From: Talaromyces rugulosus
Taxonomy: Eukaryota; Ascomycota; Eurotiomycetes; Eurotiales; Trichocomaceae
Direction: 5' to 3'
Assembly (NCBI RefSeq): GCF_013368755.1
Contig: NC_049564.1
Coordinates: 2,426,001-2,490,000 of the forward strand
Length of the DNA: 64,000 nt
A program made the position numbers and the translations under genes. Within the stretch, counting starts at the first letter, position 1. The number at the start of each line of letters is the position of its first letter. Shown piece after piece: positions 1-64,000 of the stretch. Under the pieces are notes generated by a model. It worked only from the letters and a program-made list of their open reading frames with translations, was not told the origin of the DNA and did not search any database.

Positions 1-50
1 TCGATTTCCCTACTTTTAACAATCCAGGGGTCAAAGAAATACATGAATTC

Positions 51-1273
51 ATGCAAACGCTTGAAAAACACTCCACTTATCCGCAAAAAATTGCTGCCGG
101 CTTAGAATCCTTTTCTAAACTTGAAATTCTTCACAGACTCTTGGACCCCACGACAGACGACATTATAACTGTCTCGACAGGAGATAAAGATAGATTGGGC
201 GCCCGCCTACAAGAACGGTTCGAAAAGCCAATTCTTTATCGAGCGGACGGATCAAGCGATTGTCCTGATATCAAAGATTTATTAAAGCAACTTTCAGAGA
301 AGGGCAATAAAAATCTACATGTTTACGATTGTTCTATTACAGATCCTTCTCGGAGGACTTATCCCACAACTGTTGAAAAGGCGCTTCAGTGTTTTCCGTC
401 AAATCCTGAATCACGCTCCCTCAATTTTCTCGACATTGAAAACCGATTCGGTGTCTTGTACTGCCCATGGTTAGTTAGTAACCACGATATCCGCACGAAA
501 ATTTCTACCCACAACTTTGAGGAAGCGGGCAAGGTTGGATCCAACTGGAAACTGGACAAGTCCAGTGAATTTTTTCTACTTTCTACAAGAAACGCTGTTT
601 CATCAATCCATGTGGACAATGGCGGCCAACTCACATGGATTAAAATCTTGAAGGGACGAAAGATTTGGTATTTTCCACGTTGTCTCGGAATAGGGACACT
701 TCGTTTGTTAGCTGAGACTGGTTCTCAATACCCAGAATATTATCGAGGAGGCTGGGTCAAGGTAGAACTATGCGTTGGTGATGTTCTGTAAGACTTTCAG
801 AGTTATTTCACTACGAAATCATTGCTAACGACGCAAGAATAATGCCTCCCGGCTGTCCTCACGCTGTGTTTACACCTGAAGACTGTCTTGCAGTTGGAGG
901 TCACTTTTGGACGGCAGCATTTCTTGGTTACAGTCTAGAGGTTCTCAAAATGCAGGAAACCTACCCGAGTATCTGCAATGAGGACATCCACGATTCAATC
1001 TATGAAGCACTGGGGAACGTTATTCGTTATTGTGACTCTGTAATATCCCGACTGGAGACTGCAGAGGTTCTTGCCAGTTCCTCGCTTTTTATGACCGATA
1101 TTGGCAGCCTATCCATGCCAGATCTCAGATCACGTCTACAATCTCAGGGAGTGGTGTATGACTCCAGTTCTTCTAAGAAGGAGCTGATTGCGCTTTTAGA
1201 GAATTGTTCTTCCAGCCAGTTCTATCAAATCCTCACGAAATTTAAATCTGACCATCAGACGCTTTTTGAATGA
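51..1273 (+). CDS. JmjC-domain protein with C-terminal SAP-like motif (5' end probably outside window)
   Basis: Two exons, about 51-787 and 838-1273, with a 50-bp intron (GTAAGA at 788, AG at 836-837, GCTAAC branch-like site). Splicing joins GDVL to IMPPGCPHAVF, restoring a continuous cupin strand. The JmjC iron ligands are visible: IHVD (the HxD pair) in exon 1 and the distal His in CPHAVFTPED in exon 2, followed by GGHFW. JmjC proteins are 2-oxoglutarate/Fe(II) oxygenases that often demethylate histones or hydroxylate proteins; which applies here is unknown. The C-terminus carries a SAP-like helix-turn-helix (SMPDLRSRLQSQGV...KKELIALL), suggesting DNA association. The frame is open from position 3, so the true start may lie left of the window; the ATG at 51 is only the first Met. 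Lies at the far side of the Starship segment seen here. Confidence 0.75.
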
Positions 1274-1512
1274 AATAGTTCAGTTGAATGATGTGAGATA
1301 GTATTTCTTTCGATTAATCTTCTATTGTGGTCACTATCGTCTTTATTCATTACTAATATCGCTCCAGTAGAAACATATTACTAACAGTCTTATAATTCAC
1401 TATTCTCAGTCCCTATGTATTCTTCCTGGATGCTCTTCTAAAACATATCTTCAAGCCCAACCCTTGGATTAATGACAGTGACATTATTAATAGTACAAAC
1501 TGCTAGAATAAA

Positions 1513-1888
1513 TTAATAAAGGTTACAAATAGTACAATTCCGCCATTTCAGGCCAACGCTCATTCCTAGGCATTTCCCCTTGGCTTTTGTCCATAAACAG
1601 TCACACTGTAGTCCAAGACTGTTGGCTAATATTGTATGAGCATATTTGGCCTTCCACTTACGCCTGCCAGTATATATGTGCGTGTCTTGCCTCTTCGCGC
1701 AAAGCAGCAAGACAGAGTTCCACTCGTTCCAGTCCGATAATAGGCGCAATTATACCAAGGCTCAACCCTTGGATTTCTTCCTCGGAATTCTGACGAACCA
1801 TGAGGACTAAATCCTCGGAATTACCGTCCAATGCATAAAGAGGCCACTGATTAACAACTTCTTTAGTACCAACAAAATGTCCATCCAT
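1513..1888 (-). CDS. Small uncharacterised two-exon gene or gene fragment
   Basis: A minus-strand reading frame 1888-1662 continues after a 43-bp intron (5' GTAAGT, 3' CAACAG) into 1618-1513, giving about 110 residues with phase preserved. The second exon is Cys-rich near the end (LQCDCLWTK, RNCTICNLY). The frame stays open upstream of the first ATG at 1888 to about 1939, so a 5' exon may be missing or the gene may be truncated. I do not recognise the family and propose no function. It could be a remnant of a longer cargo gene. Confidence 0.3.
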
Positions 1889-2527
1889 CAAATATCGTAC
1901 CTTGGTAATGGCTCCGTTTATTGCGGCACATTGCGGCACTCTTTATAATTAACAGACCATTGTGTGCTATGTGTTTATATATCAAACATCAATATCAATG
2001 ATAGACACAGCTGATGCACTTCCAAACATTGATTTTAGATAGTAAACTAATAATAAATACTTTATGCCTGTATTAATTTACATGTTAAAGCCACAGAGCA
2101 CAGTAGGTTGGGTGCCAACCTTCCATAAATTTACATAAAACGACCAATACCAGTAGCAACAGAATTGGAATATGTCTATGGTCAGGGACAGCACCCCATC
2201 CCACAGCTGATTGCCACATCCATGGAATGTTCTGAGACAAGTTTGCGTGGGAGGGCATATAGAGAGTAATATTGTTACTGTAGAAATAATAAAATCATCC
2301 AGTACATAGTAGAATTTCATGAACTTCTATCGCACATGAGCCCTCACACTAGTTGGCTGCATCTGGAGATCCCTTGACATAGAAAAGAGCACTTGATCTA
2401 GTCTTTCTTGTTGATGATTTGTTTAATAGGATGGCCGATTAGCCAGCAAGCCGCAGGCAGGTAGAAAAGGAACTTTGATTACATATCGGCAAGACCTTTT
2501 GTATTTGGCGACAGTTCCCACCCTGAC
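1889..2527. other. No gene seen
   Basis: AT-rich stretch between the small gene and the 3' end of the DUF3723 gene. Only short frames without recognisable composition or splice structure; nothing supported. Confidence 0.5.
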
Positions 2528-4825
2528 TTACTCAAGAACCGCATGTCTAACTAGCGTTGTTTGTAACAGTTCCGTAAAGCTATGTCGGTAAACTCTTTCT
2601 TTGTCCGTTACCACGAGAAGCCTTGTCTCCTTTGCAGCTTCGACGGCTTTACCACGACGCCAAGTTACACATTGTTGGCCATCGGGGAATGTAAAAAAGC
2701 AGCATGGATTCTGCGATCGATTTATCACAGCCTCTTCAAGAGCTTGAAGACCCTCTGATGATAGGGAAAATTTAGCATAACTTCGATTTGAAAGATCGAA
2801 CAAGACAATCGGCTTCCGTCTGCTGGCCTGGAACGTTGCCATCGTGGACTGCATCGTATTTTCATCCATTGGCTCCAGTTTATGGAATGTCTCCATAGAC
2901 AGGGCGTTTAATTCAAAACCAGGAGCAAGCTCGTAGTCATTCTGAGTAATAATAGTCGGTTGACCGGGAGTATCGATGTCTCTTGAATATTCACTAGAGG
3001 CTTGTCTAGACACTAAGTGTTCGGTAATCTCGACTGCCTGTGACGGAGTGTCACTGTTTGGCCGGTCTATATGAAGTTGCAGAGTCAACTCCTTAACATC
3101 ACCAAAGAACCCAAGGCAGATGTCACGGTGTATGGCCATCGAAGTAACATTTGCCTTCGGGCGCACTGTGTATTCCTCAAAGATGATGGGAAAGAAGAGG
3201 TAACGTCTGTCGTTATCGTACGCATTACTGAAAGGACGCCCACATCTTCGATTCAACGCATAGTCGCCGAAATCGCTCGTTGTGAGTTTCAACCGCGGAG
3301 GATCCATACCAGTAGCGGTGGCGTAGCTACTTGAGCAATGGCCGCGTAAGCGATGAATGGTATTATTCTGAAAGCCCAGTGTAGAGGCAAGATACGCGAG
3401 GCGGTGGAGGCTAGCAGTGCTCCTGACTAGCGGTGTTTCCGGAGAAGTGTGCCGATCATCCAGTTTCGGAGGGGTCCCGGTCAACGACGGTAGGTTTCTC
3501 ATCGCGTACAAGTATAACTGGCACAACGCAACCTTCCAGCCACCTGACTGGCACGGAAAGAAACCGATAGTGTCCTCATTTATCTCACACGGGATTCGAT
3601 CAGTGCCGTTGAATATCCGTCGGAAGTTTTGTCTTAGTGTTCCCTGTTTGTTCCCATCGAGTAGGAGCTGCAGAACCTTGACACATTCGTAGAGGTACCG
3701 GCCGTCCTGCTGGAAAAGATGAAACGATGGAATCCTACCGCGGACCGACTTCAAAGAGGCCAATATACCATCGCGGTCTCCATCATCCGTGATAGCGGTG
3801 AATAAAGCACATTTGGTCATTTTGGCCTCGATTTTCATCCTGTCCCGAGTTGAATAGGAGGGCCATAAGCCTTGCAGCTCTCTAACTGTTTCTCCGTCTA
3901 GAAGTTGTTGAAGCTCTGGTCGAGGGAGAATAGACTGCCAAATACGAGCCATCGAACGAAGATAATTTGCCAATTCCTAGTTTTTCCTGTTAGAAAAAGA
4001 AAACTTCGCCCAAGGCTAACCGCGGACTGACTTCAGGGCATGCCATGTACGCAATCCTGTACAAGTTGCCAAATTGTATACCACATTTTTTGCCTGGCCA
4101 TAGCCCAGTGAAAGGCAGAAGCTGGTCAAATGCATCCGCCAGTGGCCTCACTCTGTACACCCGAGAATAGGCTTCGTCGCCATTCCGAGCCCTTAGTCGC
4201 GCCTTCCATCTCTCTACGCCTTCATGATTGCCGCTCAACTCGTACCGGCGGAGATTTCGAAAAATCTCCCCGTCACTGAATGGCACAGAATTGACATCTT
4301 CCTCGCGGATGGCCGAAATGTGCGGCCCAGGGAGATCTTTTATTGGTTAGATGGACCTCAAGACGGAATTGTAGCCATACCTTTGCTGTATAGATTGACC
4401 ACCCACCATTTCTCACCGGAATATAAGCCCATACTTGAGTCACCAGCTGGCGCTTCTTCTTCTTCTTCTTCTTCAGCCTCGACGATCTTAGACGCCGCCA
4501 CGATTCTGTGATATCCCGTGAGCAATTCCACCTTGGCGCCTTCCGGAAGCTCGAGCCATGGCGGTTCTTGTCGTTCATGTAGAGAGGCCAAATTGGATAA
4601 TTGGAGCGCTGATTTAAAATTATTTTCCGATATGAGAGCAGAGACACGGTTTTCTGGGTCCAGAGGGAAGCACCCGTGCTCTTTAAAGTCTTTAACCAGA
4701 CGAGAGACGTTCAAGGGGTCCAGTTGCCTTGCAAAAGGGGCAAACTGATCATACGTAAGACTGCTCAGTTTGATTTTTGCACATCCTCGGAAAAAGGTTT
4801 TAAATGAATCGCCAAGTTTAGACAT
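2528..4825 (-). CDS. DUF3723 protein, intact (Starship-associated family)
   Basis: Three exons on the minus strand: 4825-4381, 4336-4032 and 3976-2528, with 44- and 55-bp introns; phases agree and give 732 residues. Family features seen in order: N-terminal CAKIKLSSLTYDQF and RLVKDFKEHGCFPLDPENRV, then LTGYHRIVAA and WWVVNLYS at the end of exon 1, SDGEIFRNLRRYE and FDQLLPFTGLWPG in exon 2, and CPEELANYL across the second splice. DUF3723 has no established biochemical role but is one of the families recurrently carried by fungal Starships, which agrees with the captain 12 kb away. A run of Glu codons (GAA/GAG) near residue 117 is a small expansion. The protein shows no frameshift or premature stop, so it may still be expressed. 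Confidence 0.85.
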
Positions 4826-4956
4826 TTTGGTTTAGTCAAGAAATATTATATCCGGGAAGATTGTCTTTATATAGCTTTAGGATGTGGTGATTGCTGGATC
4901 CGGATAAACGGATCCTAGGAACTTGGTAGCTTTGACTACGTACATAATTGAAAGTA

Positions 4957-5640
4957 TCATTCCTGACTGCTCCGGTACTCAAAAATCTTTTCCAATGAAC
5001 GTTGTAGTTTCCCCACACAGTCCTCAATATCCATGACTTGATTGGAGATGTCCACAAGTAACGTATCCTCAGTGACTACACAGATCCGAATCATATCACT
5101 TGCCCATTCCCGTGGATAGCCTTTGAGTTGGATTTTTCTGTGCACCGTTTTCATAGGCGTGCTCTTGGACTTACGACACACATCTGCGAGGTTTTGGAGG
5201 AAGTTGACGTCGATACCCTCCTTTTTCAAAGTAGCTTCCACCATCGTGTTTTCTGGGTCACGAAATAATTTCTGGATATGGGGTGTTAGGGCGTTGTAAC
5301 GCATATTGGCTTTTTTTTGACGTCGTAAAAGTTCGTTGGGAATTCGTTTTCTCTCTGAGACATCCGTGGAGCTGTCGGATTCAGAGTACTCCTTCGACAT
5401 TTCATTACTCATCGAAGCTTCCTCTTCGCTCGTGAAGCTATCATCGTCGAAATACTCATCAACAGGAGCCGTGGATGGGCCACTAGTGCCCGATTTTCCT
5501 AGGTAGGCCTTGTAACCGCTGTCTTCTATTTTCCGGTTCAACTCGTCCATCATTCTCACGGCGTTTCGGGATATAGCACTTTCCCTGTCTGGGCTTGCAG
5601 AGAGCGAGTATTTTTGATCAGATATTTTGGGTGAAGTCAT
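4957..5640 (-). CDS. Uncharacterised acidic/serine-rich protein, 227 aa
   Basis: Single open frame from an ATG at 5640. The first 100 residues are low-complexity, rich in Ser, Asp and Glu (for example EYFDDDSFTSEEEAS), then a basic stretch RKRIPNELLRRQKK, then a more ordinary, probably helical C-terminal half with KLFRDPENTMVEATLKKEG and a late hydrophobic segment. No family recognised. It lies 131 bp upstream of the DUF3723 gene on the same strand and downstream of a pseudokinase gene on the same strand, within the Starship cargo. It might be a partner of one of these, but that is only proximity. Confidence 0.5.
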   Translation of the reverse strand: MTSPKISDQKYSLSASPDRESAISRNAVRMMDELNRKIEDSGYKAYLGKSGTSGPSTAPVDEYFDDDSFTSEEEASMSNEMSKEYSESDSSTDVSERKRIPNELLRRQKKANMRYNALTPHIQKLFRDPENTMVEATLKKEGIDVNFLQNLADVCRKSKSTPMKTVHRKIQLKGYPREWASDMIRICVVTEDTLLVDISNQVMDIEDCVGKLQRSLEKIFEYRSSQE

Positions 5641-5805
5641 GTTGGGCCTGGGATATTGAATGGCTGAAGAGGGAAGGGGGCTATTTGGCTGTTTAAATGG
5701 TTGTTATTGAACTCTATTGTTTGTCGATTCTCCAATTTTCCGGAAATCTGGATTCTACACTACCGGATACCAGTAACAGTGTGGAAATGAACTCCAATTA
5801 AAATC

Positions 5806-6732
5806 CTACATGAGGACCCGCAAAGTTTTGAATTTAGTTTTCACCGTGATCCTGACATGAGGAATGAGAGACGCTGGGCCGGTTGATTTTCGGATAAAGT
5901 CATGGGTCACAAGGGACGTAGCCCTAAGGTGATCTAGCCCATCTTGAAAGTTTCTAGTATCTTCTGTCCACCCTGAACCCAATTCCATCAGTTCACGCAA
6001 AACAAGCCCAAATGATCTCAAATCTTGCTGTTGGCGCCCAGAGTCCGACTGGAACATGCCGTTCGCAATGTTTGCTAGGGCAAGTCAGCAAATACCGTGA
6101 AACAACAAGATCGCGTACCTATTTTGACATGCCCAGTACCAGAAACCAATAAGTTCTCATGGTCAATGTTTCCATGTGAAATTTGAAGGGTTTCATGAAT
6201 ATATTCTAAGCCACGGACAACCTGAGATGCGGTCAAGATTGACTTCTTCTGATCGGAAAGGGTGTCTTACCTGCTCAGCAATGGCTGCAATTTCATTCTC
6301 CTTCAACGAACCTGACATACCACCTTCGATGTCTCCAAGTGATACATGACTGGCATCCATGTCCTCATAGATTAGGAATACGATGTCATGATCCATATAT
6401 ACGTCCAGAAGGTTAACCAACTGGATATGTTTCGTAGGTTTCAGAGCCTTTAGACTGTCTTTATCTGTTACCTTATGCTCCTTCACGGCCACAATTGTAT
6501 CTTTATCCCTGGCTGCGATAGCACGCCCGGCCTGATCTTCTTCGACAAAGCGTTGATACTTGCCCCACGGCACACCTCTCTTTAGCGTAACTGGAAGGTG
6601 GTTTGGGCTCCGTAACGCTGGATGCGGCTGTTTACTCTCATGCTCTTCGTTTTTTCTCTTCAGCGGTACACGAATACTAGGTTCAGTTGACCCATCGTGC
6701 CCGCCAGGGAATAGGGTCAGTCGATTGTCCAT
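5806..6732 (-). CDS. Protein pseudokinase, three exons, 277 aa
   Basis: Exons 6732-6271, 6221-6119 and 6074-5806 with 49- and 44-bp introns; phases agree. The frame above 6732 has no ATG, so MDNRLTLFPG is taken as the start. Kinase landmarks: the ATP-binding Lys in TIVAVKEH, a hinge-like VFLIYEDMDAS, a helix E-like RGLEYIHETLQ, then the catalytic loop reads HGNIDHENLLV, where a catalytic Asp would be expected at the Asn. The following activation segment (HVKIANIANGMF) has no DFG. So it keeps the Lys but lacks the catalytic Asp and the magnesium-binding Asp, and is predicted to be a pseudokinase. The protein is short and ends soon after a helix F-like region. A related but HGD-containing fragment lies at 8941 on the other strand with an intron at the same codon. 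Confidence 0.65.
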
Positions 6733-6840
6733 TATTTTGTTAATTCTTCTCCTCGTATGCCAGTTTTGCGTCTTGAAATAGGTTCGAGACACAAACCTGG
6801 GGGGTCACAAAGCCGGATTTTCCACGGAACCAAGGATCTC

Positions 6841-7112
6841 ACTTTAATAACACTTTAATAATATTTTACTCTATTTTAATTGTACTTTAATCACACTTGA
6901 ATATACTTTAACCACATTTTAATTTCATTTTAATCCCACTTTAATCCTACTTTAATCCCACGTTAATCCCACTTTACTCATACTTTAATCACACTTTAAT
7001 CACACTTTAATCACACTTTAATCACACTTTAATCACACGTTAATCACACTTTAATCACACTTTAATTACATTTTAATCATAACAACACACTTTAACTACA
7101 CTTTAACCATTA
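6841..7112. repeat. 11-bp tandem repeat (ACTTTAATCAC unit)
   Basis: About two dozen copies of an 11-bp unit, most regular between 6981 and 7070, degenerating to both sides. The ten-base blocks in that stretch shift by exactly one base each, which fixes the period at 11. The array lies about 110 bp upstream of the pseudokinase start and just past the end of the MADS-like gene, so it sits in the likely promoter of the pseudokinase. Confidence 0.9.
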
Positions 7113-7120
7113 CTCTTCAA

Positions 7121-7582
7121 TCAATTCTTCTCACAATCATCCGCCAAAATGGTTGTCGAGGCCCTGATATCTTTCCAGTTTGGTGGAGTCAACTCCTTTC
7201 TTCTTTTTTGTGAGGGATTAACTTTGTAGTGCCAAACTGGAGGTGCGACCGCAACAGTTTTTTGAATATGTTGAGTAGATTTCTGGCTAGGATTCTTTCT
7301 TAGCTTGAAACACGCAGTCTTGCTTACTCCAACACAAGGGCCCTGCAACAGTCAGTATGAATACAGAAATAATGTGGAAGATATTACCAGTGTTGAGTCG
7401 GGAGGGGGGAATGAAGATCCTTCAGTAGAGTTTAAGGTAAAATATTTTCCATCTTTCAGTATGCATGCATATATATCGGCTCCGAATATCTCATGGAGTT
7501 CCATGAGTTTGTTGTAAAGGGTTGCAGTCCGCTTCTGCCAGCTCTGCTGGAGTTGTTTCTTTTCGTTGTTAGGAGGCATCAT
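7121..7582 (-). CDS. MADS-box-like (SRF-type) small DNA-binding protein
   Basis: Exons 7582-7388 and 7342-7121, intron 45 bp (GTAATA..TTGCAG), giving about 138 residues from the first of two tandem Met codons. The body resembles the MADS core: WQKRTATLYNKLMELHEIFG followed by ADIYACILKDGKYFTLNST, matching the pattern R..TL..K..EL...CGADV...I...G.YYTF. MADS proteins bind CArG-like AT-rich sites; here the usual basic N-terminus is weak and Cys is replaced by Phe, so binding is uncertain. The tail (HKTV..PSQKRRKE) is basic. An open frame continues upstream of the chosen ATG and may belong to a separate, damaged gene or to a longer version of this one. Confidence 0.5.
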
Positions 7583-7590
7583 GGGCAGGA

Positions 7591-7935
7591 AAATTTGTGG
7601 GAAGTTATCATTGAGTCGGAACATGGAGGAGGTGCCCAAGATATTTGCACCGGCTGGAATGCAATCATAATCTGAAACATGATCTGAAACGAAACTTAGC
7701 TGAATATGTCCCAAATGATTGGCCAAATCTCGATACGATCGCCCGTCAAGCCCTAATCGACTAGCCTAATTGCGGTCATCCCAGCTACTCCCTGTTAGCA
7801 ACTTAGCCAATGTCGGATGTCCTTTGAGCTATACATCTCCATAACCTTTTTTAGTTCTGCCTCGAATTTCCCAGGAGTACCTGGTAGCGGGACTGTTTGC
7901 TTATCCCGTCTTAATCGATATAGGATGGGAAACTC
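7591..7935 (-). pseudogene. Coding-like remnant upstream of the MADS-like gene
   Basis: A minus-strand frame beginning after a good acceptor at 7935 (GCTAAT branch-like, then GTCAG) reads EFPILYRLRRDKQTVPLPG and KFEAELKKVMEMYSSKDIRHW. A further open frame (LDGRSYRDLANHLGHIQLSF) follows and runs into the MADS-like frame. Joining them needs a poor GTTGCT donor. The amino-acid composition looks coding but I do not recognise the family. Either upstream exons of the MADS-like gene or the wreck of another gene. Confidence 0.3.
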
Positions 7936-8317
7936 CTGACCTTGGTTGGATTAGCATTAATGATATTTGATCTAGGGTGAAGCTATTCTATACTGATATT
8001 TGTTTCCTTAAAGGTATTTTCTGCCTCCCGGATGCGGAAAATCTCATCTAGTATTTCTGATATCTCTAGGGGTGTGATTGTAATCTTCTTGGTAGCTTTT
8101 TGGAACTCGTTTATGGTAATACCGTTAATGTATATTATGTGGACCAATAACTTGATTTGGGCTGGACCTTGTAAGTCTTATAATCTGTTTTCAGGGAATG
8201 TCTTACTTTCTATGACTAGATAATCTGGTTTTCTATGCGGCACATCCTTTGGCCACTAGTCAGGCTTTATCTTCTTCTTGCATGTATGTGGGTGGTGGAC
8301 CTGTTTTCGGGACTTAA

Positions 8318-8657
8318 TCAGATTAATAAAATTGGTTGCGAGCGACAGTGGTTGTCTTTTTTGAGTAGGGGGAAGGCAAAGTTATAAAACTTGGTCATCT
8401 CTCCCCTATTGTTGATTTTCAGCAACGCGATAAAATCCTCATCTTCAGTTTCGGGTGTGGCCGAACGGATAGATTCCTCAGCTTTAGAGTCGGAGTATTC
8501 GGTAGAACTGAAGATGCTGGCTTGAAGGCCCTTTACTTCGACCTCATATTCTCCAGTACTTGATGATGGAGTGAGAGGGTTCACCGACGGATTGACGTAT
8601 GAGAATTGATGTAGAGAACTGTACGGACCGTTGTCAATGTCTGTTGTGTCATTTTAT
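8318..8657 (-). CDS. Unrecognised acidic open frame, possibly a gene fragment
   Basis: An open minus-strand frame from about 8657 to a stop at 8318 with coding-like composition (SSSTGEYEVEVKG, ATPETEDEDFIALLKIN). There is no ATG at its 5' end, and the surrounding 8660-8900 contains stops in the matching frame, so a complete gene cannot be built. Probably a remnant lying between the MADS-like gene and the kinase fragment. Confidence 0.25.
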
Positions 8658-8940
8658 GGTACCTTTTGTAGTGGTTTTTTGACATCCATGAATTTCTTAG
8701 ATGTGGGAGGTGAAGATATTGCTTTTCGTCAGTAATGGGTCTCTTAAACGCAATATCCTCCTACCAGGTGTCTCTTCTTTATCTGATCTGAAGCTGATAG
8801 TCTTAGTGTGAGGGTCAGCGCTATGAGAATCGGCTTCTGGTTCGAAATTGTTGTTAGCTGAGAGGTTGAGAAATGTCTGTAATGAATGAACTGTTAGGAA
8901 GTACTTTAAACCTAGTATTTTCCGCGAGTACGGTAGATAG

Positions 8941-9151
8941 ATGCTGGAATATTTTATTGTATTAGTAATGGAGGTCTCCTTAGCGCAAGTTTTTGCGACA
9001 CCTCAAGGATGTCTAAGACCTTATGAGGTAGCAGCATTCTCTACGGAAATTTTACAAGGGCTCCACTACATCCACAGTGAGCTGCGAATCGCACACGGAG
9101 ACCTGTCAGCGGAAAATGTTCTCGTCTCAATGAAAGGAGATGTGAAGATAG
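8941..9151 (+). pseudogene. Truncated protein kinase fragment (catalytic-loop region)
   Basis: An open frame reads EILQGLHYIHSELRIAHGDLSAENVLV and then KGDVKIG. The catalytic loop has the Asp (HGD) that the pseudokinase at 5806-6732 lacks. A potential donor G|GTAAAG follows KI, at the same codon as the third-exon boundary of that pseudokinase, so the two are likely paralogues. Downstream of the donor the sequence changes to Ty3/gypsy integrase; no second half of the kinase follows. No upstream kinase N-lobe was found either. So this is a piece left after the retrotransposon inserted or recombined here. Confidence 0.6.
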
Positions 9152-9199
9152 GTAAAGGTGTTCCAGTCTACATTCCTGGCCCTACTGACCAGTCAAAGC

Positions 9200-10114
9200 A
9201 AATATGTAAAGCTGTCGACAGCACGGCATGCCCAGACAGATGGACAAACAGAGATAGCGAATCAGTATCTTCAGCAGCGGCTGCGGCCATATGTTAACTT
9301 TGCAATGGACGACTGGTCGGAGTACCTACCAATCATCGACTTTGCAGCTGCGTCACTGCCACAGGAATCTACAGGGATGTCCCCATTTGAGATAGAAAAG
9401 GGTTATGCTCCTCGGATGTCGTTTGATTGGGCGCCACCAACGCCGCCTAGAAGCTACACACTGAACGAGAAGGAAGCCCGAGCATGGGTACAGCGTTTAG
9501 AGCGCATATGGGACCACGCCCGCAATAATATTGCGGAAGCACAAGGCAGACAGCAACGGCAAGCGAACAAGCGCAGACGGGAGATAGACTTCGGAGTTGG
9601 TGACCACGTCTACGTCAGTAACGAAGGATGGGATACAGGACGACCAGGCAGGAAGCTGGGCCATCAGTCCGAAGGGCCATACAAGATACTGCGTAAGATA
9701 GGACATGCCTTTGAATTGGATTTGCCGCAGGGCGTACGAGTGCACCGTATCTTTTCCCCGGACAAGCTCCGCCGCGCCGCTTCGACCGAGCCCCTCGCTG
9801 GTCAACTGGAGGAGGAATGTCCTGAGCTCCAGGTCAACGGAAATTCGGAATGGGAAGTCGACAGGATCCTGGACTCCCGGATGCGCTGGAAGAAGCTGTG
9901 CTATCGAGTAAGCTGGCTAGGCAGGGACCCAGATCCAGTATGGTATCCAGCAGGGTACTTTTCGAACGCTCCACTGGCGCTGAAATCGTTCCATGATGCC
10001 AACCCCGAGAAGCCAGGTCCGCCGCGCCGGTTGGATGCGTGGATGAAAGCCATGGAGGAGGATCGATTTGTTGAAGAGCATGCAGATGATGACAGACCGG
10101 CAACCAACGCTTGA
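9200..10114 (+). pseudogene. Ty3/gypsy pol remnant: integrase end plus chromodomain
   Basis: The frame from about 9200 reads KLSTARHAQTDGQTEIANQ, the hallmark region around the integrase catalytic domain of gypsy elements, then LRPYVNFAMDDWSEYLP, ESTGMSPFEIEKGYAP, the GPY/F-like stretch KLGHQSEGPYKILRKIG and a chromodomain (WEVDRILDSR, YRVSWLGRDPDPVWYP). The upstream catalytic Asp residues and all of reverse transcriptase are absent. The frame is otherwise open to the stop at 10112-10114, so degradation after truncation has been slight. Its first codons are fused in frame neither to a Met of its own nor to the kinase frame. Confidence 0.85.
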
Positions 10115-10142
10115 GGGCAAGCGTTTCCGAAGGGGGGGGTGA

Positions 10143-10416
10143 TGTGACGGCTGAGCCTGAGGCTATCCCCAAGGGTAGGAGCGGCCTCGTGGCCGGATGG
10201 GAGGCCTCAGGCAGGAAGGGCATCAACCCTAACCCGCGGTGCCAGATCTGGGGATAGCCTCACCCCGGGGCCATAAGGGGTCAAGCTGGTTACCTAAGCA
10301 CACAAGATAAAACCTTCCCGCAGGTCCTGGTAGTTAGATTCCTTTCCCATGCTTGTTGTTTTAGAGAATCGCACCCCTAGATAGGAATCGAATATCTTTG
10401 GAAAAGGCACGTCACA
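10143..10416 (+). repeat. 3' LTR of the truncated gypsy element
   Basis: Begins TGTGACGGCTGAGCC and ends GGCACGTCACA, with matching inverted termini TGTGACG/CGTCACA. About 274 bp. The same sequence occurs reversed at 13973-14266, confirming both ends. Confidence 0.85.
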
Positions 10417-10558
10417 CTGGGGTGAGGCTATTCCCAGATCTGGCACCGCGGGTTAGGGTTGATGCCCTTCCTGCCTGAGGCCGCTTTCTGCCTGAGGCTT
10501 CCACCCGAGGTAGCTCCTACCCTTGGGGATAGCCTCAGCCTCAGCCCCAGCCGTCACA
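10417..10558 (-). repeat. Partial inverted copy of the same LTR, abutting the 3' LTR
   Basis: Reverse-orientation LTR sequence from TGGGGTGAGGCTATTCC to CCGTCACA, missing the roughly 150 bp on the other side. Together with 10143-10280 it forms an imperfect palindrome with arms of about 130 bp separated by the U5-side of the first LTR. Confidence 0.8.
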
Positions 10559-11331
10559 AAATTAGATCTATATTATAATTAATAGATCTATATTATCTTT
10601 CTAATATATTACTTATTTAGATAGTATATTATTCTTAAAAATATTAATAATAGTTAAGATTTTCTATTTATCTAAATCTATTTAATTATAGTATTAGTAA
10701 TTTTGTAGTGGAGAGAGACTAGAGTCGCCCGATCATCTGTTGGAGATGGCAAAATGAACCGCTTCTCCCTGTGTTTCGACGCAACCATTGAGTCTGGTGA
10801 GCTACGGGCTCTTGAAAAGTATATGGACAGAAATTGAAAATTTCATGGTATGATGCTTAAAATAAACTTTGAAATCTGACAAAAGTGATTAAGTTGTAGT
10901 GTTATCGACGGCATTGAAAGCATAGCAACAAGACCGTTCATATCGACACCTAGAGAGAATGAACACATAACTAGCCCTGTTTCCGAATTTCATATTTGTA
11001 GCAATCCTATACTATTTTGTATAGAGACGAGAGCGCCGTAGAATCCCCTTGCCCCTTCTGTGGCCATACGTTCAGCTCGCCTGTGTAGCCGTAAACCGTT
11101 CCGATACCGTGGTGTGTGGTGGTCACGGAAGTCATCTGGAAGTACTTTGAACGGATTCTAAAATAGATCTACCACCGTATTCGAATCGGGTTGGGCCATG
11201 ATGATGAAATCATCAATATGGTGGATATGGATGCAAAACTCCCAAGATCCATCATTGAGTTCAACTCTGCTCACAAGATGTGAAAAACGGAATATTTTTT
11301 CAACATCTGCGGCTCAAGGTGTGACACACCG
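10559..11331. other. AT-rich stretch without a recognised gene
   Basis: The first 150 bases are almost pure A/T with short repeats (AGATCTATATTAT-like), as expected of repeat-induced mutation or an old repeat. The rest is mixed sequence with only short frames. Confidence 0.5.
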
Positions 11332-11956
11332 CTATACTGTCTTTGATTCACATGCGGGTTCCTTAGAGGAACGATGCTCAGGTCTCATCCAGGGGTACGA
11401 GACCTTACACCATTCAACAACGCCATGATGGGGCAACCGATATCCATACGGATCGCGCCGGACAGTTGTAATCTCTCCATTTTTGTGCTGTTCCCGCACC
11501 GGAGGGCATCCCTTGGATTTCATAAACCGGGATAAATTGCTTGAGATTCCGGTCACAGTGCGATATTTGCGGGAGGGAAACTGCCGACGATAGGCATCGA
11601 TACATTTGCTCCAATCCATACCAAGATCAACGCGATGGTACCAGATAAAGTGCATCTCGTCCTCATTGTAATTAGGGCCGCGTTGGCTATGTCCTCTAGC
11701 AGTTGATTTACTTCGAGCACTGTCAAAGTTGTTGTAACGACGGTCCGTAGAGCCCTTGTTCAAGCTTTATGTACGAATCCCCAAGTCAGCTAATAAACTA
11801 GATAATGAGATTTCTCTAAGAGGGAATCTATTCTCTCGAGGTCATGGGATTAACATACCAAAGTGAAGTATAAAGATTTGCTGGCAGAACATCCAGCTGT
11901 GTCTTTGGTGCCGGGTTCAGCAGTGCGCCGATGGACATTTTTTTGGCAGTCGACAT
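11332..11956 (-). CDS. Small Myb/SANT-like DNA-binding protein, 176 aa
   Basis: Exon 1 is 11956-11859 and starts MSTAKKMSIGALLNPAPK; exon 2 is 11764-11332; the 94-bp intron has GTATGT and ..ATAAAG ends with GCTGAC as branch-like site, and phase is kept across the join. The central segment NYNEDEMHFIWYHRVDLGMD followed by WSKCIDAYRRQFPSR and a later KGCPPVREQ resembles the Myb/SANT-like domain common in small fungal proteins (Trp/acidic start, ..FI.YHRVDL....W....F...FP..R). It would act as a nuclear DNA- or histone-binding factor. The first aromatic of the motif is changed, so the call is at the family-resemblance level. Start chosen because the exon 2 frame lacks an ATG before the domain. 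Confidence 0.55.
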
Positions 11957-13087
11957 GGTGTTTGGATATGAGAGCAATTATGAGAGTCTTTTGGAGAAGT
12001 TATGGCTTCCTGGGTGAGGAGAGGGCCCTTTTCGACATCAAGGCTGACGGGGAAAGAAGGGTTGAAGAAGCCCATTGGGTTGACCGAGATAAGCACCTGG
12101 CGAAAGTTAATTATAGAAAAGCAATTCGCAGTTACTACTCAGGGAATCTACTTTTATGCAATCTATTTGCATTAGCTGCACCGGCTAGACGGAAGCCGAG
12201 ACCCCTATTTCACTGAATATCACTACATGTACTTGTTGAATTACTCTGGCACGAGGTCTAGAACATCTGATCGACATCGCAAGGGTAGTCCAGCGTTTTA
12301 CGGCCACGGCTGAACCAATGCCAGCGATTGCATTGACAATGTTGTAGACGCGACGGGCTAGATCGCCCGATCATCAGGAGACACAGCAGAGAGTGGTAAT
12401 TAAGCTTTACAATAGAAACAGGACAGAGGGGCATGCTCTCTTCTATACTGGTGCGTCTATACCCTGATGGACTGGTTCGCATTAATCGAAGTGCATGGAG
12501 TTTGCTTCTCAAAGTTGGGGACCATATGGATGATAAAAGTGCGCCTTTTTTGGGGTAAGGCTGGTGGGGCAGATTATATGTTTGGTCCCACATTTGTGAT
12601 TGAGATTGAACCGACCAGTAAATTTACCAGTGCATCATGCTATTTGTTATTGGACATGTTTCACCGTCAATGCGCGATATTATTTTAGCAATGGAAGGTA
12701 CATGCGATGCTGTCCCGAGTCCTATTCAGCCCCCACACAGGGGTAAACATGATAGCAAATATTACAGGCTAGCATATGTAAGCCAATCTCTAGGTGTAAA
12801 GTTGATGGAAAAAGAAACTCGCATATTACTAGTTCATGACAAGAGTTTTCCTTGTTGCCGCTGCACCATTTTGACATCTAGACCGTTGTTTGGTTCTGAA
12901 GCGAGTACTCTAACCAGAATCAGTCAGCTCGTGCGACTTGCACTTGTGACGGATATTATTATCTTATTTCAGTTGCGTTGGTTAATTCTGCAAAATAGGG
13001 GTTCGTATTTTACATTTAAAAGGCCCAACCACAGTAGGTGATATATCTTTCGTTCATCGACTTCAATATTCCAAGGCAGTCTTGTCA
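11957..13087. other. No gene supported
   Basis: Several short open frames on both strands (for example 12637-13041) but none with a recognisable domain, splice structure or continuing phase. May contain old cargo remnants. Confidence 0.45.
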
Positions 13088-13678
13088 ATGATAAATTATC
13101 CAGTTACAAACAGCCCGACTGTCTATCCGGAAATGCCTGATACCAGTTATGTGCCATCTCCACACCCCGAGATCGATCCAGTTCTGTTGCAGAATGGCAT
13201 GAGCCAACCGAACTCCACGAACTATGACAATTCAGCAGCACAGAAGACCGTTCACCCGATTGTATCGACCAGTTCATCTCAGCCAAGTTACAGTCAAAGC
13301 TTTCCTCAGCAATGTGTCCCACTTATGCCGGCTCAGGATGAGCGGTACATAGGTCTTCCATGTCTACTATGTTTTTTGAAGGGAACCGGGGAAGTAAGGA
13401 AAGAAACCCTGCTCAGAAAGTTCAATGCTAATACTTTCTAGGAATGTGATGATGGAAACCCTTGTATTCCTTGCAAAAAGTTCCAGTTTCCGTACTGCTC
13501 ACTTCAGTTTCCCGATATGCTTCACAACGTTTTATCGAAAAGCGAGATATCGTTCAGATCAGGGTGTCATTCCCACCTCAAAATGGTGTACGGAAAACTT
13601 CATGTTGCAGGTAAAAGAATTGATTATCTATTTGATATTCTTTTCAATGAGAAATACCAGCATGCCACAAAAAAGTGA
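13088..13678 (+). CDS. Small protein with variant Zn2Cys6-like cysteine cluster, 182 residues
   Basis: Exons 13088-13393 and 13442-13678, intron 48 bp (GTAAGG..CTAATACTTTCTAG). Splicing joins CLLCFLKGTGE to ECDDGNPCIPCKKF, creating a six-cysteine array C-x2-C-x8-C-x6-C-x2-C and a further Cys in PYCSL, close to the fungal Zn-cluster spacing but with the usual basic residues after the second Cys missing. The N-terminal 90 residues are Ser/Pro/Gln rich (STSSSQPSYSQSFPQQ), as in many fungal regulators. There is a continuous frame to the stop at 13678. Likely a nuclear regulator; DNA binding is doubtful without the basic residues. It sits next to the Myb-like gene with opposite strand and about 1.1 kb between starts. 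Confidence 0.5.
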
Positions 13679-13972
13679 GCTTGGGTACTTGGGTCGGGAA
13701 TGAGAAATGTGGAATGGATGTATAGTCATTCATGGGGTTATTTCAAGGGAATATGAGGCTTATTCCAAATACGATGTATTAATTTGTCTAATATATCATT
13801 GCTGCAGTGTCCATAGTCAATTTTCACTCGGTATAAAAGATGTCAACGAAGGAAGCAATCGAGTGTCCAGTATAACTGTTTTACAAATTCGAATGTGAAA
13901 GGATCAGTTCTCCTACCGCACGTCAGCTCAACCGTTGAGAATTAACAAGGACATGATAGACAAACATAGACC

Positions 13973-14266
13973 TGTGACGTGCCTTTTCCAAAGATATTGA
14001 TTTCTATCTAGTAGTGCGGTTCTCTAAAACAAAGCATGGGGAAGGAATCTAACTACCAGGGCCTGCAGGAAGGTTTTACCTTGTGTGCTTAGGTAACCAG
14101 CTTGACTCCTTATGGCCCCGGGGTGAGGCTATTCCCAGATCTGGCACCGCGGGTTAGGGTTGATGCCCTTCCTGCCTGAGGCCGCTTTCTGCCTGAGGCT
14201 CCCACCCGGCACCGAGGCAGCTCCTGCCCTTTGGGGATAGCCTCAGCCTCAGCCCCAGCCGTCACA
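13973..14266 (-). repeat. Solo LTR of the gypsy family, reverse orientation
   Basis: Full-length reversed LTR running from TGTGACGTGCC to CCGTCACA, matching the LTR at 10143-10416 in reverse complement. No internal retroelement sequence flanks it. The adjacent five bases (AGACC left, CCGAG right) do not form an obvious target-site duplication. Confidence 0.85.
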
Positions 14267-15123
14267 CCGAGCCCCAAGCCCTTGTTTTTCACCAACCTAC
14301 AAAATTAGTGACTTTATATAGTAGTTCCAATACTAGTTATTTTCCTAGAGCTTTACTTGGGTTCTACACTCGATATGTCGAGCTGATCACCATCATAATA
14401 GGGTGTCATGTCCAGTACGTCTTCCCCCGATGTCCGATACCAATCACCCGCGCAAGAGGGTTGTGCAGTCAGCTACAGGTGACTATCGTAACATCCAAGG
14501 AGGAGCACGAGCGGAACCGCAGGCAATGTCTACAAGCCTCCAACTAAGCGACCCGTAGGCACTAGATCAGCTCAGTCAAGCTCCAGTCATCGATCCACGC
14601 ACACACCTCCTGTATATGACAGTCTCTTCTGGGATCAGCAAGCTCTTGCGTCTGTCACTTCCGGAGTTTGGTCTTGAATTAGGGTCTCTGCTCCGCAGGG
14701 AGGTGATCTTTGCAACAACAAACAAGTTCTTTCAATCTCGATTTTGATGGGGATACTTGTACCCTTTCTCACAGGAGGTTGGCAATTTTGTCGATTCTCC
14801 CTTTTTCATAGATTCGCCTGCCGCGACCAAACGCCTCTAACGTTAATCAAGACTCGAAAAACCGGTGGTGGCGAGAAGGGGGCCCCGAAGGAGGAAATTG
14901 ACAAAATCTAGGATGACACTGACATCAGCAACCTCGCATTTTAGATCATCCGTATAGTTCAGCGGCAGCGAGCCGCGTGGATAGCGAGGCAAAAGGACAC
15001 CTCGGGGCGAACCATACGAAGAAAGACCGATCTCATTACAGCTGAGGGAGTTGACAAAACTCCCTTCAAGTCCATTTCGAAAGAGCTCAATGATGTGGAA
15101 GGAGGGGGTTCAGAAAACTCCAT
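14267..15123. other. No gene supported
   Basis: Mixed-composition sequence with short frames only. The right part (14900-15100) has coding-like stretches interrupted by stops, probably a decayed gene. Confidence 0.4.
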
Positions 15124-15900
15124 TCAGCATATTGAGTTTGTGAACTGTATGCAGAAAGTGCCGTCGCGGGGACAAAAGAAGGGAATGCCGACATTTACGA
15201 CTACAGTCGTATTGATATTGACATATTTTTTTGGAATTTTCCCTATCAGGGTATTTATGGCCTCCTCAAGCTGCTGTTTAGTGAAGACCCGCGGGTAGAT
15301 TCCTTTAGATTCACGTCGAAAAAGCCCTTTACGGTCGAAACAGGTGCGAGAGAGCGCCGGAAGGGATTGCTCTTCGCGCGAAAGAGCACTATCGAGCGGG
15401 TTTACCAGGATATGACCTCCGCTGTGGACATACCCCATCAAACAACACAGAAACAGGGTGGATGAAATACACGGGCTTGTTCTTCCAGAAGGGGTTATCA
15501 TCATGGGAACCAGTATACGAGTACCGCCTTCCAAGTCTTTTCACTATAAAATCGGGTTTTAAATTCAAGTAGACTTCATTCTTGAGATAGAGGACTACTT
15601 TAATACCCCACTCTACTCCATGAAATTGCAATATTTTTTCATAACGCCCATCATATTTTTCCCGTGCGGATGGTATTCACATCCAAACTTTTATTTGAGT
15701 AATAACGTATTTTTTTGGAGTTTATCTTCAGCGACTTGTTTCAAGACCTTAATAGCTAAATGAGGATTTTCGGTAAGAACGGATTTTGCCTTGTCTTGCG
15801 CTAAGAAATATTGGATATGAGTTGTATCAGCTCTCGTGAGGAGGAGTGGAGCACCGTATCTCCACAGCAAATTCCGCGAAGTTCTTTAACGTCCAGTTTG
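15124..15900 (-). pseudogene. Frameshifted remnant of an unrecognised gene
   Basis: Reading on the minus strand: a coding-like piece TRADTTHIQYFLAQDKAK near 15850-15750, then KKYDGRYEKILQFHGVEWGI and KNKPVYFIHPVSVLFDG near 15660-15430, then in another frame GYVHSGGHILVNPLDSALS, RTCFDRKGLFRRESKG and FTKQQLEEAINTLIG down to about 15230. The change of frame at about 15425 fits a single-base indel, and the first part is separated by stops. Each piece has strong coding character, yet I do not recognise the family. A broken cargo gene downstream of the captain. Confidence 0.4.
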
Positions 15901-16971
15901 AACTTATCCAATCGATTATCCTAGTTGTTGCAAGCTATTGGCGCAAATATCAGCGGACAAAAACGACTCCCTAACTGCTTGCAGGGAACTCCCCAAGTGT
16001 GGATCGCAATTTACTCAGACGAGCATGGCATTGATATTGGCAACAAGGATGTGAACACTTTGATACTTTCAATAAAACAGTCAATGTGCCGTATGATCGC
16101 CATAGAGTTGATAAATACCATTGAACCCCAGAAACAGACCAGACCCTTACAAATTAGGCAAGGAAAGAAAGATAGCCCACTGATGTTCTATGTATAGAAC
16201 TAACTCACGTTCACAAAAAATATATGTTCAACTCCTATTTAAAGGCCTATTCACTTATAGGTTCAGATTAAATTAAATTATTTCTTCATTTCAAACAAGA
16301 TCTTAATCTCCCTAATATCAACATAGAAATACTCCAAAAAGCTGCCAAAAATCTATCCCCAGTAAAATTACAACTACTTAATGATATTTTCCTTATCAAA
16401 ATAATACAAAAAAGACAATGCGCTGAAATAATAGATTAACCCTTAAAACTCAAAATCATTAGTGCTAATCCAACTAAAATCCAACTACCTTTAATGAAAG
16501 TAAAGGAACATCAAAATATCTAAAGGAGAGGATAGAAGATCCTGTATTACAGCTAAGTTCTTACAACAAATGCGGAAGTGATTCATTTCACTTAACCAGG
16601 ATCAATGCTGCTTGTCGAAATTCGATAGAAGTTAGGAATTCATAGAGAAGGTCAAAGGAACTGAACAACTCAACAGTTATTCCGATTAATGATTCTGACA
16701 CCCCCTCATGATTTATGACTTGAAGAGCCTAGATCAAAAGCTATAATCTACGTTATTTTACTAACTAATAATAGAGTTATGTCGGTAAGCCTTTTCCTTG
16801 CAACCGACAACGAGCAACGTGCTCAATATCGAGAGGAGCATGATGTGCGGTATCGTAAAAAGGAAGAATTCCAGTCTTTTGGTAATTCTTTCCAATCCCA
16901 CAGTCCGTCCCGCCCTGGTTGAATGAATATTCTCTCTCGGGGTAAACGACCCTGGCGCGGTGCCACCGGCT
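15901..16971. other. AT-rich gap downstream of the captain gene
   Basis: Largely A/T-rich (16200-16560 especially), with no open frame of coding character. The captain's last exon ends at 16972, where GC content rises sharply. Confidence 0.5.
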
Positions 16972-19900
16972 TTAATCTGAAGGGTTGAGGAGTCGGCCCA
17001 TCTCTGCGGTTTCCTCCAGGATCCGACGAGCCTCTTCCTCGTCGACCAACAAATCTTCCTGCACGAGCAGAGAGAGCAGCTCAGGGAGGAGAGCCACCTG
17101 CGCCACGATCAAAGGGCTTATACCTGTCCCCAAGCGGGCTGCCGCGGCACTGTCGCTTATCGTCTTTCGGAACCGGCTCATAACGTGATCCAACCTAGGG
17201 AGTCAGTATCCACCGCTGTTCAAGTGATCAAAACATACAGTAATTCCACGCCACGGGGGCCATAATAGCCAGCATGGCTAAGACGGCATTGGGCAGTCAA
17301 TTGCCATGCCTCTTGCGGGGTCTCGCGCTCCGTCGCGTCCGCAAACCGTGCGAGGTTCCCAGACTCCAGGATCTGATAGACCTGGAAATGGAACCGTGCC
17401 AGTCGAGCGTCCAGATCCTTCCAATCAATAATGGGTAAGCCTTTTGCAAGCCATTCGCGTTGCGCCGCGGTTCGACGATGAGCAGCGCACGATTCGAGCT
17501 GTTTCCGCACCGGGGCTGCCGCTACATCAAACTCAAGAGCTTTCCAGAAGCCCGCGTCAACAGCATCACCACAGACAGGACACCGCACGTCCTGATCTTG
17601 GGTTCGGAAAGACACGTTGTGAGGGGAAGGAGGGTCGACCGACGACCGGCAGGCAGTCTCTGCGGGAGTCGAAGGCACCGGCTTAGCTATAGAAACATTC
17701 AACGTGCGTCGTTTGTGAGGACGGCCTGGTTTCCTCGGGCCAGCCGTCGTTGTGTCGGAGAACGACTCCGGGGTCGATACCGAGAACTTGCGTTTCCGGC
17801 CTTTCCCCGTTAGACGGGCCGGTCCCTCGTCCGCCAGGCCCGCAGCACGCGTCCGTCGTCCGGTCATGAGATGGCAGTGTGTATCCTGCAGATGACATCG
17901 GAGATCCAGAACGGAGGTGAACGTGGAGGAGGCGCAGTGCCAGGTCTCGTGCGCCGGGCATCGGATGCACGCGCTCGCCTGATACTCTACCAGGTGCGCC
18001 TCGATATGGCTGCTGAAGTCCTTCTGGTCCCAGAACTGCCGCAATCGCGTGGCGGCCGACTTCGTCGTGTCGAGACGGCACCAGGGGCAGGTTCCTGGGA
18101 CAGCGAGGCTCTTTTCGAAGATCAAGAGACCCCACTGGACCGGCCAGTCGTCGGCGTCGAGATGCCCCTGGCAGTGCTCCTCCCAGTCGGCCTCGGCGGT
18201 GAACCACCGGGCACAGCCGAGCCAGCAGAACTGGGCGAAGCCGTGTCGCCGCTGCCGGTCTTTCCGACCACAGCCAAAGACGTGCCTCCAGCGCTCACGC
18301 GTTGACATCCTACGCTCGCTCGTCAGTCAGTCACCGTGCTTGCTCTCTGCCAGGTTGTCTACTCACTTTTCCAACGGCTTAGCACACGCTGTGACAGGGC
18401 AGCAGTTGCCGCGTGCCTCCAGACCGGGAATGTCGACCACCGGGGTCCTCCGCCTCGCCAGTGCCTCCATATCCTGCCACGCCGTCCGCGCCTCGGGCGT
18501 CCGAGGAGCGACCTCGAGGAACAACGAAGACGACAGTCGTCGCCGCTCGGGAACGAGGTGGCTGCTGCGGTCAAAGACGGTCCAATGATGATCGGCCGAT
18601 GCGCCTTCTAGCTCCCGGCCCGGGACGGCGTCAAGCAGGGAAGCCTGCCATGTCTTCAGGGTGGTTATCACGAGTTGGTGGCGTTTCCGGTACATGTTCT
18701 GACGGCGTGTTTTGTACTCCGAGCACTGGGTCCAAGGCGCCGTCTTCCTGATGAGCTCGCCCAGCGCGGCAAGCTCGTTGTCGATGGCCAACGCTTCCGG
18801 CGAGTATGCCAGGTCAAACTGCAATTTGGCCGGCAGGGCCTGCCACAGTCGCGGATGCCGCGGCAGCGACCAGCCGCGGAAGATATCCAGGTGGTCGGTG
18901 CGGCGAGTCAGGTTCTCGAAGATATTTTGAACCCCGTCCACGGTGCTGGTCGGGGAGGCATAACTCTCGAAGAACGTCCGTGGATTGGTGTGTGCCGCAA
19001 ACGTCATCCGTTCATCGACGGAATAGCCGTGCTCTGAGAGCCCCCATCAGTCGCCGTCATACACAGGGCGCCGAGGCAGGGGGGGAGAACAACTTACGGT
19101 CCGCCTTGACCAGCGCCTCCGCCCGGATATCATGGCCGGTGAAGTGCCTCGGATAGCCGGCACGAGAGCACAGTTTCTTGAGCTCGGTGAAGAGCCAGTC
19201 GGCCGTCAGGATCTCTCCGGTTGGGCCGCCCCGCGACATCTTCTCGAAAAACGGTCGATTGGGCTCCGTCAGCGCCAGCTGGTAGGGGAGGCCCTCGTTC
19301 GGACGCAGTGCGAAGATCTCGTCCACGGAGGTGAAGTCCCGGAATGCGTCCTGAGCCAGAGCGATGATGACCAGGTCCATCACCGGGTTGAGGTAGAGGG
19401 GCATCTCGCCAATATCTTCATAGACCGCGCAGCGCGGGCTGCGGTTGGGAGGCAACGGCGTCAGCAGTCACGCAGAGCTAGGTGTGGAGAAGCACCGGTT
19501 CACTTACTGTCTGTGTTTCTGCCTGGTCTGGCCCTTGGGATCCCGCTTCGCTCGAGAGAAAATCTCAGGCCGCCCTTTCCCGTTCTGGGCCACCAGGAAC
19601 AAGATATCCTACGGGAGCGTCTTGCGGTCAGTCTCGGTTCGACGGTATCCTCGTCTTCCACATTCTTCACTCACCGCGCGGTACATGCCCCGCCCCGAGG
19701 CTCTCCGTGAATTCGATTCCACGTACTCCCCGATCCGTCCCGATGAGAACATGAGGAGCTTGAGCAACGCTGACAGGTAGTGCCGGTAGATTGGATACTC
19801 AAACTCGTACCAGTCCTTCCCCCACAGCTGCGACAGCAGGACCTTGAAATGCTCTGTGGTTAGATATTTCCGTTGGCGGCGAGTTGTCCTGAGCGGCACT

Positions 19901-20445
19901 TTGTCGACCAGGATGTCCTGGATATACTGGTCGAGATCCAGTCAGCACGGTACGCGAGACATGCAGGGATTCCTTGCCCGCCTCCCGGACAGGACAGTTT
20001 GCCTACGTTCAAGATCGATTTGGTCATCCCTGCCTGGAGCCGCGTGTGTTTCTCGCGTAGATACATGGCCGAGGTGTCCTTCCAGGCCAGCATCACGGAG
20101 CCGACCGAGGGGTCATCATCCTCTGGGCATTGCGGTTGGATCCCCTTCGCGACCCATTCAATATAATGTTTGGCCGTCTGGTGGTCGTTCAGATCTTCGA
20201 CCTTGGTGCCAGGATGGGTCCGGCAGTAGCTGCAGATCGAGTACAGTGTCAGAGGCCATGTTTTCAGCACCACACCATCCAACAACTCACGTCAACCACT
20301 CCTCCCACTGTCTTTTATACCGGCGAGCCGTCCCCTCCTCTGGCTTGCGGTGCGCCGGATCGCTACTGATCGCGGTCTTGTCATCGTTAAACGCCCTCGC
20401 AGTCCGACGTTTCTGTCGTTCTTCTTCGGTCAGCTTTCTCCCCAT
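16972..20445 (-). CDS. Starship captain: DUF3435 tyrosine recombinase with C-terminal zinc fingers, 1010 aa
   Basis: Eight exons on the minus strand: 20445-20291, 20229-20007, 19926-19675, 19608-19508, 19438-19098, 19033-18367, 18309-17239, 17194-16972; introns 44-80 bp, all GT..AG, all phases consistent. The N-terminus (EEERQKRRTARAFNDD, YKRQWEEWLTYCRTHP) and core (YLTTEHFKVLLSQLW) match DUF3435 captains. Tyrosine recombinase residues: Arg in SSGRIGEY (about 190), His and Arg in GHDIR (about 346/349), His in AAHTNP (about 372), Tyr nucleophile in TFFESYASP (about 382). The C-terminal part has Cys/His clusters (CPWCRLD, CIRCPAHETWHC, CHLQDTH, RCPVCGDA) as usual for captains. Captains catalyse Starship excision and insertion. 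No internal stop remains after splicing, so the gene could be active. It is GC-rich compared with the cargo beside it. GTATGC-type donors and short introns fit the host gene structure. Confidence 0.88.
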
Positions 20446-20790
20446 TCTCGATAGACAGGAGCTGTATAAATCAATGAATATAATCTAAATCAAGTGAAAT
20501 AAGCTGAGTCGGGTTTCAAGAAGAAGAACCGAGACCTGGATTCTCCCCCTTCGCGCGAGCCTTTTATCCTCGTTCTCCCGTCGGCCGCCACGGTCCCAGG
20601 GACGCCAGCGTGCCACCCTCCATCGCGTAAAGTTGTCGATTCCTGCGTTTCAGCAGTTGCGTTGAAGAGCGACTGATCGGGCGGACAGGGGAGCGGCGGG
20701 TGAGGATGGGGAGCGGCGGGGTGAGGCATAGGGCGGCGAGCCGCACGCGCTAATCCGGAAAATGTCGACCCCCGATCTCTCTTGAACTAC
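20446..20790. other. Captain-side terminal region of the Starship
   Basis: GC-rich leader upstream of the captain start, with a TATA-like TATAAATC at 20471 region and two copies of a GGGGAGCGGCGGG unit near 20690 and 20710. At about 20765-20800 composition changes to AT-rich host-like sequence. In captain orientation the change is flanked by TTACATATGTAG (20787-20798), a TTAC-type sequence of the kind used as Starship targets, though it lacks the A expected eight bases after TTAC. Exact edge unproven. Confidence 0.4.
20688..20726 (+). repeat. Two-copy GC-rich direct repeat near the element end
   Basis: GGGGAGCGGCGGG followed by (G)TGAGG occurs twice in tandem. Such short subterminal repeats are frequent near ends of large transposons and could be recombinase-binding sites; this is inference. 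Confidence 0.5.
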
Positions 20791-21377
20791 ATATGTAAGA
20801 TATCAATTGATGCTATATTGGTTCACCTTTTTCATTCAGAGAGGAGAATTGATTGTTTTTTTATGCTGGTACAATACATGTTCTATCTTCGACACACACC
20901 TCCTGTACCTCTCCCCGATTCACAGCTTTTGTTCTTCAATGTTAGTGGTAAATGTACAACGAGAAGGAAGAAGACATCTTCCAGGTCATAGCCGCAGCCC
21001 CTTCTCCCTCTCTAGCAATCCTGTAAAATCGAATTGGTTCTTAACAAGAAAAAGAACTGATGTAAATAAAAATCTAATTATGAAAACAAAACGAAAAAAA
21101 GAAAAGAAACTCCGGGCAATGCACGTTCCTCGTTATAAAAGAATAAAAAGGAAGAACACGCTCTTTCTTTCTGTTATGCCAAACCTTTCAACCTCCATTA
21201 TTGAGTAAAACCAAGATGCAAGGACATAAACAGAAAGGAAACAATCATGAGAAGAAAAAGGTAGTAAATCGAATATGTACTGAAATCAAAGGAAGCTAGG
21301 CCGGTAACAAATGACACATGTCATGCCATTATTCAAGACTTCGACAGAAAGCAAAAAAAAAATCGAGCAGACTTTAA
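20791..21377. other. Host intergenic DNA downstream of pim1
   Basis: AT-rich sequence with A-runs; no gene seen. It should hold the pim1 3' UTR and the Starship insertion site. Confidence 0.6.
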
Positions 21378-24300
21378 CTAATCGTCATCGTCGTGCTTCT
21401 TGTTCTGTTGGTCTGCATCGGCTGGTTTGGCGAGTTGTGATTTCCACATATTGTTTGCGGCTTCCTTGTCGAGATCGGCAAATACAATGTTGAAGACGTC
21501 CGAGTACCAGTTAACAGCATGGCCTTCGATGCCTTCTTTGATATTCTATTGATTTTGTTAGGCTAGTTCCATTTCACAAGTCTTTTTTGGTGTGTTCTTA
21601 CCTCTGGTAGTTCAAGCCAGTCTGACATGTTGTCGGCGGGGAAGAGGACCTTCTTGGCTCCGGCTCGGCGAGCTGCAACAGTCTTCTCGCGGAGTCCTCC
21701 AATACGAAGTACTTTGCCAGTCACAGTCAATTCACCCGTCATGGCGATCGTAGGATCAAGAGGTCGGTTGAATGCAAGTGAAAGAAGAGAAGTGGCCATT
21801 GTTATACCAGCAGATGGACCTAGGATGAAAAATTAGACATCAGTTTTGTTTTGAGTAAGGGGGGATATATTCTTACCATCTTTCTGTACCGCGCCCTCGG
21901 GGCAGTGGAGATGTACTCGTGCCTTCTCAAAGAATCGATTCTCTGGGAAGTCCTTGGCCATGATAGACTTGGAAAACGAGTACGCAATCTGCGTAGACTC
22001 TTTCATCACATTCATCAGATTACCAGTGGTCTCAAAGCCAGGACGGGAGTGATATGTGAGGGCATTCTCGAGAATTGATTCAACATAAAGCGCAGCTCCT
22101 CCCATACTCGTCCAAGCCAGTCCCATTGTAACACCTGGTGGGAAAGTGTCGTAAAGGCGGTCTGATGTGAATACCGGTGGGCCGACAAAGTCTTTCAGAG
22201 AATCCTTGCCGATGCTGACGTGCACGCTTTCCGGTACTTGTAATGCAACCCGTGGAACCTCGGCCCTGGCCTTTTCAGGCTCGATGAGAACGTCCTGGGG
22301 GTCGATATTTTCTTTATCAGCTTCCTCCTTTGCACTCTTCCCTTCCTCGGTCAATGCTTGTTCCTCTGATAAAACGTCTTCGCCAAGATCTTGAACAATC
22401 TTCAAGGCAGCTTTTCGATAAACCTTTTCGATTTGCTTCTTTAGATTTCGAACACCACTCTCGCGGCAGTACGACTTGATCAATTCCTCGATAGAATCCT
22501 TTTCCAACTGGACATCAACGTCTTTCAACCCGCTAAGTTCCTTGGCTGCAGGAGCAAGGTATTTCTCGGCAATGGCCATTTTCTCGTCAGACACATAGCC
22601 TGACAGTTCAATCAACTCCATACGATCTAGCAACGGCCGGGGAATCGTATCAGTCACGTTTGCCGTACAGACAAACAAAACCTTGGAAAGGTCAACCGGT
22701 ATATCCATGTAGTGATCAAGGAAAGATGAGTTCTGCTCAGGGTCAAGCAGTTCAAGGAGTGCGGAAGATGGATCGCCCTGGTGACCCCGTCCAATCTTGT
22801 CGACTTCATCGATCAGGATGAGTGGATTCTCAGTCTGGCATTTCTTCAAAGCTTGGATAATCCGGCCAGGAAGTGCTCCAACATAGGTACGTCGGTGACC
22901 CTTGATCTCCGCAACATCTGTCAGACCTCCCACAGAGAATCTGTAGTATTGCCTATTGAGCGCACGAGCAATAGACTTGCCAATACTAGTTTTTCCTACA
23001 CCAGGAGGACCGACCAAGCAAAGGATTTTACCTTCAACCGACCCACGAAGCTTTCCAACGGCAATGAACTCCAGAATCCGGTCTTTGACATCCTTTAATC
23101 CATAATGGTCCTCGTCCAAAACAGACATGGCATTTTTGATGCCAAAGTTTTCCACGCTCTTCTGTCCCCACGGTATTTGTGTAAGCCAGTCGAGGTAGTT
23201 TCGCGTAACGTTGAATTCAGAAGCAGCAGGCTCCAGGTGAGCGAGTTTATTCAACTCTTCATCAAAAACCTTCTTGACGGCTTCTGGCATAGCCAGTTTC
23301 CCCGCCTTTTCTCTGAATTTCTCAACAAGCTTGTCCTTGCCATCGGATTCGATGCCCAGTTCCCTCTTGATTCCCTTCATCTGCTCCATCAGCCAGTACT
23401 CGCGCTGGCGCTTTTGGATCTTGGCTTCGACATCCTTGGAAATCTTAGACTGGAGTTGTGCGTTGATCAACTCCTTCTTCAAAACAACGAGAGCCTTGGG
23501 AAGCCTATCTTCCACATTCATTGATTCAAGAACTTCTTGCATTTCCTGTGCTTCGCCGGCCGAGACTGCAGCAGCAAAATCGGCTAATTTGCCCGGTTCA
23601 TCGCCGAGATTACCGGGGAAGTGGTCTGTTGCAAAGGCCGAGATTTGGTCGCGGAATAATGGGTTCAGCTGCACAATTTCTTTGCAAACGTTGACAATTT
23701 CGCTAGTCACAGCTCGAATAATCGGGCTCTTCTTGTCGACAGCTTCTTCTGTGAGATTTTCGACATTGGCAAGGCTGACTGAATGTTTGCGCAAGAAAGA
23801 AGTTGGTTCGTAAAGGTTTGACCCTTTCCACTGTTGCTGCTCTACGGAGGATTCTTCGAAGCTTGCAACAACATCTCCGCTCTTTTCCGTGACGGCCTTT
23901 GGCGTGGGCGGTTCGACAGCGCCAGTGCGCGATGGATCATTTGGAGCCAACAAAGAAGACATTTTGATTCTTCGATGCGGATACAAAACGGCCGTAAGAC
24001 CTTCGTCCGACTTGATCGGGTAGACAGAGGTGATCTGAGCAAAAACACCAACATCGTGGACTTCGTCTAAATTCTCGATGACATCACCATCGGCATCGTC
24101 GTTTTTGAAAAGAAAAGCTCCGACATATGGTTGGCCCCGTTTCATCATGTCTTGTATAGCTGCTGCAACGTTGGGGTCTCTCACGGTAATAGCTTTATAG
24201 AACCCAGGGAACAATGGACGCCGGGCAATCGGAATAGCCATGACCTGGGGGTAGACATCTGGAACAAACGGCTTCTGCAAAGCCTTGTCCCCTTTCTTGC

Positions 24301-24844
24301 CTTTCTTGCCTCCATCGTCTCCGCTGCTGCCGCCGCTCGGCTTCGAGTCTGAACCTCCACCGGAAACAGGGATCGGGGAAGGCGAATTCGAATCGGATTT
24401 GCTGTCTCGAGCTTTGCGCTGCGAATCGGCGTTGGAGCTCTTTTTCGTATCTTCTACAGCCTCTTGGTTTTCCTTGTCCGTGTTGTTGCTCTTGTCCTTT
24501 CGCCGACCGGACGTCTCTGCAGTTGCTTGTGCGGAGCCTTGCTTGTCCGCCGCATCGCCAGACTTCCGCCGGACCTCAGCGGACTTGGTCGGAGTCTTTC
24601 CCTCCTTGCTGCGATCGCTGTTCTCGGGTTCATCGGGGGGGTCGTCTGGCTTGTCTTTCCGTCGAATGGAGCTCGAGGAGAAGGATCGAGGAGCGGCGAT
24701 GGAGCGCTGCACCAGCCTCGCATCACTGAGTAATGATCGCGCATTTGCAAAACTCTGGACTGGTAGTGGGCATGGCCTAGGCACCACGTAGCGTGGCGCA
24801 CGATGGAGTGCGACTCTCCATGATATGATCTGGCCTCGAAGCAT
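21378..24844 (-). CDS. pim1: Mitochondrial Lon protease homologue Pim1, 1117 aa
   Basis: Exons 24844-21877, 21819-21602 and 21545-21378; introns 57 and 56 bp. An Arg/Ser-rich N-terminus ([29 protein letters not shown]) fits a mitochondrial presequence, followed by a charged low-complexity linker (about residues 60-190). The Lon substrate-binding domain starts at [17 protein letters not shown]. The AAA+ module has Walker [10 protein letters not shown] and Walker [10 protein letters not shown]. The protease domain has the catalytic Ser in GPSAGITM (about 992) and the Lys in GGLREK (about 1035), the Ser-Lys dyad of Lon. The length matches fungal Pim1. It degrades misfolded matrix proteins and supports mtDNA maintenance. 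It diverges from mdj1 across a 423-bp shared promoter, which fits their joint role in matrix protein quality control. The Starship end lies about 590 bp past its stop codon. Confidence 0.97.
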
Positions 24845-25267
24845 GCTCTATGATGCTGTGCGAATTGAGAGCAGGGCACCGGCTGGCCCCACAGGCTTCA
24901 GAGATTCGCAGGAACTAGGTTATAGATAAAAGGAAACGAGAACAAGAGGCGCACAAGTCAGTCGGGGAACAAAAGGGATGGTTCTGGGTTTGGGGGGAGA
25001 ATAATCTCCAAGCTCTGGCGGCTGTCTGATAAATCAACATGCTGCGACCTCCGAAAGTCGGGGAACCTCTGAGATCATGGCGGCGTTTTGGTTTTTCCGC
25101 GTTCCGCGTTGTCCTCGGGAAACTTTTTCAAGGAAGCTTCCATCAATGTCCAAGTTCACTGCTGGGTCGATTGCACTAATTCAACACTTTTATCGAAAAG
25201 GCGACACCTGCAATCGACTGCTACGTCTGCGCTTTTTCTATTCTCGACTGGGTAAACTGGGAGCGAC
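24845..25267. promoter_or_regulatory. Shared divergent promoter of pim1 and mdj1 with heat-shock-element-like sites
   Basis: At 25127-25140 the sequence TTCAAGGAAGCTTC contains a GAAnnTTC inverted pair (25133-25140) with another TTC one base out of the ideal register. At 25095-25104 there are two TTC units seven bases apart. Inverted nGAAn pentamers are the binding sites of heat-shock factor. Both flanking genes encode mitochondrial stress proteins, so heat-shock control is plausible but not shown. Confidence 0.45.
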
Positions 25268-27075
25268 ATGGGCGCAACACACACGGGACTGCCCAAGGCA
25301 GTAGCTCTACCGACAAGAATCCTCATCCGGGCGCCGCGTACACGCAATGGAAACAGTCCCTGTATTTCGCAGCAGGCGAACCCTCGCTCCTTTCATAGCC
25401 AGGGGTCTTGCTCTCCTCCCAAACGGCCATTCAATGGGCCGCGGTCATTCAATGACGTAGGCCGGATTAAGGTGAGCGTTTTCATCAAACTACATCCCGT
25501 GAGAACTAAGCTAACTTGTCGTTTTGTGGCACCAGACATTCCATACATCTTCTATGCTGCAGGCGATGAAAGATCCTTACAGCGTCTTGGGCCTCAGCAA
25601 GGGTGCCTCTGCAGGCGACATCAAAAAAGCCTATTATGGATTAGCCAAAAAATACCACCCCGACACGAACAAGGAACCCGGCGCCAAGGACAAATTCGCG
25701 GAAGCCCAGTCAGCATATGAGCTGCTTTCAGACACGCAAAAGAAAGAAACATATGATCGATATGGCTCTGCGGCATTCGATCAAAGCGGAGGATTCGACC
25801 CGAACGCGGCTAGCGGCGGCAATCCATTTGCCGGTGCAGGTGGTTTCGGCGGATTCGGAGGCGGTTTTGGAGGAGGTGGATTTGGAGGAGGATTTGGAGC
25901 TGATATCAACTTTGATGATTTGTTTGGTGCGTTTGCCGGAGGTGCTCGACGTGGTGGGAGGAGACGCGCATCGCCTCATGAATCCATCCTTGTAGGGGAG
26001 GATATCGAGGTCCAGACCAATATATCGTTTATGGAAGCGGCAAAGGGAGCTGGAAAGGATATCTTCGTCACGCCGCTAGTACAGTGCAATACCTGTACTG
26101 GAAGTGGACTCAAGAAAGGCGCGAAACGAACACAGTGCAAGTCATGTAATGGCTCAGGCACTCGGGTGCACTTTATGCAGGGTGGTTTCCAACTGGCTAG
26201 CACGTGTGACGTTTGCAATGGGTCCGGAATGGTTACCCCTCGTGGTTCCGACTGTGGTACATGTAGTGGTCAAGGCGTGGTCCGGGATCGCCGCACTGTT
26301 CACGTTGATATCCCTGGAGGAGTAGAGGATGGTATGAGACTCCGAGTCGCCGGCGAGGGTGACTCTCCTCCAACCGGCTCTGCAGATGTTGGTGTTCGCA
26401 CGCAACGCGGAGACCTTTATGTCTCTATTCGCGTCGCGCCAGACCACCGCTTCAGCCGGTCTGGCTCGGATATTCTCTACACCTCTTCTCTTCCTCTGAC
26501 TACTGCTTTACTGGGAGGAGAGGCCACAGTACCAACCCTTGATGGCGAAGTGAAAGTGAAGGTTGCCACAGGCACTGGCACTGGCGACCGAATTACGCTC
26601 ACAGGGATGGGAATGCGAAAACTGGGCAGTCGAGGCCGCGGCTTGAGTGCTTCTGGCGACTTGCGTGTCGAATTCAAGGTCCAGATGCCGAAATACTTGA
26701 GTGAAAACCAGAGGACCATTCTCGAAGTCCTTGCTGATGAGATGGGTGACAAGACTGCCAAGCGGGTTATGAACGTGGGCAAGGACAAGTGAGTGATGTT
26801 CTCTGGCATGTAAAAAGTAACCACTAACAATATGAAAAAGCAATCAACCACCCAGCTCCGGTAATGGCTCGGGCTCGGGCTCTGCCTCTACAGGACCCTC
26901 GAGTGACTCTTTCAAGTCCGAAGGCTTCCTCAAATCCGCATGGCATCGCCTCACGAACAATACCAAAGCAGACGGCGAAAAAGCACCCGAACCGCCCAAA
27001 ACTCCCAAAACGCCCAAAAAGGATACACCAGCGTCTGATTCGGATGAGCCCAAGAAGGCTTCTGGATCTGGTTAA
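25268..27075 (+). CDS. mdj1: Mitochondrial DnaJ (Hsp40) co-chaperone Mdj1, 563 aa
   Basis: Exons 25268-25471, 25536-26788 and 26841-27075; introns 64 and 52 bp in phase. Exon 1 gives an Arg/Ser-rich presequence ([16 protein letters not shown]). The J domain follows ([21 protein letters not shown] with the HPD tripeptide), then a Gly/Phe-rich linker and four CxxCxGxG zinc repeats ([32 protein letters not shown]), then the C-terminal substrate domain ([15 protein letters not shown]). The extra tail is low-complexity ([19 protein letters not shown]). Type I DnaJ proteins stimulate matrix Hsp70 (Ssc1) for folding of imported proteins and work with the Lon protease encoded next door. Start chosen because it supplies the targeting sequence and keeps phase. 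Confidence 0.95.
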
Positions 27076-28098
27076 ACAGGTGTTCTTTTTTTTTCCTTTC
27101 TAATTTTCTGTGCTTTTACCATCTTTCACCTGGACAAAAATCATTTACTCATAGCGCTGGCGAGTTTGTTGACCTGGCTTCTTCCGGCGGGCATTATATT
27201 TTCTTCACCTACTGTTGTTCGAAAGTTTTAGGATGTAATATATTATTAGATAGGCGGAGACTCCGCGAGTTCTGTTGTACATTATTAGCAGCATCAGAAA
27301 AATCTCCTACGTTGGTTTGATGGTCGTTATTAGTAAGACTCGAGTAGATCCTTACTACTAGTACTCCGTAAATGCCAAATGGTATATAGACCAGCCCAAT
27401 CACGCCCCGCGCTTTGCAAGACACATCTTGGCAAGCACCGACAGACAGACGTATGAACAGGCCACAAGCCTAAGACCAGGCTTTGGGCATTGGTTGGCGC
27501 CGCGCAGGGGCGTGACGGCGGCTCCCTAGGTGCAGGGTGACGTCCAACCAGAAGGCCTATCAAGGCCCTTTGCACGGTGTTGAGCCTGTTGACCTGCAGG
27601 CGCCTATGCCGGAAAACGTGAAGACTGATCGGCGTCCGTTGAGCTGATTCTGGAGTCTGGTCTGATAGGTATTAGCTTCTTCACACGCTATCGTGCTTTT
27701 GGATTCGCCTCTTGTCGAATGAATGGGCGACTGTCCAACACTTCCCGCCCATATATAAACCGCAGCGCCTTTCGGGTACGTGCCGCCGCTGGAGAACAGT
27801 AAACGCAGCCACAGCAAGGCCATGCAACAGAAAGGACAGGTAATATTCACGCTAGGCAGCAGAATTGTTTCGACCGAGAGAGTATTGCGGTTGGGAGAAT
27901 AACACGGCGGTGTTGGTTGTTCTTTTCTCTCCTGCCTAGTTAAACTACCCCACACCGGTTGACTCGTCCCGCCTGACGTATCTCAGTCAACAACAGTTCA
28001 AACCAGTCAACTTCATCTGTTGCCCTCTCCTTCCACCCCCTGTTTTCACCTTTTTATCGATCGCGATAGGAGCTTCTGCTCCTATCTTCATTTCCATC
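27076..28098. promoter_or_regulatory. mdj1-bro1 intergenic region with TATA-like element
   Basis: No gene found. A TATA-like ATATATAAAC occurs at 27751-27760, about 340 bp before the bro1 ATG. A TACTCCGTA motif lies at 27362-27370. Confidence 0.4.
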
Positions 28099-31000
28099 AT
28101 GGTCCAGTCACCGATGATTTCGTGTCCGCTGAAGCAGACCACCGAGATTGACTGGATCCAGCCACTCAAGGACTACATTCGCTCTGCTTACGGCGACGAT
28201 CCGGACCGATATCACGAGGAATGCGCGACCCTGAACCGCCTGCGCCAGGACATGCGCGGTGCTGGGAAGGATACTGCATCGGGCAGAGATCTTTTATATC
28301 GATACTACGGGCAGCTCGAGCTACTGGACCTTCGGTTCCCTGTCGACGAGAACCATATCAAGATATCGTTTATCTGGTGAGTTACACAGGGGTTCTTTTT
28401 TTTTTGTTGGTGTTGGAGGGCACTAAATGACGGGTCAACTTTCTAGGTACGATGCTTTTACCAACAAGTCTACCTCGCAATACTCGCTTGCTTTTGAGAA
28501 AGCGTCGATTCTATTCAACATTTCCGCCGTCCTGTCATGCCATGCCGCGAACCAGAACCGAGCCGAGGACGCCGGCGTCAAGACAGCGTATCACTCATTC
28601 CAGGCATCGGCCGGCATGTTTACGTATATCAACGAAAACTTTCTACACGCGCCTTCTACAGACTTGAGTCGGACTACCGTCAAGGCCCTTATCCACATCA
28701 CGCTCGCCCAGGCACAGGAAGTTTTTTTGGAGAAACAAACCACAGATGGCAAGAAGGCCGCTTTCCTGGCAAAGCTGGCCAGTCAGTCGTCATATCTATA
28801 TTCGCAGGCCGTGGATACGGCACACGAGTACATTAGCAAAGGCATATTCGACAAAACCTGGGCTACGATGGTGCAAGCCAAGGCATCGCACCTCGCCTCG
28901 GTTGCGAGTTACTACCAGGCTCTAGCTGATACGGAAAGCGGTTCTCACGGTGTTGCTATTGCAAGATTACAGCTTTCTGAGAAATTGAGCGCTTCCGCTG
29001 CAACACATTGCAAGTCGTTTCCTTCTTCAATGCCTGCAAGCTCGCATCTCGCGCCAGATGCTGGGAGTTCCTTGGTGGAGCTGGTCAAAAAGCACCAGGC
29101 TGCAGTTCAAGAGAAGGTTGTGTCGTTAGTCAAGGACAATGACTTTATTTATCATCAACCTGTTCCTAGCGAAGCTGGTCTGTCGGCCGTTGCCAAACTG
29201 CCCGCGGCCAAGGCTATCCCAGTCAGCGAGTTATACCAGGGACAGGACATTCAGCGCATCATTGGGCCCGATATCTTCCAGAAGCTGGTTCCAATGTCGG
29301 TAACCGAATCGTCCAGTTTATATGACGAAGAAAAGGCCAAATTAATCCGCGCCGAGACAGAAAAGGTTGAGACGGCTAATGGAGAGATGGCAGCCAGTCT
29401 GGACTACTTGAAACTTCCGGGCAGCTTGAACATACTCAAAGGGGGTATGGATCAGGAGGTGACGGTAGACGAAGAATTTAGCGGATGGTGCGAGGAAATG
29501 GCAGGGCACCAGGGGTTTCATAGGATTCTGGATGAGCTTCAAGACAGCAAGGCGATAGTTCTCGAGGTACTCGGTCAATGCTCAAGGCAACTGGATATGG
29601 AGGAGAGCGTGTGTGAAAAGATGCGGTCAAAATACGGAGCAGATTGGACACAACAGCCCAGCTCGCGACTGACCGCGACGCTGCGGAGCGACATACGGAG
29701 TTTACGCGATACGACTAACGAGGCGAGTGCCAGCGACGCGCAGTTGAATGCGACGTTGAACCAGTACGAGGCCGACTTTGACGAGATGCGTTCGGCGGGA
29801 GAGACGGACGAGGCGGATGTTTTGTATCAGCGCGCGATGCTCAAAGCAGGCTCGAGACAAAAGTCTCGCAATGGGCATTCGACTCCGTTTTCTCCAGAGG
29901 GCAGTCTGCTCGACGATGTGGAAGATGACGGCAGTGCTACGGTAGCAGAGCAGATTAGCAAGGTAGAGGAGTTTTTGAAGAAGCTCAATCTTGTAAAGCG
30001 CGAGCGAACTCAAGTGCTGAAAGACTTGAAGGAAAAGGTAAGTTTTATTCAGTTAGAGAGGTGAATATTTCGTCTTAACTTTTATCAGGTTCACGAGGAT
30101 GATATAACTAGCGTGCTTATTTTGAACAAAAAGTCACTGGGGAGCGGACAGGAACAGCAGCTGTTTCAGGCAGAACTAGAAAAATTCCGACCATACCAAA
30201 ACCGCATCATCAAGTCGAATCATACACAGTCGACGCTGATGAAGGAACTCACGAGGACATATGGCGATCTCTTGCAGGACAAACGGGTGCGGTCAGAGCA
30301 GTCGAAATACGAAACGATAACCCGGCAGAGAAACACGGTCATGGCGCGGTACAAGAAAATTTACACGGCGTTTCAAGAGCTGGTCTCTGGAGTGTCGCAA
30401 GCGCAAAAGTTTTACGACGAGATGCGAGATACCGTGGACAATCTACGGAAAAACGTCGACACGTTTGTGAGCAACCGGCGGTCCGAGGGCGCGCAGCTGC
30501 TCAATCAGATAGAGCAGGACAAGTCCAGCAGTGCCTCTGGGCAGGAGGATCGAGAACGAGAGAAACTTAGACAGCTGATGGAGCGTCTGTCGACGGAGCC
30601 AGCGCCATCATCGACCTCGCCAACGAAGCAGCTACAACAGCAACAACAACAACTACAACAACAATCATCACGGCCATCTCATTCGAGCGGAACAAGATCA
30701 CCTCCGGCTCCATCACCTCAATACCCTTCAGTCACAACGGGGGCACCTCCTCCATCCCAATCCCCAGCTCCATACGGCCAATATATGCCGCCAGGTGCGA
30801 TGGCAGGCTACTACGCGCCAGCATTCCAACAGGGAGCCGCAGCACCGCTCTCTGGGGGGTACAACCCAATGGCATACCCATACCAAACGCCAGTCTCACC
30901 ACCTCCAAACCAGCAATACTACCCAGGAACATCAACCACACCCGTTCCTTATTCTACTAGTAGTACACCACACCCACCACCACCAGGGCCCTCACACACG

Positions 31001-31225
31001 CCCCAATTCATTCCGCCAGGTTATATCCCTCCTCCGCCACCGCCGCGTCCGTCAGAAACTCAGTATCCGGCGCAACCGTCAGGCGCTATGTATCCATCTG
31101 GTCCCGGGGGTTATGCGCAGACTCGGCCGTATGGGGCGAGTCAGCATCATCATCATAAGAACTCTCAGCCGCAGCCGTCGCCGGGGAATAATGACCCGTG
31201 GGCTGGGCTTAATGCATGGAAGTGA
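28099..31225 (+). CDS. bro1: BRO1-domain endosomal sorting protein Bro1, 1001 aa
   Basis: Exons 28099-28376, 28447-30037 and 30089-31225; introns 70 and 51 bp, phases consistent. The N-terminal BRO1 domain is clear (MISCPLKQTTEIDWIQPL, YYGQLELLDLRFPVDENH, YSLAFEKASILFNISAVLS). A helical V domain follows (YEADFDEMRSAGE, KKLNLVKRERTQVLKDLKE), then a Gln/Pro-rich tail after about residue 800 with poly-Gln, poly-Pro and Tyr/Pro-rich runs. The architecture is that of fungal Bro1 (Vps31), the ESCRT-III partner that recruits the ubiquitin protease Doa4 during multivesicular body sorting. The pH-signalling paralogue PalA/Rim20 is the alternative. I prefer Bro1 because of the close match of the opening to fungal Bro1, recalled from the family, not searched. 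Confidence 0.93.
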
Positions 31226-31533
31226 TTTTTTTTTTCTTTTTCTGTTTCTTTTTTTTTTTCCGTGGCTTGTTGTATGTCTCATAACCCATATGTAGGAGAA
31301 TAAACCATGGTTAGTTTATAAATGTAGTATCTTGTTTGATATCAACAATGAAGTTAGAATAGTTATATTATGTATTCCTGAAAGCAATTAACCGGATCGC
31401 AATCAATATACGTAAAAAATGTAAATGTATAAAAAATATATATCGCAAACGCCGACAAATGGGTATCAAACCAACAATTCCAAAATCTAACCAATCCCTA
31501 AAAAAAAAAAAAAAAACAAAAATAAAGAGAGAA
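31226..31533. other. Convergent 3' ends of bro1 and the SAP30-like gene
   Basis: T-rich then A-rich tracts typical of facing 3' UTRs; no gene seen. Confidence 0.5.
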
Positions 31534-32422
31534 TTATGGCTGAAACCGCAACCGAAACTCCCTCCCTTTCCCTTCCTCGCGCACTTTGTACAGAAATTGT
31601 GCAATGGCTTCTTGCTCCACCAGACCGGCGGCATTGAAATGCTTGCGCACGGCGAGCGCGAGATGGTCTTTGGAGATGCGGTTTTGGCTGTTGATTTGTT
31701 TGTGCAGGGTATCTTTTTTGTGTTTGTTTTTGTTGCTGTTGTTTTTGCTGTTGTTGTTATTGTTGTTTTCGGAGGGTTCATCTGCATTGCGTCTGCCGTT
31801 GTTGGTATTATTATTCGACCGTTCACTCGAGCTCATCACACTCGCACTTGAATTCGAACTCGACGACGTCGACGTTGACGCAGCAAGCGCCGCTCTGCGC
31901 GCGGCAATAGCTGTTGGCGAGCGCAGGCCAACGCCCGACGAAAGTAGCAGGCGCGAGATTGGGCGCGCGTATGCGCTGGGCGTGGAGAGTTTGTGGGCAT
32001 GGCGGTAGTCGTGGAGGAGCGAGAGGGGCATTTGGGACCAAGCGATCTGCTTCATTTTTTAGCTTTGTACTTTCAAAAAAAAAAAAAAAAAAGAATGCAA
32101 AAAAAAGGGAGAGGGAGCATACACTGGGTAAAGCGTCATCGCCAGTTTGACCGGCAGCACCAGCACCAGCACCACCAGCACCACCAGCAGATGCTGCTGA
32201 TGCTGCTGCTGCTGCTGCAGCGGCCGCGGCGCCCGTCGCTGCAGCGACTTTGAGATCTTTTACGGCACCGTTGGAAGGCGCAGAGGTATTGTTTCCAGTC
32301 GTCTTGCGAGATTTTGGACCAGGTTGTCTGTTACTGCTCGAATTGGCGCCTGCTGCAGCTGTGCCACTGGATGCTTCGGAGCGAGAGTCGTCTGCAGCTT
32401 GACGCTGGCGCGGGGGCGGCAT
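31534..32422 (-). CDS. sap30: SAP30-like subunit of the Sin3 histone deacetylase complex, 270 aa
   Basis: Exon 1 is 32422-32123 (MPPPRQRQAADDS start) and exon 2 is 32046-31534, joined by a 76-bp intron with long T and A runs. The first exon is low-complexity: Ser/Asn-rich, then a poly-Ala run and Gly/Ala pairs. The conserved part is in exon 2: MPLSLLHDYRHAHKLSTPSA, then SGVGLRSPTAIAARR, and the C-terminal SKDHLALAVRKHFN with QEAIAQFLYKVREEG. The last two blocks match the SAP30 Sin3-binding domain pattern (..L..AVRKHFN...V.E...I..FLY.V). SAP30 bridges Sin3 and Rpd3-type deacetylases, acting in repression. A long Asn run in exon 2 (NNNNNNSKNNSNKNKHKK) separates the blocks. Identity rests on the domain pattern recalled from the family; an alternative Sin3-complex subunit cannot be excluded. 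Confidence 0.72.
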
Positions 32423-35400
32423 GTTTTCGTTTCGACTTTTTGACAAGACACAGACCTGACTTGACTGTTTGCAGTTTGATTTGTGCTCGAGACAGGGCTG
32501 GTTCTGGGATTGACAGCGCTTAACAAACAGGTCGAACAATTAAACAGAGATATACAGTATAAAGTAGTAAAGTAGTAAATGCTATTATGCGTTATTGTCC
32601 ATGCGTCTTTCAGGTGAACCGCGTCCGGCGGGGCGGTGAGCGCGGCAGAAACGCGAGACTATGACGGAAGAGGATAGATGGGTCACGTGACTGTCCATCA
32701 CAATACGCGACTGTAAAAAGATGGTTCATTTTCGTTTTCATTGTCATTTCATTCAAGATGCACTTGAGTACAATACTCATTGTCTTGGGAAAATAGAATA
32801 AGAATAAAAAAAAAACGCAGTGTAAATGGTATTATTCCGGCAACCGGAAGTAAATCCGAACCACGGCCGGGTAAACTCGCTTCCATCAGGACTCAGGACA
32901 AGAAAGGCCCAGAGCCAAGTTGTCCTCTTGAGTCTCGACTCGATGATCAGGGGTGACTCGACTCTTGTCAAGCCGCTACTGCAGTGTATGCTGCAGCTAG
33001 GCGTTTGCATGGAACGAACTCTCTTGACATGGTGATCTGATCGAAAATCATGGCAATCATAACTTAAGAGAGGGGGGGGAAAGAATTACGGCGAGAGTAG
33101 AGTGTGATTTATTGCATGTGAAAATATGGATTGATCAAGCTTTTTTTTTTTTTTGGTCGGATCCGACGACGGCAGAACTGACTTGACAGGCCTATAGCCA
33201 CGTGTGCTACAATATATCCAATGGATGAACGGAGTAGTACGTAGCTGGAGATGATGGAGCTCCGGAGCCCCGTGGATACAACCACCTAAACCAGTAGTTC
33301 AGCCGACGGCTATATCTCCTTTTTTTTTTAAAGTGGAGATTAAGCGACGGGGCTAGCTTATAAGGGGTACGGAGTACGTAGCTTCTGAAAATTTAAGATA
33401 GGAGCTTTGCTGGCAGGCATGGATAGGAGCAGGAGGAGCATGTGAAGCTCGGGGGTCGGGAGACGCAATCAAATCGGGAAGTCGTCTGGTCACCGGCCGT
33501 GGCTATATCATGACTCTCGTTGTCAAGTTGACTCGCAACGTTACCATCAATATCAAATAGTTCGTCCTTCGTACTCTATAGTCTCAAGTCAGTGCAAGCT
33601 ACTAATTTGACTACTACGGCATGTGTTGCCTGATGGCCCTGGTCTCGGGAGTTGGCCGCGGCAGGAAAAAAGCCGAGCACATCCCGAGTTGATCCACCGG
33701 CGTGCCGAGTCAAGTCTCGGTGAACTTGTCCTGCTCTGCCGAGTTTGAATTTTGTAGAGAATAAAAAAGGAATAAAAATATAGATTCAAGAGAATTTAAT
33801 CAAAAGATGTGGTCGTGTCATTTTATGAATCATACCTGTTCAGCCTCAGTCTGACTGTACAAGCACCTTGAAAAGAAAAAAAAGTAAAGATAAGTCGACT
33901 GGGGAAAGTCGGGAACTCCGAGCACCATGTGGGTTTTTCTTTGTTCTTTTTCTTCTTTTTTTCTTAGTTAGCTTCCAAGTTTTCATATCTGCTCAACCTA
34001 CTGGTTAAAAACAAAAAACTCAAGCTTGCCCCAGGGTACTCCGCTCCATACATGGTACTCCATACACATAGTCTAGTACTTCCTGTTTCGGCCAAGCGCT
34101 CAGCCGTGGCCGTCTCCGGGATTCCCCGACGTGGCGGAGCTGAAGATAAAGAATTCGAATGAAAAAAGGGGAGACAAAAAAAAAATGACGACAGGGCTTA
34201 TGCAATAATAGCAATAAAGATGGAGCCTAGACCTCCACAGTGAGGTGCGTGTGCATAAGCATCCGGGGTACTTTTTTGACCAGCCTAAAAAAAAAAAAGG
34301 GAAAAAAAGAAAAGAAAAAAATCATGTGAAGAAATCAAGAATAATGATGACGCCACCACCATCTCATGATTAGCACGATATCGCATAATCGATGGCGAGC
34401 TAGAACGCGTCGATTTGGGTTTATACTTTTTTTTTTTGGTGGGATTATGCTTTGGCATTACGTTGCGACCCGATCATTGCGAATAGTTTTCGATCGTTTA
34501 TCTCGTCTATCTGAAAAAGAAGAAGAAAAGCACACAATAAAAGAAAAAAACATCGCAGCTGACGCCTGACAATGCATCCGCCCCCCCGCGTATACTACTC
34601 CGTAGTCCGTACTACTAATAAATGTGTGACATGAAACGGGGGATCAGACATGGGGCGATGCAAGTATGTACGTATCACTTAAAACTTATCATGCGATACG
34701 TTGGATACGTAATGGAATAGGCCACACACACAGAACACCTAAGGCCCCCAGGTATTATTTTTCATTCAATTTTTTTTTATTTTTTTTTTATCCGTCGCCA
34801 CCTTTTCCGTGTGAAGTAACCTCGATGCGAGTCGTAAGAATACTACTACTACGTACGTACTAGTTGTAGGGTCGGTGTACCCCGGATTCGCGGAGCCTTC
34901 CCCATGGAGGCAAGCCGCGACAAAAGATATGGAAGGGGAAAAAAAATAGTATTGAATATCCACCCGATAACCGGAGTTGGAGATAAGAGACGTTCATGTG
35001 AGTAAAAAGAAGTTACTCTAACAGTCTAGAAAAAAGCGGAATGCCGCTTTCGTCCATTCCAAGAGGATCTACATTCTTTGAGTCCCCAACTCCAACTGGA
35101 GAAAGTCTTGGAGAGACGGGATGAAACTGGAGAAGGTGTCATTTGGGCGTGTCATGAACTCATTTATTGACGGCTATTCGGGGTATTACTGTGGCAGTCA
35201 TTATGTAACATGGCCGGTTGTTACCACCACTTACCGGATTGATAACGGAAATTGGATTCCCCGGATTTGGTGTCAGGGCGGAGTATTGACTCTGTTGGAT
35301 ATTATTCTTATTTTTTTTTTTTATTGATTCTTTTATAATATAACATATGATTCCTCCGACTCCGGCATGCAGCATTCCGGACCCCGGCTACTGCAAGATA

Positions 35401-37246
35401 GACACGTATGGGGTAGATCATCGGCGGCCAGGATTGCGTGAGCACGCTAGTCGCGGCGTCGGCGATCGGGGCTAATCACATCATTTAGCCATTAACAGGT
35501 GGAAAAAGCGGAAAGAGGAAATCGACAGGCGGAAAACGATTTGCGATTCAACTGGTCTGATAGCGGAAGTCTACTCCCTGTCTGTGTATAGTAGTAGACT
35601 ACTAGTAGTACTCCGTACTGCGTATAAAAAAAAAGCCTATCTGGATTGTATGAGATAGTAACAGCGCTATCTCTGGCCAATCAGGTGGGCTCGATCTCGG
35701 CGCAGGGTTGTGCCGGCACAACATATCTACCTTGATAGATATGCAAGTTTTGTATAAATAAATAGGTACAGAGTATATATATATATGCAATATAATAAGA
35801 TAATATACATAAAATATAGAATTAAATATATTTGTATAGTATTTGTTGCAGAGTACAGAGTACGTACCAGATAATGGGGAAGCGGGGCGCGGATCAATAG
35901 TCTGGAGAAGCCGCCCGCCAATCAGCGTGCTAGACATGGCCACGGGCTATCATTCTGCTATCATTGTGCTATCATTGCTATGATAAATGATAGATATGTA
36001 GATATATAACATATAGATAAAATAAACACACATGTATGTAGAAGTACGTATACAAATACATGTATATATACATATATGTACATTTGTGATATGAACTTCT
36101 GGGGTTGCAGGGGTGTGTGCAGGCTGCAGGTCTGCACAACCTGCAGAGGATGGCGCATCCCGAGGCTGCGACTCGCCGGGGAAGCACCGGCCCCGCCGGC
36201 TTTAGCGCAGGCATTCTATACATTATAAATAATATTAGTATTATAATAATTATTGTTATAATTACCATGACTATGAGTTTCACAATACTATGTAGAATTT
36301 TTCTCTCTTTTTCTCTCTTTCTTTGTCTTTTTGCTGATTCCGGCTAATTTTCGTGCACTAGGGCGAGAGCCTATTTCCCCGGGTTTTGTGTCGGGTAAAT
36401 TCACGCCTCAGATCTCGGCCGCCAACCGCCGTCGGACATGCTCCGTTTTTTTTTACTTTGGTCGATTTTTTCGCCCACCAGGTTACTCTGTCCGGAGCAC
36501 TGCCAGCCTAAGGGAACCACACGGGGGTGGTCCCATCCGCATCACCTCATCGCTCATCATGCTCTCCACCAGTGGAAATATTAAAATGTTAGTAAATAGA
36601 CAAAGTACCATGATACATACATGCACAGCATATGAAATAAATTATAGACAAAAAGTAGAATAAAAATAGAATAAATACAGGAATCAATAAAATCATAACA
36701 GGGAGAATATTATTATCTCCAGATCGGCGCAGTACCCGCGATAACCGGGGCGGCGCAGCATTGCAGCGAGGTGCGTGGCGGTAAGCGGACGGCGACTTGC
36801 CCTGTTTGGCAAGGCGGAGGGCCGGTGAAGCACATACAAAATTTTCCTCCCCACACTTGCATCGCTCGGATAACCCCCCGTCGCGTTCCTTCCTCCTGTC
36901 CCTTTTCTTCCCCTCCATTCCGCCGCCCGCGCCTTCCTTCCTTACCTCTCGCGGCTTCCCTATCTTTCGCTTCTCCTCCTCTCTTATCCCTGTCTCTATC
37001 TGTCTTTCTCTCTCTCCCTCTCTCTCTCTCTATCTGTCTACCTCTACATCTCTCTCTCTCTACATCTCTCCATCTTGTCTCGCCTCGTCTCTCGACTGTG
37101 TTCAACTGTTATCAGACTATACAGATCGCCGCTACCGTACTCCCGACGATCGACGGCTGTTGCACTCGACAGCCCTCGGCCTCGTGCCCCATCCCCCATC
37201 CCCCATACTTAAGCCCGTGACTCGCCCAGTCGCTCGCCCGCCTCAC
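32423..37246. other. Gene-free 4.8 kb region upstream of creA
   Basis: No protein-coding or RNA gene recognised. It is rich in A and T homopolymers (for example 33140-33155, 34270-34320, 34760-34790) and in variants of a TACTCCGTA/TACGGAGTA motif (33368, 34596, 35609). It probably holds the divergent promoters of the SAP30-like gene and creA. Several GGGG/CCCC clusters near 36375 and 36520 resemble CreA sites (SYGGRG), which would fit autoregulation, but such short sites are expected by chance. Confidence 0.5.
36890..37090 (+). promoter_or_regulatory. Pyrimidine-rich tract upstream of creA
   Basis: An almost uninterrupted C/T stretch of about 200 bp (CTCTCTCTCC, TCTCTCTCTC units) ends roughly 160 bp before the creA start. 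CT-rich blocks are common just upstream of transcription starts of strongly expressed filamentous-fungal genes. Confidence 0.5.
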
Positions 37247-38443
37247 ATGCCACCCCCAGCGTCTGCAGTGGACTTTTCCCACCTGCTCAACCCGCACCCC
37301 GACAGCCTCGACTTGTCTTCTACTTCCATCTCAACAAGTCCTCCAGCTTCCTCTTCCTCTTCCACCTCCACTCCCACCACCGACGACATGGCTTCCTCTG
37401 TCAGCCTGCTGCCGCCGCTCATCAAAGGCGCCCGTCCCGCCGCCGAGGAAGTGCGCCAGGACCTGCCACGCCCCTACAAGTGTCCTCTGTGTGACCGTGC
37501 CTTTCACCGTCTGGAGCACCAGACCCGCCACATCCGCACCCACACGGGCGAAAAGCCTCATGCCTGCCAGTTCCCCGGCTGCACCAAGCGCTTCTCGCGC
37601 TCCGACGAGCTGACCCGCCACTCGCGCATCCACAACAACCCCAACTCGCGGAGAAGCAACAAGGCCCAGCACATTGCCGCTGCCGGTGCTGGCGGCCAAG
37701 ATGCTGCCTCGTCCATGATGCCGCCGCCTAGCAAGCCCATTACGCGTTCTGCCCCTGTCTCGCAGGTCGGCTCGCCTGATGTCTCGCCGCCGCACTCGTA
37801 CACCAACTACGCCTCGCATTTGCGTTCAGGGTTGGGACCGTACTCGCGTAATAGTGACCGCGCCTCGTCGGGCATGGACATCAACCTGCTGGCCACGGCC
37901 GCCTCGCAGGTGGAACGCGATCACCACGGATCACGCCATCCTTTTAGTAGCAGGTATTCTGGCGGCTCCGGCCGGCTGCCCTCGTTGTCGGCATATGCCA
38001 TCTCACACAGCATGAGCCGCTCGCATTCGTACGAGGACGAGGAAAACTACGCGCAGCACCGAGTCAAGCGCTCGCGCCCAAACTCCCCCAACTCGACGGC
38101 GCCCTCGTCGCCTACGTTTTCGCACGACTCGCTGTCACCTACTCCTGATCACACGCCGCTGGCAACCCCGGCTCACTCGCCGCGTCTGCGTCCGTATGGT
38201 GCCAATGACCTGCAGCTGCCGTCGATCCGCCATCTGTCGCTGCATCACACGCCAGCGCTGGCTCCAATGGAGCCACAGGCCGAGGGACCCAGCTTGTACA
38301 GCCCTGGCCAACATCACGGCGGGCCCAGCATTAGCGACATTATGAGCCGGCCAGACGGCACGCAGCGCAAGCTGCCTGTTCCTCAGGTGCCGAAAGTGGC
38401 AGTCCAAGACATGCTCAACAGTAACAATTCGATGGACATTTAG
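37247..38443 (+). CDS. creA: Carbon catabolite repressor CreA, 398 aa
   Basis: Intronless. Start chosen at 37247 ([15 protein letters not shown]), the conserved CreA beginning, although the frame is open further upstream. Two C2H2 zinc fingers: [15 protein letters not shown] with C79, C82, H95, H99, linker HTGEKPHAC, and [14 protein letters not shown] with C107, C112, H125, H129. These bind SYGGRG sites. After them come an Ala-rich stretch (IAAAGAG), Ser/Pro-rich regions ([30 protein letters not shown]) and near the end [14 protein letters not shown] and VAVQDMLN, matching the C-terminal repression region. CreA is the nuclear repressor of alternative carbon-source genes in glucose. Its promoter is unusually long here (4.8 kb). 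Confidence 0.97.
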
Positions 38444-38816
38444 TTTTTTTTTTTTCTTCTTTTTTTCTGCAACGACTGATGGATAGACTTGATTATTTGC
38501 ATTGCCTTTGGCGGTTGAGGGTGTTTGTGGAGTCGATAGACGGTTAGACTTTTTTTTTTTTTTTTGTGTGTGTGTTATTCCACTCGCCAGATAGATAATA
38601 TTCTTCTCCAATCTTTTCAAGTTTCACTGTTGTTCTAGTAAATCTGAATCCTTGTAAAAGTGTACGTGTAGTGCTGACCAATCACGGTCCATAGTTAGTT
38701 CTCCCCATAGTCTCCCGCACATTGACATGTGAACTAAGAACATCAACATCAACATCAACATGCACAAACAAGACATGACATAATAACCCACAGACCATGC
38801 ATGCCAAAAAATCAAC
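38444..38816. other. creA 3' region and RAD51-paralogue promoter
   Basis: T-rich tracts after creA, then a run of CATCAA repeats near 38740; nothing else seen. Confidence 0.5.
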
Positions 38817-39372
38817 ATGTCGGACCACACCAGTGATCTTTGTCAGTTCCCTCGTTAATTCGTGTCGATTTCTATAGCTAATTAAAAAGTGCAGTGATCC
38901 CATCAATCCCGGCATCGCAGGCCCTACGACTGCAATTTCAAGCATCGTCGCAGCCATCATCCTCTGCACCACTGCAGCAGATTCTGTCTCCAGTGTCGAC
39001 TGGCTTGGTCGGGTTGGATTATGCTATTTCGGCATCTGCTGCTGCTTCTGGAACAGCAGCAGGAACAGGAGCTGGAGGAGGGTTCGCGCGGGGCAGTGTG
39101 TCCGAAGTATACGGTCCGCCGGGGGTTGGCAAGACATCGCTGCTGTATGTCTCTTTTTTTTTTTTTTTCTGTTATTTTTAGAAGATATACTAACCTAATG
39201 GACAGGCTGAACACGGCGGTCAAGGCGTTGGCTGCAGGACAGCATGTCGTCTGGATTGGTATACACCGCACTACATACGTACCTACTAGAGTGACTAGCT
39301 AATAGATAATAATACCAGACACCGGCCCCCCAATCCCCAAACCACGCCTTCAACAGCTATTAGAAGCAGCAC

Positions 39373-39403
<31 letters not shown>

Positions 39404-40230
39404 TAACAACAGCACGAGCAGCAGCTTGAGCAAAGAAGAAATGGCCCAAAACCTCACACACATCCGCACGCCATCTCTACCACACCTCGTCGCTCTCCTC
39501 GCCCACCCACCCCCAAACTTCCCACCTGTTGGGACGAGTTTACTCGTTGTCGATTCTGTCTCTGCGCCGTTTCCGTCGTATTTCCCAAACGCCACCGAAA
39601 TCCGCTCGCGCCTTGCTTCAGCCTCTTCTACAACAGGAGGAGGAAAAGAGCAGCAGCAGCAGCAGCAGACGCAATGGCTCCTCAACCGCAAACGCAACGT
39701 AGCCAGCGACCTAGCCAGCCACGCGGCCAAGCTCGCGTCAACGCGTGGTCTTGCAGTGGTACTGCTGAATCAGACACATACAAAGATTCGCGGATTGCCG
39801 CGGCCGACGCTGTATCCGGCGCTGGCGACGGCGGGGGCGTGGGAGAGTTGTATTTCGACGAGGATTGTTATTTATCGCGAGTTTTTTTCGGACGTTTCTG
39901 GGAAGAAGAGGAAAGAGAAGGTGAGGTTTGCAGAGATGATGAAAAAGGGTGGGAAGGTGTTGGCGGCAAGAACGGAAGAGGATATTGTGCGGTTTATAAT
40001 CGATGATGTGAGTTTTTTTTTTTTTTTTTTCATCCTCTTTTCTATTTTGTTTTCATGATGTTGATTTGAGAAAGAATGGCCTGCGAGAGCTCAATCTGCA
40101 ACCCGAATCAACGCCGCAGACAATATCGCTGCCAGTGTCTGTGCGGAAACGCAAGGTTGGCGAGATTGCAGATAGCGAAGAGGAGAGTGGGTTTGAGGAT
40201 GAGGAGGAGTATGACTGGGAGGGGACGTAG
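38817..40230 (+). CDS. RAD51/RecA-family recombination protein (Rad55-like paralogue), 394 aa
   Basis: Five exons: 38817-38853, 38895-39144, 39206-39258, 39319-40007, 40075-40230, introns 41-67 bp with very T-rich 3' parts; phases agree. Exon 1 is the least certain because of its GTTAAT donor. RecA core: Walker [15 protein letters not shown], the strand VVWIDTGPPIP, Walker B-like TSLLVVDSVSAPFP and the RecA-type LAVVLLNQTHTKI. The C-terminus is acidic (EEESGFEDEEEYDWEGT). Paralogues of this kind assist Rad51 filament formation in homologous recombination repair. A CACATA microsatellite inside exon 4 encodes a His-Thr repeat between the strand after Walker A and the next helix, and a poly-Gln run follows later. 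Which RAD51 paralogue it is (Rad55, Rad57, Rhp55 or another) I cannot decide. Confidence 0.8.
39370..39404 (+). repeat. CACATA microsatellite inside the RAD51-paralogue exon
   Basis: Five to six copies of a 6-bp unit ACATAC; in frame it encodes alternating His and Thr. Unit length keeps the reading frame when copy number changes. Confidence 0.9.
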
Positions 40231-40437
40231 TTTTACTATTTACTTGTATATTATTATTGTGTGGACGATGAGATTGATGAGATAGATGACTGGTGGTTGT
40301 ATGGCCGGCTGTATGCTAGCCGAGTACAACATACATGTCATACATATATATCCCTTGTGCCAGTCAACCAACACAACACCACATTAAAAATACTAAACAT
40401 TGAACTGAACATATATTCAATATTGATCTCACACAAT

Positions 40438-41056
40438 ATGCTGACCAAAACTGTGCCGCGGACACACCGTAAGTATCAACTATACATAATATATCCCTGA
40501 TATATACTAACATTCATGATAGTCCACTGTCTCCGCCCTCTCATCCTACACGCCACATTCACTCACTCGTACGACACCACCACCTTTTCCAAAAAAAACC
40601 CAAAAACTAACAATAATCAACAGCGCAATCAATGCTAACCAAAAAGCGAAAACCCCCCTCGAACAACAACGCCTCCGCCGCCCCGTCTCCCCACATCTCA
40701 CAATCTACAAATGGGAATACCAAAGCCTAGCCTCTATCCTACAACGTTTCTCCGGCATGGCGTTTTCCGGCGGACTATATGCGTTTGCAACAGCTTATCT
40801 ACTTTTGCCAGCTGCATGTGGTAGTACAGTCGACACTGACAGTCTCGTAAACATGGTGGCCGGATTACCGGAAAGCGTCAAAACCGGCGCGAAGTTTCTG
40901 GTCGCGTGGCCGTTTACGTATCATGCCGTGAATGGGGTGAAGCAGCTGGCGTGGGATCAGGTGATTGGCATGAGAGACAAGAAAATGATTAGGCTAGTTG
41001 CGAGGGGGGTTGCTGGGGTGAGTTTTGTGGGTGCGTTGGTGTTGGTAGTATTGTAG
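40438..41056 (+). CDS. sdh3: Succinate dehydrogenase cytochrome b subunit Sdh3, 169 aa
   Basis: Exons 40438-40468, 40523-40568 and 40624-41056, introns 54 and 55 bp. Conserved SDHC signature: RRPVSPHLTIYKWEYQS then ILQRFSGMAFSGGLYAF, with the heme-ligand region HAVNGVKQLAWD near the third membrane helix and a last helix GVAGVSFVGALVLVVL. Three hydrophobic helices are visible. The N-terminal 30 residues are a presumptive mitochondrial presequence. Sdh3 anchors complex II in the inner membrane and binds ubiquinone and heme b. The small first two exons rest on splice logic; the second donor (GTACGA) is unusual. Confidence 0.88.
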
Positions 41057-41151
41057 GTCAATCAATCGATATCGATATCAACAAGAATACATGTTGTATA
41101 TGGCTGGTATATGTACATGTAATAATATATGCACGCTAATGTAAATAAAAA

Positions 41152-43027
41152 TCAAGAACTCTTCGCCTTGTCACTCTCGACAACCCCAGCTTGATCTAGC
41201 GAAGAAGAAGCAGCAGCAGCAACAATAACATTGCTGTCTACAGTCTTCTGATCCTCTACCTCCGCTTCAACCTCCCTAGTATCGTCATCGTCATCCTCCT
41301 CCGACATGACCAAATTCAAAATCAGCGCGATAAACCCCGTCACGACAAAGCCCGTCGTCATGACCAGCTCAATCGCATCAATCAGGCCAATAAGCCCCTT
41401 GTTACCACCGGAATACGTAAACACATATGAAAACCACTGTGGCACCAGCGTCGCGCCCATGCCCACTGCAAACGCAGCAGTCAAGATGAACCGATTCCGG
41501 CGTGTAAACGGCACAGTAGCAATAATCCTCAACCCGGAAACAGCCACCGACGAGAAAAGAAACGTGGTCATGCCGCCCAGCACCGGTGATGGGATGGCCA
41601 CCAGGGCAGCCGCAAATTTCGAGAATATGCCCATGATAACCAAAAACATGCAGCAGCAATACCCCGCTTTTCGGTTTGCGCACCGGGTTAGCGCGATCAC
41701 GCCGTTGTTTTGGGCAAATGTCGACATGGGTGTGATGGTGCAGAGACCAGCGAATAGTCCGTTGAGGCCGTCGGCCAGCACGCCGCCGCGGATGCGCGAG
41801 TCGAAGAGTTCGCCTTCAACATCCAGTCTCGAAACGTCGCAGGTCGCGGTGATGTCGCCAATGGCTTCCATCATGAGAGTGAGATACAGTGCCAGCAGAG
41901 GCAAGATCACCGGCGCGTAGATTTTCAGTGGGAATGTCTTGACCCAGATAAACGACGCCACGGGGGCTTGGTCGATGCCCGAGCGATCAAAGTAGCCGCA
42001 TGCGCCAGCAACAATACAGCCTACCAACAGACCCAAAACGACCGAGCAGGACTTCATAATGGGCGAGCCGAAGCGCTCGCACAGGATAATGGTCACAAAC
42101 ACCAAAAACCCTAGCCCGATAAACTCGGCGCTGCCCCAGGGTAAAGCATGCGGTGCCGTTGCACTCGGACACAGCGCGCGAGCACTGGGATCAGCGCCAC
42201 AGGTGCCAGAGCCGCCAGCCCAGTCTTTGAAACCGCTCTGAATAAGACTAACGCCGATTAACAGGACTGTTGGGCCAGTCACCAACGGGGGAAACACGCG
42301 TTTGAGGACTCGGATGGACATGAACGACAGGCCGATTTCGAGCAGCGCGCAGAGACAGCTTGTCCCGAGGATTGCGCCGTAGCCGTCCGGGCAGGCCAGT
42401 TTGGTGCCGGTGCTGGGATCGGTGGGACAGTAGCCACTGGCATACATTTGGGTCAGGGCGCCTTCGGCGATGGTCAGGGTGGAAAAGGATGTTCCAACGA
42501 CGGAGATCAGGCCTGTGCCGATGTGGTATGGGGTTTTGTAGACGCCGAAGCGAGTGATTTGGATTGCTGATAGAATGCCAGAGACAATCAGCGAGGTCGA
42601 CACCAGGTACTGGGAGGTGGTTGTGTCGAAGTTGGCAGAGCCGCCGATAATAATGGGCGGTGCAATCACTGCATTCATTAGTTGTGTCTGTGTTTTTTTT
42701 TATATCAAGATGCGAACACACCTCCAGCGAGCATGGCCAGGGCATGCTGCAGGCCGAGCAGCAGTGCCAGCACGACGGGGATTTTATCATGAAGGCCAAA
42801 GAACGGACTGGCGCGGCGCGACTTTTGCATAAACGGCAGATGCGGGCGGAAGAGAAAGGCATAGTCGTAGTCGCCAATCAAGCCATCTCTACTGTTGTCA
42901 GTCTTGTCTTTTTGCAGATTGTAAAGGGTATGTACTTGGTAGTCAGCGTCCGCACCGCACGCCGGCAGTTGTCTGCAAAGCTGCGTTTGGGGCTGCGGTC
43001 AGGGCCGATCTGGTCAGGGCCGTCCAT
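41152..43027 (-). CDS. NAT/NCS2-family uric acid-xanthine permease (UapA/UapC type), 591 aa
   Basis: Exons 43027-42936, 42888-42722 and 42668-41152, introns 47 and 53 bp. The opening KDGLIGDYDYAFLFRPHLPF followed by GLQHALAMLAG and VIAPPIIIGG is typical of UapA/UapC. The NAT signature appears as QNNGVIALTR. About 14 hydrophobic segments can be followed. TGPTVLLIGVSLIQSGFKDW and LMMEAIGDITATCDVSRLDV are conserved blocks near the substrate site. The C-terminal tail is acidic (SEEDDDDDTREVEAEVEDQ). It should be a proton-coupled plasma-membrane importer of uric acid and xanthine; UapA and UapC cannot be told apart here. Convergent with sdh3 (95 bp apart). Confidence 0.93.
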
Positions 43028-43420
43028 CTTGATTGCTGGTCATGGATTTGACCGATACACATGGATTCATGTATATAGATATATATATATGTGAAAAGAA
43101 AAATGAAAAGATTACTCGATCCGAGCTGTCAAGATAAACCAGCGCCAAGTGGGCCTGATAAGGGTTGCAATCCAAGCCACGCGATAACGCCCACCTCCGT
43201 CGGTCGACCCCGTGAACTGAAGGGATCGTGCCGGTCCGTTGGATTGAGATAGGGGAGTATGATAGGGAATCGAGAGAATGGATTTTTATTTTTATTTGAT
43301 TTATTAAAAGTCAAGTTAACAATGTTGTTGGGGGAATTGCTGTTTGCATGTGGTGGGAATTAGAATGCTCACTATGCCAGGGTTGTATGCAAATGTATGG
43401 GTGGCGGGTAGTGTCTAGGG

Positions 43421-43429
43421 GTATATAAA
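43421..43429 (+). promoter_or_regulatory. TATA box of the U6 gene
   Basis: GTATATAAA about 22-28 bp before the inferred U6 5' end, the position used by yeast-type RNA polymerase III U6 promoters. Confidence 0.7.
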
Positions 43430-43449
43430 CCATTACTTGGGTAAGACTT

Positions 43450-43548
43450 GTGCCTTCGGGCATTTGGTCAATTTGAAACGATACAGAGAAGATTAGCATG
43501 GCCCCTGCACTAAGGATGACACGCTCAATCAAAGAGAAGCTACCAGTT
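43450..43548 (+). ncRNA. U6: U6 spliceosomal snRNA
   Basis: The 5' stem-loop GTGCCTTCGGGCAT is followed by TTGGTCAATTTGAAAC, then the near-invariant GATACAGAGAAGATTAGC (the ACAGAG box that pairs with the 5' splice site), ATGGCCCCTGC and AAGGATGACACGC (the U4/U6 and U2/U6 pairing region), and a T-run terminator at 43547. The T-rich stretch also marks Pol III termination. U6 is the catalytic core RNA of the spliceosome. The exact first base is inferred from the TATA position. Confidence 0.95.
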
Positions 43549-43570
43549 TTTTTTTTTGCTTTTTGCCCGT

Positions 43571-43582
43571 GGGTTCGAACCG
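43571..43582 (+). promoter_or_regulatory. Downstream B box for the U6 gene
   Basis: GGGTTCGAACCG, a close match to the TFIIIC B box (GGTTCGANTCC), 23 bp past the terminator. Downstream B boxes are known for yeast U6 genes; no tRNA body surrounds this one, so I assign it to U6. Confidence 0.7.
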
Positions 43583-44527
43583 CACCACTGGCAACATTTT
43601 TATTAAATAATTTTCTTTTCCCTTTTAATAACACTTATTCTATGTGTTTCTACCCTTTTATTTTATTTTATTATACTTATATTTTTTTCCTACCAAGAAC
43701 ACTAGAATACTGGTCGACATCGACTCTAGTGCACGCCGGGCTGACGGAAAAATAGCGTAGCCCAACCTTCCACAGACAGAGCCTCGGCAGGCCAGTTTCT
43801 TTCTTTAGCACGCAAACCGTTGGGGCGAACAGGGCGGCCCGCGCTAGTCTGTATACGGGATAGTGTGATGACCAGCCGAGAGTCGCCACCGGATTAATTA
43901 ATGCTTCGCTGCCAATCCATCAACGATGACGACCGCCATGAATCACGATCGCCGTGATTCGACACTCTTCACATGAACAGGCAGCCTCTTGTTTTCAATG
44001 CTGCTGCCTTTCGCAAGGGTCTTCTTCACTCGCAAGGAGATTTTCACGTATGCGTGCATGTTTGGTATGCAGACGGTCTGCTGATTGGCCAGGCCCTGGA
44101 TCTGCCGCCAATCAGGCGCTGCAAAACCCCTCACCGCCCGCCGCCAGTAGAACTGTTGGGGCGGACCCACCGGAAACAGTAAGGCGATAAAAGTCGGTCT
44201 TGCCTCAGCCTCTGGTCACTCTTTTGTCTTTCGGCTTTTAAAGAAACAACTGTCCTCTGTCATCAAGCGAGTGCGTCTTTGCAACACCATCGCGGCGACT
44301 CCAATACCATCCACAATCACGGCTTCGTTGATTGCCACTGACGTGACTTCTTATCGGCGGCGGCGAGACTATCAGACGTCTTCGCCCTAGCGGCTTCCCC
44401 AACATTGCCCGTTGCTGTTAGCGCGTGGAGCCCGCTTTGGGACTGTATATCAATCCGGCCTCTGCTCTTTTTTTCACCCTTTTATTTTTGTTTCGAGCAC
44501 GGTTTGATTTGTCTGAAATCATCAACC
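43583..44527. promoter_or_regulatory. Promoter and 5' UTR region of the desaturase gene
   Basis: No gene seen. Contains ATTGGC/CCAATC-type boxes near 44077 and 44109 and a CT-rich run before the ATG, as expected for a highly expressed lipid gene. Confidence 0.4.
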
Positions 44528-45944
44528 ATGTCCTCTCCAGACGCCAGGCCGAGGGCCGACACCAAAAAGGTGCACATCACCGAGACCAAGATGACCTTGA
44601 AGAACTGGTACAAGCACGTCAACTGGCTGAACGTCACTTTTATTCTCGGCGTGCCCATGTGCGGCCTCATCCAGTCGCTGTGGGTGCCTCTGCAGCTCAA
44701 GACTGCTATCTGGGCTGTTGTCTACTACTTTTACACCGGTCTCGGCATTACTGCTGGTGAGTTTTTGCCTCTTTGAATCTGTTGAATATTCATACTAACG
44801 ACTGCTAGGATACCATCGTCTCTGGGCTCACTCGTCCTACTCGGCTACCCTGCCGCTTAAAATATTCCTCGGTGCCGCTGGTGGTGGTGCTGTTCAGGGC
44901 TCCATCCGCTGGTGGTCGCGCGGCCACCGTGCTCACCACCGCTACACCGACACTGAAAAGGACCCCTACTCGGTGCGCAAGGGTCTCCTGTACTCTCACT
45001 TGGGCTGGATGGTCATGAAGCAAAACCCCAAGCGCATTGGCCGAACCGACATTACCGATCTCAACAACGACCCTGTCGTGGTCTGGCAGCACCGCAACTA
45101 CATCAAGGTTGTTATCACCATGGCCCTGCTCTTCCCTACTCTTGTGGCCGGCTTCGGCTGGGGTGACTGGCTTGGCGGTTTTGTCTATGCCGGTATCCTG
45201 CGTGTCTTCTTCGTGCAGCAGGCTACCTTCTGCGTCAACTCGCTGGCCCACTGGCTCGGCGACCAGCCCTTTGACGACCGCAACTCTCCTCGTGACCACG
45301 TCATTACTGCTCTTGTCACGCTCGGCGAGGGATACCACAACTTCCACCACGAGTTCCCCTCGGACTACCGCAACGCGATCGAATGGCACCAGTACGACCC
45401 AACCAAGTGGTTCATCTGGATCTGCAAGCAGCTCGGCGTGGCCTACGACCTCAAGCAGTTCCGCTCCAACGAAATCGAAAAGGGTCGTATCCAACAACTG
45501 CAAAAGAAGCTCGACCAGAACCGTGGCAAGCTCGACTGGGGCACGCCTCTGGACCAGCTGCCCGTCATGGAATGGGACGACTATGTGGAACAAGCCAAGA
45601 ACGGCCGTGGCCTGGTTGCCATTGCTGGTGTTGTCCACGACGTGACCGACTTTATCAAGGACCACCCCGGTGGCAAGGCGATGATTTCTTCCGGGCTGGG
45701 CAAGGACGCCACCGCCATGTTTAACGGTGGTGTGTACTACCACTCCAACGCAGCCCACAACCTGCTGTCGACGATGCGCGTGGGCGTTATCCGTGGTGGC
45801 TGCGAGGTTGAGATCTGGAAGCGCTCGCAAAAGGAAAACTCCAATGTCGACTATGTGCGCGACGCCAATGGCAACCGCATTGTGCGTGCCGGCGAGCAGG
45901 TGACCAAGATCCCTGAGCCTATTGCGACTGCTGGTGCAGCTTGA
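44528..45944 (+). CDS. ole1: Delta-9 acyl-CoA desaturase with cytochrome b5 domain (Ole1/SdeA type), 454 aa
   Basis: Exons 44528-44756 and 44809-45944, 52-bp intron. The three histidine boxes are present: [20 protein letters not shown] and [12 protein letters not shown], binding the di-iron centre. The membrane part has hydrophobic pairs around [14 protein letters not shown] and [18 protein letters not shown]. The C-terminal cytochrome b5 domain has the heme motif KDHPGGKAM and a later His in HSNAAHNLL. The enzyme introduces the first double bond in palmitoyl- and stearoyl-CoA at the endoplasmic reticulum, and the fused b5 supplies electrons. Length and fusion are usual for filamentous fungi. 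Confidence 0.96.
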
Positions 45945-46239
45945 TGATGACGAATAATAATTGAATTGCATTTCCTAGTACTTAGTGTCTATATGTTTAT
46001 ATATGTTGGCGTTTCTTTTAAATAGATGGCTGGCGTTGTTCAGCGTAATGAAACGATAAGATCTGACCAATTATGTCAACATTGATTTCATAATTAATTC
46101 CCTTTTTGCAGTTGTGTTGTAGTTTGTGCTATGTAGTGTAGTGTAAATATGGTGGGACAGAGAGTGGAGCTTATAAGCAGCAGCTGCAGGTGACTCGTCC
46201 TCCGCCAACCATCCACCGTCAACACGTCAGTCAAGCTGG

Positions 46240-48722
46240 ATGCAACAGTCCCGCTCCGCCACCACCGCGACTCTCCCCCGCCTTCTCTTCTCGTCTCTCG
46301 CGCTGCTCGTCCTGAGCATCTCCATCATCCTGGCTCTCCCTCGTTTCTCTGTGTCCGCCAGGCTTAGCGCGCTGGTGCAGCACGTCACTCTACCTTCAGT
46401 ATCAACATTATCAACACAATTCAGTCGAAAAGTAACAACATCCAGCATGGCGCCCGCCATCTTCAAACAACCGCCCCAGGCACCACCCCTCTTCGTCGCA
46501 ACCCCTACCTCCATCGTCGACGACACAAAACGCATGATTGCACAGTCCCGCAAGATCCAGGACCAAGTCGCCGGCAGCGTGACCGCCCAAAGCGCCAACT
46601 TTGCGTCTGCGTTACTCCCGCTTGCGCACGATGAGAATGCCATGACGCTCGAGGCGCACATCTTGGGGTTTTATCAGGCTGTCTCGACCGACCAAAAACT
46701 GAGAGATGCGTCGAGCGAGGCCGAGAAGCTGATGGATGATTTTGGCATTGAGACGGCCATGCGCGAGGATTTGTATCAGTTGGTGGATGCCGCGTTGAAA
46801 AAGAATGAACCGCTGGATCCAGAGTCGCAGCGGTTGTTGGAAAAGGAGCACAAGGATTATATCCGCAATGGATTGGGTCTCCCCGCGGGACCGCAAAGGG
46901 ATCGGTTCAAGGAGATTAAGAAGCGGTTGAGTCAGTTGGGTATTGAGTTTCAAAAAAACCTCAATGAAGAGAATGGCGGCATTTGGTTTTTGCCTGCCGA
47001 GTTGGATGGTGTGCCCGAGGATGTGCTGTCGGGTCTTGAAAAGGGTTCCGGGGAGAATGAGGGCAAATTGAGGTTGTCGTTCAAGTATCCGGATCTATTC
47101 CCCACGCTCAAATATGCGAAAAACGCCGAGACGCGCAAGCGGGTGTCGATTGGAAATGAAAACAAATGCAACCAGAACATCCCGCTGTTCAAAGAGGCCA
47201 TGGTGCTGCGTGACGAAGCTGCCCGGCTGTTGGGGTATCCGAACCACGCAGCGTTCCGCATTGAGGACAAGATGGCCAAGACGACCGAGACGGTAGATAC
47301 CTTCCTGGGTGATTTGCGATCTCGACTGGCGGCTGGTGGTCTGAAAGAAATCGAGAAGCTCAAGCAGCTGAAAAAGACGGATATTGAGTCTCGCGGCGAG
47401 ACCTTTGATGGCCACTATTTCCTCTGGGACCACCGCTTCTACGACCGTCTGATGCTGGAGAAGGAGTATCAGCTGGACCACCAGAAGATTGCCGAGTTCT
47501 TCCCCTTGCAAACAACCATACGCGGCATGCTGGAGATTTTTGAAGAGTTGTTTGGACTGGTCTTTGTCGAGGTTACCGGGGACGACCGCAGCAAGATTTC
47601 CACGACGGGCAAGGGCGAAGATATTGTCTGGCACGAGGATGTGCAGCTGTTTAGCGTGTGGAATGACGCCTCGGAGGGCGAGGGGTTTGTTGGATATCTG
47701 TATTTGGACCTGCATCCCCGCGAGGGAAAATACGGCCACGCGGCCAACTTTAACCTGCAGCCTGTAAGTGCATATTATTGTGATTATAAAGCCAAAAGCT
47801 AACAACTATACAGGGCTTCATCGACGCCAACGGAAACCGCCGATACCCAGCCACAGCGCTGGTGTGCAACTTTTCCAAACCCACAGCGAAAAAGCCGAGT
47901 CTGCTGAAACACGAGGAAGTCGTGACACTATTCCACGAACTGGGCCACGGCATCCACGACCTCGTAGCCAAGACGACATACTCGCGCTTCCACGGCACCA
48001 ACACAGTCCGCGACTTTGTCGAGGCGCCCAGCCAGATGCTGGAGAACTGGTGCTGGACACCGTCACAACTAAAGTCACTGAGCCGACACTACTCGACTCT
48101 GTCCGAGGAGTACCGCAAGGCATGGCAGGAGTCTTCTGGGTCGGAGACGCCAACAGTGTCAGAGCGCATCCCCGACGAATTTATTGACAGTCTGATCCGC
48201 ACAAAACACGTCAACGACGCGCTGTTCAACCTGCGCCAGCTACACTTTGGCATCTTCGACATGACGATGCACGAGCCCGCGTCGCACGCAGCTATTGAAG
48301 CGCTCGACCCGACGACAACATACAACTCGCTCCGCCGCGAGATCTCGCAGATCGAGGGTCCCGAGGCGCTGGGCCAGGGGTATGACTGGGGACATGGCCA
48401 GGCGACGTTTGGCCATTTGATGGGCGGGTACGATGCTGGCTACTACGGATACTTGAGGTACTCCTTTCTCTCTCTCTTTCTCTTCCCCTATACTTGTTCA
48501 GACCATGCTAACGCAGGATTTTGTAATAGCTCCCAGGTCTATTCCACAGACATGTTCTACACCGTCTTCAAAGCAAACCCAATGGACCCAGCCCAGGGCC
48601 GACGCTACCGTCACACCGTGCTCGAAAAGGGCGGTAGCCAGGAGGAGATGCGCACGCTGGCTGAGTTTTTGGGCCGTGAGCCAAAGACTGAGGCGTTTTA
48701 CAAGGAGTTGGGCCTGGCTTAG
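46240..48722 (+). CDS. prd1: M3-family metallopeptidase (saccharolysin/Prd1 type), 786 aa
   Basis: Exons 46240-47763, 47814-48457 and 48530-48722, introns 50 and 72 bp, phases consistent. The zinc site HELGHGIHDL (HExxH) lies in exon 2, and GHGQATFGHLMGGYDAGYYGYL provides the usual conserved tail block that is rejoined as LSSQVYSTDMFY across the last intron. An N-terminal hydrophobic stretch (LLFSSLALLVLSISIILAL) precedes the family core, which starts near MAPAIFKQPP, so a shorter start at 46447 is possible. That would remove the membrane or targeting segment and make the enzyme cytosolic like saccharolysin. The enzyme cleaves short peptides. No missing catalytic residue. Confidence 0.92.
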
Positions 48723-49016
48723 TTTTGCGGAATAAAAGTGACGCAAAACTTTTATAGTACAATAGTACGATAGTACGTACAAGTAGTTAGTTACTATGGT
48801 AGAATGGCTGCAGTTACTTGCAAATGGTGGAGAAGAAAAAGGCTTGGCGGGTAGAGCTAGCTAGCTAACTTAGCTATCTTATCAACGATCCATTCTTTGC
48901 CTTTTTTTTCCCTCTGCAACATCATTCACAATTCAGATACAACTAAACACAAACACAACCAAGTCAAGTCAACTGAACCAAACGCAATCAAGCCGAATAA
49001 AACAAAACCCTACAAA

Positions 49017-49730
49017 ATGTCCGACCACGAACACCACACTGAATCTTCCCCCGAAACCCTCCTCCCCGCCAACCACGACCAACACGACCAACAACCAGCA
49101 CAAAACGCGCAAAAGAAGAGAAAAGACATAAAAACATTCCACTGCCGCTACTGCTCGCATCTTTTGCTTGCCTCGACGCGACCAATACTATCGGCGACGA
49201 CACCGCTGGCACGACGTGGTGGCGCGGCGCGCGATCGGGCTTTGATTCTGGATATTCCTGCGAGGATACGGCCTGCCACCACGACCACTCCTACCGGTAC
49301 TACTACTACGTCAGTTCAGCGTGAAAATGGAGGAATAGTAGGGTCGTCAGAGGATACGCAGATGGCAGACGGCGAAGCAGCAGCAGGGAATAACACAGCC
49401 CAACCCTCGCAAACCTCGATAGAAAAAGAAGCACACTACACAATCCCGCTCGCAACGCTGCTGCCAGACAACAAGCCCGTAATCATCCGACGAGACGACG
49501 GATTCGAGAAACGCATTCTTTTCAAATGTGGGCGGTGTCGCGTTGTGGTTGGGTATGAGATTGTGCCAAACAAACCCAAAGAAGAACAAGACGAAGAGGA
49601 AAGGGTGATGTATCTACTGCCCGGCTCTCTCGTCGGCACAGAGGATTTACAAGAGCAGGGCTCTGCTATAGAGACGAATACGGTGCTCAAGCAAATGGAA
49701 GCCGAGTGGGCGCAGTGGGTTGCTGTATAA
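49017..49730 (+). CDS. STEEP1-domain (UPF0428-type) protein, 237 aa
   Basis: Single exon from the ATG at 49017 (start MSDHEHH). Two cysteine pairs frame the domain: TFHCRYCSHLLLAST near the N-terminus and LFKCGRCRVVVGYE near the C-terminus, the latter preceded by VIIRRDDGFEKR, all typical of STEEP1/CXorf56-like proteins. The centre carries a low-complexity insertion (TTTTPTGTTTTS and SSEDTQMADGEAAAG). In animals this family is known from STING trafficking and may be a splicing-associated factor; in fungi the role is unknown. Nothing else in the context helps. Confidence 0.72.
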   Translation: MSDHEHHTESSPETLLPANHDQHDQQPAQNAQKKRKDIKTFHCRYCSHLLLASTRPILSATTPLARRGGAARDRALILDIPARIRPATTTTPTGTTTTSVQRENGGIVGSSEDTQMADGEAAAGNNTAQPSQTSIEKEAHYTIPLATLLPDNKPVIIRRDDGFEKRILFKCGRCRVVVGYEIVPNKPKEEQDEEERVMYLLPGSLVGTEDLQEQGSAIETNTVLKQMEAEWAQWVAV

Positions 49731-49875
49731 AAAAGATTTATGAAATAGAATTGCTGTATTTATATTGTACCAAACTAATGAAATGGACCAACTCCTCAAC
49801 CGTATCAATCACACGTAAGAAAGTAACAAAAAAGAAAAAAGAAACTCGTCGTCGGGTATCATTCATCTCGTCGAC

Positions 49876-50467
49876 CTAGTTTGCAAGGATAGTGCGGACC
49901 AAATCTGGTTTGTTAGTTCGTGTCGCAATAGAGACATAGAAAGATTGGCTTACCAGTGTAGTTGATCTCGCCAGAGCTGGTGTCGACCGACTTGAGCAGC
50001 TCGTCGACCTCGTCGTCGGACATTTTCTCGCCCAGATTCGTGAGGACTATCCGTCAGTTAGTACCATCAATATCACCAGAGGCATATTCCCAAAAACGTA
50101 CTGTAGCGCAGCTGTCCCACACCAATAAACCCAGTCAGATCCTTGTCAAACACCTGGAATCCGCGACAGTATTCTTCGGGCTCGCCGGGGTCGCGGAAGC
50201 CGCCGGGGCGGTTGAGCACTTTGGAAAACGAGTCAAAGTCGACTTTGCCATACATTAGTTTTCATATCATCCGACAAAGAAAAGATGAAACGTACAGTCA
50301 CCACCCAAGGTCTTCTCCAAATCGCCAATCTCCGCCAGCGTCGGATTCTGCCCGCATGCGCGCAGGAGGTCGCCGAGCGAGGACAGGGCGACGCGGCCGG
50401 AACCGCGCTTGTCGAAGAGCGAGAACGCCTCTTTGTAGTTGGTGGAGGCCTGGTCGTTGTTAGACAT
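49876..50467 (-). CDS. cdc4: EF-hand myosin essential light chain (Cdc4 type), 144 aa
   Basis: Four exons on the minus strand: 50467-50296, 50242-50102, 50046-49954, 49904-49876; introns 49-55 bp, all in phase. Calmodulin-like fold: YKEAFSLFDKRGSGRVALSS, then FDFDSFSKVLNR and GFQVFDKDLTGFIGVGQLRYI joined to LTNLGEKMSDDEVDELL, ending DLVRTILAN. The first loop (DKRGSGRV) lacks several calcium ligands, as in light chains. Cdc4-type light chains bind myosin II IQ motifs and are needed for septum/contractile ring formation. The tiny last exon (nine codons plus stop) was deduced from splice logic. Confidence 0.9.
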
Positions 50468-51278
50468 TATTCTTCTTGTTTTTTTTGGGGGGATTTGTCT
50501 TTTTTGGCTTTGTTGTGATTGTTTGGCAGCAGTGAGGAGAAGAGGGAAGACGAGGGGCGGTTTATGCGCCGAGAACTGGACGTGGCTGAGATTGACTCAG
50601 CCAGCCAGAGACCAGAACCAGACACCAGAAACCAGAAAACAGAAACCAGCAAGAACCAGAACCAGACAATCGTTCAACAACAACAAACAACAAAGGTTCT
50701 ACAATGGCTTTGGCCTGTCTCCTCGCTATATATATGGAGTGCTCCCGCATGTGTATTCACGACAAAAAGACTCATTCCACTCGGCTTGACGACTTGACGT
50801 ACCATGATCGATTATCGATAACTGCGTTGGCTGTGTTTGTTCAATCCAGGAATTGCTGGCAGGAGGATATGATCGGCGGAGGCTGGTAACTGATAACTGA
50901 GACGGTTTTTGGAGCTGAGCAGATGGAATCGAGGAATGCCAGGAGCAATAATACATGGAAGAGAAAGTCAACGAGGCCGGAGCGACGACAGCAAGGGGGG
51001 CAAGTGGGTTCGCCCGTGTTGTCGGGGCAACCAGACATTGAACCAAACATGCGAGCATTAATCATCATCAATATATTATTATGGTTAAAGAGTGTGTATT
51101 GGAATACTAGAATACTAGAAAATAATTATTAGAATAAATGTACATGTATTAGGCAGCATTGAAATAATTCTATGGTACATATGTGCAAATACACGGTCCG
51201 GATATACAACAACTATACTACATATATATACAACCCCAGCTCGATAACAAATCAATCAACAACATTTGAAATACAAAC
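50468..51278. other. Intergenic, no gene seen
   Basis: Contains the cdc4 promoter (with CAGAAACCAGAA-type repeats near 50610-50660) and the 3' end of the peptidase gene; otherwise mixed sequence. Confidence 0.5.
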
Positions 51279-52745
51279 CTACGACCTGTACACAGTATTC
51301 GGCGCAGGCGCTTCCAGCGTCACAAAAAACCGCACCATCGCCGCCGTGCTCTCGCCATTCAGCGTGTACGAAGTATGCCCATCACCATCACGAATCACCA
51401 TCGACGCACTGCTCGGCATCTGCGCAAACCGACTGTTCGCCCAGACAATCGACGTTGACGGGTCGTACAGCGAGTTGACGAGCAGCATCGGCGGCTCGCC
51501 TTTGATTTGTGTCCTGTGTGGCGGGTTCTGTACTGGTGCTGGCCAGCCAATGCAGCGGGTCTGGGTACCCCAGGTCTGCGATGCGCCCTGCGTGTGAGAC
51601 GATAGAGCCTTGGCGAGTTGCTCTTTGTAGAGAAGATCTTCTAAAGATTTGGCGCTGTGAGTCCAGTCCAGGCAGCTCACGGCCAGTCCGGCAAATGTCG
51701 TAGAGTCGATATCCGATGTTTCTAACATGGTGGACAAGGCTGTTGCGTTTCCATTCAGTGTCTGGTTCAAAGCGTCCCCTAGCGACGTCCAGCCAGAAAC
51801 ACCAAGATGAGGCTGGGCCTCTTTGAACAGGAGGAATTCCTGAACATTGAATCGAATCTCCTCGCCCGTGACATTCGACCGACATGCACCGGATACTGTA
51901 CAGCCAGGGGCCGGGATAGGCGATTTGTCTGCTTTGGACACAAGCTCATCAAACAATGCAAGCACATCCTTGCCATGCAAAGCACAGCTCGAGGTTGCAA
52001 AACACCAGTCCGCAAACCGGACCAACTCGGTCTCATACCCAGTCGACTCGGTCACCATATTCGACACCTCGTCCAGCGAATGCTCCAAATTCCCATCAAG
52101 AACCACCGACCGGATGCTCTCGGGGTATAGCTCTGCATACGCAGCCGCAATCTGCGTTGCGTACGATAGTCCCAGGAAATTCAACTTCTCGCCGCCGAGC
52201 CCGACGCGTACAGCCTCCATATCCCTGGCGACGCTGGTCGTGTCGACGTGCGCAAACAGCGGGCCTGTTAGGTTGTAACAGCTCGCCGCAAATTCCTGGT
52301 TGTACGCCACCATCTCGTCCCATTCAGCTTGTGTCTTTGGGAAAAACGAGACGCGCCGGTTGGCAATCTCTGGATCGCATCGCACAGAGTCACTCGTTCC
52401 CATACCGCGGGGATCCAGGCCGATTAGGTCAAAATGCTGTGGCAGAATATCCCCAAAGAGGGGCAGCCCTTGCGCGGTTGCGCCGATGAACTCTGAAGGG
52501 ATTGAGCCGGGTCCGCCAGAGTTGAAGAACAGCGGTCCGATGCGCGCGGTTGCATTGGATGCTTTTAGTCGTACCAGGCCGAGCGATGTCTGCTCGCCTT
52601 GGGGGTGATTCCAGTCGATGGGCACATTGAGACGGCCGCATTCGAGGTTTGGGGCTGTTGAGCTGCAGTTTGTCCAGTGTATCGAGTTGTGTGCGGTTGC
52701 TGTGTAGAGAAGCGGTCCCCAAACACAGACATTTTGAAGCCGCAT
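51279..52745 (-). CDS. Secreted alpha/beta hydrolase, tripeptidyl aminopeptidase-like (S33), 488 aa
   Basis: Intronless. The alpha/beta hydrolase landmarks are the oxyanion-region FFNSGGPGS, FDLIGLDPRGMGTSDSV, the nucleophile elbow LNFLGLSYATQIAA (Ser in GLSYA), and near the C-terminus the acid in NSLYDPSTSI and His in DGDGHTSYTL with the C-terminal TAP-like domain. The N-terminus (QNVCVWGPLLYTATAHNS) is short and only weakly hydrophobic, so the signal peptide call is uncertain. Several N-glycosylation sequons (NCSS, NATA, NLTG, NVTG, NQTL, NGNATA) suggest passage through the secretory route. Family members cleave tripeptides from peptide N-termini. It marks the right end of the conserved host block. 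Confidence 0.85.
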   Translation of the reverse strand: MRLQNVCVWGPLLYTATAHNSIHWTNCSSTAPNLECGRLNVPIDWNHPQGEQTSLGLVRLKASNATARIGPLFFNSGGPGSIPSEFIGATAQGLPLFGDILPQHFDLIGLDPRGMGTSDSVRCDPEIANRRVSFFPKTQAEWDEMVAYNQEFAASCYNLTGPLFAHVDTTSVARDMEAVRVGLGGEKLNFLGLSYATQIAAAYAELYPESIRSVVLDGNLEHSLDEVSNMVTESTGYETELVRFADWCFATSSCALHGKDVLALFDELVSKADKSPIPAPGCTVSGACRSNVTGEEIRFNVQEFLLFKEAQPHLGVSGWTSLGDALNQTLNGNATALSTMLETSDIDSTTFAGLAVSCLDWTHSAKSLEDLLYKEQLAKALSSHTQGASQTWGTQTRCIGWPAPVQNPPHRTQIKGEPPMLLVNSLYDPSTSIVWANSRFAQMPSSASMVIRDGDGHTSYTLNGESTAAMVRFFVTLEAPAPNTVYRS

Positions 52746-53633
52746 GTTGATTTTAATTTCTGCTTTCTTTCTCGTGCCGGAAAAAATAATAATAATACAG
52801 AATTTTCAAATATTCAATTTTGGGCCTTGCAATTTATTATTTAGTAAAAAGTGCTGCCTGAGTAATTCAGCAGCCTAGGCAGGCTGTGTTTTGGAGCTAT
52901 ACTATATGCATTAGGATTGATGGTATATTTTCAGCTCCAACCAACATTCAATTGAATTTGATCTAGCATCTTGGCAACTCGTTCCCAGCCTCATCTAGAA
53001 TAAGCTCAAGTTTAGGCATACTAGTTCAATGTTTAATAGGGACCTTTAGCAAACGGGAAAACTAATGGGAGAACTTAGTATGGGTGTAGTGAGGAATTTT
53101 AGACAGTGAGTGGTGTTGTCTAATTAAAAAGATAGTCTAGGATTTTCAGAGTAGGAGAATAGTTCTTTTCAATTAGAAAAGTCTTATAATTGCATCATTT
53201 AATATAGCTTGGTATAGTTTTTTGACGTCAGATATAATTAGAATAGCTCCTGAATAATTCTGCCAGTATAATTCTAAAATCAACTAGTCTCTATTTATTT
53301 TTTTACTAAACCCAATTTATAAGTTCTGCCATTAGTTCCGATGTCTCTTTGGGGGGCGTTAAAAGTCTCTATTATTATTAACATGAATCAGCATTTGATG
53401 TTCCGCCCCAACTCTATACAACTAGTGAACGAAGGTCAACGAACACACTGCCAGTCTATTTTTAGATCAGCTAAAATATTGGGATAATACTATCCTTTAT
53501 GATTTATAAAAACTAAAGCCAAGAAAATAGACCAGAGGACCCTGGGCAGTCAATCTATGGTATACAGGCACCAACATTAAGTTGCAGGAAAACACGTCGA
53601 GACTCGAAAGTACTAGTATTCTTCATGTAGGTA
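52746..53633. other. AT-rich gene-free gap
   Basis: Mostly A/T-rich sequence with many stops on all frames; no coding signal. Confidence 0.5.
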
Positions 53634-53950
53634 TTAGGTTCGATGACTGACTCGATGATTGCGACCAACCACCAGCTGGAACACGCCGCGTGCGTAGAGC
53701 TGCGGTAGATTATTGGTCGTTTGAACTGGAAGAACTGGGAGTAGATGTGAGATGAGGATCATAGGTTCCCTTGCCTTTGGCTCGAAAGGCAGTTTCCAGC
53801 TCGCGTCAGTCTGCTCTGTTGAGTTCGGTGTGGAAATACAACGCAGCGGACAGCCATGTAGCACTGATAAATAGGCGATAGAGGGACTCGACTGACGTGT
53901 TACCATTGTCGTCTCGGAGGGTTTCCACGAGCATTTTAGATGCAACGAAT

Positions 53951-54551
53951 TCACATATATGCCATTGAAGCCATCTGACTCATGTCGCGAGAAAGTGATT
54001 TCAACAGTCCCGTAAACGATTGGATCACCTGCTCATGTAATGCTCTTTTGGTAGCTTTATTGAAGTCTCTTGGTAATTGTTCTGTAATAAGAAGACTTCG
54101 CGATATTAGAAAGAAGTCAAGCGCTAGTGCGGAGGAGAATCCAAGCGTAAGGAGAGGCGCCACGGGAGAGACAGTTGGGGAAAGCCGAACACCATAGAAA
54201 GAAAGATTTTCGAACGCACGAGCGAAAGTAGCAGGCAAACGCCGAGCACCGTCAAGAAGAGACCCAGAAAGAGAAAACCGAAAGCGACGAAGTTGGAAAA
54301 GACCATGTTGAAGGAAAGAAATTGGGAAATCTAAACTGGTAAGAACAAGTCCTCTTCGTCAGCGAAGAAATAGATAGGGATGTTGAGTTCGCGTTGGAAG
54401 GTTTTCCTGCGAATTCCTTTGCGAGTTTCTTGAAGATCTTCTCAGTCTCAGACCAGTTTGGTAAATCGTCTAGAGCAGTTTCCTTGGTGGCTGCTATGAT
54501 TTCTTCTTTGGTGCCTTCTGGCCAAACCACAGTTAGCGGACATACTCGCAA
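53951..54551 (-). pseudogene. Coding-like remnants of an unrecognised gene
   Basis: Reading the minus strand: a stretch GTKEEIIAATKETALDDLPN then WSETEKIFKKLAKEF near 54520-54420, a neighbouring frame with FQRELNIPIYFFADEEDLF near 54370, and a hydrophobic piece MVFSNFVAFGFLFLGLF at 54306-54250 followed in another frame by SSALALDFFLISRSLL and NKATKRALHEQVIQSFTG. They look coding but do not join cleanly. A decayed small membrane protein gene is possible; the family is not recognised. Confidence 0.3.
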
Positions 54552-57056
54552 GACAGACCAAAGCTAGTACTTACATTCCATCTTCAAACTCAAAGGCCAG
54601 ATGAGAGAGACAAGACAGACGAAACAGACCACCACCGGAGGCCCGCCTGCGGAACTCACTGCGTGGCTGCAGATGAGTACCATGAGATTCCTTTTGGGCC
54701 AGTGATGCGATGCTCATGCGTGAAGACTCCTCATCCCTTATCGAAGGGGTCAGATTGATTTCCCATGTAGAATGGAATCATTAGGTCCTGCAGCGGAGCT
54801 AGTTGTAGGGCGCCGCCACGAGTGTGTGTCAATTTTGTAGATGTCGTCAGCCACTTCCGCGTCCACATCCTCCATCGCTGTTTCTAGGTCCTGTCGCTGG
54901 AGAGACGTGTTATCTGGAATCTGATCCATATTATCGAGGGTTCCGACACTGCGTTAGTTCAGATGGTCACAAAGTTTTTCCGAATTAGGGTTGAGGATGC
55001 TACTTGATGGGTGCACAGTAGCAGCTTGACATTAGCACGAAGAATATGACCAAAATACCATAAATCCCACTAAGGGGTTTTTTTTTTCTCTTTTGGTAGG
55101 GTGGCAATTTCTAGGTTGATAGACTCCTTACCAAACAGTCTTACTAAGGGGGCTCTTTTTGGTAAACTGGTAAAAATCCAAGGTCGACTCAGAGCAACGT
55201 TCATCGTCTTCCGATCTAAGAGAAATCCAACAGACTACCGAATAGAGGCGGGCGACTATGAATTTCCGACAGTGTTCGTTTGGTTCTTCACAAGGGCCTT
55301 GAACAAACGTGTTTCAACCCCCGTTCAGGAACGAAATGAGCGAGCGAGCTAGAGAGTACTGATTGCACTCTTCCACATTGTCGTCGCTAGACGATATGAA
55401 CATGACTTGTTGATGCCTTAATTTAGGTGTTCACGTGGCGGAGAAAAAGTGAGCTGATCGTACTGGCTAGAAAGATCTTGCCTGTTCCTGACAGCCCTCG
55501 CACCAAACTGATGTCAAGAGGTAGAGACTTGAAAAGTTGGTGTGCCGCCATTCTCTGCGGTGGTGTGATTTTCATTGCCACCATTGGCATCGTAGACTAT
55601 ACTCAGCCTGAATAAACGCAATGCTAGTTCTCGCGAAAATTGTTGGTATAGCTGTAGCAGATTCAGCATTTGCTGCTACATCTGTAGCTGACATTGCTGC
55701 ATGTTCTGCAAAGTGATTCTTGAAGGGAACGGTGCAGGTAATCACGAACTGATAGGCAGAAAGAGAAAGAGTGCCGCATTCACGTTCCACTCGATGACTA
55801 GAAAGTAGGCATATGTTTATTTGCTCTTAGGGTTAGGGTTATCTTTCGTATGGTATCTTGTGATGCTGCCTCTGGGCCAAATTGCCAACATGGGTTTACC
55901 CAGTGTTTGAAATCGGGACACCAAATTTTGCTAGGAACTCCCGGATAGCGTGGGCGAGGATTGTATGTTGTAGTAGACGCCACACGAAAGAACTCGCTGT
56001 TGAAAGTTCCTTGCGCTTTGATCCGCTTTCTTGAGGTAGGGTCTTTTATAGTCTTAAAGGTCTACCACATGAGCCTTGCCTAGACTGCGTAAAACCGAAA
56101 CCGAATATTGATGATAAATGAATCGTGAAACGAGGAATCGTAGAGCGTGCAAAAATGAGTTTGTCCGTTGAAGTTGATTGAAAAAATGGGGTTCAAGTGC
56201 AGTCACGGCGGTAATATTGATGGTTTGCGTAGACTCAGCAGATCAGGTACCGAGGTAAAAGAAAGGCTGCAGGTAGAAGTCGTGGAGACGCCATGAGCAA
56301 ACCAGTTACTTAGCCAAATAGAAGTAATAATACTTGCTACGATGTTCGTTAGTAATGAATGCTATCAGAATACATGGCCGTAAACTTACCCGAGTGTCCT
56401 CTTTTATAATGATGTGGGCTACATCTGGACCAAAGCTCGCACGCCTAGCACTTGCCTAGATGTATGTTGGAGCGTCCGATCGAAGTCGTCAATAAGAACT
56501 CGTGCAACTCGCAAGGTCTCAATGTGACACAAATAGTCAAACTCGAGGCCAAATAAAGCTAGCACATTGATAGTGAATCATCAAATGTGCTCATTCTCTA
56601 GGGCACAGTGAAATCTAGCGCCCCCTTCTTGTCCTCAAAGTACGAATGAAAATTTGGATGAGTTGCAAGATGGAAATTTAGGAAGATTTTAAGCTGACGG
56701 GAAAAAAAAAAGCACACCACGTCTTACCGACATCGGATTTTAGACCACCCTTTGACACCCTGAACCAGATAATACCAATACCAACTTGGATTTCTGATTT
56801 TTTACACCGGCACTGGAGATATCCTCTCCGACACCGGTGAGCCACTGTCATGAGACTCCATCCAAAAAGATTTCTTTGTCCATGCCGGTGTTCTGGACTG
56901 GTGTGGATCTATATTCAACACCGCCAGGCGTATATGCAGGGCGCAAGATGCATGGATTCAAGTGTTCCGGTAATGATATATAGTAATAATACCGCACTCC
57001 ATACCGCTATTTTCTCCACAGTCGCCCCTTCGTAAGTAACAATTGGCCAGTCCTCA
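54552..57056. other. Gene-poor stretch, nothing supported
   Basis: Short frames only; 55572-55983 on the minus strand has mild coding character (YNPRPRYPGVPSKIWCPDF) but no family. A doublet TTAGGGTTAGGG at 55828-55840 is noted; two copies alone are not telomeric. Confidence 0.45.
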
Positions 57057-57094
57057 GTTGACCGGACCTGGCGGCATAATCGAATACCGAGTAT
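57057..57094 (+). repeat. 38-bp direct repeat, copy 1
   Basis: Begins GTTGACCGGACCTGGCGG and ends ATACCGAGTAT. The same 38-mer recurs at 59062-59099 with four transitions and no transversions or gaps. Confidence 0.85.
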
Positions 57095-57719
57095 GGGTAT
57101 TATTGGCGCTGACATGGATGTCCATCCTTAACCACACAGCGGGACCTGGAGAGAATTAGAAGCCTCTATTGGATATGAATAGTTTCTTTGTTATAAAAAA
57201 TTTTCCATGTCAGGTGGATCTGGCAGTCGTCTGTAAAGTTACGCCTCTGTCCAACTCTGCCTCTCGTCTTTCCTCCTGCACGACCACGGTACTACAGGGC
57301 ATAGCTATACGTCTCTCAATTGCTTGTTTTATCTCTCTCATAAAAAAAGCCCACTTTTATTTCATCTGTTCCATCTTGAAATGTTGATGTCCAAATCACC
57401 AAATATCGGTATCTCCGTCGGAGGCATACCGTTCACATGCAAGCTGCCACGGCTCTAATCGATTTTCTTGTATCAAGCCCAGGCTTGTCTTTATCTCCAC
57501 CACTCTCCATTTCACTGCTGATTTTGGACTGCAGCTATTTATTTTTGCCGGCTAGGCGAGTGTTCCGAAAAAGAATGGGACCGTAGTCTACTTTATTACC
57601 GACGCTCATAACGATTATGACTGATCACGCCTTCAACGTATGAGGAGGCCTTGCACGACGGTGACAAGTACGAAGCTATGGCGATCCAGGTCAAAATCTT
57701 ATGTACGACCTTCGGTTTG

Positions 57720-58700
57720 ACATATTCAATATTTACTCGAAGACTTGGTTGCTAGAATATTGGCGCATATTCGACCTACGAGGAGCTCGATAAAATATCC
57801 GAAGTGTTGAAGTACCGGCCCGATGCGCTTGCCCGAGCTGATGAGCTTGCTAAGGTCGTGGGTGTCACTAATGAAGCCTTTGATGCGTATTCGTTCAATC
57901 GTCAGCATTGGAAAAGATCGGAAAAGACGCAATGCTCAGTAAGGGACGCTATTGGGTGTTTATGCGGGCACCTGAGGATAAACCATAGGTTGAGTCTTTT
58001 GGTGCAGCTGCCAATAGTATGTATTGCCTACAAAAAACGTACTGCTTGGCCATTCAATGCGAAGGAGATGACACTGACACGAATTTTCAGTCTCTTATAC
58101 CAGCCTACGGCAGATATCAGTAACCAGAAGAATGCCTTACCGGTTTTTAAATTAGGACTTTTATTGTCAATGGCCCAAAAAGTCATCTCCATGTCAAAAT
58201 ACAGAATGTCAGTGATTGACTTATCTTTACTGTTACAAACTTTCATAAAGGAGCCCTGCGAATTTGCAATTACAATTGTTTGAACTCCTAGTCTACCAAG
58301 CGAGTCTGTTAGTAATTTCAATGAAAGCGACTTCGACGGCTACACCGATGACCTCAATGACGCTGAATGGAGAACGGTAGCAGCTCTCAGAGATACATTA
58401 CCTTGCCCCGACATCCATGACTCGAGTGAAATCGATACCTTTTCTGATCCGGATTTTGGCGCTCCGTCGCCGTCGCTGTCTCAATATAGTGATCTTGTGG
58501 CCAACTCTAGTGAGCTTCGTTCTGAACTTTGCCTGCTCGTCCGTGACCAATACGCTATAGGTAGTGCGGCATCCCAAAGACTAATCGCTAAATATCTGGT
58601 TTCGGCAATGAAAGAAGGGTGGTGTCTGCTGTCTGCGCAACGGACTTCCTACAGTTCAGCTCACGCAAGTATCCGACACTCAGCAACGACAGGGTAGAAG
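57720..58700 (+). pseudogene. Coding-like remnants between the 38-bp direct repeats
   Basis: A plus-strand frame reads YEELDKISEVLKYRPDALAR and DELAKVVGVTNEAFDAYSF near 57775-57900, then KGRYWVFMRAPEDKP in another frame near 57940-57985. A second block from about 58288 reads ESDFDGYTDDLNDAEWRTV, CPDIHDSSEIDTFSDPDF and SELRSELCLLVRDQY up to about 58620; a third, acidic block follows (SPSDDDAGDDDVDDASND). Frames change between blocks and stops intervene. Not recognised. Bounded by the direct repeats at 57057 and 59062. Confidence 0.3.
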
Positions 58701-59061
58701 TGAAAGTAACAGTATTTTCATCCTTTCACCTAGTGACGACGATGCCGGCGACGATGATGTCGATGACGCTAGCAACGATGCCGCAGGGCAAAGCGGTGGT
58801 TTGCCACATTGCTTGTGTTGCCTATCTTTCGATTTGGTTCTCTATCTCTACTGCTTTTGATTCCGTGCCTCTTACAATCTCTGGACCTAGAAGCGGAGGA
58901 TACCGACGACGAGACGAGCGTCCAACTTATACCAGAGCTGCAGGAAAACCTACCTGAAAAACAAAAATGGGAACACCTTGATCGACCTGGGAGCCTTCGT
59001 TTGGCTCACCGGTATTCTGTTGCTGCCTAAATACCATAGATTGACTGCCAAATACACTTGT

Positions 59062-59099
59062 GTTGACCGAACCTGGCGGCGTAATTGAATACCGAATAT
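59062..59099 (+). repeat. 38-bp direct repeat, copy 2
   Basis: Matches 57057-57094 except G to A, A to G, C to T and G to A changes, all transitions. Followed at once by an A/T block. Confidence 0.85.
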
Positions 59100-59260
59100 A
59101 ATAATATAAATAAGATAGATAATATTAATATTAAATTAAAACTTTTAATAATATCCTTAAATTAATATTAATTAAGATTTAATTTAATAATTTTATATAT
59201 CAAAAGTATTAAAATTATAAAATTTTTAAATATCTTATTAAACTCTATACATTAAACGGG
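59096..59260. repeat. Extremely AT-rich block
   Basis: About 160 bp with almost no G or C, TA- and AT-rich in short repeats, abutting the second 38-bp repeat. Typical of repeat-induced mutation of an old mobile element, or of a low-complexity insertion. Confidence 0.6.
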
Positions 59261-59416
59261 CTCCATGAGCATGCCTCCGAGCACTTGGCCTCTGGATTGG
59301 ACAATAATAGTGTCAGTGTTAACCTGGAATACATATGTGTCGTGAATGGACTGGTAGTATGTAAAGGTTCACCGCGAGAATTAATGTTGCTTATGTTTCG
59401 TCGGCGAAGATACACT

Positions 59417-62400
59417 TTAATGATGCCATCTCATACTCCTGACTCTCCTCGTCCTGAACGACACATGTCGTGGCTCGAATTTGGCCTCAATATCTTCTCT
59501 GTCCCTGACCCTCGTGTCTTGCTCACCGGGACAGTTAATTCGGCGGTTGACGTCGTAAAGCAGCTCCTTAGTGTGGCGAGTGTTGCTGTGATCCGTCCCT
59601 TGCAACTTGACTCTTAAATCGTAGACTTTCTGGTAGAGATCTCGGGCTTCTTCCAAACGCTGCTGCCCCACGTACAGGTCAGCCAAGTACATCATACAAA
59701 CCGCAACATCAGCGTGCTCGCTACCCAGGAGGTCGATTGTGGTATCGAGAACCTTTGTGAAGAGCTTTTCTGACTCTTTCTCGTTGCCCAGCTCCCGCAT
59801 CGTGGAGGCCAGAAGAGTGGCAGTGTATAGAGTGTGGGGGCTTCTGAAACCAAAGGTCTTGAGCTTTCCCTCGTATGCTTTGCGGAAGTTTGCTTCAGCC
59901 TTGTCCAGTTTCTTGCCCCGTGAATAACAATCCCCAAGATCGTTGATCATATAGAGCGTGTTGACGTGATCAGGCCCCAGCTCGGCCAGATACCCCTTCA
60001 CAACGCGCTCTTGCAAACTTTCAGCCTCATCGAGTTTGTCCCAGCACTCGTAGACAATAGCAAGCGCATGAGCAACCCAAAGTGTGTCAAGATGGTTGGG
60101 GCCCAACTTGGATTCAATATCTGCCAAAGATTTTTCCACTTGTTGGACAGAATCAGCAGACCTGTTCTTCATAAAGAGGACGACGCCTAGACAGCATTGA
60201 GTCCAGATGGTATCAAGGTGCATATCGCCTAGGAGGAGCTGCTGTCTCGTCAGGACCTCTTGATACATCGATTCTGCTCTTTCCATGTGCCCAAGATTAG
60301 CATAGAATGCAGCAATCATAACCAATGCGTTAAGAGTCTTTGTGGTTTGCGGGGAATCGAGCAAAGTCTTTCGACCTTGGTATGCTTTCTCGAACCTGTC
60401 CCAGGTGGGTTAGCCAACAGACAAATACAACGGTTAAATTCGCAAAACCCATACAATTCCAGTGTGCGTTCGTTATCTCCCAATCCGGAATATAACATTC
60501 CCATGTCTAGGACGGTTCCAAGCGTCTCCAAATTATCGGCTCCAAGAAGTTTCTCGCGCGAGCTCAAAACAAAAAGCCGCAGGGTTTCGGCTTCGCCTGA
60601 GCGATTGGAGGCATAGTAGAGACTTGCCAATGCATCCATAGTTTCTAGAGTGTCAGGGTCATCTTCTCCGAGCTTCTTGCGACCATGGAGTGCCTGCTTG
60701 TAGGACCTCTCTGCTTCATCGGATTTCCCGCGATATTTGAGAACGTTAGCCAGGCTTTGGAGAACGGCCAGCGTCTGTCTGTTTTCGGTGCCTAGGATAT
60801 TGCTAAGACCATCAAAAACGAATCTGTATAGTTCTTCGGCCTTTTCAAGCTCGCCGCGGACATCATAGATTGAGGCCAGGCGTGTTGCACTGTCCAAGGT
60901 CTTCCGATCAGTCGGACCGTGGGCACCCTGGTTTCCTCGATACGCTCGAATCAGGACTTCCTCAGCCAAGTCATAATGCCCTTGATGCCTGAAAGATGCA
61001 GCCACAATTTCCAATGCATCTAGTATCGCAAACTCACTGTTGTCATTGCTGGGTGGGGCATGCTCTTTGATGTTGGCCCAAGCGGCTTGTGTATGTGGAT
61101 ACAGCCGGCGGTGGACTGACCAGGCTTCGGTTTCAGATTCTTGGATGGAAGGGAGAGCTTGAGCAACCAACATCAATGCATCGCGAGCATAGAGCGAACG
61201 ACTGTTTAGGTCCAGACGTTCTTTGATCCAGACATGGACGACTGGGTGGATGTTGTAGGCACGAGTTTGTCCATTGCGTTTGATCAGGCACAGCTTCGCA
61301 AGACATGTAAAAGCTTCCTGAAAGCTGAAGGCATCCCCTTGTAAGCCCCATTCGTGGCTGCCTGCCATGAAGGCAGGAATAGCAAGGGTTTCGTTCCCGA
61401 TATCACTTCCCGTCTTGTATAGGAGATCACATATATCCTGGTTATTGATAAAACCAAGGACTTGCAGGAGAGACGCCGATTTTGGTGATAAAGTGCGTAG
61501 TCGCCTAAAGCTCATTTCCCAGGTCGTGAACGCCGAGTGTTTGTAACCGAGGATCCCATCGTTTGGGGTCTGGGACAACAAACTCCGGGTGTGAAGCGCA
61601 TATGTAGGCAGAAAGTCGGCCAGGTCAGAATCCGAATTCGCCAGGTAGCCGCCTGCCTGATCGATGGCGAGGGGAAGATATCCAAGAACCTTGGCAATCT
61701 TAGCAGCGGCGTCCCGACGCTCCTTCGTATGGAAGTTGAGGTTTGATGCCCCTGCTAAGAGGTCGATCGCGTCGCCCTCGGGCATCTCCTCGATGTGAAA
61801 TGGCCGGCCGAGAGCCTTCGCGTCCGTGTCGCGAGTAGTGACGATGACGTCGCCATTCTGATGAGAAGGAATCAACTCTCGCAGGTTGACTGCTTTCGGA
61901 TCGTCAGCGTTGTCAAAGATGACCAGGAAAGTCGCCTGCTGCCTGCCAAGCCATCGTTTCACTGCCTCTACCACCCGCATCTGGCCATCAGTGGGAGACT
62001 GGTTAGCCTGGCCTTGCTCGTCGAGCAGACCCGAAAAGCCTAGTTTCTGGATGGCCTTGATGTATGTACTCCCGGGGAATTGGCGGAGCTCTTCGTCGAC
62101 TACCAGGTGAGCAAACCGCAGGAAGGCTGCAATAGATTCCTGCTTCGTGTTGCACTCGACGAAGAACGCAATGGAATAAGATGCCCGTTGGCGCTCAAAA
62201 TACTGCAGCGCCGTCTGGGTTTTACCCACGCCCCCGAGACCTATGAGCACGGCAACTTGAGCAGAGGTTCGATGACGTTGGATGAAGTGCTCTCGGAGTG
62301 ATTTGAGAACACCAGACCTGCCGGTGAAATAACGGCTGGGCGCGTGAGCGATGTCGATATATTCCGGAGTGGTAGGCTTGGAGGGTGGGAAAGAGGGAGG

Positions 62401-63712
62401 GGAAGCAAGGGAGGAAGAAGAAGAAGAAGAAGAAGAAGGAGCTGGCCTTGAGATCAGCGTGATATTGAGTAAAGGATTTTCTTTCTGCCTACATACACAA
62501 TTGTCCGCGTTTCCCGAGCCGGAGAGAACAAGTATCGATATCCGACTCGACATCATTCAGGTATGACTTCGTCGCAGCATCCATCAAATCAAAGGCCTGC
62601 CATTCCTCCAGCTTCACACCTTGCAGCCCCTGCGCAACGTTGAACCGGAAGTACTTTCCTTCTTTTTGCAACCGCCCTCCCTGATCGGCTTTGAAGTTCC
62701 GGGCGATGGTTTCCGCGTTGGTCGCTAGTTTTGCGCATGCGAGCAGAACTGGAACTCCCAGGGTCCCGAGTTTCTCGGTTGGAGGATTGCCAGTTCCGAT
62801 GCTAATGACACAGGACGGCTCTGCATTGGCACCCCAGACCTTGGTGATCTCGCGCATCAACAGCCGGATGGGGTTGTTATGCACCATGGCGCCGTCCGCA
62901 TAGTTGGCTGGTGGATGGCCAAACGTGATGGATGGAAAGAATGTTGGCGCGGCAGAGGTTGCCCTGGCCACTTGCCAAATTGTGCCCTGGCTATGTTCTT
63001 CTTCTTGACTGCGATAGGAGCGCATGATCGCTGGCTCGACATTCGCCGTCCGTGTGGCGCAAACGAAGCTATATGCCAACATCATAGGTCAGCCACAAGG
63101 ATCAACATCCATGTGAAGACACGGATTGCTTACACTCGACATTGGCCCTCTCGCGGTTCAAAGAATGGCGTCTCTCGGTTGCCGGTTTTCATCTCCACGA
63201 CACGTTTGACAGCCTCGGCGAGTTTCTCTCCGCTGAAACGAGCTTTTCCCACCACGGTTCCAAGCTTTCCTGGGAGGAAACGGGATGTGGTACTTTCTTG
63301 AAATACGTCCCTTGCCAACATCAGATACGCGTCGATGGTTTCTTGTATGCCCATGCAGAGCCTCCCCAGCATAATCGCAATCAAGCTATTTTTTTATCAG
63401 CCGACGACAGTCATTCATTCCCACGTCTTTTCAGACTTACCCGCCTGTACTTGTGCCGCATATCATGTCAAAGACATCACATGGCCTAACCATCTCATAG
63501 AGGTCGTCTGTCGGTTTGATGTTGTACAGGATACGCCTGAGGATTATGAGCGATGAAAGCCCCCGGACTCCTCCCCCATCTGTCGGATTCTTAATCTTCT
63601 GATACTACGAACTTGAAACATGGGATGGATGCATACCCAAAGAGAGAACCCTCAACCCTCGGTGAGAGGAGTATGCTGGAGCCGAAGGATACTTCTGGGA
63701 ATCTGGTGACAT
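59417..63712 (-). CDS. Patatin - NB-ARC - TPR NLR-like receptor, 1334 aa
   Basis: Six exons on the minus strand: 63712-63637, 63579-63441, 63385-63134, 63068-62497, 62441-60455, 60395-59417; introns 55-65 bp, phases consistent throughout. The N-terminal patatin-like phospholipase has DGGGVRGLSSL (phosphate-binding loop), GTSTGGL (Ser nucleophile) and the Asp in ADGAMVHNN (Ser-Asp dyad). The NB-ARC has IGLGGVGKTQTAL (P-loop), ATFLVIFDNADD (Walker B), VIVTTRDTDAKALG and LGYLPLAIDQAGGYL (GLPLA motif). From about residue 780 come 42-residue TPRs of kinesin-light-chain type (RTLDSATRLASIYDVRG and similar). This is the architecture of fungal allorecognition NLRs such as Neurospora PLP-1. A Ser-rich linker (GGA/AGA codon run, 62410-62440) joins patatin to NB-ARC. 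All expected catalytic motifs are present, so it may be functional. Patatin and NLR genes are also known Starship cargo, but no captain is seen on this side. Confidence 0.9.
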
Positions 63713-64000
63713 CTTCCCACTTAAGAGGCCGAATGCCGCTCGCGGAAAAGTCCTGTATGTGGTAATCCTTTCTCAACTATACACAAAGAATATATCTGCA
63801 GCTTAAGCGTTCGGAGAGGCTCAGTAGTCTTGGCCCATCACTGCTCCGGGTACGGTAAGAACATGCAGCAAGTCGGACTGCTCTACTGTCAGGCTGATCG
63901 TCATAATAAAAACTGTGGCACCCCCATGCTTTTGCCTCATGACTCGGCTTTGCCCGTAATAAGCCGCTGCATCCAATTGGAATGTCGACTGGAAGGGAAC

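Follow-up and report, generated by a model that had tools for sequence, protein, structure and literature searches.

The closest described systems to the locus considered here are the Starships and, at a greater remove, the Cryptons. One account of Starships, in the part consulted, names DUF3723, FRE, PLP and NLR as accessory families and places the captain of the element Sanctuary ~350 bp from its own edge (PMC12506042). In Aspergillus fumigatus, terminal inverted repeats occur in 18 of 20 Starships and are not universal, and elements of the Tardis family are predicted to target a 10-bp site patterned TAC..GTA (TACGGAGTAG) and have a direct repeat of 9-11 bp, according to the relevant excerpt of a second paper (PMC12153272). 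A third, again as excerpted, describes captain and Crypton recombinases as very distantly related (PMC12134995). A Starship paper on Talaromyces was not found in the literature searched, a body of work with bioRxiv and most subscription journals outside its coverage.

The DNA analysed here, a 64,000-nucleotide stretch called the window (G000:C4:2426001-2490000), comes from the Talaromyces rugulosus genome, which comprises 35.76 Mb in six contigs. Bare positions below are those of the window, and positions with a prefix such as C4 are those of a contig. We propose, with a probability of roughly 0.8, that the window holds the captain of a ~133.3-kb Starship-type giant transposon (G000:C4:2313493-2446797) that would act by site recombination at a short core and whose tail was acquired from RTC4. 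If right, this reading provides a bounded Starship candidate of ~133 kb, its captain intact, in a fungus without a Starship paper among those found.

The captain gene and its recombinase domain

The captain gene occupies positions 16972..20445 on the minus strand and encodes, in eight exons and 1010 codons, a DUF3435 recombinase with an RTC4-like tail. An independent rebuild places its exons at 20445-20291, 20229-20007, 19926-19675, 19608-19508, 19438-19098, 19033-18367, 18309-17239 and 17194-16972. The seven introns between them (61, 80, 66, 69, 64, 57 and 44 bp) have GT-AG borders in every case and phases of 2, 0, 0, 2, 1, 2 and 2, and the reading frame, spliced both by eye and by script, runs through 1010 codons with no internal stop. 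This is exactly the eight-exon, phase-consistent model of the preliminary description, and it agrees with an existing NCBI prediction from T. rugulosus, TRUGW13939_07649, which is 100% identical to the captain protein over 1010 aa; the gene model is therefore not new. One database names the protein after its RTC4 part (‘Restriction of telomere...’).

The same description had called the gene an intact captain with all of its catalytic residues and had suggested a DUF3435 profile search, and each of these points is borne out. Pfam DUF3435 matches aa 241-540 at 39.5 bits (cut-off 25.8, E = 4.5e-10), covering the profile only partly, and a sub-threshold Phage_integrase match (13.4 bits) falls at aa 326-384. 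The motifs GRIGEY, GHDIR, AAHTNP and ESYASP lie at residues 189, 345, 370 and 380 and, by motif only, assign the catalytic R-H-R-H-Y set to R190, H346, R349, H372 and Y382. The corresponding minus-strand codons span 18960..19737 (R190 19737-19735, H346 19134-19132, R349 19125-19123, H372 18992-18990, Y382 18962-18960). All five residues are conserved in the sole further homologue returned by a full-length protein search, ACJ73_04422 of Blastomyces percursus (P0002; 34% over 87%). This protein is collinear with the captain as far as aa 883, and thus into the first part of the RTC4-like region, but its predicted sequence stops at the point matching that residue.

Other searches returned little. 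Protein searches with the C-terminal or the catalytic region of the captain, by a method that needs shared 5-residue words, recovered only P0001 and missed P0002; a PDB sequence search with the captain alignment gave no match up to E = 1; and an AlphaFold model from the two-sequence alignment (mean pLDDT 37.3, pTM 0.24) was too poor to use. A genome search with PF11917 gave 25 matches, with 24 candidates scored, and the window captain was not among them, which indicates that profile searches can miss captains with such tails.

The RTC4-like tail

The name RTC4 comes from yeast, where it abbreviates ‘restriction of telomere capping’. An RTC4-like domain (PF14474), absent from the preliminary description, occupies aa 907-1008 of the captain (68.6 bits, cut-off 23.7, E = 7.2e-19). 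Across the genome, PF14474 finds only the window gene and RTC4 at C1:1722741-1723146 (three matches of three candidates). Captain residues 823-1010, encoded on the minus strand at 16972..17582 and interrupted by intron 7 (17238-17195), align with the cellular RTC4 gene (C1:1722516-1723152) with 34/130 and 26/73 aa identical (E = 1e-18). The two are collinear throughout this region and have a phase-2 intron at the matching place, whereas the cellular gene has no recombinase part in the stretch read. In the captain, intron 7 separates GYYGPRGVELL from LDHV. A frame change at the corresponding place of the C1 gene requires an intron ending in the AG at 1694-1695 of locus L048; both possible donors (1641 and 1656) give phase 2 and, in our reading, 1641 aligns to the captain free of gaps.

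Because the tail is collinear with RTC4 and carries a phase-2 intron at the matching place, its capture from the host at the DNA level is suggested. The simplest account would derive the tail from a genomic, intron-bearing RTC4 gene, with transfer presumably running from host to captain. We lean, by a modest degree, towards a fuller version of this account, in which a Starship captain lineage captured the C-terminal domain of host RTC4 and kept its intron, in which the tail of the chimeric recombinase may influence where the element inserts or link it to the chromatin or telomere biology of the host, and in which the fusion is old enough for at least its first part to be shared with Blastomyces. 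A CPxC...CxxH pattern prompts the guess that the tail binds zinc, in which case it would probably act as a zinc-stabilised module that binds DNA or chromatin.

Alternatively, the tail might not be a captain capture at all, but a common, older zinc-binding domain of recombinases, or the product of an exchange in the opposite direction. The low identity, merely 26-36%, would suit such shared ancestry or reverse exchange, and P0001 and P0002, the only proteins recovered by the protein searches, do not permit an RTC4 tree. On the other hand, the other recombinase loci of the genome are without RTC4 at the search sensitivity used, and the cellular gene has its intron in the same phase and place, so that we regard this alternative as unlikely. 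Host capture, if right, would suggest that captains, like their cargo, acquire host parts, and an RTC4-derived tail makes it testable whether captured host domains alter where a Starship goes. Among the matches listed, a captain ending in an RTC4-like domain was not found in print, nor did the literature searched, with the coverage given above, yield a publication on RTC4 together with DUF3435. What appears to be new here is the collinearity of the last ~190 residues of the captain with the genome’s own RTC4 gene.

Edges and cargo of the proposed element

The 5′ edge of the element is well supported. Upstream of the captain lies a GC-rich terminal region (20446..20787, minus strand) that is repeated elsewhere in the genome, as genome search and alignment agree, followed at 20788..20797 by the palindromic core TACATATGTA, defined by the related copies and with the host flank on its right. 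When positions 20446-20800, the 355 bases upstream of the captain ATG, were searched against the same genome, 15 matches were returned, one of them the window itself. Half of the others (7/14), at six places, start within query positions 3-8, where the core palindrome has its outer limit. The exact palindrome stands beside differing flanks in the alignment of the window, C3:319160 and C1:898845. At C6:713649-713804 (L058; copy C6:713701), two 5′ ends of the same element family lie back to back and share one core with one mismatch, an arrangement that would be expected had an element landed at the border of an earlier one. The remaining aligned copies are more decayed than these four. A candidate at C3:303873 could be taken for an inverted end but may instead be another end oriented like the C3:319160 copy.

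The edge lies 342-352 bp from the captain ATG, and the insertion point is about 0.6 kb beyond a Lon-protease gene. Since the captain reads inward from an edge common to other copies, the leftward orientation proposed earlier is upheld, as is the claim of an accessory region running past the left edge of the window: a block of low GC content, in which genes of the DUF3723, ferric-reductase, patatin and NLR types occur, extends leftward to a candidate far end. Outside the element, beyond the Lon, DnaJ and BRO1 genes, the window also contains a patatin piece and an NLR-type NB-ARC/TPR gene (59417-63301, minus strand).

Within the window, the cargo side of the element covers 1..16971, and it would continue beyond the window as far as C4:2313493, the candidate 3′ edge. 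Over C4:2346001-2447001, 99 open frames reach 130 aa or more; our Pfam scan covered 29 of them to the left of the window, some only in part, together with eight frames within it. A DUF3723 gene lies at 2528..4831 on the minus strand (scanned as pieces 2528-3976 and 4358-4831). Two NACHT-type genes match NPHP3_N (107.9 and 118.8 bits), a WD40 frame adjoins one of these genes, and a TPR-rich frame carries DUF7779. A patatin (33.4 bits) is present, as is a FAD_binding_8 match (36.8 bits, cut-off 22) adjoining a sub-threshold Ferric_reduct match (22.7 bits, cut-off 28). The Starship accessory set of DUF3723, FRE, PLP and NLR is thus fully represented, with the Ferric_reduct match under its cut-off. 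Other matches comprise an HMG box, a glycosyltransferase, DUF7580, a subtilase and a DDE_3 transposase, and many of the scanned frames have no Pfam match.

Several features of the block are recorded as observations in their own right. An ankyrin-repeat frame at C4:2350773-2351981 (L068:4773-5981) has a 76.7-bit match to SsdA_C, a C-terminal domain from a family of single-strand DNA deaminases. The open frames C4:2370362-2372257 (plus) and 2392095-2393990 (minus) stand beside NACHT genes and are equally long (632 aa) but oppositely oriented; the former consists of WD40 repeats in a highly regular array. A high-copy repeat of ~290 bp inside the block (13973..14266, minus strand) belongs to a set of 270-295 bp repeats at ~40 genome places. 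We read it as a solo LTR because several pairs of copies elsewhere are exactly 5721 bases apart; by our reading, the set represents a family of LTR retrotransposons that has also left solo LTRs, at least one of them within the element.

The 3′ edge is probable, and its identification is partly post hoc. A candidate core, TACATACGTA, differs at one base from TACATATGTA and lies 133.3 kb from it at C4:2313493, where it is the one core with at most one mismatch in the 8.8 kb read around the far end. The host side of both edges reads ATCT, and the joined flanks form an 18-bp near-palindrome, ATCT-TACATRYGTA-AGAT. In 35.76 Mb, ATCTTACATAYGTA has five sites, and the two edges, which face each other, account for two of them. 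Allowing up to one mismatch gives 65 genome sites for ATCTTACATATGTA, or ~0.016 expected by chance in 8.8 kb, a value that is indicative because the core was recognised before its ATCT extension; the choice of Y in the 14-mer likewise followed sight of the site. For the core alone with at most one mismatch, 0.55 sites are expected in 8.8 kb (nine in 144 kb), and the bare 10-mer, with 351 sites genome-wide, does not single out the edge. The DNA examined to the left of the captain, which sampled C4:2322801-2346000 in 2301 of 23200 bases, contains three further cores of this kind. Those at C4:2358261 and 2320786 are without the ATCT extension. The third, at C4:2332863, has it but falls within a 233-aa open frame that has no Pfam match and is NLR-like by eye only. 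None of the three was retained as the edge.

The surroundings of the candidate 3′ edge were sampled with 14 GC probes of 800 bases. GC is 0.42-0.43 in all four at C4:2314001-2338800 and 0.51-0.58 in all four at 2282001-2306800; the six farther left give 0.43, 0.48, 0.50, 0.50, 0.42 and 0.45. GC is only a guide to the far end because low values (0.42-0.45) recur at C4:2274001, 2242001 and 2234001. A protein-kinase frame lies at C4:2306534-2309437 (46.0 bits). Just inside the candidate edge, one exon piece of a putative cytochrome P450 gene matches Pfam p450 at 30.7 bits and two other pieces have no P450 match; we read this gene as whole. A second copy of the 3′ end was not found in the genome, where its other matches are 70% over ~160 bases of repeat.

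In the proposed mechanism, a short near-palindromic site around TACATATGTA would be recognised by the captain, which would use tyrosine-recombinase chemistry to cut and rejoin the DNA at this site and would leave a core at each end of the inserted element. A different view is that the DUF3435 gene is solitary, an orphan at the rim of an accessory region that was assembled otherwise and that it does not mobilise. The inferred status of the 3′ edge fits this view, as does the lack of a terminal inverted repeat when the innermost side of each end was compared over 150 bp, taking the candidate 3′ edge (p 0.85 against shuffles). An orphan, however, does not account for the sharp, repeated 5′ edge 350 bp upstream of the captain, and genome-wide placement also argues against it. 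We merged 27 PF12520 matches into ten DUF3723 loci and the recombinase matches into 20 loci, leaving out the weak fragments C3:5805865, C1:5300664 and C6:707695 and the RTC4 gene. Six of the ten DUF3723 loci lie within 40 kb of a recombinase gene on its inner side and none on its outer side, whereas random placement gives a mean of 0.325 of ten and reached six in 0/5000 draws. Within 150 kb, eight are on the inner side and one on the outer. We consider an orphan recombinase quite improbable.

Related copies and comparison with known systems

The captain is intact, whereas related 5′ ends elsewhere in the genome have decayed by C-to-T changes, and a second intact copy was not found in the genome. 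Two copies on C3 retain recombinase pieces in the genome search. The better of these (L035) differs from the window by 167 changes of C>T/G>A type and eight of the reverse type. The C-to-T type thus dominates, yet classical RIP is not established as the cause of this decay because only 56 of the 167 changes are in CpA/TpG context. The element itself might have been active recently or still be mobile, as the preliminary description suggested.

Related recombinase elements at C5:580953-587202 and C6:4938868-4944922 (L038-L044, L049, L050) are 98.4% identical over 3411 bases and 99.2% over 1139. They have a common 5′ edge, CTTGTCACAGACG, beside different flanks and diverge after about 6-7 kb; their sequences suggest a recently duplicated relative with another target. 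Since so little is shared, related elements may be short or may exchange cargo. These near-identical copies (C5:581k, C6:4939k), alike only for about 6-7 kb from the 5′ edge, would also fit a short Crypton-like element, holding little beyond its recombinase and inserted beside unrelated accessory DNA, which we think very improbable at the window locus, as no core with at most one mismatch occurs in positions 1-20787 or in C4:2406001-2426000.

Among known systems, Cryptons resemble the proposed Starship in their tyrosine recombinase, for which cut-and-paste movement is proposed in the part of the source consulted (PMC12134995), and differ from it in that the T. rugulosus recombinase has a large cargo attached. 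The likeness to Tardis concerns the sites only, which have the TAC..GTA form, with TACATATGTA and TACATACGTA as the cores in T. rugulosus. Compared with Starships, the T. rugulosus element differs in that no terminal inverted repeat was found and in its divergent captain with an RTC4-like end. In other respects the correspondence is close: a DUF3435 (PF11917) captain is the first gene at the 5′ edge, ~350 bp inside and directed inward; the block behind it has DUF3723, ferric-reductase, patatin and NLR genes; and the candidate length of ~133 kb falls within the 15-700 kb given for Starships in the published text consulted (PMC12134995, PMC12289983).
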